Shown here: piece by piece, positions 1-45,586 of the stretch
Numbering within the stretch: position 1 is the stretch's first letter
How the letters are laid out: every line of letters starts with the position of its first letter
DNA from: an uncultured Pelagibacteraceae bacterium
GTDB taxonomy: Bacteria > Pseudomonadota > Alphaproteobacteria > Pelagibacterales > Pelagibacteraceae
NCBI GenBank assembly: GCA_902558795.1
Contig: CACEFI010000004.1
Span: forward strand, 1-45,586
Direction of reading: 5' to 3'
DNA length: 45,586 bases
Program-made: the position numbers and the translations under genes
Notes under the pieces: model-generated
Database searches by the model: none
Told to the model about the DNA's origin: nothing
Seen by the model: only the letters and a program-made list of their open reading frames with translations

Positions 1-279
1 ATAATCGCTATCTTTTTGTACATGATCTCTTGGAAGTCTAGTGTTAAAATATTGATCTAGATCATCAATTTTCAACTTTGAAATATAAGAATATTTTTTT
101 TTAAAATCTAAATTAAGAAATTTTTTAATATCTTTTTTTTTTGCAAATTTTTGGATTAAACAATCCATTACAAATTCCATGTCATTAAGGATTGGCTTTA
201 AATCTCTTTGAAAGTTAAGAACATTTTTTATTTTTAAATATCCTTGTTCAAACAATTTCTTTTGTAGATTATTTGCCAT
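1..279 (-). CDS. Partial CDS (C-terminus beyond window edge); possible phytanoyl-CoA dioxygenase-like protein
   Basis: Not in the ORF track. Open frame on the minus strand from ATG at 279 to the window edge: MANNLQKKLFEQGYLKIKNVLNFQRDLKPILNDMEFVM...RLPRDHVQKDSDY. The N-terminal 'F..GYLKIKNVL' resembles PhyH-type proteins. Same strand, 31 bp downstream of the 2OG oxygenase gene. Confidence 0.5.
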   Translation of the reverse strand, partial: MANNLQKKLFEQGYLKIKNVLNFQRDLKPILNDMEFVMDCLIQKFAKKKDIKKFLNLDFKKKYSYISKLKIDDLDQYFNTRLPRDHVQKDSDY

Positions 280-310
280 TAATAGAACCTAGTAGAATTT
301 TTTAACAATA

Positions 311-1180
311 TCAATTCTTAGGAGCAGTTGTTAAATAATTTGCATCATGAAAAGAAGTTAACATTTTTTTCTTAGTACTGATGATGTGCGGATAGTAAGC
401 TGTTCCTTTATAATTCCAAATAACTGGTTTATTGAGTGCATAACTTCCATAAATAAAAAATCTTTTTGGACAGTTTTTTTCTATAAAACGTTTAACTCCA
501 TGATAAGAATTTGGTGTAGATTGAAAAAATACCACAGTCCCTTTCTTTGGAGTAAAAGCTTTAACTACTTCTAGTTCACTCATTTTTGGAAATCTTCTGA
601 AACTTTTTCTTAAATTTTTCTTTGATTTTTTTCTATAAATTGTAAGCGAACCTCCATTTTTTTTTGGAATATCTGTTAGATAAATTAAGAAATTATACAA
701 TCTCGTAATATCATCTCTATGAGGACGTAATCTGTATCCTCCCTTTGATACCGAAAAGTCTATATCTAAATTTACTTTAGGATTAGTATAATTGTTACCT
801 AACATTTTTTTTAATTCACTAGAATTTAATTTTTTTTTAATAGTAAACTTTTTAGGATTAAATGATTTTGGTTTATGTAGATTAACCCATGAACCATCCT
901 TGAAATTTTTTGTAAATAAATTTTCAATTTTTTTATAAAAAGACTTACTATTAAAAAGCCTAAAAAGCTTTGCAGAGTTAATTGAATTTTTGATATATAA
1001 ATTAAAATTTTTAGAACCTTTATTAATCCTGCTTCTGCCTCCCATAATCATATCATCAAATGATTTTGAGTTGCTGATTTCTTTAATTAATAAATTACAT
1101 ATATTTTTTGAAACAACGTTGTCTCCAACTAAAACAGGAAAGTTACTTTTGATTTTTTTTAATTTATTTGTACTGAGCAT
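311..1180 (-). CDS. 2-oxoglutarate/Fe(II)-dependent oxygenase family protein
   Basis: Motif 'RLRPHRDDITRLYNFLIYLTD' (HxD) followed by a distal His in 'SYHGVKRF', typical of the double-stranded beta-helix 2OG-Fe(II) fold. Confidence 0.75.
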   Translation of the reverse strand: MLSTNKLKKIKSNFPVLVGDNVVSKNICNLLIKEISNSKSFDDMIMGGRSRINKGSKNFNLYIKNSINSAKLFRLFNSKSFYKKIENLFTKNFKDGSWVNLHKPKSFNPKKFTIKKKLNSSELKKMLGNNYTNPKVNLDIDFSVSKGGYRLRPHRDDITRLYNFLIYLTDIPKKNGGSLTIYRKKSKKNLRKSFRRFPKMSELEVVKAFTPKKGTVVFFQSTPNSYHGVKRFIEKNCPKRFFIYGSYALNKPVIWNYKGTAYYPHIISTKKKMLTSFHDANYLTTAPKN

Positions 1181-2125
1181 TTAGCTGTACATACCTTCTT
1201 TCACTTTAATCATTTTATACATGAGATCATTTAGAGGTGTCTTAACACCATGTTTTTTACCTATTTTTGAAACTGCACCACTAATAAAGTCTATTTCAGT
1301 TTTTCTCTTGTATTGAACGTCAAAAGCCATAGATGACTTGTTAGTTTGCATTGAGTCTACAATTTTATTAAACATAAATAAGCATTCATCTTCAGAAACA
1401 TTTACACCATCAGCAAGTGCGACTTCTCTAGTTTCTAGAATTATTTCTTTACCTAGGCCTCGAGATACTTCGTTTGCTTTGTTGTTTATATATAAATCAG
1501 TATGATGAAGATCAAAAATTGCAGATAATGGTCCAATTGCTGTTAGAGCAAAAAGTTTCATCCATTTTCTTTTTTTTACATCTTCAGCTGCAATCATTTC
1601 CAAATTATGCGCAGTAAAAGTTTCAGCTATTTCTGTAATTCTTTCTGTTATTCCTCCTTCATATTCACCAATCCATGAAGGCAATGCACCATGGTTCATT
1701 ATATGACCTGGTCCTAAAATATTTGAAGCTTGTGTTGTTGTTCCACCGATTACTTTCTCTTTCCCAACAATACTTTGAATTATTGACTCATGACCAATTC
1801 CATTTTGAAAAGACATGAAGACTGTTTTTTCACCAATAATATTTTTAATGCTATTTAGTGCTGGTTCTAATGCAGTTGCTTTACACATAACAATCACTGC
1901 ATCCATTTTATCCAACGATGATGGATCTGAAGTAGCTTTAACCTTAATTATACGATCTCCACCATGACCATCCATTTTCAAACCATCTTTGTTAATTGCA
2001 TCTACATGTTCTTTCCAAACGTCAATTAAAGTTACATTTAAACCTTTTTCAGCTAGCAATCCTCCAAATAGGCATCCCATAGCGCCTGCGCCTAATACAG
2101 ATATTTTTAAATCTTTGTTTATCAT
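1181..2125 (-). CDS. Ketopantoate reductase (PanE/ApbA)-family oxidoreductase, probably divergent in substrate
   Basis: N-terminal 'SVLGAGAMGCLFGGLLAEKGLNVTLID' Rossmann motif, 'SFQNGIG', 'KWMKLFALTAIGPLSAIF', 'TEIDFISGAV' match the PanE/ApbA layout. Confidence 0.85.
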   Translation of the reverse strand: MINKDLKISVLGAGAMGCLFGGLLAEKGLNVTLIDVWKEHVDAINKDGLKMDGHGGDRIIKVKATSDPSSLDKMDAVIVMCKATALEPALNSIKNIIGEKTVFMSFQNGIGHESIIQSIVGKEKVIGGTTTQASNILGPGHIMNHGALPSWIGEYEGGITERITEIAETFTAHNLEMIAAEDVKKRKWMKLFALTAIGPLSAIFDLHHTDLYINNKANEVSRGLGKEIILETREVALADGVNVSEDECLFMFNKIVDSMQTNKSSMAFDVQYKRKTEIDFISGAVSKIGKKHGVKTPLNDLMYKMIKVKEGMYS

Positions 2126-2145
2126 CGTTACCTTTTTAAAATAAT

Positions 2146-2170
2146 TTATGTATAGAAATTATATATATTA
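2146..2170 (-). promoter_or_regulatory. Promoter/operator element, 25-nt repeat copy 1 (oriented toward the PanE-like gene)
   Basis: Minus-strand sequence TAATATATATAATTTCTATACATAA is identical to 28982-29006 (+). Contains TATAAT. Ends 20 nt before the PanE-like start codon. Confidence 0.55.
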
Positions 2171-2211
2171 TCTATAGACAATATGCAAAATAAATTATAG
2201 CTTATAGTATT

Positions 2212-3189
2212 ATGCAATTAAAAATAGAAAAGGGAACTTTTACAAACTATTCACTTGAAGATATAGCGAGTGCATTAAAAAAAGGACTTTCAGAAAATTT
2301 TAAAAATGTTGAAGTAGAAGTTGTAGATTGTCCTAATCTTCGTGAATGGGATTGTCCATCTGAAGGAATCAGTGGTAACCAAAAAATAATAGATGTTGGT
2401 GGTGAGCCATATATGCATGATCCTAATTTTATTGGTGCTGAATTTGATTACCAAGAAATTTCCAAAATGATTGGATCAGAAAAATCATATGCTTTAGGTG
2501 CTGGATCTGGTGCAATGTCGTGTTTGGATGGTCACTGTGGAGAATTGGTAATTAACGAAAATTTAATAACTGACGAGTCTAGATCTATAATTGCAAGAGT
2601 AAGTCCTGATAAAAAATGTATCGTTGAAAAATATAGCGCAAGAAAACACGGTGGACTTGGCAATATTTATTATACAGATGGCAAACAAGGAAAAGTAATA
2701 AAAATAAAAATTAAAGGAAGATCAGGTGATCAAGGTTCACTACCACAAGCAATGCGATCTTCATTATCAAATAATTTAAATCTTAAAGACAATGAACATA
2801 TTGCTATTGCAGGCGTGTTTAGAATTTTAGAGGGAAGAGTAAGATCTCATGTTCAACCAGATTATAAAGATATCAAACACGAATACTATGATCCAAAACA
2901 AATGAAATGTGTGAAAGATTTTCTTCAATTTTATGAGCCAGTTGGACCAAAGTTACAGTGTTATACAGTTCTTTGGACTGGAGACCCAACTGGAGGAGAA
3001 TTGAATTTAAGAGAGTCTGGTGAACATACACATTTCCATTCTTATCAAGATGATAAAGATGCAGGTCATTATCATTTTGATGTAACACCAGATGAAATAG
3101 AATATGAAGGATATTTTAATACAGCTTCAGAAGTACATAGAGTGAATAATATTTATAAAGAGCTACTAAGCAAAAATAGTATTGAATAG
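2212..3189 (+). CDS. DUF1907 / C11orf54-like (putative ester hydrolase) family protein
   Basis: Recognisable similarity to human C11orf54 along the length: 'VEVVDCPNL', 'LGAGSGAMSC', 'EKYSARKHG', 'GKVIKIKIKGRSG', 'FYEPVGPKLQC', 'EHTHFHSYQDDKDAGHYHFDVTPDEIEYEGYFNTASEVHRV' (the HTHF and GHYHxDxTPD motifs). Confidence 0.85.
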   Translation: MQLKIEKGTFTNYSLEDIASALKKGLSENFKNVEVEVVDCPNLREWDCPSEGISGNQKIIDVGGEPYMHDPNFIGAEFDYQEISKMIGSEKSYALGAGSGAMSCLDGHCGELVINENLITDESRSIIARVSPDKKCIVEKYSARKHGGLGNIYYTDGKQGKVIKIKIKGRSGDQGSLPQAMRSSLSNNLNLKDNEHIAIAGVFRILEGRVRSHVQPDYKDIKHEYYDPKQMKCVKDFLQFYEPVGPKLQCYTVLWTGDPTGGELNLRESGEHTHFHSYQDDKDAGHYHFDVTPDEIEYEGYFNTASEVHRVNNIYKELLSKNSIE

Positions 3190-3217
3190 AAAACTTAATA
3201 AGTTTAAGTTTATTTAA

Positions 3218-3631
3218 ATGAAAAGACAGTTTAAGTATCCTAAATCTTTTGAAGAGCAGAAAAAAATTCCAAAAATAACTCAAAAAAGAATTAAATTAGC
3301 AGAAGCTTCATTAGGAGATTTTGAAGGAAGACTAGAGAATGATTTGCTTAATTGGTTTTCATTAACTCCTCAGCATTGGATTATGCTGCACATGGTAATG
3401 CTTGCTTATTATAAAAATAAATCAATTACTAAAAATGAATTATTAAAAGTTATTGAAAAATCTTATCTGACATCAAATGTTTATATAGACACTGCAATAA
3501 AAAAAGGATTTTTTAGAATTATCAGAAATGAAAAAGACAAAAGATCAATTTTTATTTTGCCTTCAGTGATAACAATAAAAACTTTTGAAGGATTCATAGA
3601 TAGAAGAGATATAGTTTACAAAGGTATTTAA
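3218..3631 (+). CDS. Small winged-helix/MarR-like protein, candidate transcriptional regulator
   Basis: 137 aa; 'LTPQHWIMLHMVMLAYYKNKSITKNELLKVIEKSYLTSNVYIDTAIKKGFFRIIRNEKDKRSIFILPS' resembles a MarR-type wHTH (recognition helix, then wing 'NEKDKRS'). Confidence 0.55.
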   Translation: MKRQFKYPKSFEEQKKIPKITQKRIKLAEASLGDFEGRLENDLLNWFSLTPQHWIMLHMVMLAYYKNKSITKNELLKVIEKSYLTSNVYIDTAIKKGFFRIIRNEKDKRSIFILPSVITIKTFEGFIDRRDIVYKGI

Positions 3632-4446
3632 TGAAAAATATTTATACTTGGGCAGCTAAGCCAGCTCAACGTAATTTAACAGTTGGAGATTTAAAAAAAG
3701 CAAAAGGTAAAAAAAAATTTACTCAAGTAACTGCAAATAGTTTTGAAGAAGCTGATGCCGCTGAAAAAGCTGGCTTTGACATGATTATTTCAAATGCAAA
3801 GAACGTAGTTGAAGTTAGAAAGGGTTCAAAAAATCTTTTTTTAACTGCCGCATTAGTTTTAAATGAATATGTGACAGCTGAAGATATTATGCGTGGTGCC
3901 TTTAAAGCTTTAGAAAATGGAGCAGACGCCGTGATGACTCCAAGAAGCATGAATATTGTTGAAATGCTAGCTAAAGAAGATGTCCCAGTGATGGGCCATC
4001 TAGGTTTGGTTCCAAGAAAATCAACTTGGATTGGTGGACTAAGAGCTGTTGGTAAAAGTTCAAGTGAAGCATATGAATTATTTCAAAAATTTAAAAGATT
4101 AGAAGATGCTGGTGCTTTTTCAGCTGAGTGTGAGGTTATACCGGAAAATGTAATGGGGGAAATTTCAAAAAGAACAAATATCGTAACAGTATCTCTTGGA
4201 GCAGGAAAAAATGCAGATGTAATGTATTTGTTCATGGAAGATATTTGTGGTGATACAGAAAATTTACCAAGACATTCAAAAGCTTATGGTAATTTGCTAA
4301 AACTTAGAAATGAAATTAAGCTTGAGAGAGTAAGAGCGCTTAAAGCATTTAAAAAAGATTCTATGAGTGGAAAATTTCCCGGAAAAGAACAATCCTCTAA
4401 TTTAGATAAAAAACAACTTGAAGAATTCTTAAGTAAGATTGATTAA
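3631..4446 (+). CDS. PanB-like (ketopantoate hydroxymethyltransferase superfamily) protein with diverged metal site
   Basis: 'VPVMGHLGLVPRKSTWIGGLRAVGKS', 'LEDAGAFSAECEVIPENV', 'VSLGAGKNADVMYLFMEDICG...P' follow the PanB pattern (VPVCGHLGLTPQ..., LECVP, IGIGAG..DGQ). Confidence 0.75.
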   Translation: MKNIYTWAAKPAQRNLTVGDLKKAKGKKKFTQVTANSFEEADAAEKAGFDMIISNAKNVVEVRKGSKNLFLTAALVLNEYVTAEDIMRGAFKALENGADAVMTPRSMNIVEMLAKEDVPVMGHLGLVPRKSTWIGGLRAVGKSSSEAYELFQKFKRLEDAGAFSAECEVIPENVMGEISKRTNIVTVSLGAGKNADVMYLFMEDICGDTENLPRHSKAYGNLLKLRNEIKLERVRALKAFKKDSMSGKFPGKEQSSNLDKKQLEEFLSKID

Positions 4447-5237
4447 TAGGTGTCAGAGCCTTCTTTTTTATTAACAGAACCCTTCATTCCATCTACCATA
4501 GATTTTGCACCAGCGCTTAACGCTCTTAAATCAGATGCAATCGTCACAAAATCAAAACCTTTTTCAATCATCTTAGTTGCATATTCTGTAGTACCGTTGT
4601 GAATTCCTGCAAAAATATTATTTTTTTTAGCATGTTCTAAAATTCTTAAAATTTCAGAATAAGCTTTTGTGCTTTCAGGTCTATCAAATCCTGGTTTTTC
4701 ACCAATTGCTAAACTTAAATCTGCTGGACCAATATAAATACCATCCACACCTGAGGTAGACATTATCTCATCAAGATTTTCTAAAGACTCTTTAGTCTCT
4801 ATCATTGCTAGTTTTAGTATTTCCTCATTAGCATGATCTGCATAATCAGCTCCACCGTAAATTAAACCTCTTATAGGACCAAAACTTCTGTAACCATCAG
4901 GTGGATACATACATGCTTGAACAAAGTTTTCTGCCTCTTTTTTATTACTTACCATTGGACAAACAATTCCATAACAACCAGCATCTAAGATTTTCATAAT
5001 TTGACCTGGTTCATTCCAGTTAACTCTAGCTAAAGGAGTTACATCTGTTGTTGATATTGTCTGAAGCATAGGAAGTGCATTACTGTAATCTACTAAACCA
5101 TGCTGCATATCGATAGTTAAAGAGTCCCAACCTTGATGAGCCATTGCTTCAACAGAAGCTGTACTTGGAATTGCACACCAGCCGTTAATAACAGGTTTAC
5201 CTTCCTTCATCATTTGTTTGATTTTATTTTTTCTCAT
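4443..5237 (-). CDS. HpcH/HpaI aldolase family (2-keto-3-deoxy-sugar-acid aldolase, RhmA-like)
   Basis: 'INGWCAIPSTASVEAMAHQGWDSLTIDMQHGLVDY', 'ARVNWNEPGQIMKILDAGCYGIVCPMVSNKKEAE', 'GIYIGPADLSLAIG' are HpaI-family signatures. Confidence 0.9.
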   Translation of the reverse strand: MRKNKIKQMMKEGKPVINGWCAIPSTASVEAMAHQGWDSLTIDMQHGLVDYSNALPMLQTISTTDVTPLARVNWNEPGQIMKILDAGCYGIVCPMVSNKKEAENFVQACMYPPDGYRSFGPIRGLIYGGADYADHANEEILKLAMIETKESLENLDEIMSTSGVDGIYIGPADLSLAIGEKPGFDRPESTKAYSEILRILEHAKKNNIFAGIHNGTTEYATKMIEKGFDFVTIASDLRALSAGAKSMVDGMKGSVNKKEGSDTY

Positions 5238-5241
5238 TTTT

Positions 5242-6684
5242 CTAAATTTTTAATCCCATGTGAGTGTATTTCACATTTAGATAATCTTTTATTGCACCTG
5301 ACCCACCTTCACGACCATAACCAGTTTGTTTTATTCCTCCAAAAGGTGCCTCAGCAATAGCAACAACACCAGTATTGACTGCGACACAACCAGACTCTAA
5401 CTTTTCAGATCCAATATGAGCTTTATCCATAGAGTTAGTGTATAAATAACTACACAATCCTAAGTCATTATCATTTGCTCTTTCAATTACTTCATCAAAA
5501 GTTTTAAAAGTCAAAATTGGAACTAGTGGACCGAAAGGCTCTTCTTTCATTATTGTAAAATTATCTTTTACGTCATCAAAGACTGTTGGTTCGTAATAAT
5601 AACCTTTGTTGAAACCAGAAGGTCTTTTTCCACCCATTAAAACTTTTGCACCTTCTTTTTTTGTCGTTTCAACTAACTTTTCTATTTCTTCTAATCTTTT
5701 TGCAGTACTTAGAGGTCCTAATTCAACCCCTTCATCCATACCATTTCCTATTTTCAACTTTTTTGCTCTTTCCATAAAAGCACTAACAAACTCATCTTTT
5801 CTATTTTCTTGTATATAAAATCTATTAGGAGAAATACAAACCTGTCCATTGTTTCTAAATTTACCAGTTATTGCTATATCAGCTACTTTGTTCATATCTA
5901 CATCTTCACAAACAATAAAAGGTGAATGTCCGCTTAGTTCCATAGTAACTCTTTGAACTTTATCAGCTGCTTTTTTTAAAATAATTTTACCAACTCTAGT
6001 AGATCCAGTAACAGAAACTTTTTTAATAATATCAGACTCCATTAATTCATTTGAAATTTCAGCAGGATCCCCTGATAAAAGACTAACAACACCATCTGGT
6101 ACTCCGGCTTCTTTGCAAATATTCACTAATTCCATTACAGCACCAGGAGTAATAACGTCTGGTTTACATATAACGGAGCAACCTGCTGCTAAGGCAGTAG
6201 AAATTTTTCTTGAAGCTAAAACTATTGGAAAATTCCAAGGAACTAAAGCAGCTACAACTCCAACTGGTTGATAATAAACATGAACTCTTGTATCTGGAAA
6301 TCTACTTTGTTGAGTTTGACCATAAATTCTTTTTGTCTCTTCTGCATTCCACTCAAAAATATCAGCTCCACCACCAACTTCACCAACTGCTTCTGCAAGA
6401 GGCTTTCCAACTTCAAGAGTTAACCATTTTGCAATAACATCTTTTTTTTCTCTCATTAGATCAGCAATTTTCCTAAGCACGTATGCTCTTTGCCATGGTG
6501 CAGTATTTTTCCAAATTTCCAAACCTTTCTCAGCTGACTTTAATGCTTTTTGAACCTCAACAGATGAAGCTTTTGATGCTTTTCCAATCACTTCTTCTGT
6601 TGCAGGATTTATTACATCATATGTTTCTTTTTTTTCAGCTTGTTGCCACTTACCATCAATAAATTGTCCAAATTTTTCGTACAT
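5242..6684 (-). CDS. NAD(P)-dependent aldehyde dehydrogenase (succinate-semialdehyde/lactaldehyde DH type)
   Basis: 480 aa ALDH with 'VVAALVPWNFPIVLASRKISTALAAGCSVICKP', 'VTMELSGHSPFIV', 'FRNNGQVCISPNRFY' (catalytic Cys) and 'EEPFGPLVPI'. Confidence 0.95.
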   Translation of the reverse strand: MYEKFGQFIDGKWQQAEKKETYDVINPATEEVIGKASKASSVEVQKALKSAEKGLEIWKNTAPWQRAYVLRKIADLMREKKDVIAKWLTLEVGKPLAEAVGEVGGGADIFEWNAEETKRIYGQTQQSRFPDTRVHVYYQPVGVVAALVPWNFPIVLASRKISTALAAGCSVICKPDVITPGAVMELVNICKEAGVPDGVVSLLSGDPAEISNELMESDIIKKVSVTGSTRVGKIILKKAADKVQRVTMELSGHSPFIVCEDVDMNKVADIAITGKFRNNGQVCISPNRFYIQENRKDEFVSAFMERAKKLKIGNGMDEGVELGPLSTAKRLEEIEKLVETTKKEGAKVLMGGKRPSGFNKGYYYEPTVFDDVKDNFTIMKEEPFGPLVPILTFKTFDEVIERANDNDLGLCSYLYTNSMDKAHIGSEKLESGCVAVNTGVVAIAEAPFGGIKQTGYGREGGSGAIKDYLNVKYTHMGLKI

Positions 6685-6738
6685 AGATTATATTTTTTAA
6701 GTTTACTTAATTAGGTTTTTTAATTTATAAATATATTT

Positions 6739-6758
6739 ATATATAAACACTATACATA
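6739..6758 (+). promoter_or_regulatory. Degenerate copy of the shared promoter element, upstream of iolD
   Basis: ATATATAAACACTATACATA; 17/20 match to the 25-nt repeat core ATATATAATTTCTATACATA with identical spacing. Ends 19 nt before the IolD start. Confidence 0.4.
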
Positions 6759-6777
6759 TTAAAAAATAAACAAATTT

Positions 6778-8622
6778 ATGAAAAAAATTACTCTCACTTG
6801 TGCACATGCAATCGTAAAATATTTAATTGCCCAAAAAATATTAATTAATGGTAAAAAAGAACCTTTGTTTCCAGGAGTGTTTGGAATCTTTGGACATGGT
6901 AATGTTGCGTGTTTAGGCCAAGCGCTTGAAGAAAACCAAAAAGAACTGCCAACTTATAGAGGCCATCATGAACAAAATATGGCTTTGACAGGGATTGGGT
7001 ATGCAAGGGCTAAAAGAAGACAACAGATTTTTGTAGCAACTTCTTCAGTTGGTCCTGGTGCAACTAATATGGTTACAGCTGCAGCCGTTGCAATGAGTAA
7101 CAGATTACCTATTTTATTTTTACCTGGTGATACATATGCAAACAGAATGCCAGATCCAGTACTTCAACAAGTAGAACATTTTAATAATCCGGGAATAACT
7201 GCTAATGATGCCTTTAAACCTGTGACTAGATATTTTGATCGTATCACTAGACCTGAGCAAATAATTCAATCATTTCCAGCAGCAGTTCAAACAATGTTAG
7301 ATCCTGCTGATTGTGGACCTGCTTGCATCGCTTTAAGTCAAGATATTCAAGGACAAACTTTCGATTATCCTGAAGAATTTTTTAAAGAAAAAGTTCATGC
7401 AATTAGAAGACCAAGACCAGACGAATTTCAAATTAAAGAAGCTGCTGAAAAAATTAAATCATCAAAAAATCCAATAATAATTTCTGGTGGTGGAGTTTTT
7501 TATTCTGATGCAATGGATGAGTTAAGTAAGTTTGCAACTAAACATAACATTCCAGTTACTCAAACTGTAATGGGATATTCTACAATGAAAAGAGACCATT
7601 CACATTATGCTGGTCAAATAGGTGGGTTAGGTGGCAAAAACACAAATTCACTTGCCAAACAAACTGATCTTGCTATTGCTGTTGGTACTAAACTTGCAGA
7701 CTTTACTACTGGATCTTGGGCTAACTTTGAAAACGAAAAATTTCAACTTGTTTCAATTAACGTATCAAGATTTGATGCTAATAAACATTTGGCTCAAGCA
7801 GTAGTAGGTGATGCAAAAGTTTCATTAGATGAACTTTCACAAGCATTAGGTGATTGGAAAGCTGGCGAGGAATGGAATAGAAAATCTCAAGCAGAGTTAA
7901 AAGCGTGGAATGAGCATGTAGATAAAGAGAGTGCTCCTTCAAATCAAGAGGTACCAAGTTATGTTCAAGTAGTTGGTGCCGTCTATAAGAATTCTGATCC
8001 ATCAGATATCGCAGTTACTGCAGCAGGAGGTTTAGTTGGTGAGGTTATTCAGGTTTGGAGACCAAGAGAATTAAATACTCATGAAACTGAGTGGGGATTT
8101 AGTTGTATGAGTTATGAAATTTCAGGAGCATTAGGAATAAAAATGGCAAACCCTGATAAAGAAGTAATTTCTTTTGTAGGAGACGGGTCTTATCTTTTGA
8201 ATAATACAGATATTTATTCTTCAGTAATAACTAATAATAAGCTTATCATAATCGTTTGTGATAATGGCGGATTTGCAGTGATCAATAGACTACAATTATT
8301 TAAAGGTGGAAACGAATATAACAATTTATTAAAGAGTTCTAATACCCCAGGTCTCGTAAATGTAGATTTTGCAAAACACGCAGAAAGTATGGGAGCAAAA
8401 TCAGAGCATGTTAATTCAATTTCAGATCTTGAAGAAGCATTTAAGAGAGCAAAAAAATCAGATGTTACTTATGTAATTTCAATTAAAACTCATGCTTATC
8501 AATGGTTAGAGGGTTCTGCATTTTGGGATAGCCCTACACTAGAAATTCCAACCACTAAAGAAAATAAAGAAGCTTTAAAACTATATAAAGAAGGAAAAAA
8601 CAAACAAAGACAAGGCGTTTAA
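6778..8622 (+). CDS. iolD: 3D-(3,5/4)-trihydroxycyclohexane-1,2-dione hydrolase (ThDP-dependent) family
   Basis: 614 aa; 'LFPGVFGIFGHGNVACLGQALEE', 'TYRGHHEQNMALTGIGYARAKRR', 'SVGPGATNMVTAAAVAMSNRLPILFLPGDTYANRMPDPVLQQVEHF' are typical of IolD. Confidence 0.9.
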   Translation: MKKITLTCAHAIVKYLIAQKILINGKKEPLFPGVFGIFGHGNVACLGQALEENQKELPTYRGHHEQNMALTGIGYARAKRRQQIFVATSSVGPGATNMVTAAAVAMSNRLPILFLPGDTYANRMPDPVLQQVEHFNNPGITANDAFKPVTRYFDRITRPEQIIQSFPAAVQTMLDPADCGPACIALSQDIQGQTFDYPEEFFKEKVHAIRRPRPDEFQIKEAAEKIKSSKNPIIISGGGVFYSDAMDELSKFATKHNIPVTQTVMGYSTMKRDHSHYAGQIGGLGGKNTNSLAKQTDLAIAVGTKLADFTTGSWANFENEKFQLVSINVSRFDANKHLAQAVVGDAKVSLDELSQALGDWKAGEEWNRKSQAELKAWNEHVDKESAPSNQEVPSYVQVVGAVYKNSDPSDIAVTAAGGLVGEVIQVWRPRELNTHETEWGFSCMSYEISGALGIKMANPDKEVISFVGDGSYLLNNTDIYSSVITNNKLIIIVCDNGGFAVINRLQLFKGGNEYNNLLKSSNTPGLVNVDFAKHAESMGAKSEHVNSISDLEEAFKRAKKSDVTYVISIKTHAYQWLEGSAFWDSPTLEIPTTKENKEALKLYKEGKNKQRQGV

Positions 8623-8628
8623 TTCTTT

Positions 8629-9786
8629 ATGAATAAAATTTTTAAAGTAGGCCTAATTGGTTGTGGTCATATTTCTGAAACATATTTTAGAGCAGAGAAA
8701 TATTTCAATAATATTAAAATTGTTAAATGTGCAGATATAAACCTTAATAATGCACTTAAATGTGCAAAAACATATAAGATACAAGCAGTAACTGTTAATG
8801 AACTTTTGAAAGATAAAGAAGTTGAGATTATTTTAAACTTAACCATTCCTAAAGCTCATTACCAGGTCGCAAAACAGGCATTAGTTAATGGAAAACATGT
8901 TTACTCTGAAAAACCATTAGCAATTAATTTTAACGATGGAAAAGATCTCCTTAAAATAGCAAAAAAGAAAAAACTTTATATTGGAAACGCTCCTGATACT
9001 TTTTTAGGTGGCGGTATTCAAAAATCAAAAGAATTAGTTGATAAAAAAATTATAGGTAAAATCAATCTAGGAAATGCAATTTTTGCTTTTCCTGGGGTTC
9101 AATCTTACCATCCAAACCCAGAACCATGGTTTGCTAAAAAAGAAGGTGGGCCAGTAATCGATATGGGTCCATACTACTTAACAGCTTTAGTTAATTTATT
9201 AGGACCAGTAAAAAAAGTTACTGGCAGCATAGTTAATGGAGTTAAAAGAAGAACAATTGGTATTGGACCAAGAAAAAATAAAACATTTAAAGTTGAATGT
9301 CCCACTACATATTTATCAACAATTACATTTGATAACGGAACAACAATTAGACTAACTCTTTCTTTCGATGTTATTGCTCATCAAAGAAATCATATCGAAC
9401 TTTATGGTGACAAAGGCTCTATGATCGTTCCAGATCCAAATATGTTTGGAGGCTCAGTTTATGTATGTAAAAAGCTAGGTGATCCCTGGATAGAATATAA
9501 AACAAACAAAATGCCATTAGGAAAAATTAATATTAGATCACAAAGCTCTAGAGCGAACGAGTCTCCTACTAATGCTAATTATCGTGGAGCAGGACTAGCA
9601 GAAATGGCTTATTCAATTGAAAATAAAAAAATAAACAAATGTAATGGAGAACTATCTCTTCATGTTTTAGATATCATTCAATCAACAATGAAAGCATGCA
9701 AGACTAATAAACCACAACTAATTAAGACTACATGCAAAAAACCAAGTTTATTCCAATTAAAAGATATAAAGAAAATATTGAAATAA
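8629..9786 (+). CDS. Gfo/Idh/MocA family oxidoreductase
   Basis: 'KVGLIGCGHISETYFRAEKYFNNIKIVKCADIN' Rossmann motif and 'VYSEKPLAINFNDGKDLL' (EKP motif). Confidence 0.92.
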   Translation: MNKIFKVGLIGCGHISETYFRAEKYFNNIKIVKCADINLNNALKCAKTYKIQAVTVNELLKDKEVEIILNLTIPKAHYQVAKQALVNGKHVYSEKPLAINFNDGKDLLKIAKKKKLYIGNAPDTFLGGGIQKSKELVDKKIIGKINLGNAIFAFPGVQSYHPNPEPWFAKKEGGPVIDMGPYYLTALVNLLGPVKKVTGSIVNGVKRRTIGIGPRKNKTFKVECPTTYLSTITFDNGTTIRLTLSFDVIAHQRNHIELYGDKGSMIVPDPNMFGGSVYVCKKLGDPWIEYKTNKMPLGKINIRSQSSRANESPTNANYRGAGLAEMAYSIENKKINKCNGELSLHVLDIIQSTMKACKTNKPQLIKTTCKKPSLFQLKDIKKILK

Positions 9787-9802
9787 TATTTATAATCAAA
9801 AT

Positions 9803-10564
9803 ATGAAAGTTCAATATTTTGATTTAAAAGATAAACGTGCTTTAGTTTCAGGTGGAGCATCTGGTATTGGAGCATCAATTGTTGAACATCTTTGTGAACA
9901 AGGAGTTGAGGTTTATTTTTTTGATATAGATAAAAAAGAAGCTCAAAAACTAATTACAAAAATTAAAAAGAAAAAACAAAGAATACCTACTTTTCTATTC
10001 TGCAATATTAAAAATATAAAAAAATATAAAAATTTAATTCAAGGTATTATTAAAAAGAAAGGTCCAATCGATATTTTAGTTAACAACGCATCAAATGATC
10101 AAAGACATACTCTTGAGGAAATTACAGAAAAATACTGGGATGAAAGAATGACAATAAATTTAAAGCACTATTTATTTGCTATTCAAGCAGTTAAAAAAAG
10201 CATGACTAAAAACAAAGGTGGATCAATAATAAACTTAGGTTCAGTTAGCTGGATAAGAGGTGCGGTTATGTTTCCAGCTTATGCCACAGCAAAAGCCGCA
10301 ATTTATGGCTTAACTAAATCTTTAGCTAGAGATTTAGGACAACATAATATTAGAATAAATTCTATAGCACCTGGATCAGTTGCAACTAAAAGGCAGTCAA
10401 AATTGTGGTTAAATTCAAAATTTAAAAAAGAAATTTTAGATAATCAGTGTCTTAAAACACAAATATTACCTGAGGATGTTTCAAGAATGGTTTTATATTT
10501 AGCTTCCGATGTTTCGTCTGGTTGTACGAAACAAAATTTTACTGTCGATGGTGGATTAATTTAA
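9803..10564 (+). CDS. Short-chain dehydrogenase/reductase (classical SDR)
   Basis: 'ALVSGGASGIGASIVEHL', 'LVNNAS', Ser then 'YATAK' catalytic motif, 'INSIAPGSV', C-terminal 'VDGGLI'. Clear paralogue of 20977-21738. Confidence 0.92.
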   Translation: MKVQYFDLKDKRALVSGGASGIGASIVEHLCEQGVEVYFFDIDKKEAQKLITKIKKKKQRIPTFLFCNIKNIKKYKNLIQGIIKKKGPIDILVNNASNDQRHTLEEITEKYWDERMTINLKHYLFAIQAVKKSMTKNKGGSIINLGSVSWIRGAVMFPAYATAKAAIYGLTKSLARDLGQHNIRINSIAPGSVATKRQSKLWLNSKFKKEILDNQCLKTQILPEDVSRMVLYLASDVSSGCTKQNFTVDGGLI

Positions 10565-10570
10565 GTTTGA

Positions 10571-11746
10571 TTATTCAATTATATTAAAATCAGATTTATA
10601 TTTATCAGTTATAGTTAAACCTAATCCAGGAGTATTATCATCCAAATTGATAAATCCATTTTCTGGAGCAGGATCACCTTCAAAAATATAATAGAAAAGT
10701 TCATTTCCAATTTCAACGTCATGAACAGGAAAAAATTCAGAAATAGGACAATTGAAGTTAGACATTGTTAAATGATAATTATGCATTTGACCTGCATGAG
10801 GAATTACAGGAACTTGATGAGCTTCTGCAATTGCATTAATTTTTTGAGCAGCTGTAAAACCACCAACTCTATTATTGTCATATTGAATATAACTTACCGC
10901 TTTTAAATCTAATAATTGCTTGAAACCAAACATATTGAATTCGTGCTCTCCCCCAGAAATTGGAATCATATTCATATTATTTAGTTCAGCATATCCATGA
11001 ATGTCATCTGCTATAACAGGTTCTTCTAACCATCTTGGATTAAATTTCATAAGTTTTGGAATCATTCTTTTGGCATAATCTAAATTCCAACCCATATAAC
11101 ATTCCATCATTAAATCTGTATCTTCACCTATTACTTCTCTTACAGCTTCTGCAAGTTCAATGTTTTTTTTCATTCCTTCTGGGCCATCTTTTGGGCCCCA
11201 ACCAAATCTCATTTTAAACATTTTGAAACCTTGCTTCACATAACTCTCAGCTTCTTTTTGAAGATCTTTAATTGGTTGGCTATAAAGTTTGGATGCGTAA
11301 ACAGGAATTTTTTCTTTTGTTCTTCCCCCCAAAAGTTTGAATACCGGTTTATTAGTGATTTTACCCATTATATCCCACAGCGCGATATCAATAGCTGATA
11401 TTGCAACCATACCAATTCCTCTTCGACCCCAGGCATGGGTTCTTCTATACATTTTCTCCCAAATGTAAGCATAATCAAAAGGATCCTCTCCAATCACTAA
11501 GGGTTTTAAATATGTATCAATTGTTTTTTTAGCTACTTGCGGTGCTAAGGCTGCATTACCTATTCCAATGGTTCCATCATCAGTTTCAATTTCACAAATT
11601 AACCATTCATGAAATCTAAATGAACCCATTGCATCAGATTTTTCAAATAAAAGATCCGAAGCATTTGTACAAAAATTATTTTGTGGAGGTACAGTTTCCC
11701 CATTCCACTGGTAAACTTTAGTTCTTATTTCTTTAATTTTAGTCAT
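10571..11746 (-). CDS. Mandelate racemase/muconate lactonizing (enolase superfamily) sugar-acid dehydratase, L-rhamnonate dehydratase-like
   Basis: '[35 protein letters not shown]', 'LMMECYMGW', '[10 protein letters not shown]', 'ISGGEHEF', '[12 protein letters not shown]', '[13 protein letters not shown]' match the RhmD-like pattern. Confidence 0.85.
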
Positions 11747-12741
11747 TGTTTATTTTTATTTTCAGCCATTGTTAAAGCAATTTTGAAAGAATTCAAAGTA
11801 GGTTCTAAATTTGCCTGATTTTTACCAGCAATATCAAAAGCAGTTCCATGAGCTGGTGTTGTGATAGGAACAGGCAAGCCTCCTTGAACTGTAACCCCTC
11901 GATCAAAACCAAATGCTTTTAATCCAGATTGAAGAGCATCATGATACATGCCCACAATACAATCGTGATTTTTATTTTTATAAGCAGTAATAAAAGAAGT
12001 ATCACAAGGTAAAGGCCCGTCTGCTTTAATACCTAGTTTTTTTACTTCTTCTATTGCTGGAATAATTTCGTCTTTTTCTTCAGTTCCAAATTCTGCATGT
12101 GGATTAAGAGCTTGAACAGCAACTCTTGGACTTTCAATACCATTTAATTTCATTGCTTCATTAATTAGTTTAATTGGTTTGATAATCTTTTCTTTTTTGA
12201 CATGCTCTGGAACTTCTTTAATTGGAATATGAGATGTAACTCTTGCAGTCCAAAAGTTATCGATAACATTAAATTCACAAAAAAAATTTTTTACATCTAG
12301 CTTTTCTGCCATCAAATGTAATTCATCTGAATATTTATTTCCCCCAAGCTTTAAACTTGTTTTATTGAATGGACCAAAATTTATTGCATGAATTTTATTT
12401 TCTTTAGCAAGTTCTAGAGCTAGATTTAATGCTGATAAAACACTTTCTCCAGATTCTTTAGAACATTCCGATAATTTATAATTGTGATTTTTACCTTGAG
12501 TAATATCTAAAAAATATTTATTCTTATCTTGAAAATTAATTTCATCAAAATTTTCTACAAATTTTAGATCATGTGAATTACCGGAAATTTTATTTCCACC
12601 TTCTAAAATATTTTTTTCACCAATAATTACAATATTCGCTTTATTTGTAATTTCTTCTGTTAATAATTTTGAAATTAACTCTGGCCCAATACCTGATGGA
12701 TCTCCCAAGAGCAGTGCAATATTAATTTTAGTTTGAGGCAT
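11743..12741 (-). CDS. PdxA-family (4-hydroxythreonine-4-phosphate dehydrogenase-like, possibly PdxA2-type) protein
   Basis: '[22 protein letters not shown]', '[14 protein letters not shown]', '[10 protein letters not shown]', '[44 protein letters not shown]'. Confidence 0.9.
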
Positions 12742-12810
12742 TTTTTACTTTACGGTTTGTATCAGATTATGTTTATATAATTAATTATAAATTAACTAAA
12801 GAGGGAAATA

Positions 12811-13782
12811 ATGAAAAAAAGTTTTAAACTTTTCTTAGCTGCTGCTTTTCTAGTGACTGAATTTTTTGTTATAGCACTACCTATGCTTACTACTTCTGCA
12901 AGAGCAGATGGTGCTATTCAAGCAATTACTCACGCTGGTTTTGGTGGTGGTACTGACGTAACTACTAGAATGATGCTTTTAAGAGCTCGAAGAGTTCTTA
13001 AACAAGACATGCAATTAGTTAACAAAAAAGGTGGTGGTGGAGCTGTATCTATGGACTACATGATGAGCTTACCTGCTGATGGTCAACACACTTTAACTTG
13101 GACTACTGGACACGCTGTATCAATGGCATTAGGTAAAACTAAAGTTAAGATTAGCGACATGCAACCACTTGCAAGAGGAACAGATGATCCTCAATTATTT
13201 GTAGTAAATTGTAAAGCGGACATCAAAGATGCTAAGAAATTTATTAGTGTTCAAAAATCAAAATCACTTAAATATGGAACAACCCATGTTGGTGGAATTG
13301 ATGATGTAAGTGCAATTGCGTTTACTAAAAAAGGTGGATTAAAAGATCCTACTATTGTTGCTTACAAAGGTGTAGCCCCAATTAAAACAAACTTAATCAA
13401 AGGAGATATTGATGTAGGTGTTTTAAACTTAGGAGAAGCATTAACTGAAATAAATGATGGAACACTTTGTGTTTCTGTTGTTTTAGCAAATAATAGAATG
13501 GCTAAAATTGGAGACTCTCCAACAGCTAAAGAATTAGGAATACCTGTTTCTTTATCTACTGTTAGAGGCTTTGTAACTAAAAAAGGTGCTCCAGCTGAAA
13601 GAGTTAAAGAGTTAGAAGCTGGAATGATGAAAGCTATGAGCCACAACTACTATAAAAATTTCTTAACAGAAATTGGTCTTGATGAAACAAGTGTTGTTGG
13701 TGCTGATGAATGGGGTAAGCAAATGGAAGAAATGCTTACTGAAATGACTGCACAGCTTAAAGCTTTAGGTTACATTAAGTAA
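12811..13782 (+). CDS. tctC: Tripartite tricarboxylate transporter (TTT) substrate-binding protein, TctC/Bug family
   Basis: Signal peptide followed by 'AITHAGFGGGTDVTTRMMLLRARRVLKQDMQLVNKKGGGGAVSMDYM'. Followed by TctB and TctA homologues. Confidence 0.9.
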   Translation: MKKSFKLFLAAAFLVTEFFVIALPMLTTSARADGAIQAITHAGFGGGTDVTTRMMLLRARRVLKQDMQLVNKKGGGGAVSMDYMMSLPADGQHTLTWTTGHAVSMALGKTKVKISDMQPLARGTDDPQLFVVNCKADIKDAKKFISVQKSKSLKYGTTHVGGIDDVSAIAFTKKGGLKDPTIVAYKGVAPIKTNLIKGDIDVGVLNLGEALTEINDGTLCVSVVLANNRMAKIGDSPTAKELGIPVSLSTVRGFVTKKGAPAERVKELEAGMMKAMSHNYYKNFLTEIGLDETSVVGADEWGKQMEEMLTEMTAQLKALGYIK

Positions 13783-13806
13783 TTATAAAGATAGTACATT
13801 TAGTTT

Positions 13807-14316
13807 ATGAATAATGTACGAAAACAAAAAAGGGCAAACAAAAGTTTGCCCTTTTTTTTTAAAGATGAATTTAAAGTTTCATTTGTAATAATATTTATTT
13901 CAACAATTTTACTAATATCTACTTTTTCTTTTGATATTGTTCCTCCAATTTTAAACAGAGGAATACAACCTGCGACGTTTCCTAAAGCTCTATTGGTTTT
14001 AATAATTAGCTTAACTTTAATTGTGTATTTTTTATCAACTAAAAAACCGTGGAAGACTGAAAAAAAATTACCAAAACCTTTTTATTTAACATTAATAAGT
14101 TTTTTATTATTTATTTTGATTTCAAAAACCCTAGATTTCTTTTTAGCAATTTCTGTTTTATCAGTTTTTGTTTCATATTATTGGGGCGAGAGAAGATTTT
14201 TTTATTTATTATTAGTTAGTATTATTTTTCCAATAATTGTATTTATTTTTTTTGAAACAATTCTAGGCTTAAGGTTTCCACCTGGAATAATCACTAATAT
14301 TTATTATCAGGTATAA
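13807..14316 (+). CDS. tctB: TTT small membrane subunit, TctB family
   Basis: 169 aa with about four hydrophobic helices, between tctC and tctA; 'FDIVPPILNRGIQPATFPKALLVLI'. The first ~18 codons overlap a terminator-like hairpin. Confidence 0.8.
   Translation: MNNVRKQKRANKSLPFFFKDEFKVSFVIIFISTILLISTFSFDIVPPILNRGIQPATFPKALLVLIISLTLIVYFLSTKKPWKTEKKLPKPFYLTLISFLLFILISKTLDFFLAISVLSVFVSYYWGERRFFYLLLVSIIFPIIVFIFFETILGLRFPPGIITNIYYQV
13826..13860 (+). terminator. Intrinsic terminator/attenuator-like hairpin inside the 5' end of the tctB ORF
   Basis: AAAAAA-GGGCAAAC-AAAA-GTTTGCCC-TTTTTTTTT: perfect 8-bp GC-containing stem (extendable by A:U pairs), 4-nt loop and a run of 9 T. Confidence 0.8.
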
Positions 14317-15789
14317 ATGGAAAATTTACTTTTAATGATGGCCCCGTTATTTAGTTCAAAACTTTTATTAGTTTTATTTTTTGGAACTTTATTCGGATTG
14401 ATCTTAGGTGTTTTACCAGGTCTTGGTCCTACTACTGGCGGTGCGTTAATTTTACCTTTTACAATGACTTTGGATCCGCTCTCAGCAATTGTTTTATTAA
14501 CATCAATTTATTGTGCAGGAACATACGGTGGTGCAATTACAGCTATTTTAATTAATACTCCAGGAACACCAGCCGCAGCAGCCACATGTTTAGATGGTTA
14601 TCCGCTAGCTCAAAAAGGTGAGGCTGGCAGAGCTCTTGGAATGGCAACTGTATCAAGTACTGTAGGTGGGATTTTTAGTGTCATAATACTTGTTTTTTTT
14701 GCACCATTGCTTGCAAAACTTGCTTATGAATTTGGTCAACCTGAATATTTTGCCTTAGCTATTTTTGGGCTAACAATGCTTGCTTCTATTGGAGAAGGAA
14801 GTCCAATTAAGAATTTAATTGCAGGTGCATTTGGAATTTTAATTTCAACTATTGGAAAAGATTTTATGACTTCAATTGATAGATTTACTTATGGAATTAA
14901 TGAGTTGTCTGAAGGAATTGGATTTATTCCAGTTGTTGTCGGTTTATTTGCAATCAGTGAAATGTTAACTCAATCAACTTTATTAGATCAGATATTTAAA
15001 AGAGTAGCTTTAAAAGCAGTAAAACTTCCATCTTTAAAAGATTATAAATTAACATGGAAAACAATTTTAAGATCTTCAGGGATAGGTTCTTTTATAGGAG
15101 TTTTGCCAGCTGAAGGGGGGACAGTTGCGTCCTTGATTGGTTACTCAGAGGCTAAAAGATTTTCAAAAAAACCTGAAGAATTTGGCAAAGGGTCAATTGA
15201 AGGAATTGCGGGAGCAGAGGCAGCAAACAATGCTGCAACTGGTGGAGCAATGGTGCCCACACTTGCACTTGGTATTCCTGGGAGTGCAACCACTGCGGTA
15301 ATACTTACAGGTTTAATAATACATGGAGTAAGACCTGGGCCTGATTTATTTAGAGAGCAACCTGAATTTTTGTATGGAATTTTCGGTGCAATGTTAATTG
15401 CTAACGTGCTCTTCTTTATATTTGGTTTTTTTGGAGCTAAAATTTTTGCAAGAATTACACTTGTTCCAAATAAAATTTTATGGCCAATGATTTTTACTGT
15501 TTCTGTTTGTGGAACTTATTCATTGAGTCAATCTATATTAGATGTTTGGATAATGATTTTTTTTGGTGTACTTGGATTTTTTATGAGAAGATATGGATTT
15601 TCAGTAGTACCTGTAATCATTGGTTTGATATTAGGTGAATTAGTAGAAGGAACTCTAAGACAATCGTTGGTAATATTTGATGGAAACTGGTTAATGTTTT
15701 TTACAAGACCTATTGCTCTAACATTCTTTATTTTATCTTTTATTGCTCTAGCTTTTCCTTTATTAAGATCGAAAAAGAATAAAAAATAA
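14317..15789 (+). CDS. tctA: TTT large membrane subunit, TctA family
   Basis: 'GTLFGLILGVLPGLGPTTGGALILPFTMTLDPLSAIVLLTSIYCAGTYGGAITAILINTPGTPAAAATCLDGYPLAQKGEAGRALGMA' is diagnostic of TctA. Confidence 0.97.
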   Translation: MENLLLMMAPLFSSKLLLVLFFGTLFGLILGVLPGLGPTTGGALILPFTMTLDPLSAIVLLTSIYCAGTYGGAITAILINTPGTPAAAATCLDGYPLAQKGEAGRALGMATVSSTVGGIFSVIILVFFAPLLAKLAYEFGQPEYFALAIFGLTMLASIGEGSPIKNLIAGAFGILISTIGKDFMTSIDRFTYGINELSEGIGFIPVVVGLFAISEMLTQSTLLDQIFKRVALKAVKLPSLKDYKLTWKTILRSSGIGSFIGVLPAEGGTVASLIGYSEAKRFSKKPEEFGKGSIEGIAGAEAANNAATGGAMVPTLALGIPGSATTAVILTGLIIHGVRPGPDLFREQPEFLYGIFGAMLIANVLFFIFGFFGAKIFARITLVPNKILWPMIFTVSVCGTYSLSQSILDVWIMIFFGVLGFFMRRYGFSVVPVIIGLILGELVEGTLRQSLVIFDGNWLMFFTRPIALTFFILSFIALAFPLLRSKKNKK

Positions 15790-15790
15790 T

Positions 15791-16540
15791 ATGATTAAAT
15801 ATGATTTAAATGAGAGAGTTGCAGTTGTTACTGGTGGAGCACAAGGGTTTGGCTTAGCTACTACAGAAAAATTTATTGAGTCTGGTGCAAAAGTTATTAT
15901 TTGGGACATCGATGAAGAAGAAGCAAAAAAAGCAATTAACAAAATTGGATCAAAATATTTAACTTACCAAATTGTTGATGTAAGTAACTTTGAGGCGATT
16001 AATAAAAATTTAATAGAGATAGAAAGTTCACATAAAAAAATTGATATTTTTATAAATAACGCAGGGATCACAGGTATGAACACAACACTTCAAGAATACC
16101 CAATTGAAGAATGGAAAAGAGTAATAAACCTAAATCTAAACTCTGTATTTTATTGTTGTAAGGCTGTTGTTCCTTTTATGATTAAAAATAATTATGGAAG
16201 AATAGTTAATATTGCGTCTATAGCTGGAAAAGAAGGTAACCCAAATGCAAGCGCATACAGCACATCTAAAGCAGGAGTAATAGGTTTGACTAAATCATTG
16301 GGTAAAGAATTGGCTCAAAAAAACATTGCAGTTAATTGTGTTACACCAGCAGCTGCAAAAACTAGAATTTTTGATCAAATGACTGAAGAGCATATAAATT
16401 ATATGCTTTCGAAAATACCCAGAAATAAGTTTGCAAAAGTTGAAGAATTAGCTTCTTTAGTTACCTGGTTAGCTAGTGAAGAAAATTCGTTTTCAACTGC
16501 TGCAGTATTTGATTTAAGTGGTGGTAGAGCAACTTATTAG
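15791..16540 (+). CDS. SDR family oxidoreductase (FabG-like)
   Basis: 'AVVTGGAQGFGLATTEKFI', 'INNAGITG', 'YSTSKAGVIGLTKSLGKEL', 'DLSGGRATY'. Confidence 0.93.
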   Translation: MIKYDLNERVAVVTGGAQGFGLATTEKFIESGAKVIIWDIDEEEAKKAINKIGSKYLTYQIVDVSNFEAINKNLIEIESSHKKIDIFINNAGITGMNTTLQEYPIEEWKRVINLNLNSVFYCCKAVVPFMIKNNYGRIVNIASIAGKEGNPNASAYSTSKAGVIGLTKSLGKELAQKNIAVNCVTPAAAKTRIFDQMTEEHINYMLSKIPRNKFAKVEELASLVTWLASEENSFSTAAVFDLSGGRATY

Positions 16541-16542
16541 TC

Positions 16543-17445
16543 ATGCAAATTGGTATTGATGTAGGTGCTACAAAGATAGAGAGTGTTGTGCTTGAAAAAG
16601 ATGGACAAGAAAAACACAGATCTAGAATACCATGCCCAAAAAATTATACTCAAATAATTACTTCTATAAGAGATATTCATAGACAATTAGAACAAGAATT
16701 TAAACAAGAACTTCCAATTGGTGTTTGTCATCCTGGGGTTCACTCTCCTCAAACAGGGTTGGTTAAAAATGTTCCGAACCTAAGTTGGTTAGAAAAAAAA
16801 CCATTTCAAAATGATCTACGTAAAGCACTTGGGAAAGAAGTGTTTTGTGAAAATGATGCAAATTGTTTTGCATTGTCAGAGGCTATAGATGGATCAGGCA
16901 AACATTACAAAATTGTTTATGGTATAATCTTGGGATCTGGAGTTGGAGGTGGTTTAGTGATTGATAAAAAAATAGTAAGTGGTCCGAATGGTGTTGCAGG
17001 AGAATGGGGCCATAATCAAATTCCTTATTTTGCTGCTAAAAAAGAAAATTTTGACTCAACTAATCCAAGAGAAGCTGAGATTGAAAGTTTTTTATCTGGT
17101 TTAAGTTTAGCGAAAAGATTTAATAAAATTTATGGAAAAAATTTAAAAACAAATGAAATTTTTGAATTAAATAGAAAACATGATTTAGATGCAGAAAGAT
17201 TTATAGATGATTTTAAAGTAAACTTAGCAATGTCACTTTCAAGTATTATTAATATTTTAGATCCTGATGCTTTTGTTTTTGGAGGTGGAGTTTCAAATGA
17301 AATTGATTTTTTACACGAAATAGACTCACTAGTTAGGAAATTTGTTATTGGAAGAGAATACGAAGGTGTTTTTTTAAAACCTAAATATGGTGATGCTAGT
17401 GGTGTTCGTGGTGCTGCAAGATTGGGAAGAAGCGCGACATATTAA
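16543..17445 (+). CDS. ROK family sugar kinase
   Basis: 'QIGIDVGATKIESVVLEKDG', 'ENDANCFALSEA', 'GIILGSGVGGGLVIDKKIVSGPNGVAGEWGHNQIPY', 'FGGGVSNE'. Confidence 0.93.
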   Translation: MQIGIDVGATKIESVVLEKDGQEKHRSRIPCPKNYTQIITSIRDIHRQLEQEFKQELPIGVCHPGVHSPQTGLVKNVPNLSWLEKKPFQNDLRKALGKEVFCENDANCFALSEAIDGSGKHYKIVYGIILGSGVGGGLVIDKKIVSGPNGVAGEWGHNQIPYFAAKKENFDSTNPREAEIESFLSGLSLAKRFNKIYGKNLKTNEIFELNRKHDLDAERFIDDFKVNLAMSLSSIINILDPDAFVFGGGVSNEIDFLHEIDSLVRKFVIGREYEGVFLKPKYGDASGVRGAARLGRSATY

Positions 17446-17625
17446 TTAACAATTTCTCATTACAATTTAATTTAGAAAATTCAAATTTTACAAAAAATAA
17501 GAAAAGTAGCGAAAAAATATTGATAAAAAATAATCAATCAAAAGTTGTATTTATATTTTTTGTTATGATCTTTCCTCAAAGTAGTTATATTTCACTTTTT
17601 TAAATTAATTTAAAAGGGAGAAATA

Positions 17626-18531
17626 ATGAAAAAACTTATACTTTCGATTGCAGCTCTTGCATTATTTGCAACTTCTGCTTTCGCTGAAAGATATGTCATG
17701 GTTACACATGGTGAAGGAAAAGATCCTTTTTGGCCAGTAGTTCAAAAAGGTGGTGAAGATGCAGCTCGAGCAATCGGTGCTGATTTTGAATACATCTACA
17801 ACCCTTCTGCTGATATGGCTGATATGGCAAGCTCAATTCAAGCTGCTGCAGCTACTCAACCAGATGGTATGGTAATTTCTTTACCAGACCCAGATGCATT
17901 AGGTCCAGCTATTAAAGCTGCTGTTGCTGCTGGTGTTCCAGTAATTACAATGAACTCTGGTTTAGAGTCTTCTGCTAGCCTAGGTGCTTTAATGCACGTT
18001 GGACAGCCTGAATTACTTGCTGGACAAAAAGCTGGTGAAAGAGCAAAAGCTGAAGGTGCTACTAAAGCACTTTGTATGATTCAAGAAGCATACAACACAG
18101 CTCTTGTAGACAGATGTGAAGGTTACGGTTCTGCAGTTCCTATGCAAATGACTGATACTACATCTGACCCTGCAACTATTCAAACTAGAGCTACTGCTGC
18201 TTTACAAGCTAACAAAGATATCAATGCAATCCTTTCAGTAGGACCTCACGTATGTGAAGCTGTTGATAAAGCTTTAGCTGATCTTGGTATGACAGTACAC
18301 CACTCTTGCTTCGATTTAAGTCCTGCAGTTATGGATTTAATCGGATCTGGAAGAGTTGCTTTCACTATCGATCAACAACAAAGACTACAAGGTTATATGC
18401 CAGTTATCGTATTACACTTGTACAATAACAGTGCTGGACTTTTACCAGGAGCTAACATCCCATCGGGACCTGGCTTCGTTGACAAGTCTAACGCTTCTTC
18501 AGTTGCTGCTTTAGCAGGAATTGACAGATAG
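17626..18531 (+). CDS. Sugar ABC transporter periplasmic substrate-binding protein (PBP type 1)
   Basis: Signal peptide 'MKKLILSIAALALFATSAFA', then 'GEGKDPFWPVVQKGGEDAARAIGADFEYI...QPDGMVISLPDPDALGPAIKAAVAAGVPVITMNSG'. Strong SD 'AAGGGAGAAATAATG'. Confidence 0.93.
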   Translation: MKKLILSIAALALFATSAFAERYVMVTHGEGKDPFWPVVQKGGEDAARAIGADFEYIYNPSADMADMASSIQAAAATQPDGMVISLPDPDALGPAIKAAVAAGVPVITMNSGLESSASLGALMHVGQPELLAGQKAGERAKAEGATKALCMIQEAYNTALVDRCEGYGSAVPMQMTDTTSDPATIQTRATAALQANKDINAILSVGPHVCEAVDKALADLGMTVHHSCFDLSPAVMDLIGSGRVAFTIDQQQRLQGYMPVIVLHLYNNSAGLLPGANIPSGPGFVDKSNASSVAALAGIDR

Positions 18532-18547
18532 TCTGTAATAATTTAAG

Positions 18548-18576
18548 GGGTCGATTATTCAATCGGCCCTTTTTTT
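18548..18576 (+). terminator. Intrinsic terminator/attenuator between the ABC binding-protein and permease genes
   Basis: GGGTCGATT-ATTC-AATCGGCCC-TTTTTTT: 9-bp stem with one G:U pair, 4-nt loop and a run of 7 T. Confidence 0.9.
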
Positions 18577-18601
18577 ATAAAATTAATTAACCTTTTTAAA
18601 A

Positions 18602-20197
18602 ATGAATACATCAACAACAAACAAACCTAGACAAGAGTCAGACCGACAAGGTGAAAAAAAATGGTATTCTGCAATAATGTCTCGTCCAGAGATTGGACCC
18701 TTGGGTGTAATGATCTTACTTTTTTGTATGTTGGGATACTTTTCTATTCCAGAAGGAGAATTTTCTCTTAATCCTTTTTCTGGTGAAGGATTTAATGCCT
18801 TAGGAATTAGAAATAATTTTAGGGTAATTGCTCAATTAGGAATCGTAGCACTTGCTGCTGGGATGTTAATTATTGCAGGTGAATTCGATCTTTCAGTTGG
18901 TTCAATGATTGGTTTTGCAGGTGGTTGTATGGCAATGATACTAAAATGGGGTTTTGCTGTTGTAATTCCTTACATTTCTTTTGAAGGAGGTTTTCATTTT
19001 GAGGGTTTAAGATTATTTGAAATTAAAGATGTTTCACCACTATTAGCAATATTAATTACATTATGTATGACTTTATCTTTCGGATGGATCCAGGGATGGA
19101 TAATTGTTAAAAGTGGTATATCTTCTTTCATTGTTACACTAGGTGGACTTTTCTTTTTAAGAGGTTTAACAGAAGTATCATATAGAGCATTTAATAGAGC
19201 TCCTGATCAAACTGCTGGATCAACAACTGTTACAGACTTACCAGATATCAAAAATATAATAAATGTACCAGGTCTTGGTGAAATGGAAAGAGATGCCGCT
19301 AAAGCTTTACCAAATGATCAATTATTAGAAATTCTTAGCACTGTGCCTGCTAGCACGGTTGCAAAATTAACTGAACAATTAACATATATTAACGAAAAAG
19401 TTGCAGCTTACAAAACTGCCATGAATTCTGAGAAAATGATTGCAACTTTAGAAAAATCTTTAGCTGGAGCAAAAAAATCTGGTAATGACTCAATGGTCGA
19501 AATTTTGACAAAGAAAATAGAAGCTGGAGTTAATGTTCCTGATGTTGCAGCAAAAGCTGTTACTGATATTGATATAGCAAAAGCTTACATCGATACCATA
19601 GTTACTGCAAGACCAGTCGCTAATTTCTTTGGAGGAGATATTATGGAGCCGGTATTTAATTGGTTATATTATACAGCTGATTGGAATGTAAATAACTTTG
19701 GAAATATTTTTGCTAAAGGAATGTATTCTGCTTTAATGATTTGGGGACTTGTTGCTTTTATTTGTTATTTCATTTTGAGTAAAACTCAAGCAGGTAACTG
19801 GATTTATTCAACTGGTGGAAATCTTAATGCTGCAAAGGCTAACGGTGTGCCTACAAACAAAGTTAAGATTGCATTATTTGTGAATACTGCATTTTGCGCA
19901 ACTATGTTCGCTGCATGTCAAGTATTTGAAGTTAATACTGCGGATACAGCTAAAGGTAATTTAAAAGAATTAGAAGCAATTGCTGCAGCGGTTATTGGTG
20001 GTGTTGTTCTAACAGGAGGTTTTGGAACAATAGGTGGAATTATCTTAGGCACAATTATTTTTGGAATAGCAAAAGAAGCTTTCTTTTATATCCCTGGAAT
20101 TGATGGATCATTCTATAGGGTGTTCCTTGGAGCAGTTCTTGTTACTGCTGCCTTTACTAATGAGAATATTAGGAAACGAATTATGGGAAATATTTAA
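18602..20197 (+). CDS. Sugar ABC transporter permease (RbsC/FrcC-like) with long internal insertion
   Basis: 'LGIVALAAGMLIIAGEFDLSVGSMIGF', 'SGISSFIVTLGGLFFLRGL', 'VYSTGGNLNAAKANG'-type region, 'LEAIAAAVIGGVVLTGGFGTIGGIILGTIIFG' are RbsC-type. 531 aa versus the usual ~320-350 aa. Confidence 0.9.
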   Translation: MNTSTTNKPRQESDRQGEKKWYSAIMSRPEIGPLGVMILLFCMLGYFSIPEGEFSLNPFSGEGFNALGIRNNFRVIAQLGIVALAAGMLIIAGEFDLSVGSMIGFAGGCMAMILKWGFAVVIPYISFEGGFHFEGLRLFEIKDVSPLLAILITLCMTLSFGWIQGWIIVKSGISSFIVTLGGLFFLRGLTEVSYRAFNRAPDQTAGSTTVTDLPDIKNIINVPGLGEMERDAAKALPNDQLLEILSTVPASTVAKLTEQLTYINEKVAAYKTAMNSEKMIATLEKSLAGAKKSGNDSMVEILTKKIEAGVNVPDVAAKAVTDIDIAKAYIDTIVTARPVANFFGGDIMEPVFNWLYYTADWNVNNFGNIFAKGMYSALMIWGLVAFICYFILSKTQAGNWIYSTGGNLNAAKANGVPTNKVKIALFVNTAFCATMFAACQVFEVNTADTAKGNLKELEAIAAAVIGGVVLTGGFGTIGGIILGTIIFGIAKEAFFYIPGIDGSFYRVFLGAVLVTAAFTNENIRKRIMGNI

Positions 20198-20977
20198 ATG
20201 GATAAAAAACCTTTAATTGAAATAAAGAACTTAGTAAAAAAATTTGGATCATTTACTGCTTTAAATGGTGTTTCATTAGATGTTTATCCAGGTGAAGTTC
20301 ATGCTCTTTTAGGTGACAATGGAGCTGGAAAGTCCACTCTGATCAAGGTGTTATCTGGAGTTCATCCTATGACAAGTGGAGAAATAAAAGTTGATGGAGA
20401 AATTGTTAATTTTACTTCACCACGTCAAGCATCTGATGCAGGTATTGGTACAGTTTATCAAGATTTAGCACTCAATGCCTTAACTTCAGTTACAAGAAAT
20501 TTTTTTCTTGGACGTGAAATTAAAAAAGGACCAGGCCCATTTGGTTTATTGCAAATGGACGAGATGGATAGAATTACAACAGAAGAAATGTCTAAAATTG
20601 GAATTAATATAGCAAACCCTAATCAACCCGTCGGAACAATGTCAGGCGGTCAAAGACAAACCTTGGCTATTGCTAGAGCAATTTACTTCGGCGCAAAGAT
20701 ACTAATATTAGATGAACCTACATCAGCATTAGGTCAAAAACAGCAAATGGAAGTTTTAAAAACAATAAAAAAAGTTCAAAATTTTGGAAATATTGCAATT
20801 ATACTTATTACGCATAATGAAATTCATGCACGACTTATAGCTGATCGATTTACATTTTTAAGTTTGGGAGAAGTGATTGGTTCAGGATTGTCTGCAGATC
20901 TTGGTAATGAAGAAGTAAAAAGATTAATGGCAGGTGGTGCAAAAATTGGTGATCTTGCTAAAGAATTAGAGCTATAG
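20198..20977 (+). CDS. Sugar ABC transporter ATP-binding protein (single-NBD, FrcA-like)
   Basis: 'VHALLGDNGAGKSTLIKVLSG' Walker A, 'MSGGQRQTLAIARAI' signature, 'ILILDEPTSALG' Walker B; one NBD (259 aa). Confidence 0.95.
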   Translation: MDKKPLIEIKNLVKKFGSFTALNGVSLDVYPGEVHALLGDNGAGKSTLIKVLSGVHPMTSGEIKVDGEIVNFTSPRQASDAGIGTVYQDLALNALTSVTRNFFLGREIKKGPGPFGLLQMDEMDRITTEEMSKIGINIANPNQPVGTMSGGQRQTLAIARAIYFGAKILILDEPTSALGQKQQMEVLKTIKKVQNFGNIAIILITHNEIHARLIADRFTFLSLGEVIGSGLSADLGNEEVKRLMAGGAKIGDLAKELEL

Positions 20978-21738
20978 TGAAAGTAAAATATTACGATTTA
21001 GAGAACAAAAGAGTGTTTATCACAGGCGGGGGATCAGGAATTGGTGCTTCAATTGTTGAACATTTTTGCGAACAAGGTTCAGAGGTTTATTTTATAGATA
21101 TTAATGTATCAGAGTCTGAAAAATTAATTGAAGAGATAAAAAATAAAAAATATTCAATCCCAACTTTTATTGAATGTGATTTGTTAAATATAAAACAACT
21201 TCAAAAGACAATTGCGGACATAATTGATCAAAAGGGTCCAATTGATGTTTTAATTAATAATGCCGCTAATGACACAAGACACAAAATAGATGATGTTACA
21301 GAGGAATATTGGGATGAAAGAATGAATGTAAATTTAAGACATTATTTTTTCACAGTTCAATCGGTTAAAAAATCAATGATTGAAAATAAAGGTGGTGTAA
21401 TTGTCAATATGGGCTCTTCTTCTTGGATGGTTGGACAAGGAGGTATGGCTGCTTATACAGCTGCAAAATCTGGGGTAGTTGGTTTAACAAGATCGTTTGC
21501 TAGAGATTTAGGTGAATTTAACATTAGAGTTAATTCTGTAGTGCCAGGTTGGGTCTTAACACAAAGACAAATTGATCTTTGGTTAAATGAGGAGTCAGAG
21601 AAAGATTTGATGAAAAACCAATGTTTAAAAGCTAGATTGTTACCTCATGAACTAGCTCAAGCAGTATTATTTTTTTCATCAGAACAATCTGGTGGATGTA
21701 CAAATCAATCTTATATCGTTGATAAAGGCTGGTTATAA
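20977..21738 (+). CDS. SDR family oxidoreductase, paralogue of 9803-10564
   Basis: 'VFITGGGSGIGASIVEHFCEQGSEVYFIDI', 'YTAAKSGVVGLTRSFARDLGEFNIRVNSVVPGWV'; collinear with the SDR at 9803. GTG start overlapping the NBD stop. Confidence 0.92.
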   Translation: MKVKYYDLENKRVFITGGGSGIGASIVEHFCEQGSEVYFIDINVSESEKLIEEIKNKKYSIPTFIECDLLNIKQLQKTIADIIDQKGPIDVLINNAANDTRHKIDDVTEEYWDERMNVNLRHYFFTVQSVKKSMIENKGGVIVNMGSSSWMVGQGGMAAYTAAKSGVVGLTRSFARDLGEFNIRVNSVVPGWVLTQRQIDLWLNEESEKDLMKNQCLKARLLPHELAQAVLFFSSEQSGGCTNQSYIVDKGWL

Positions 21739-21746
21739 CAGGCTTT

Positions 21747-22730
21747 GTGAAAGTACAAAGTTCAAAGATAGAAAATAAGTATTTAAGAATTAAATCAATT
21801 AATATCGGCGCTTGCTTATATGAGATTTATGATAAGCAAAAAAAAATAAATCTTATCTTAAATCTTGGTCCTTCAAAAAATTATAGTAGTAAAAATTTCT
21901 ATGTAGGTGCTACTTGTGGTCGTTATGCAGGAAGAATATCAAATTCGAAATTTAAGATTAAAAATAAAACTTTTAAGCTCGATGGTAATGAGGGAAAAAA
22001 TACACTACATGGAGGAAAAATAGGATTTGATAGATTAGAATGGAAAATACTCCATCATTCAAAAACTAAAATTATTTATCAATTATTATCCAAAAACCTT
22101 GATCAAGGTTTCCCAGGAGATCTTTATTCTGAGTGTATTTTTGAAATAAAGAACAAAAGTTTATTTATCAAATATCAATATGAGTCAAATCAATTAACAC
22201 ATGTGAGTTTAACTAATCATAGTTATTGGAATTTAAATAAAAATAAAAATGAGACAATTTTTAACCATGATTTAAAAATTAATTCTGAGAAATATCTTGA
22301 AGTAAACAATAAATTAATCCCAACTGGCAAAATTAAAAAAGTTAAAAACACTATTAATGACTTTAATAAGTTTCAAAATATTGGAGAAAAAATAGACGTT
22401 ATCAAAAACAAAAAGACAAAAAGAACATCTAGCAAAATAAATGCATTAGGATTTGATTTAACATTTTGTATTAAAAAAAACTCTAAAAACTATTTAGCCT
22501 CGTTAAAAAATAAAAAAACTAATATCCAATTAGATTTTTATTCAAATCTTCCTGGGATACAACTTTATACCAGTCAAGGTTTGCGATATAAAAATAAACT
22601 TGCTCCTTACCAAGGTGTTTGTTTAGAAACTCAACACTATCCGGATGCACCAAATAATAAAAATTTTCCAAGCACTTTAATTAAACCCAAAAAACTTTAT
22701 AAGTACTTTACAAAAATAAATATTTCATAA
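21747..22730 (+). CDS. Aldose 1-epimerase (GalM-like mutarotase)
   Basis: GTG start; 'VGATCGRYAGRISNSKFKIKNKTFKLDGNEGKNTLHGGKIGFDRLEWKI', 'LTNHSYWNLN', 'PGIQLYTSQGL'. Confidence 0.92.
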   Translation: MKVQSSKIENKYLRIKSINIGACLYEIYDKQKKINLILNLGPSKNYSSKNFYVGATCGRYAGRISNSKFKIKNKTFKLDGNEGKNTLHGGKIGFDRLEWKILHHSKTKIIYQLLSKNLDQGFPGDLYSECIFEIKNKSLFIKYQYESNQLTHVSLTNHSYWNLNKNKNETIFNHDLKINSEKYLEVNNKLIPTGKIKKVKNTINDFNKFQNIGEKIDVIKNKKTKRTSSKINALGFDLTFCIKKNSKNYLASLKNKKTNIQLDFYSNLPGIQLYTSQGLRYKNKLAPYQGVCLETQHYPDAPNNKNFPSTLIKPKKLYKYFTKINIS

Positions 22731-22731
22731 A

Positions 22732-23769
22732 ATGAATAAAAAAATAAATATATCAATTGTTGGAACTGGTTTAATGGGTTTGCAACACATAAAGGCAATT
22801 TCAAAATCAAAAAAAGCTAATCTTCATTCGATTGTAGACATTACTAATAACGCTAAAAGTTTATCAAAAAAATATAAAATCCCGTTGTATTCAAATGTTG
22901 ATGAACTTTTAAACTCAAAAAATTTAGATGCAGTAATTGTTGCTACACCAAATCAATTACATGAAAAACATACAGTTAGTTTTTTAAAGAAAAAAATTCC
23001 AGTGTTATTGGAAAAACCTATTTCAGATAATATTGATTCAGCTAAAAAAATTATTAGTAGTGCTAATAAAAATAAAACACCTTTATTAATAGGGTATCAC
23101 AGAAGACATAATTCAATAGTATCAAAGGTAAAAGGTCTTATCGACAAAGGAAAATTAGGAAAAATTGTTTCAGCAAATGTGTTATGTTGGCTTTATAAAC
23201 ACAAAGCTTACTACAAAGAAAAATGGAGAATAAGTAAAGGAGGAGGGCCTCTAGGAATTAATTTAGTCCATGATATTGATATGATTTGTTATTTACTTGG
23301 TTCAATTAAATATGTTCAAGCGTTTACAGCCAATAAAACAAGAAAATTTAAAGTAGAAGATACCGCAACAATTAGTCTGGTTTTTAATTCAGGTGCACTT
23401 TGCACTTTGAATTTGTCAGATACTATCGTTGCACCCTGGAGTTATGAGTTAACTGCGGGAGAAAATCCGGCTTACCCTATAACTAATCAATCTGCATATA
23501 TGATTGGTGGTACGAAGGGATCACTACAATTTCCTAATTTGAAATATTGGTTTTATAAAAATGAGAGAAGCTGGTGGAATAAAATTTTAGTTAATGAAGA
23601 TAAAAATAAGAAAGATGATAATACTTTAATAAATCAAATTGATCATTTTGCAGATGTGGTTTTTAAAAAAGTTAAACCAAAAGTAAATGGAAATGATGGT
23701 TTGATTTCTCTTAAAATTTTTGCAGCTATAACTAAAAGTGCAAAATCAGGTAAAAAAATTAGGCTTTAA
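22732..23769 (+). CDS. Gfo/Idh/MocA family oxidoreductase
   Basis: 'ISIVGTGLMGLQHIKAISKSKKANLHSIVD', 'VLLEKPISDNIDSAKKII', 'GGGPLGINLVHDIDMICYLLG'. Confidence 0.93.
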   Translation: MNKKINISIVGTGLMGLQHIKAISKSKKANLHSIVDITNNAKSLSKKYKIPLYSNVDELLNSKNLDAVIVATPNQLHEKHTVSFLKKKIPVLLEKPISDNIDSAKKIISSANKNKTPLLIGYHRRHNSIVSKVKGLIDKGKLGKIVSANVLCWLYKHKAYYKEKWRISKGGGPLGINLVHDIDMICYLLGSIKYVQAFTANKTRKFKVEDTATISLVFNSGALCTLNLSDTIVAPWSYELTAGENPAYPITNQSAYMIGGTKGSLQFPNLKYWFYKNERSWWNKILVNEDKNKKDDNTLINQIDHFADVVFKKVKPKVNGNDGLISLKIFAAITKSAKSGKKIRL

Positions 23770-24634
23770 TCTTATCTTTGTTGCCTTCTGTACGAATAAA
23801 TAATAGTCCAAATATAATAATACCAATTACACCTATAATTTTATTATAGTCAAAAGGTACACCAAAAATTAGGAAATTTATAATTGTAGACCATATCAAT
23901 TGTGAATATTGAAAATTTGTAACAAATGATAAGTTAGACAATTGTATTGCATAAATTATTAATGAATGACTCACAAATCCAGCGGCACCAAGTAATACTA
24001 AATAAAGCCAATAAATATTTTTTTCTAACGGTACCCAGTTGAAAGATATAAAAATGCTAAAAATAATTGCTCCTAGAATTGATGTATAAAAAATCGACGA
24101 GAAGGGTTCATTATCAGTTGATACAACTTTTGTAAAAAATTGATAAAGGGCCCAACAAATCGGTGGTACAATTGGAAAAATTAAGTCTAAACTAAATATT
24201 TTCATACTTGGACCTAAAGAGTAGATAATTGAACCAAAACTTAGAAGCATCAACATTATTCCTTTAAAAGATAAAATATCTTTTAAAAAATATGCAGATA
24301 GCATTGCAACAATTAAAGGCGCAGAAAAGAAAACAACATATATATCTACTAAGTCAAATTTTTGTAAAGAATAGAACATAAATGTAGTGGCAGTTACCAT
24401 CAATAAAGATCTTATTATTTGAAGTTTAAAATTTTTTTTTAAATTTACTTTTGGTTTAAAAATTAAAAAAAATATAATCAGAGATACTAAGTGAAAAAAA
24501 AATCTTCCCCAAATTGCTTGAGTAACTGGCATCACAGTACCAAGGTATTTTGCTGTAGAATCCATGCAAACAAACATGAAAAAACCACCAGCAGCTAATA
24601 AAATTACGTTAAATAAAGGAGTTTGTTGGGGCAC
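23759..24634 (-). CDS. EamA/DMT superfamily transporter
   Basis: 291 aa, ~10 hydrophobic helices in two similar halves; 'MVTATTFMFYSLQKFDLVDIYVVFFSAPLIVAMLSAYFLKD' is typical DMT. Confidence 0.85.
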   Translation of the reverse strand: MPQQTPLFNVILLAAGGFFMFVCMDSTAKYLGTVMPVTQAIWGRFFFHLVSLIIFFLIFKPKVNLKKNFKLQIIRSLLMVTATTFMFYSLQKFDLVDIYVVFFSAPLIVAMLSAYFLKDILSFKGIMLMLLSFGSIIYSLGPSMKIFSLDLIFPIVPPICWALYQFFTKVVSTDNEPFSSIFYTSILGAIIFSIFISFNWVPLEKNIYWLYLVLLGAAGFVSHSLIIYAIQLSNLSFVTNFQYSQLIWSTIINFLIFGVPFDYNKIIGVIGIIIFGLLFIRTEGNKDKIKA

Positions 24635-24647
24635 AAGGAGATTTTTA

Positions 24648-26153
24648 TTACATTACCACGCCAACTTGCCAAGGATTGAACTCCTCGTCACCGTAGCCGT
24701 TGATCTCACTTTTAGATTTATTTCCTGATGCTGTATTAACTACAAGCTCAAATATTTTTTGTCCTACTTCTTCAACTTTTTCTTCTCCTTCAGCAATTGT
24801 TCCACAGTTAATATCCATATCTTCAGACATTTTTTTATACATTGCTGAATTGGTTGAAAGTTTTAAACTTGGAACTGGTTTACAGCCAAAGCAAGATCCT
24901 CTACCTGTAGTAAAGCAAATTACATTCGCTCCCGAAGCTACTTGACCAGTTACTGATACAGGGTCATAACCTGGAGAGTCCATAAAATTAAAACCTTTGT
25001 TTTTTAAAGGTTCAGCATACTGCAATACATCTTGAAGTGTAGAGTTTCCTCCCTTAGCAACAGCTCCTAAAGATTTTTCTAAAATTGTAGTCAAACCACC
25101 TTTTTTATTTCCAGGTGCAGGATTGTTGTCCATTGAACTATTATTTATAGATGTATAATGCTTCCACCATTCAATCCTCTTAATTAGTTTATCAGCTGTT
25201 TCTTGTGAGTTAGCTCTATTAATTAGCAGATGTTCTGCTCCATATATTTCAGGAGTTTCAGATAAAATTGAACTTCCGCCTTTTTTAACCAATAGATCAG
25301 CTGCAATTCCTAATGCGGGGTTTGCTGTAATTCCCGAATATCCATCTGACCCTCCACATTGCAAAGCAAGAGTTAGATGACTAACTGGCAGTGAAGTTCT
25401 TTCAACGTTATTTGCTTCACTCAGTAAATTTTTAATTTGGGATAATACTTTTTCAACAATCTTTTTGGTTCCACCTTCATCTTGGATAGTTAAAAAATGA
25501 ATTCTATTATGTTTTTTTACAGACTCATCAAATAAACTTACTTGTGCACACTCACATCCTAAACCTATAACAAAAACATGTGAAAAATTTGGATGATTTT
25601 TAAATCCATCAATTGTTCTTTGAAAAATTTGCATACCTTCGCTTACGGTGTTCATCCCACACCCAGTAGAATGTGTAATTGGAACGATACCGTCAATATT
25701 TGGATAATCTTCTAAAATTTTTGAGTATTTAATTCTTTCCACAATCATTTTGGTTACAGTTGCAGAACAATTAACAGTACTTACAATTCCAATATAATTT
25801 CTAGTAGCCACATCACCGTTATCTCTTAAAATCCCGTTAAAAAAAGTATCTGCTTTTTCACTAATAATATTTTTTTTGTTAGTTACTTTAAAATCCCTTT
25901 TAAATTCTCTAAATTCTAGATTGTGTGAATGAACATGTTCGCCTGGCTTAATATCATTTAGTGCAAAGCCAATTATTTGGTCATATTTTATTATAGGATC
26001 CCCTTTATTTATTGATTTTAAACAAACTTTGTGACCAAAGGGAATTGGATCTATAGTGCTTATATCGTGACCTTCTATTTTAGTTTTTTCAGGAATAATA
26101 AATTGACTTACACCCACATTGTCATTTTGGTTTAAAACTATTAGATTATTCAT
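24648..26153 (-). CDS. UxaA-family (altronate/galactarate-type) dehydratase, SAF domain plus catalytic domain
   Basis: 'VATRNYIGIVSTVNCSATV', 'VPITHSTGCGMNT', 'VIGLGCECAQ', 'LALQCGGSDGYSGITANPALG', 'MDSPGYDPVSVTGQVASGANVICFTTGRGSCFGCKPVPSLKLSTN'. Confidence 0.93.
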   Translation of the reverse strand: MNNLIVLNQNDNVGVSQFIIPEKTKIEGHDISTIDPIPFGHKVCLKSINKGDPIIKYDQIIGFALNDIKPGEHVHSHNLEFREFKRDFKVTNKKNIISEKADTFFNGILRDNGDVATRNYIGIVSTVNCSATVTKMIVERIKYSKILEDYPNIDGIVPITHSTGCGMNTVSEGMQIFQRTIDGFKNHPNFSHVFVIGLGCECAQVSLFDESVKKHNRIHFLTIQDEGGTKKIVEKVLSQIKNLLSEANNVERTSLPVSHLTLALQCGGSDGYSGITANPALGIAADLLVKKGGSSILSETPEIYGAEHLLINRANSQETADKLIKRIEWWKHYTSINNSSMDNNPAPGNKKGGLTTILEKSLGAVAKGGNSTLQDVLQYAEPLKNKGFNFMDSPGYDPVSVTGQVASGANVICFTTGRGSCFGCKPVPSLKLSTNSAMYKKMSEDMDINCGTIAEGEEKVEEVGQKIFELVVNTASGNKSKSEINGYGDEEFNPWQVGVVM

Positions 26154-26201
26154 ATTTTTATTATATAACTAAAACTCTAAACAAGTCATTACAAATTAAT
26201 T

Positions 26202-27986
26202 ATGCCAAAAAAACGTAAAAAAAATTTAAGAAGTCAACAATGGTTTAATAACCCAAAAGATCCAGAAATGACTGCTCTTTATTTGGAGCGATATCTGAAT
26301 TATGGATTGACTCGAAAAGAATTACAATCAGGAAATCCTATAATCGGTATTGCTCAATCTGGAAGTGATCTTTCACCATGTAACAGACATTTTTTATCTT
26401 TAAGTAAAAGAATAAAAGATGGAATTAGAAAAGCTGGTGGTATTCCAATGGAATTTCCAACTCACCCAATCCAAGAAACTGGAAAAAGACCAACTGCAAT
26501 GTTAGATAGAAATCTATCTTACTTATCTTTAGTTGAAGTTTTATACGGGTATCCAATTGATGGAGTAATACTAACAACTGGATGTGATAAGACAACTCCT
26601 GCAGCTTTAATGGCAGCTGCAACTGTAAACATTCCTTCAATTGTTTTGTCAGGTGGTCCAATGTTAGATGGAATTTATAAAGGTAAGTTAGCTGGGTCAG
26701 GTATGGTTGTATGGGAAGCTAGAAAACTTTTAGCAAAAGGTGAAATTAATTATGATGAGTTTATGGATATGGTTGCATCCTCGGCTCCAAGTGTCGGTCA
26801 TTGTAATACAATGGGAACAGCCTCATCTATGAATTCAGTTGCAGAAGCTTTAGGAATGTCCTTAACAGGATGTGCTGTTATACCAGCACCCTATAGAGAA
26901 CGAGAGCAAATTTCTTTTGAAACAGGAAAAAGAATTGTTGAAATGGTTCATGAAGATTTAACACCTTCAAAAATTATGACACGTAAAGCATTTGAAAATG
27001 CAGTAACTCTTGCAAGCGCAATTGGTGGTTCGAGTAACTGCACTGCTCATTTAAGTGCAATTGCCAAACATATGGGAATTAAATTTGATTTATCTGACTG
27101 GCAAAAATTAGGACACAATATTCCTTTATTAGTTAATTGCCAGCCAGCAGGTGAATATTTGATGGAAAGCTTCTACAGAGCAGGTGGTGTGCCTGCAGTA
27201 ATGAAAGAATTAATAAAAAATAAAAAAATTCACACTAACATTATGACAGTTACAGGAAAAACAGTTGGTCAAAATTTAAAAAGAAGAATAGATGTGGATA
27301 CCAAGGTAATAAAAACTTTTAAAAATAGTTTAGAAGAAAATGCAGGTTTTTTAGTTATGAAAAGTAACTTTTTTTCTTCAGCTATTATGAAAACATCAGT
27401 AATTAGTAAAGAATTTAGAGATAGATATCTTTCAGATCCAAAAAATCTAAACGTATTTAATGGAAAAGCTGTAGTATTTGAAGGACCTGAGGATTATCAC
27501 AAAAGAATAAACGACAAAAAATTAAAAATAGATGAAAATTCTATTTTAATTATAAGAGGTTGTGGCCCGGTTGGATATCCTGGATCTGCTGAAGTAGTTA
27601 ATATGCAGCCACCTGACAGACTATTAAAAAAAGGAATTACACACTTACCAACTCTTGGGGATGGAAGACAAAGTGGTACCTCTGAAAGTCCATCAATTCT
27701 TCATGTTTCACCAGAGTCTGCTGTAGGTGGTGACTTAAGAATTGTAAAAACTGGAGATAAAATGAAAATTGATTTAAATAAAAGAAGAGTGGATTTATTG
27801 ATTTCTCAATCAGAGTTTAAGAAAAGAAGAAAAAATAAAAAAATATTTAAAGCAAATAATCAAACACCATGGCAAGAAATTTTTAGAGATACTGTAGGTC
27901 AGCTTGAAGATGGTGCGTGTATTAATTCACGTGGAAATTATTTAGATGTTTCTAATAAAAAAGGTCTTCCAAGAAATTCTCATTAA
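26202..27986 (+). CDS. IlvD/Edd family sugar-acid dehydratase (arabinonate/xylonate dehydratase-like)
   Basis: 'IGIAQSGSDLSPCNRHF', 'ILTTGCDKTTPAALMAAATVNIPSIVLSGGPM', 'SVGHCNTMGTASSMNSVAEALGMSL', 'IIRGCGPVGYPGSAEV', 'LGDGRQSGTSESPSILHVSPESAVGG'. Confidence 0.95.
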   Translation: MPKKRKKNLRSQQWFNNPKDPEMTALYLERYLNYGLTRKELQSGNPIIGIAQSGSDLSPCNRHFLSLSKRIKDGIRKAGGIPMEFPTHPIQETGKRPTAMLDRNLSYLSLVEVLYGYPIDGVILTTGCDKTTPAALMAAATVNIPSIVLSGGPMLDGIYKGKLAGSGMVVWEARKLLAKGEINYDEFMDMVASSAPSVGHCNTMGTASSMNSVAEALGMSLTGCAVIPAPYREREQISFETGKRIVEMVHEDLTPSKIMTRKAFENAVTLASAIGGSSNCTAHLSAIAKHMGIKFDLSDWQKLGHNIPLLVNCQPAGEYLMESFYRAGGVPAVMKELIKNKKIHTNIMTVTGKTVGQNLKRRIDVDTKVIKTFKNSLEENAGFLVMKSNFFSSAIMKTSVISKEFRDRYLSDPKNLNVFNGKAVVFEGPEDYHKRINDKKLKIDENSILIIRGCGPVGYPGSAEVVNMQPPDRLLKKGITHLPTLGDGRQSGTSESPSILHVSPESAVGGDLRIVKTGDKMKIDLNKRRVDLLISQSEFKKRRKNKKIFKANNQTPWQEIFRDTVGQLEDGACINSRGNYLDVSNKKGLPRNSH

Positions 27987-27987
27987 A

Positions 27988-28956
27988 ATGAAACCAAAAA
28001 TATTAGTTACAAGAAAATTATCAGACGGAGCTGAAGAGAAATTAAAGAAAAATTTTGATGTAACCCTTAATTTGAAAGATGAGCCAATTCCAAATAATGA
28101 ACTTGTTAAAATGGCCAATGAGTACGATGGATTTATTTCAACAGGGTTTGATAAAATTGGAGAAGATTTTTTTAGAGATTTAAATGGTAAATTAAAGATT
28201 ATTGCTCAAGTTGGAGTGGGCTACGACAACATCTCAGTTAAATCTGCCCAAAGTAAAAAAATTAAAGTTACCAATACACCAAATGTGTTAAACGAAGCTG
28301 TTGCTGAAACAACTATTCTTTTAATATTAGCAGCATCAAGAAGAATAGGTGAAGCTTATAATCTTGTAAGATTGGGTAAGTGGAAAGATCAGAAGCCTGA
28401 TTTAACTAAGTTTATGATAGGAAATTCAGTTACAGGAAAAACACTTGGCATAATTGGTATGGGTCGAATTGGGAGAATGGCCGCAAAATGTGCAAAAGCT
28501 TTTGGTATGAAAATAATTTATTATAATAGAAATAAACTTTCAAAAGATCTTGAAGATGGAGCAAAATATTATTCAGATGTAAATTCTATGATGCCTGAGT
28601 GTGATTTTGTAAGTATTCATACCCCTGCTACTGCAGAAACAAAACATATTTTAAATGCCACTACTATTAAACTGTTACCAAAGCATGCTGTAGTAATTAA
28701 CACTTCAAGAGGATCAACAATTGATGATGATGCATTAATAGAAGCACTTCAAAATAATAAAATTTATGCAGCAGGTTTAGATGTGTTTAATAATGAACCC
28801 AATTTAGATGAAAGGTATATGAAACTAGATAATTGTTTTGTTTTACCTCATGTTGGAAGTGCTACTCATGAAACTCGTTTAGCAATGAGCATGATGGCAG
28901 TGGATAATCTTTGTAATTATTTTGATAATAAACCACTTATTTCTGAAGTGGTTTAA
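27988..28956 (+). CDS. D-isomer-specific 2-hydroxyacid dehydrogenase (glyoxylate/hydroxypyruvate reductase-like)
   Basis: 'GKTLGIIGMGRIGRMAAKCAKAFGMKIIYYNR', 'HAVVINTSRGSTIDDDALIEAL', 'LPHVGSATHETR'. The ORF track start (27946) overlaps the upstream gene; ATG at 27988 gives the normal N-terminus 'MKPKILVTRKL'. Confidence 0.93.
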   Translation: MKPKILVTRKLSDGAEEKLKKNFDVTLNLKDEPIPNNELVKMANEYDGFISTGFDKIGEDFFRDLNGKLKIIAQVGVGYDNISVKSAQSKKIKVTNTPNVLNEAVAETTILLILAASRRIGEAYNLVRLGKWKDQKPDLTKFMIGNSVTGKTLGIIGMGRIGRMAAKCAKAFGMKIIYYNRNKLSKDLEDGAKYYSDVNSMMPECDFVSIHTPATAETKHILNATTIKLLPKHAVVINTSRGSTIDDDALIEALQNNKIYAAGLDVFNNEPNLDERYMKLDNCFVLPHVGSATHETRLAMSMMAVDNLCNYFDNKPLISEVV

Positions 28957-28981
28957 TACAACTCATAGTTGTTTATTTAGT

Positions 28982-29006
28982 TAATATATATAATTTCTAT
29001 ACATAA
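28982..29006 (+). promoter_or_regulatory. Promoter/operator element, 25-nt repeat copy 2 (oriented toward TRAP dctP)
   Basis: TAATATATATAATTTCTATACATAA; exact match to the minus strand of 2146-2170. Contains TATAAT. Confidence 0.55.
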
Positions 29007-29083
29007 TTATCTCCGTTTTATTTGAAATTAAAAATCATTTGTGATTAAGTTCCAATATTAAAAACATAAACGAGAGGAAGATA

Positions 29084-30100
29084 ATGTTTAAATTAATCAC
29101 AAAAACTATAGCTACTGTAGCTATTGTTTCAGTTGCTTTATTTGGCTCTGCAAATGCAAAGACATTAAAGATTGAAACTCACTTTACTGCTAGTTCACCA
29201 AATGGTGAAGTTGCAGCTCAATTTGCAAAAAATGTTGAAATGTTTTCTGGAGGAAGCTTAAAAATAGAAATGTTCTATTCATCTTCAGTAACAGGTAAAT
29301 CTGCTGAGGTATTTAACTCTGCTCAAACTGGAATTATCGACTGTGATATGACTGGTGCTGGTTACCAAACTGGTAAAAATGCAGCGTTCCAATTCGCAGG
29401 TGATGTAATGGGTGGATATGACAATCCTTATCAACAATATGATTTCTTAAAGTTCCCAGGAGCTCAAGAAGCTGTAGATGCACTTTACAACAAATACGGA
29501 ATGACTTTAATTGGTTGGTGGATACCAGGACATGAGTCTTTGATTTCTAGTAAACCAATTCCAGATGTTGCATCTATTAAAGACTTTAAATTTAGATCAC
29601 CTCCAGGAATGGAAAGTATGATCTTTACAGCATTAGGCGCTAAGCCAATCGTAATGGACTTTGGTGAAGTTCCAACTGCTTTACAAACAGGTCTTATCGA
29701 TGGTGCGGACTATTCATCTTTAGCAACTAACTATGCAGGTGGACACTATGAGCAAAATAAATATGCTACATACCCTGGTTTCCACTCTATGCCTGCTGAC
29801 CACTTAGCTTGTAATACTAAAGTATGGAAAAAGCTAAAACCTCATGAAAGAGGAGCAATGAAAGCAGGAATAGAAATCGCAGGAAGAACTATCACTAGCT
29901 TAGTTGAAAGAAAAAATGCAGAAGCAGTTAAAGCTTTAAATGAAATGGGTGTTACTCTTCATGACTGGTCTAGAGAAGATAGACTTAAGTTTAGAAATGC
30001 TGCACTTGGAGCTTGGGAAGAATGGAAGAAAAAATCTCCTGAAGCTGCTGCTCTTATAGATATACACACAGCTTACATGAAAGCTAACGGTATCCTATAA
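29084..30100 (+). CDS. dctP: TRAP transporter substrate-binding protein DctP family
   Basis: Signal peptide; 'LKIETHFTASSPNGEVAAQFAKNVEMFSGGSLKIEMFYSSSVTG', 'FRSPPGMESMIFTALGAKPIVMDFGEVPTALQTGLIDGAD'. Followed by DctQ and DctM homologues. Confidence 0.95.
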   Translation: MFKLITKTIATVAIVSVALFGSANAKTLKIETHFTASSPNGEVAAQFAKNVEMFSGGSLKIEMFYSSSVTGKSAEVFNSAQTGIIDCDMTGAGYQTGKNAAFQFAGDVMGGYDNPYQQYDFLKFPGAQEAVDALYNKYGMTLIGWWIPGHESLISSKPIPDVASIKDFKFRSPPGMESMIFTALGAKPIVMDFGEVPTALQTGLIDGADYSSLATNYAGGHYEQNKYATYPGFHSMPADHLACNTKVWKKLKPHERGAMKAGIEIAGRTITSLVERKNAEAVKALNEMGVTLHDWSREDRLKFRNAALGAWEEWKKKSPEAAALIDIHTAYMKANGIL

Positions 30101-30123
30101 TTATAAGCACATAATAAAATCTT

Positions 30124-30145
30124 GAAGGGCCTGAAAAGGCCCTTC
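30124..30145 (+). terminator. GC-rich hairpin between dctP and dctQ (mRNA stabiliser or weak terminator)
   Basis: GAAGGGCCT-GAAA-AGGCCCTTC: perfect 9-bp stem with GAAA loop. No immediate T run (followed by TAATCTATAAAATTTTT). Confidence 0.75.
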
Positions 30146-30167
30146 TAATCTATAAAATTTTTAGCCT

Positions 30168-30737
30168 ATGCTTGACAAACAACTACAAGAACAAAATGAA
30201 AAAGTTGCAAGTAAAGATGATTTTCCAATAAATTGGATTGATAGAGTTTCATTATTTTTAAGCCATACAATAAAATATTTAATCCCCATAATAGTACTTG
30301 TAATGATGTACGAAATTTTTATGAGGTATATTTTAGAAAAACCAACTTTATGGGCCAACGAACTATGTTTATGGTTAGCTGGTGTTTGTTATTTAGTAGG
30401 CGGTATATATGCCACAAGATTAAGAAGTCATATAAGAATAGTATTATTATATGATTTTGTAAGTAGACCCACACAGAGAATTTTTGATTTAATAAGCACA
30501 TTAATTATTGTAATTTTTGCAGCTGCCGTAATTTATGGCGGTATGGAAGATGCATATAGATCATTCATAAATTGGGAGAGATTTGCAACTTATTGGGATC
30601 CACCAATTCCAGCAACTATGAAGCCGCTAACACTTATATGTGTATTTCTTATAGCAGTGCAATCAGTAAATAATCTAATAATTGATTGGAGAAACCCTAA
30701 AGAAAAACAATACGACCCTTCTAAGGATTTAAAATAA
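30168..30737 (+). CDS. dctQ: TRAP transporter small permease DctQ family
   Basis: 189 aa, four hydrophobic segments; 'YEIFMRYILEKPTLWANELCLWLAGVCYLVGGIYATRLRSHIRI' is typical DctQ. Confidence 0.93.
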   Translation: MLDKQLQEQNEKVASKDDFPINWIDRVSLFLSHTIKYLIPIIVLVMMYEIFMRYILEKPTLWANELCLWLAGVCYLVGGIYATRLRSHIRIVLLYDFVSRPTQRIFDLISTLIIVIFAAAVIYGGMEDAYRSFINWERFATYWDPPIPATMKPLTLICVFLIAVQSVNNLIIDWRNPKEKQYDPSKDLK

Positions 30738-30738
30738 A

Positions 30739-32061
30739 ATGGAATTTGAAATAGGAACACTCTCGATAATATTAATAGTTGGATTGTTAGCTCTTATATC
30801 TATAGGTGTTCCAATGGGCTTTGCTTCAGGTTTTATGGGAGCAGTTCTTGTATTTTTAAATATTGGTGAGCACGCACTAGGTATATTACTTTCAAGATAT
30901 TATTCTCTTGTAGTTACTTATTCTTTTTTATCGGTGCCATTATTTATTTTTATGGCCTCCTTACTTGAACGCTCTAATATAGCGAGAGATTTATATGATG
31001 CTTTAAATGCGTGGTTAAGAAAAACTAGAGGTGGAGTAGGAGTTGTCACTGCGATCATGGCAACAATCATGGCTGCAATGAGTGGAATTATTGGAGGAGA
31101 AATAGTTTTATTAGGATTAATCGCACTGCCTCAAATGTTAAGACTTAAATATGATCAAGACATGTCTATTGGTATTATTTGTGCATCTGGATCTTTAGGA
31201 ACAATGATACCTCCATCAATTGTTTTAATTATTTATGGATTAACTACAGAGACTTCTATTACAATGTTATTCCAAGAAGCAATTGTGCCTGGTTTAATGA
31301 TTTCAGGCTTAATCATTACTTACATTCTTATTCGAACAAGATTACAACCTCACCTTGCCCCATTAAGTGATGAGCCACCATTAACTTTAAAAGAAAAAAT
31401 TTCATACCTACCGGGTCTTTTACCTCCAATTGGTATAGTAATAATTGTTTTAGGTTCAATTTATTCTGGAATAACAGGTATCACAGAAGCTGCTGGGATG
31501 GGTGTTGTAGCTACATTAATTATAATTTTTGCTAGAAAAGAATTGACACTTTTTTTATTTAAAGATGCACTAACAAGAACGTTTAAAGCATCTGGAACAA
31601 TTTTAACAATTACTTTTGGTGCAACAGTTTTAGCTGGAGCTTATTCACTTGCAGGTGGTCCAAAATATGTAGCTGAAACAATTTTAGCTTATGATTTGAA
31701 ACCAATGTATTTAATTTTCATGATGCAATTAATGTTCTTAGTGATGGGAGCATTTATGGATTGGGTAGGAATAGTATTGTTGGCAATGCCAGTATTTTTA
31801 CCAATAGTATTAGCACTTGGTTTTGATCCAATTTGGTTTGGAATTTTATTTTGTGTAAATATGCAAGTTTCATTTTTAAGTCCACCATTTGGTCCAGCCG
31901 CTTTTTACTTAAAGTCAGTTGCTCCACCTCATATATCATTAACAGATATTTTTAGAGGATTTGCTCCATTTATAGTAATTCAGTTAATTGTATTAGCATG
32001 TGTTATGTTTTTCCCGGAAGTTATGACACAAAACTTCCACGAATTTGTCCCCAAAAAGTAA
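30739..32061 (+). CDS. dctM: TRAP transporter large permease DctM family
   Basis: 'SVPLFIFMASLLERSNIARDLYDALNAWLRKTRGGVGVVTAIMATIMAAMSGIIGGE', 'GSLGTMIPPSIVLIIYGLTTETSI', 'MDWVGIVLLAMPVFLPIV'. Confidence 0.96.
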   Translation: MEFEIGTLSIILIVGLLALISIGVPMGFASGFMGAVLVFLNIGEHALGILLSRYYSLVVTYSFLSVPLFIFMASLLERSNIARDLYDALNAWLRKTRGGVGVVTAIMATIMAAMSGIIGGEIVLLGLIALPQMLRLKYDQDMSIGIICASGSLGTMIPPSIVLIIYGLTTETSITMLFQEAIVPGLMISGLIITYILIRTRLQPHLAPLSDEPPLTLKEKISYLPGLLPPIGIVIIVLGSIYSGITGITEAAGMGVVATLIIIFARKELTLFLFKDALTRTFKASGTILTITFGATVLAGAYSLAGGPKYVAETILAYDLKPMYLIFMMQLMFLVMGAFMDWVGIVLLAMPVFLPIVLALGFDPIWFGILFCVNMQVSFLSPPFGPAAFYLKSVAPPHISLTDIFRGFAPFIVIQLIVLACVMFFPEVMTQNFHEFVPKK

Positions 32062-32934
32062 ATGACTAAAAAAATTGGTTTTATCGGCATAGGCCTGATG
32101 GGCTTTCCAATGGCAAAAAACATATTAAAAGCTGGTTATTATCTTAAAGTGTTTAATAGATCTCGGAACAAAGCAGAAGCATTAAAAGAGTTTGGCGCAC
32201 AAGTTACAGCTTCAATTAATGATGCGGTCAAAGATAGCGATGTTGTAATCACCATGCTAACTGATGATACAGCGATTAATGATGTAATGAATAGTTCTAA
32301 TTTTTTAGAAAATTTAAAATCAGGTGCAACAGTTATTGATATGAGTTCAGTTAAACCAACCACAGCAACTAAACATGGAGAAAATTTAAATTCAAAAAAT
32401 ATTAATTATTTAGATGCTCCTGTTTCAGGAGGAACTATTGGAGCAGAGGAAGCTTCATTAGCAATAATGGTTGGAGGGGAGCAAAATATTTTTGATGAAG
32501 CTTTTGATATTTTAAAGACTATGGGTAACCCAACTTTAGTTGGACCCGTTGGAAGCGGACAAGTCTCTAAACTAGCAAATCAAATAATAGTCGGCTTAAC
32601 TATTGGAGCAGTTGCCGAAGCTATAACGCTTTGTGAAAAAGCAGGAGCAAATCCAAAAAAAATGATCAAAGCCTTGTCTGGAGGTTGGGCAGACAGTAAA
32701 ATACTGCAAACACATGGAAAAAGAATGATTGATAAAGATTTTACCCCAAAAGGTAGAACTTCTGTTCATTTAAAAGATATGAGCAATATTTTAGAGTGTG
32801 CAAATAGTTTTAATACTCATTTGCCTATTTCAAATTTAGTTAAAGAAATGTATAAAACACTTGTTGAAAATGGACATGGAGAAACAGATCATAGTTCTCT
32901 CTATAAAGAAATCGAAAGGATAAATAAGAAATGA
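32062..32934 (+). CDS. 3-hydroxyisobutyrate dehydrogenase / tartronate semialdehyde reductase family
   Basis: 'KIGFIGIGLMGFPMAKNILKAGYYLKVFNR', 'YLDAPVSGGTIGAEEASLAIMVGG', 'GPVGSGQVSKLANQIIVG', 'KDMSNI'. Confidence 0.93.
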   Translation: MTKKIGFIGIGLMGFPMAKNILKAGYYLKVFNRSRNKAEALKEFGAQVTASINDAVKDSDVVITMLTDDTAINDVMNSSNFLENLKSGATVIDMSSVKPTTATKHGENLNSKNINYLDAPVSGGTIGAEEASLAIMVGGEQNIFDEAFDILKTMGNPTLVGPVGSGQVSKLANQIIVGLTIGAVAEAITLCEKAGANPKKMIKALSGGWADSKILQTHGKRMIDKDFTPKGRTSVHLKDMSNILECANSFNTHLPISNLVKEMYKTLVENGHGETDHSSLYKEIERINKK

Positions 32935-33674
32935 GTGGAAGATTAGAAGGTAAAAAAATCGTAGTAACTGCAGCAGGACAAGGAATAGGAAAAGCAACTG
33001 CGATTGCATTTCATAATGAAGGTGCAAATGTTACGGCAACAGATTTAAATGACAAAACCTTAGCTGATTTAAATAAAGAATATCCAAATATTAATGTTCA
33101 AAAGCTTGACTCAACTGACAATAATGCAATTTTAGAATTTGTAAAAACTTTAGATAAAGTAGATGTTTTATTTAATGCTGTAGGATTTGTTCATCATGGA
33201 AGTATTCTTGAGTGTGAAGATAATGATTGGAATTTTTCCTTTGATGTAAATGTAAAATCTATGTACCAAATGTGTAAAGCAATTTTACCTTTAATGGTTA
33301 AGGAAAATGGTGGAAGTATAATTAATGTTTCGTCATGCGCTTCAAGTTTAAAAGGATTTCCAAATAGATTTGTGTACGGAACTACAAAAGGTGCCGTTAT
33401 TGGATTAACTAAATCAATTGCAGCAGACTTTGTAAAACAAAATATAAGATGCAATTCTATTGCACCTGGAACAGTATTTTCACCTTCATGGCAAGACAGA
33501 GTAAATCAAAGCCCAGATCCAGTTCAGGCTAAAAAAGATTTTATAGCTAGACAACCGATGGGCAGATTAGGTACAGCAGAGGAAATCGCTGCTGTAGCTG
33601 TTTATCTAGCAGGTGATGATGCAACATTTACTACAGGAACAACAATTTCTGTTGATGGTGGAATTTCAATTTAA
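32931..33674 (+). CDS. SDR family oxidoreductase, 2-keto-3-deoxy-L-fuconate dehydrogenase/BDH2-like
   Basis: 'RLEGKKIVVTAAGQGIGKATAIAF', 'DVLFNAVGFVHHGSILECEDNDWNFSFDVNVKSMYQMCKAILPLM', 'YGTTKGAVIGLTKSIAADFVKQNIRCNSIAPGTV', 'RQPMGRLGTAEEIAAVAVYLAGDD'. Confidence 0.88.
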   Translation: MSGRLEGKKIVVTAAGQGIGKATAIAFHNEGANVTATDLNDKTLADLNKEYPNINVQKLDSTDNNAILEFVKTLDKVDVLFNAVGFVHHGSILECEDNDWNFSFDVNVKSMYQMCKAILPLMVKENGGSIINVSSCASSLKGFPNRFVYGTTKGAVIGLTKSIAADFVKQNIRCNSIAPGTVFSPSWQDRVNQSPDPVQAKKDFIARQPMGRLGTAEEIAAVAVYLAGDDATFTTGTTISVDGGISI

Positions 33675-33693
33675 CAATTAAAAGAGGAAAAAT

Positions 33694-34536
33694 ATGAAGT
33701 TATTAAGAGTAGGTCAAAAAGGAAGTGAAAAGCCAGCGGCACTAGATAAAGAAGGTAAAATCCGAGATATTAGCTCTCATATCAGAGACTTAAACCCTGA
33801 CTATGTAAATTTTGAAACTATATCAAAATTAGAAAATGTAGATTTATCTTCGTTACCTGAATTATCTTCAAGTGAACGAGTTGGTTCATGTGTAACAAAA
33901 CCAGGTAAGTTTGTTGCTATTGGTTTGAATTATTCTGATCACGCTGCTGAAACTGGAGCGGAAGTTCCATCAGAACCTATAATGTTCATGAAAGCTACTA
34001 GCTGTATTACTGGCCCTAATGATGATGTTGAAATTGTGTCAGGATCAAAAAAATTAGATTGGGAAGTTGAACTTGGAATTGTAATAGGAAAAGAAACAAA
34101 ACATATTTCTGAAGATAAAGCTCAAGATCATATTTTAGGATATTGTTTAGTAAATGATGTCAGTGAAAGAGAATGGCAAATTGAAAAAATGGGTCAATGG
34201 GTTAAGGGAAAATCACATGATACTTATGGACCAATTGGACCATATCTTGTTACAAAAGATGAAATATCAGACATCAATAATCTTAAAATGAGTTTAGATG
34301 TTAACGGTAATAGAATGCAAACAGGTAACACAAGTACAATGATATTTAATGTAAATGTAATTGTATCTTATGTAAGTAAGTTTATGTCTTTACAACCTGG
34401 CGATATAATAACTACAGGAACACCCCCAGGTGTTGGAATGGGAATGAAACCTCAACAATTCTTAAAAGCTGGTGATACAATGAAATTATCAATAGAAAAC
34501 TTAGGAGAGCAAAACTCGAAGGTAGTTGCTTTATAA
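33694..34536 (+). CDS. Fumarylacetoacetate hydrolase (FAH) family protein, 2,4-diketo-3-deoxy-L-fuconate hydrolase-like
   Basis: 'KFVAIGLNYSDHAAETGAEVPSEPIMFMKATSCITGPNDDVEI', 'DWEVELGIVIGKETKHI', 'GQWVKGKSHDTYGPIGPYLVTKDEI', 'DIITTGTPPGVGMGMKP'. Confidence 0.93.
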   Translation: MKLLRVGQKGSEKPAALDKEGKIRDISSHIRDLNPDYVNFETISKLENVDLSSLPELSSSERVGSCVTKPGKFVAIGLNYSDHAAETGAEVPSEPIMFMKATSCITGPNDDVEIVSGSKKLDWEVELGIVIGKETKHISEDKAQDHILGYCLVNDVSEREWQIEKMGQWVKGKSHDTYGPIGPYLVTKDEISDINNLKMSLDVNGNRMQTGNTSTMIFNVNVIVSYVSKFMSLQPGDIITTGTPPGVGMGMKPQQFLKAGDTMKLSIENLGEQNSKVVAL

Positions 34537-34542
34537 TTAATT

Positions 34543-35715
34543 GTGAAAATAACTTCTATTAAAAGTCATGTACTTAGATATGAGTTAGAAAAAGAACTTG
34601 GTTATTCACAACAATATTATAAACATCGTACAGCACATCTAGTTGAAGTCCAAACAGATGAAGGATTAACGGGTTGGGGTGAGTGTTTTGGTCCTGGAAA
34701 TATAGCTTTAGCGAACAAGTTTATTATTGAAAAGGTTATACAGCCTTTAGTAATTGGTGAAGACCCTTTAAATAAAGAACATATCTGGCAAAAAGTATAC
34801 AATCTTTTAAGAGATAGCGGTCAAAAGGGCATGCCAATTCAAGCATTATCTGGAGTGGATATTGCTTTATGGGATATTCTTGGAAAGAAAACAAATGCTC
34901 CTCTTTATCAACTTGTTGGTGGCAAATGTAATAATAAAGTTCCAGTGTATGGATATGGGATGATGTTGCAAAAAAAATCAGTTAATGAATTGATTACCTT
35001 ATTTAAAGAAGAGTCTAAGCAAATAAAATCAAAAAATTTTAAAGCCATGAAAATGAAAGTTGGATTAGGCCCAAGAGAAGATTTAAAATTGGTACAAGCT
35101 GTAAGAGACGCTGTTGGAAAAGATTTTAAATTAATGGTTGATGCAAATCATGCTTATAATTTGAAAGATGCTCTTTATGTTGGAAAAGCTTTAGATGAAC
35201 TAGATATTTATTGGTTTGAAGAACCTGTTGCTCCTGAGGATTATGAGGGTTACAGAGAATTAAAACAAAAAATCTCTACTAGTATTGCAGGAGGAGAAGC
35301 TGAATTTACTAAATATGGCTGGAATAAATTGATTTCAAATAAATGTATCGATATAGCTCAACCAGAGGTTTGTGGACTTGGTGGAATTACGGAGTATTTA
35401 AAAGTTGCAGCATTAGCACAAGCAAATTTTATTCCAGTAATTAATCATGTTTGGGGCTCTGCAATTAGTATTGCAGTTAACCTTCATTTGTTGACAGCAC
35501 AACCAGATATGCCTGGTGGATTATTTCCATCTAAATCTATGCTCGAGTTTGATACAACAGAGAAAAATATATTTATCACAGATTTGCCAAAGGAAGAATT
35601 TTCAATTTTAGATCAAGTTAAAAACAATAATGGTTTTGCATCAGTAACAGATAATATAGGCATAGGTATTAATCCTGATGAAGACTTTATAAAGGAGTTT
35701 GAAGTAAATGAATAA
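34543..35715 (+). CDS. Mandelate racemase/muconate lactonizing (enolase superfamily) dehydratase
   Basis: GTG start; 'KAMKMKVGLGPREDLKLVQAVRDAVG' (KxK), 'LMVDANHAYNL', 'YWFEEPVAPEDYEGY', 'IAGGEAEF', 'PVINHVWGSAI'. Confidence 0.9.
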   Translation: MKITSIKSHVLRYELEKELGYSQQYYKHRTAHLVEVQTDEGLTGWGECFGPGNIALANKFIIEKVIQPLVIGEDPLNKEHIWQKVYNLLRDSGQKGMPIQALSGVDIALWDILGKKTNAPLYQLVGGKCNNKVPVYGYGMMLQKKSVNELITLFKEESKQIKSKNFKAMKMKVGLGPREDLKLVQAVRDAVGKDFKLMVDANHAYNLKDALYVGKALDELDIYWFEEPVAPEDYEGYRELKQKISTSIAGGEAEFTKYGWNKLISNKCIDIAQPEVCGLGGITEYLKVAALAQANFIPVINHVWGSAISIAVNLHLLTAQPDMPGGLFPSKSMLEFDTTEKNIFITDLPKEEFSILDQVKNNNGFASVTDNIGIGINPDEDFIKEFEVNE

Positions 35716-36619
35716 AATAAAAACCTCACAACCAAAACCTCTTTGGAAAATAAGGTGTACTTTAGGAGAAGGAACATTATGGGTTAATGAACATAACTCA
35801 ATTTATTTTGTAGATATTAAAAAAAAGAAAATTTGCTCTTTCAATATTAAAAATAAAAAAAAGAAAATTTTTAAAGTAAATAAAGAAATTGGTTTTATTG
35901 CACATATCAAAGATCATATTTTTATTTTAGGGCTACAGGGCGAATTAAGAATTCAAAATCTAAAATCAAAAAAAATTTTAAAATCAATTAAGATAGAACC
36001 AAACTTAAAATTAAACAGAATTAATGATGGAAAAACAGATCCAGCTGGAAATCTTTGGTTTGGCACTATGGACAATTTGGAAAGAAAAATTGAAAAAGGT
36101 TCTTTATACAAATTAGATAAAAATTTTAGATTAATAAGAGTTGATAAAAATTATAGAATTACAAATGGACCAGCATTTATTGATCAGTATAATTTTTATC
36201 ACACCGATAGCCCAAAAAAAACTATCTATAAAATTAAGATAAATAAAAATAACCAAATAGTTAGTAAAAAAATATTTAAAAAATTATCACCCGAAGAAGG
36301 TTCACCAGATGGAATGACTTTGGATAATAATAAAAATTTATGGGTAGCGCATTTTAATGGCGCTTGTATTTCTGTTTTTAATCAAAAAGCAAAATTAATT
36401 CACAGAATTCAGTTTCCAGCAAAAAATATCACTAATTGTGCATTTGGAGGTAAAAATATTAAAGAACTTTACGTTTCAACAGCAACAAAAGGTATGAGCA
36501 AAGCTGATTTGCGAAAATTTAGATATTCAGGATTCTTTTTTAGTGTAAAAACAAATGTAAGAGGAGTTTTACAAAAAAAATTTATATTAAGTAATGAAGA
36601 AAAGAGATCTTTACTATGA
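35708..36619 (+). CDS. SMP-30/gluconolactonase/LRE-like sugar lactonase
   Basis: 'LGEGTLWVNEHNSIYFVDIKKKKI', 'RINDGKTDPAGNLWFGTMD', 'NGPAFID..NFYHTDSPKKTIYK', 'PDGMTLDNNKNLWVAHFNGACISVF'. Confidence 0.93.
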   Translation: MNKIKTSQPKPLWKIRCTLGEGTLWVNEHNSIYFVDIKKKKICSFNIKNKKKKIFKVNKEIGFIAHIKDHIFILGLQGELRIQNLKSKKILKSIKIEPNLKLNRINDGKTDPAGNLWFGTMDNLERKIEKGSLYKLDKNFRLIRVDKNYRITNGPAFIDQYNFYHTDSPKKTIYKIKINKNNQIVSKKIFKKLSPEEGSPDGMTLDNNKNLWVAHFNGACISVFNQKAKLIHRIQFPAKNITNCAFGGKNIKELYVSTATKGMSKADLRKFRYSGFFFSVKTNVRGVLQKKFILSNEEKRSLL

Positions 36620-39284
36620 ACGAATACCTACAAAGCTTTTAAGAGAAGATATTAGGTTATTAGGAACTTTCCTTGGAAGAGTAATTAAAGATCAAGAAGG
36701 ACCAGCTTTTTTTAAAATTGTTGAAAGATTAAGATTACTATCCAAAAACACATTACTAGATAAAAACAAAAGTAAAGTTTTTTTAAAAATATCAAAAGAA
36801 GTAAAAAAACTTTCGCCAGAAAAAACTTTTAAAATCACAAGGGCTTTTTCGCACATCCTTAATCTGATGAATTTGGCTGAGTCTTTAGATGCATCTAGGA
36901 AACTAAACGAGTATGAAAATCCTTTTTTTAAAAGCAAAAATCAAAATTTGTTTATTGAGGATATTATTGAGGGACTTTTTAAAAATAAAGATATTTCAAA
37001 TAATAAAATTTATGATCTAGCAACAAAGTTAGATATTGGGATTGTTCTTACTGCTCATCCAACAGAAGTTAAAAGAAGAACCTTAATTCAAAAATATGCA
37101 AATTTGATATCAATTATGGAGCAAAGACATCTCTATAAAAAATATCCCTCAAAAATCGTAGAATTAGATAGAAAACTATATTCAGAAATAGCAATTATTT
37201 GGAAAACAGATGAACTAAAAAGGATAAAACCTTCTCCATTAGATGAAGCAAGATGGGGACTAGCTGTAATTGAGGATAGTTTGTGGGATACTATTCCAAA
37301 GGTTTACAAAAGATTGAATGATATCTTTAGAAAAAATTTAAACAAAGACTTACCAAGAAATTTTAATCCTATTCAATTTGGTTCATGGATGGGTGGAGAC
37401 AGAGATGGAAATCCAAATGTAACTGCAGAAGTAACAAAGAAAGTAATTTTATTTTCTAGATGGCAAGCTGCAAAATTATACGAGAAAGAACTTACTCAAT
37501 TAATTCAAGATTTATCTATGGAGAAATGTTCTCCTGCAATCAGCAGAGCCACTGGAAAAAGTTTTGAACCTTACAGAGTTTATTTAAGACCATTAAGAGA
37601 TAAAGTAAGAAATACTCATCAATTAATAGAAGCACATATAAACCATAATAAGCCTTTAAATGAAAAAAAATTACTTCAAAATAAGTATGAGATTATTAAT
37701 CCTTTAAGAGAAGTTAGAAGCTCCCTAAATCAGAATAAAGGTCAACATATTGCAAATGCCGATTTATTGGACTTAATTAGAAGAGTTAGGTGTTTTGGTA
37801 TAAATCTTGCAAGATTAGATATAAGACAAGAATCTGATCGACATGAAAAACTTTTAAATGAGATATTTAAAAAGAAATATAAAATTAATTTTTCTTCTTT
37901 AAGTGAAGTAGAAAAAATAAAACTTTTAAATAAAAATATTAAACAAGGAAAATCTTTTGTAGATAAAATAAATATTCGAGATAAAGAAAACAAAGAAGTG
38001 TGGAACACTTTTAAACAAATTGCTAAAGAACCAGAACAATGCTTAGGTGCTTATGTAATATCGATGACATCCACTGCATCTGATATTTTATCTGTTTATT
38101 TTTTACAAATGCAAGCACAAACAAAAAATTTATTAAGAGTTGTACCACTTTTTGAAACTTTAGATGATCTAAAAAATGCTAACGAAGTTATGACAAATTT
38201 ATTTAAACTTCCCTGGTACAGAAAAATTATTAATTCAAAACAAGAAGTAATGATTGGATATTCAGATTCAAGTAAAGATGCTGGAAAATTATCTGCAAGT
38301 TGGCATCAATACAAACTTCAAGAACAGCTTAGAAATTTAGCAAAAAAATATAAAATTGATCTTGTTTTCTTCCACGGAAGAGGAGGATCTCCAGGAAGAG
38401 GAGGTGGTCCAATCCAGGCTACTTTAAAATCACAACCTTCAGGCACAGTTAATGGAAAAATTAGAATTACTGATCAAGGAGAGGTAATTCAACAAAAATA
38501 TGGTTATAAACCTTTAGCTGAATATAATTTATGTAGTTATATAGGTGCTGTAATGGATGCTACTTTAAACCCTCCACCAAGATCAAAAACTAATTGGCGT
38601 GAATTAATTCAAAAAATGTCAGAAATTTCTACATCTTCGTATAGAAAATATTTAAATCAAAGTGAGGATTTTATTCGTTACTTCAAAACTGTTACGCCAC
38701 ACAAATCACTAGGAAAACTTGCAATTGGATCAAGACCAACCAAAAGAAAGAATGTCGATAATATTCAAAGTTTAAGAGCTATTCCATGGGTATTTGCTTG
38801 GACACAAATTAGACTAATGTTACCCGCTTGGCTTGGTACAACTGAAGCACTTAGATATGGTTCAATTAAAAAGTTTAAAAGAACAATGACTGACATGGAA
38901 AGAAATTGGCCATACTTTGTATCAACTATGGATATTTTAGATATGGTAATTTCTAAGGTGGATCCAGAAATCTCAGTTATTTATGAAAATAATTTAGCTG
39001 ATACTTCATTAAAAAGAATTGGTAAAAAATTAAGATTTCAATTTGAGGCGTTGGTCAAATTACACAATAAAATTACGCCTAAAGAAGTGGTAAAAGAAAG
39101 AAAAGAATTTAGAAAGTCATTGTTTATAAGAAATAACTATACAGAGATGTTAAATATACTGCAGGCGAATGTGATGAATAAATTAACAAATAAAAAATAT
39201 AAAAATTTAGATAAAAAATTTCTTGAAGATGCATTAATGACATCGATTGCAGGTATTTCTGCAGCCATGAAAAATACAGGATAA
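36594..39284 (+). CDS. ppc: Phosphoenolpyruvate carboxylase
   Basis: 'GIVLTAHPTEVKRRTL', 'GSWMGGDRDGNPNVT', 'MIGYSDSSKDAG', 'FFHGRGGSPGRGGGP'; 896 aa. Confidence 0.97.
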   Translation: MKKRDLYYERIPTKLLREDIRLLGTFLGRVIKDQEGPAFFKIVERLRLLSKNTLLDKNKSKVFLKISKEVKKLSPEKTFKITRAFSHILNLMNLAESLDASRKLNEYENPFFKSKNQNLFIEDIIEGLFKNKDISNNKIYDLATKLDIGIVLTAHPTEVKRRTLIQKYANLISIMEQRHLYKKYPSKIVELDRKLYSEIAIIWKTDELKRIKPSPLDEARWGLAVIEDSLWDTIPKVYKRLNDIFRKNLNKDLPRNFNPIQFGSWMGGDRDGNPNVTAEVTKKVILFSRWQAAKLYEKELTQLIQDLSMEKCSPAISRATGKSFEPYRVYLRPLRDKVRNTHQLIEAHINHNKPLNEKKLLQNKYEIINPLREVRSSLNQNKGQHIANADLLDLIRRVRCFGINLARLDIRQESDRHEKLLNEIFKKKYKINFSSLSEVEKIKLLNKNIKQGKSFVDKINIRDKENKEVWNTFKQIAKEPEQCLGAYVISMTSTASDILSVYFLQMQAQTKNLLRVVPLFETLDDLKNANEVMTNLFKLPWYRKIINSKQEVMIGYSDSSKDAGKLSASWHQYKLQEQLRNLAKKYKIDLVFFHGRGGSPGRGGGPIQATLKSQPSGTVNGKIRITDQGEVIQQKYGYKPLAEYNLCSYIGAVMDATLNPPPRSKTNWRELIQKMSEISTSSYRKYLNQSEDFIRYFKTVTPHKSLGKLAIGSRPTKRKNVDNIQSLRAIPWVFAWTQIRLMLPAWLGTTEALRYGSIKKFKRTMTDMERNWPYFVSTMDILDMVISKVDPEISVIYENNLADTSLKRIGKKLRFQFEALVKLHNKITPKEVVKERKEFRKSLFIRNNYTEMLNILQANVMNKLTNKKYKNLDKKFLEDALMTSIAGISAAMKNTG

Positions 39285-39992
39285 ATGTTTGAATATTTAA
39301 TTGCTTTTGGAGCAGGTCTTATAAGTTTTTTGTCTCCTTGTGTTCTACCTTTAATACCTGGATATATTTCATATATCTCTGGTCAATCGTTACAAGAAAT
39401 TTTAAATCAAAAAAAAATAAATTTTTTTCCATTAATTTTATTTTGTTTGGGTTTCTCAACTGTATTCGTAATTTTAGGAGCATCAGCATCTTTTTTAGGA
39501 CAGGCACTTTTACAAAATTCCGAAGTATTAAGAATTTCAGCTGGAATAGTTATAATAATTTTTTCACTTCAATTAATTGGAATAATCAATATTCCATACT
39601 TAAATTTTGAAAAAAGATTTGATGCAAAAGAGTCAAGGAATATTCTTTTTCCATATGTGATTGGTGTTGCTTTTGGTTTTGGCTGGACACCATGTATTGG
39701 TCCAATTTTAGGTTCAATTTTAGCTTTAGCATCAATTGAAGAAACATTATCTAGAGCTGTAATATTATTAATTTCTTACTCATTAGGTCTTGCTATTCCA
39801 TTTGTTTTGTCTGGATACTTAATTCAAAGATTTTTATTATTTTCTAAAAATTTTAAGAAAAATATTAATTTAATATCAAAAATTGGTGGAATAACTCTAT
39901 TAGTTACAGGTATTTTGATTTTAACAAACCAATTACAGGCGATTGGTTTCTACATAATTAAAATTTTTCCATTTATGCAAAATTTCGGTTAA
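39285..39992 (+). CDS. ccdA: Cytochrome c biogenesis/thiol-disulfide transmembrane protein, CcdA family
   Basis: 'FGAGLISFLSPCVLPLIPGYISYISG', 'FGFGWTPCIGPILGSILALAS'; six hydrophobic segments. Confidence 0.93.
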   Translation: MFEYLIAFGAGLISFLSPCVLPLIPGYISYISGQSLQEILNQKKINFFPLILFCLGFSTVFVILGASASFLGQALLQNSEVLRISAGIVIIIFSLQLIGIINIPYLNFEKRFDAKESRNILFPYVIGVAFGFGWTPCIGPILGSILALASIEETLSRAVILLISYSLGLAIPFVLSGYLIQRFLLFSKNFKKNINLISKIGGITLLVTGILILTNQLQAIGFYIIKIFPFMQNFG

Positions 39993-40001
39993 AAGTGATT
40001 A

Positions 40002-40589
40002 ATGAAAATTTATCAAATAGACTCAAGTGCTAGAAAAAAAGGCTCTACTTCAAGAGCATTAGCTAAAAAAGTACTGGATAAAATTAAAAAACCTGATGAT
40101 GAGGTTATCTATAGAGATTTAGATGATGAAATGCTTTTTGTAAGTGGCTTGACTGAATCTGGTATGAAAATTGATGAAAAAGACCAAACTGAAGAACATA
40201 AAAAAATGTTTAATCTGTCAGATAAGCTTGTTAAAGAATTAAAAGATAGTGATGTAATTATAATTTCTGCTCCAATTTATAATTATGGCCCTCCAGCAAC
40301 ACTTAAAGCATGGTCTGATTTAGCTGCTAGAGTTGGTGAGACTTTCAAGTTTAAATCTGATGGAAGAAGAGAGGGTTTGTTAAAAAACAAACGTGCTTAT
40401 TTAGTTATTACTTCTGGGGGTACAAAATTGAACTCAAAAGAAGATTTTTTAACTCCATGGTTAAAATATATATTAAATTTTTTTGGTATAGAAAAAGTTG
40501 ACGTAATTAGCGCTGATCAAATGGCATTAGATTATGAAAAATCAATCAAAGATGCTGAAGCACAAATAGAAAATTTATCTAAAGATTAG
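40002..40589 (+). CDS. Flavodoxin-fold NAD(P)H-dependent FMN reductase/azoreductase-like
   Basis: 'IYQIDSSARKKGSTSRALAKKVLD', 'SDVIIISAPIYNYGPPATLKAWSDLAARVGETFKF', 'LVITSGGTK'. Confidence 0.85.
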   Translation: MKIYQIDSSARKKGSTSRALAKKVLDKIKKPDDEVIYRDLDDEMLFVSGLTESGMKIDEKDQTEEHKKMFNLSDKLVKELKDSDVIIISAPIYNYGPPATLKAWSDLAARVGETFKFKSDGRREGLLKNKRAYLVITSGGTKLNSKEDFLTPWLKYILNFFGIEKVDVISADQMALDYEKSIKDAEAQIENLSKD

Positions 40590-40674
40590 CCAAAACTTAA
40601 TTCAAAGACTTAAATATAAACAAATTGAAATTTTCAGTCATTGTTTTGACATATTTTTTTTGCTAACATCATTT

Positions 40675-41184
40675 ATGAGAAAAATTTTCTTACTTGTTTT
40701 ATTCAGTTTACTATTTTTTACAAATTCAAATGCTGCATGCGACGATCCATTGACTGATGGAGTAGACTACTCAAATTGTAGATTTTCGGATGCACAGGAT
40801 TTACAAGGTAGTTATCTTCCTAATTCAAATCTTTCATTTGCAAGTTTTATACAAGTTAATTTTGATAAAAGTATAATGATGAATTCAAACTTATCATTTG
40901 GAACTTTTCCAGAGTCTACTTTCGTTAGAGCAAATTTATATGAAACAATTTCTATTGGAGCGAATTTTGAAAAAACTAATTTCTCAGGTTCTAATCTTAC
41001 AAGAGTTGATTTTATGGGAGCAACTTTAATTGAAGCAAATTTTCAAAATGCAAATTTAATGGAAGCAAATTTTACTTCATCTAATATCACTAATGCTAAT
41101 TTTGATGGTGCTAACTTGATTGGAGCGACTTGGACTGGTGGTGAAACTTGTGGACCAGGTTCAATTGGCACATGTAATAAGTAA
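40675..41184 (+). CDS. Exported pentapeptide-repeat protein
   Basis: Signal peptide 'MRKIFLLVLFSLLFFTNSNAA' (ATG at 40675; the track uses a TTG at 40660), then A(N/D)(L/F)xx repeats such as 'ANFQNANLMEANFTSSNITNANFDGANLIGA'. Confidence 0.88.
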   Translation: MRKIFLLVLFSLLFFTNSNAACDDPLTDGVDYSNCRFSDAQDLQGSYLPNSNLSFASFIQVNFDKSIMMNSNLSFGTFPESTFVRANLYETISIGANFEKTNFSGSNLTRVDFMGATLIEANFQNANLMEANFTSSNITNANFDGANLIGATWTGGETCGPGSIGTCNK

Positions 41185-41186
41185 AA

Positions 41187-41477
41187 ATGAATACTGCTAT
41201 CAAAACTGATGATGTAATATTCAATTTTTTTAAACAAATTTGTGATGAAAAAGATGACCAAAAATGTATTGAGCTTGGAAATGAATGGATAAAAGCTATG
41301 GAAACAAATTTATCAACTATGGAAGCAAATCTTAATGGTGCTGATAAATTAAAACATCAAGATGATATCAAAAGTAATCGTGATCATTTAAACAGTCTTA
41401 AAACAAAAAACTCATCAGAATGGCGAGAATATGCAACCCAATGTATGATTGAGATAATGAATCATAAAAGCCAATAA
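41187..41477 (+). CDS. Hypothetical small protein
   Basis: 96-aa ORF following the pentapeptide gene by 2 bp; alpha-helical, two Cys near the N-terminus; no family recognised. Confidence 0.6.
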   Translation: MNTAIKTDDVIFNFFKQICDEKDDQKCIELGNEWIKAMETNLSTMEANLNGADKLKHQDDIKSNRDHLNSLKTKNSSEWREYATQCMIEIMNHKSQ

Positions 41478-41479
41478 TA

Positions 41480-41569
41480 ATGAGCAATCAAGAGAGAGTT
41501 TTTATTATTATTTGTTGTTCATTAATAATATTTACTCTTTATTATCTAATAGAGAAGCATTTGCTTTAA
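41480..41569 (+). CDS. Candidate 29-aa single-TM small protein
   Basis: Not in the ORF track: ATG at 41480 gives MSNQERVFIIICCSLIIFTLYYLIEKHLL*, starting 2 nt after the previous stop. One hydrophobic helix flanked by charged ends. Confidence 0.4.
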   Translation: MSNQERVFIIICCSLIIFTLYYLIEKHLL

Positions 41570-41606
41570 ATAAACCTTCCCTTAAGATAAGAAATATACT
41601 ATTAAG

Positions 41607-41676
41607 TGCTAAAAGGGGTGTCTTAACAGACTGAGATTATACCCTAAGAACCTGTCCGGTAATTCAGAAAGGGAGA
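41607..41676 (+). ncRNA. TPP (thi-box) riboswitch
   Basis: AAGGGGTGTCTTAACAGACTGAGATTATACCCTAAGAACCTGTCCGGTAATTCAGAAAGGGAG contains the conserved GGGGTG, CTGAGA, ACCC, GAACCTG, GGTAAT and AGGGA elements in order, immediately before the transporter ATG at 41680. Boundaries approximate. Confidence 0.93.
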
Positions 41677-41679
41677 ATA

Positions 41680-43119
41680 ATGGATAACACATACTTTTTA
41701 AGTCAATCATCTTCATTAACATTAGTAATTATTATCAGCTTGATATTTGCTGTCTTAGGAATTTATCACTCTAAAAAATTCAAAGGAATAAGTAATTATT
41801 TAACTGCCAATAGAAATATTGAATTATTTTCACTCACTACAAGTCTTGTAGCATCAGCCTTAGGTGCTTGGATTTTATTTGGTCCAGTTGCAGCTGCAAC
41901 GTGGGGCGGAGTAGGTGCAGTTATTGGTTATGCATTAGGCACAGCTTTTCCAATGATCTTCTTAATTTATTTTGGAAAAAAAATTAGAAATGAGTTTCCA
42001 AAAGGATCTTCTTTAGTTGAATTTATGAGAAAGAAATTTGGCAAAAGTCTATTTAAGTTAGTTTTGTTAATGACAATCTTTTATATGTTCATTTTTCTTT
42101 GTGCAGAAGTAACAGCGGTTGCAGTATTAATTAACTATATATCTGGAACAGAACTGTGGATTACAGCGTTAATAGTTTTGGTAGCTACCTTAAGCTATAC
42201 TCTTTATGGCGGATTAAGAGCGTCTATATTTACTGACAATATTCAAATGATTGTAATCGGTATTTTATTATTTATTTTGATTTCAATTATTAATTCCTCT
42301 TCAGGAAATAATTTTTCATTTTCTTTAATTAATGAAAAAAATCCTCAACTATTAAGCTCAAATTATATCCCAGGATATACTGCTGGATTAACCTTCTTTA
42401 TAGCAGTTGCAGCAACAAATTTATTTCATCAAGGAAATTGGCAAAGAGTGTATGCAGCAAAAAATTATAAAACATTAAAAAGTGGTTTGATAATCTCTTT
42501 CTTTATTATTGTTCCAATAGTTTTCTTGATGGGCTTTATTGGAATGGTTTCATTTTCAATTGATCCATCTGTTAGACCTGATTTAGGATTTTTTAGTTTA
42601 TTATTAAAAGATCAAACAGAAATTTTATCCTTATTGATTATTATTCTTGGTCTTGCATTAACTATTTCAACTGTAGATACTTTAGTTAATGCTATTTCCA
42701 GTTTGTTTGTAGTTGATGGCAAAGCAGCTTTTAATTTAGATAAAAAATCTGATTATTTAAAAATATCTAAATATTTTATTTTAATTTTGTCTGTAATTGC
42801 TTTTGGTGTTGCTTCAAAAGGATTTGATATTTTATATTTATTCTTACTTGCTGATTTATTTTGTTGTGCATTTGTATTTACAGTCTTCTACAGTTTTTAC
42901 TATAAACTAGATGAAAAAACCGCTTATGTTTCAATTATAATTGGTTTAGTTGCTGGATTTTTAATGTTTCCATTTCCAGATTTTTCTAAAAGTTTATTAG
43001 TGGGAGTACTTTTGTCTAAAGACTTATTTTCACCTTTTATATCTCAATCTTTATTATTTTTATCTTTTTTGATTGCAACTTTCTTACCTGCAATAATTTT
43101 AAAAATTACAAAAAATTAA
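41680..43119 (+). CDS. thiV: Sodium:solute symporter family transporter, ThiV-like (putative thiamin-pyrimidine precursor transporter)
   Basis: 479 aa with ~13 hydrophobic segments; 'LVASALGAWILFGPVAAATWGGVGAVIGYALGTAFPMIF', 'YGGLRASIFTDNIQMIVIGILLF', 'ATNLFHQGNWQRVYAAKNYKTLKSG' (SSS family). Directly controlled by the TPP riboswitch. Confidence 0.85.
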   Translation: MDNTYFLSQSSSLTLVIIISLIFAVLGIYHSKKFKGISNYLTANRNIELFSLTTSLVASALGAWILFGPVAAATWGGVGAVIGYALGTAFPMIFLIYFGKKIRNEFPKGSSLVEFMRKKFGKSLFKLVLLMTIFYMFIFLCAEVTAVAVLINYISGTELWITALIVLVATLSYTLYGGLRASIFTDNIQMIVIGILLFILISIINSSSGNNFSFSLINEKNPQLLSSNYIPGYTAGLTFFIAVAATNLFHQGNWQRVYAAKNYKTLKSGLIISFFIIVPIVFLMGFIGMVSFSIDPSVRPDLGFFSLLLKDQTEILSLLIIILGLALTISTVDTLVNAISSLFVVDGKAAFNLDKKSDYLKISKYFILILSVIAFGVASKGFDILYLFLLADLFCCAFVFTVFYSFYYKLDEKTAYVSIIIGLVAGFLMFPFPDFSKSLLVGVLLSKDLFSPFISQSLLFLSFLIATFLPAIILKITKN

Positions 43120-43121
43120 AT

Positions 43122-43490
43122 CTAGATTGAGGATTTTAAAGCGTCATAAATGAGTTCTTTGGTTGTCTCACCAATGCTTCTATAAACTTCTTTATTATCT
43201 TTAAAAATCAAAAGTGTCGTTTGATATTGAACGTTAAACAATTTAGAAATTTCTTTATTTGTTACATCAAAAGCAAAGTATTCAAAATTATCAAAATCAT
43301 TTTTTGCTTTTTCTAGAACTTTCATTTGGCTTTCACAAGATGTACAATATTTAATCCAAGAACTTACAACTACAACTTTTCCATCAGATAAAGCTCTATC
43401 GAATAACTCTTTTTTAAACGTTGTTTCTTTTGCAGAAGATAACGAGATTGTTGCAAAAAAGATTGCGATTATAGCTAATATTTTTTTCAT
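43122..43490 (-). CDS. Exported thioredoxin-like protein
   Basis: Signal peptide 'MKKILAIIAIFFATISLSSA'; 'VVVVSSWIKYCTSCESQMKVLEKAKNDF' (CxxC), 'NVQYQTTLLIFKDNKEVYRSIGETTKELI' (thioredoxin layout with cis-Pro position replaced by T). Confidence 0.85.
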   Translation of the reverse strand: MKKILAIIAIFFATISLSSAKETTFKKELFDRALSDGKVVVVSSWIKYCTSCESQMKVLEKAKNDFDNFEYFAFDVTNKEISKLFNVQYQTTLLIFKDNKEVYRSIGETTKELIYDALKSSI

Positions 43491-43574
43491 AGGTTTATCT
43501 TAATAAGACATTTGTGATAAGCAAATGATCATATTGAAATATAGTCAATAAAGCTTATATGTTCATCATCCAAA

Positions 43575-44510
43575 ATGTCACAAAATCAAATCAGTATTAA
43601 TAATCTATCTAAAGTTTATAAGAATGGATTTAATGCATTAAAAAGCATTAATTTGAATATCAAAAAAGGTGAAATTTTTGCTATGCTTGGACCCAATGGT
43701 GCAGGTAAGACTACTTTAATTAGTATAATTTGTGGAATTGTAAAACCATCATCTGGAATAGTTTCAGTTGATGGTTTTGATATCATCAGTGATTATAGAG
43801 AAACTAGATCAAGGATTGGTTTAGTTCCTCAAGAATTAACTTTAGAACAATTTGAGACTGTTTTTAACAATGTCTCCTATTCAAGAGGCTTGTATGGTAA
43901 AAAACCTGATCCTAAACACATAGAAAAAATTTTAAAACAGCTTAGTCTTTGGGATAAAAAAGATCAAAGATTAAGACAATTATCAGGAGGGATGAAGAGA
44001 AGAGTTTTAATTGCTAAAGCTTTGTCTCATGAACCATCAATTTTGTTTTTAGACGAACCTACAGCTGGTGTAGATGTAGAATTAAGACAAGATATGTGGA
44101 AAATTGTTGAAGAGTTAAGAGCTACAGGAGTTACGATTATTTTAACTACACATTATATAGAAGAAGCAGAAGCTATAGCAGATAGAGTGGGCGTAATAAA
44201 TCAAGGAGAAATAATAGTTGTAGAAGAAACAAAAGAATTATTAAAAAAAATGGGACATAAGAAATTAACTGTAGAACTCCAAGATGAAATTTATAAAATT
44301 CCAGAGAGTTTAGTTAAATATAAATTAGTCTTGGGTAGTAATAAAATGTCAATTGATTACACATATAACGTTCAGGCAGAACAAACTGGTATTACAAATT
44401 TATTGCAAGATTTAAAAGATGCAGGACTTAAATTAAAAGACTTAAAAACTGAACAAAGCACTTTAGAAAAAATATTTGTTAGTTTGGTAAAGGAAAATAA
44501 TGAGATTTAA
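43575..44510 (+). CDS. ABC-2 type exporter ATP-binding protein
   Basis: '[22 protein letters not shown]', '[32 protein letters not shown]', '[18 protein letters not shown]'. Confidence 0.95.
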
Positions 44511-45267
44511 TTACTCAGCCTTTAAAGCAATTTATCTTCATGAGATGGATAGATTTAGAAGAACTTTGATGCAATCATTGCTTTCACCAGTTTTATCAAC
44601 CTCTCTTTATTTTATTGTATTTGGATCTGTTATAGGCGGTTATGTTGAAAAAATAGATGGAATTAGTTACGGATCTTACATAGTTCCAGGATTATTAATG
44701 CTTACATTATTAACTCAATCAATAACTAATACTTCTTTTGGAATATTTTTTCCCAAGTTTAATGGTACTATTTATGAAATTTTAGCAGCGCCAATTTCAA
44801 CACTCGAAATAGTGTTAGCTTTTGTGGGTGCTGGAGCAACCAAAACATTGATTGTTGGAATAGTAATATTTGTTACTGCTAATTTTTTTGTTGAAGTAGA
44901 TGTTAAATATCCTTTTTTAGTGATTTTTTTACTAATGCTTGTTGCATTTACATTTGCATTATTTGGTTTTTTAATAGGATTAATGAGTTCTAATTTTGAA
45001 CAAATGTCTATCATCCCAACATTATTTATTACACCCATGGTATTCTTAGGAGGAAGTCTTTATTCACTAGATATGTTGCCACCTTTTTGGCAAACAGTTA
45101 CATATTTTAATCCGGTAGTTTATTTAATAAACGGATTGAGGTTTGCTTTTTATGGAGTATCTGACTTTAATATTTGGATAAGTATCAGCTCAATGGTAAT
45201 TTTTTTATTTATCTGTATAGGGGTTGTCACTGTACTGTTAAAAAAAGGTTATAATATTAAATCTTAA
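44500..45267 (+). CDS. ABC-2 type exporter permease
   Basis: 255 aa, six hydrophobic segments; '[27 protein letters not shown]', '[41 protein letters not shown]'. Overlaps the ATPase stop by 11 bp. Confidence 0.94.
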
Positions 45268-45586
45268 CTACTAGCTATTTTCTTTTTTGGGTCATAAAAA
45301 GGTTTTTCAACTACAACACAATTAAATGTACCCCCATTTGTAGTTACTTGTAATTGATTTCCTATATCTGACTGGTCAATTGCAATCATTGCTAAAGCAA
45401 TATTTTTTTTAAGTCTTGGTGAATAAACTGCTGAAGTTATTTTACCAACATTTACTTCATTTTTTTTAAGTTCCCAAAAAGTTGTATTGGGTCCTTTTAA
45501 AGGATCACAATCAATTTCAATACCTACTTGTTTTCTTGTTATTCCTTCTTGTTTAATTTTTTTTAATGCTTCTTTTCCAATAAAAT
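45264..45586 (-). CDS. Partial GcvT/aminomethyltransferase-family protein (C-terminal domain; DmdA-like possible)
   Basis: Not in the ORF track. Minus-strand open frame: FIGKEALKKIKQEGITRKQVGIEIDCDPLKGPNTTFWELKKNEVNVGKITSAVYSPRLKKNIALAMIAIDQSDIGNQLQV...KKKIASS*. 'FIGKEAL' and 'VGKITSAVYSPRLKKNIALAMI' are characteristic of the GcvT C-terminal barrel. Confidence 0.85.
   Translation of the reverse strand, partial: FIGKEALKKIKQEGITRKQVGIEIDCDPLKGPNTTFWELKKNEVNVGKITSAVYSPRLKKNIALAMIAIDQSDIGNQLQVTTNGGTFNCVVVEKPFYDPKKKIASS

Follow-up and report, generated by a model that had tools for sequence, protein, structure and literature searches.

Why does the same 25-nt word occur in two intergenic regions about 27 kb apart in one stretch of Pelagibacteraceae DNA? 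The stretch analysed here in its entirety, referred to as the window, is 45,586 nucleotides long and comes from a small genome with 31% GC; many relatives have genomes of 1.0-1.4 Mb, and together these features point to the SAR11 group (Pelagibacterales). Transcription factors are scarce in streamlined marine bacteria, and to our knowledge few operators are known in them. We find that the word belongs, as its core, to an inverted repeat of ~35 bp, TGTCTATAGATAATATATATAATWTCTATACATAA, which contains a -10-like TATAAT. From comparative sequence evidence, this element is probably an operator that overlaps the promoters of two operons and is bound by a MarR-like protein encoded at 3218-3631. The features of the first locus are as follows.

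311..1180, minus strand: 2OG-Fe(II) oxygenase-like gene, second gene of the panE-like operon (PF13640)
1181..2125, minus strand: panE-like dehydrogenase gene, first gene downstream of copy 1 (TIGR00745, PF02558/PF08546)
2146..2180, minus strand: site copy 1, 35 bp, TGTCTATAGATAATATATATAATTTCTATACATAA, in the panE-like/DUF1907 intergenic region, holding the 25-mer at 2146-2170
2151..2176, no strand: inner dyad of copy 1, a 26-bp imperfect palindrome, TATAGAAATTATATATATTATCTATA, with 11/13 pairs
2158..2163, minus strand: -10-like TATAAT of copy 1, toward the panE-like gene, read from sequence
2212..3189, plus strand: gene for a DUF1907 protein, divergent from the panE-like gene (PF08925, E=1.9e-60)
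3218..3631, plus strand: candidate regulator, a 137-aa MarR/SarA-like winged-helix protein (fold and weak Sar-family similarity)
3631..4446, plus strand: gene for a PanB-like protein, overlapping the end of the regulator gene (NF001452/TIGR00222, below cut-off)

The second locus is a TRAP transporter operon, followed by genes for sugar-acid-type enzymes.

28972..29006, plus strand: site copy 2, 35 bp, TTTATTTAGTTAATATATATAATTTCTATACATAA, with its end 77 bp upstream of dctP and the 25-mer at 28982-29006
28989..28994, plus strand: -10-like TATAAT of copy 2, toward dctP, read likewise
29084..30100, plus strand: dctP, TRAP solute-binding protein, downstream of copy 2 (PF03480)
30168..30737, plus strand: dctQ (PF04290)
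30739..32061, plus strand: dctM (PF06808)

A first-pass annotation of this DNA had reported the 25-mer as an exact repeat at 2146-2170 on the minus strand and 28982-29006 on the plus strand, both copies being intergenic and pointing toward the panE-like gene and dctP, respectively; coordinates and strands were confirmed. It had also judged the identity striking even for AT-rich DNA. Order-1 to order-3 Markov simulations of 13 intergenic stretches, all those of the window (together 1725 bases, 77.5% AT), bore this out and ruled out a chance origin of the shared word, as the longest exact word shared in 900 runs had a mean of 13 and a maximum of 18 bases, versus the 25 observed. Copies scattered through the genome, which had been named as evidence against a shared promoter element, were sought in the 770,209-base assembly (63% complete); only these two copies occur within 3 mismatches, and a control with the reversed pattern gave 0 matches in the same assembly. 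The exact identity of the repeat therefore stands, and its extent had to be revised. Identity between the copies runs on to 28 of 29 bases (2146-2174 and 28978-29006) and amounts to 31/35 over the full element, which is about 35 bp long and forms an imperfect inverted repeat. The DNA is very AT-rich, which might favor a chance match, and a mobile element or a recombination relic would also leave a repeat; given the simulations, the two-copy specificity and the conservation at orthologous positions across species described below, any such origin is vanishingly improbable.

Copy 1 is separated from the panE-like start by 20 bp and from the DUF1907 start by 31 bp, and because it is situated between divergent genes it can serve both. 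Its position weight matrix (PWM) score of 40.3 bits is the best match in the window, and copy 2 reaches 26.9 bits versus maxima of 7.5-14.9 in ten order-2 simulated windows of 45.6 kb. The dyad of copy 1 has the form TATAGA...TCTATA with half-sites T[GA]T[CG]TATAGA, and places a palindromic site close to the candidate regulator's operon, between divergent operons. Its shuffle p is 0.003, and three other 26-mers of the window also reach 11 or more pairs. By inspection of the aligned intergenic sequences, relatives carry AATATCTATA, which raises the dyad to 12/13 pairs. At the dctP copy the left half-site is degenerate.

A lack of conservation in orthologous intergenic regions had likewise been named as grounds for doubt, and the word proved to be kept at orthologous positions in relatives. 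A pattern scan (<=3 mismatches) of 151 genomes from the genus located it in 27, with between one and three occurrences per genome. With one exception in G082, every genus match examined is located either between the panE-like and DUF1907 genes or in the dctP promoter; the exception, the third match of that genome (L042, with 3 mismatches), has none of these genes nearby, adjoins a terminator-like hairpin and was taken as chance. The family scan gave one further 2-mismatch match (G320, contig 4), which is outside the matches examined. When 30 distinct panE-like/DUF1907 intergenic sequences were aligned, the 35-bp block was nearly invariant and its flanks varied. In the dctP promoters of relatives a conserved right half stands next to a looser left half, which forms TAGAAAATATATATAATTTCTA in G022. 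The site is thus both conserved in orthologous promoters and specific within a genome, as expected of a regulon.

The distribution of the site follows that of one gene. Across 296 genomes of the family, the regulator of the 3218-3631 type (E <= 1e-15) was detected in 23, the site in 24 and both in 22, so that 22 of 25 genomes having at least one of the two have them together (Fisher 7e-30, without correction for relatedness). Beyond the genus, the site pattern is restricted to G199 and G225 (group g2) and to G219 and G278 (group g4), from two other genera and the same four extra-genus genomes that carry the regulator, and it scores 22.6-27.5 bits there versus 7.5-14.9 for the best match in each of ten simulated 45.6-kb sequences. 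In g2 the regulator is 63% identical and is encoded beside a different dctP (24-25% identical to that of the window), the promoter of which carries TGTATATAGTTAATATATATAATTTTTATATATAA. In g4 a gene for a Liv-type binding protein and one for an ABC ATPase flank the site, TGTCTATGAAAAATAGATATAATTTTTATACATAA. Between them, the lineages associate the site with two distinct TRAP transporters and one ABC transporter of the Liv type. Separately, a perfect 26-bp palindrome, TATACCCCTTTTTAAAAAGGGGTATA, is present just upstream of the g2 regulator gene (L122:6257-6282), besides the operator-like sites.

The gene in question, ORF 3218-3631, is part of the DUF1907 operon, one gene away from copy 1. No curated MarR or Sar family model passes its cut-off for the product (TIGR01889, 24.9 bits with a cut-off of 62.6; PF22381, 19.1 with a cut-off of 27), and we therefore call it MarR-like rather than a member of either family. 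Its AlphaFold model is a winged helix (pLDDT 81) with the predicted order helix-helix-helix-strand-strand-helix of the MarR winged-helix fold. The top PDB matches listed by Foldseek are MarR/Sar proteins, HpaR, PefR, MepR and SarX among them, with a best E of 4.5e-4 and a TM of about 0.5, and a profile search of PDB sequences returned MarR/Sar-type proteins only, with weak E-values. In the literature searched, no paper deals with a regulator of this type or its site; both appear to be undescribed there, while the class is already known. A distant paralog (115-125 aa, about 33% identical; e.g. G000:C34:3256-3510) is shared by most genomes of the genus and occurs in a further family of the order as well.

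Natural deletions of the regulator gene also occur. In seven genomes (G004, G044, G087, G344, G054, G311 and G381) the panE-like and DUF1907 genes are kept and the regulator gene is missing in place, with the PanB-like gene retained in 4 of the 7. The panE-like/DUF1907 intergenic region of these genomes is 63 bp long and the site is gone; that of G087 retains AATTTCTATACATTAA. Their dctP promoters, at the other locus, match the 25-mer with 6-10 mismatches at best. At <=4 mismatches, the dctP site is found in 26 of 28 genomes with the regulator versus 0 of 7 with the deletion, a comparison for which Fisher values ignore relatedness. In the DUF1907 tree the seven form one clade inside regulator-bearing relatives, so that about one loss occurred at the panE/DUF1907 locus; in the dctP tree they occupy scattered, poorly resolved places. 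Since site and regulator co-occur and vanish together, as the members of a regulon would, we read the site as the regulator's predicted binding site, noting five genomes with a dctP site in which no regulator was found.

Those five genomes (G112, G286, G136, G092 and G088) keep the dctP site, and the panE-like, DUF1907 and regulator genes were all not found in them. They do not contradict the model, because the number of absences expected from incompleteness (the sum of 1 - completeness over the 32 genomes with a dctP site) is ~4.7 versus 5 seen, and the whole panE locus is missing at about this rate; having first looked like counter-evidence, they weigh little against it, though the locus may truly be absent. 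Two genomes, G031 and G074, have the regulator and a poor dctP site. In G351 (L124), where a divergent regulator ortholog lies beside another TRAP island, a clear copy of the site was not found, and its operator may have changed. The regions upstream of DUF1907 in g4 are alike with and without the regulator and do not discriminate. The site might instead be bound by some other transcription factor encoded elsewhere, ORF 3218-3631 being merely linked to the panE-like locus. The five genomes would fit this, and the distant paralog, present in nearly the whole order, could be another DNA binder. However, outside the genus the site is found only where a regulator of the 3218-3631 type is present, beside different partner genes, and deletion of the regulator coincides with loss of the site at a far-off promoter; a factor encoded elsewhere is thus unlikely.

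The deletions also bear on the promoter part of the element. It had been put forward as a possible promoter with a TATAAT -10-like core, and the TATAAT is present in both copies. The core promoter proved weaker, in that no acceptable -35 hexamer was found at the standard spacing of 16-18 nt from TATAAT at either copy, and a sigma-70 pair of -35 and -10 is accordingly lacking; owing to this absence the core promoter is a predicted one. Could the element nonetheless be a conserved strong core promoter, an extended -10 with a start region, and no operator? TATAAT lies within it, and it stands upstream of the starts in the same orientation at both places. Yet there are just two copies per genome, both arms of the dyad are conserved at copy 1, no standard -35 is present, and the panE-like/DUF1907 and dctP genes persist without the element in regulator-less genomes. 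We rejected a core promoter alone as a sufficient explanation, since the genes outlast loss of the site and the -35 does not fit, and consider this reading very unlikely.

The first-pass proposal of a promoter plus operator under a shared regulator is instead supported by the two-copy specificity, the conservation at both orthologous promoters and the dyad. Co-presence and co-loss with one regulator gene add a regulator that the proposal had left unnamed, probably ORF 3218-3631. In the model that we favor, the MarR-like protein would bind the ~35-bp operator overlapping the promoters of two operons. Copy 1 would act between two divergent transcription units, panE-like/2OG oxygenase and DUF1907/regulator/PanB-like, which would make the regulator's own operon one of its targets; through copy 2 the control would extend to the dctPQM uptake operon at a distance of 27 kb. 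Bound regulator would exclude RNA polymerase until released by an effector, which might be the substrate or an intermediate of the pathway. Repression is the simplest mechanism because both the -10-like TATAAT and the likely start site fall within the dyad. The regulator could also act through this site as an activator or in a dual role, a sub-case that overlaps the model above and with which the weak -35 regions at both promoters are compatible. A dyad enclosing a -10-like element and likely start is a typical repressor position, though, and the operons stay in place after loss of regulator and site, so that activation is the less expected mode, if one of some weight. We infer binding, the -10 element, repression, autoregulation, the effector and a sugar-acid substrate, and predict a local regulator-operator system that couples uptake to catabolism and is most likely repressive.

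The DUF1907 family (PF08925) includes human C11orf54, which has been identified as a beta-ketogulonate decarboxylase (PMC12435205). A sugar-acid substrate for the panE/TRAP system is plausible in view of this family function, the adjacent PanE-like dehydrogenase and the sugar-acid-type enzymes after the TRAP genes. The system links a DUF1907 protein to a specific TRAP transporter, which suggests a substrate class through the family's sugar-acid decarboxylase (PMC12435205). The DUF1907 protein (2212-3189) and its PanE-like neighbour also suggest a bacterial sugar-acid oxidation/decarboxylation pair. Between the two site copies, at 6778-23769, the window holds a long inositol/rhizopine/sugar catabolism island with IolD-like, rhizopine-type binding protein, TctCBA and ABC transporter genes.

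Because a regulator and its precise site can be named, each genome offers two target operons, other lineages have different ones and the regulator gene has been deleted in place in nature, the regulon is directly testable. We further put forward, tentatively and as a possibility somewhat less favored than its opposite, that ORF 3218-3631 represents an undescribed MarR/Sar-like subfamily, found in low-GC, streamlined alphaproteobacteria, which recognizes a wide inverted repeat with an A/T core and has switched from one type of transporter to another with its site nearly unchanged.

Compared with known systems, the arrangement resembles that of MarR-type repressors such as HpaR, MepR and PefR: a small winged-helix protein, a palindromic site in a divergent intergenic region beside its own operon and overlapping the promoter, and a distant target operon. 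It differs from them in that ORF 3218-3631 passes no curated MarR HMM cut-off and the centres of the inner half-sites are ~20 bp apart with an all-A/T spacer, whereas typical MarR sites are narrower. The best profile resemblance is to the staphylococcal SarA/Rot/SarX group (TIGR01889, PF22381; SarX in the PDB), below cut-off, and this group has AT-rich target DNA; unlike its global control, the targets here are local catabolic and uptake genes. In its conserved site with a linked regulator, and in target operons that differ between lineages, the system is like the regulons of local catabolic regulators described by comparative genomics in Proteobacteria (approach of PMC5343134).
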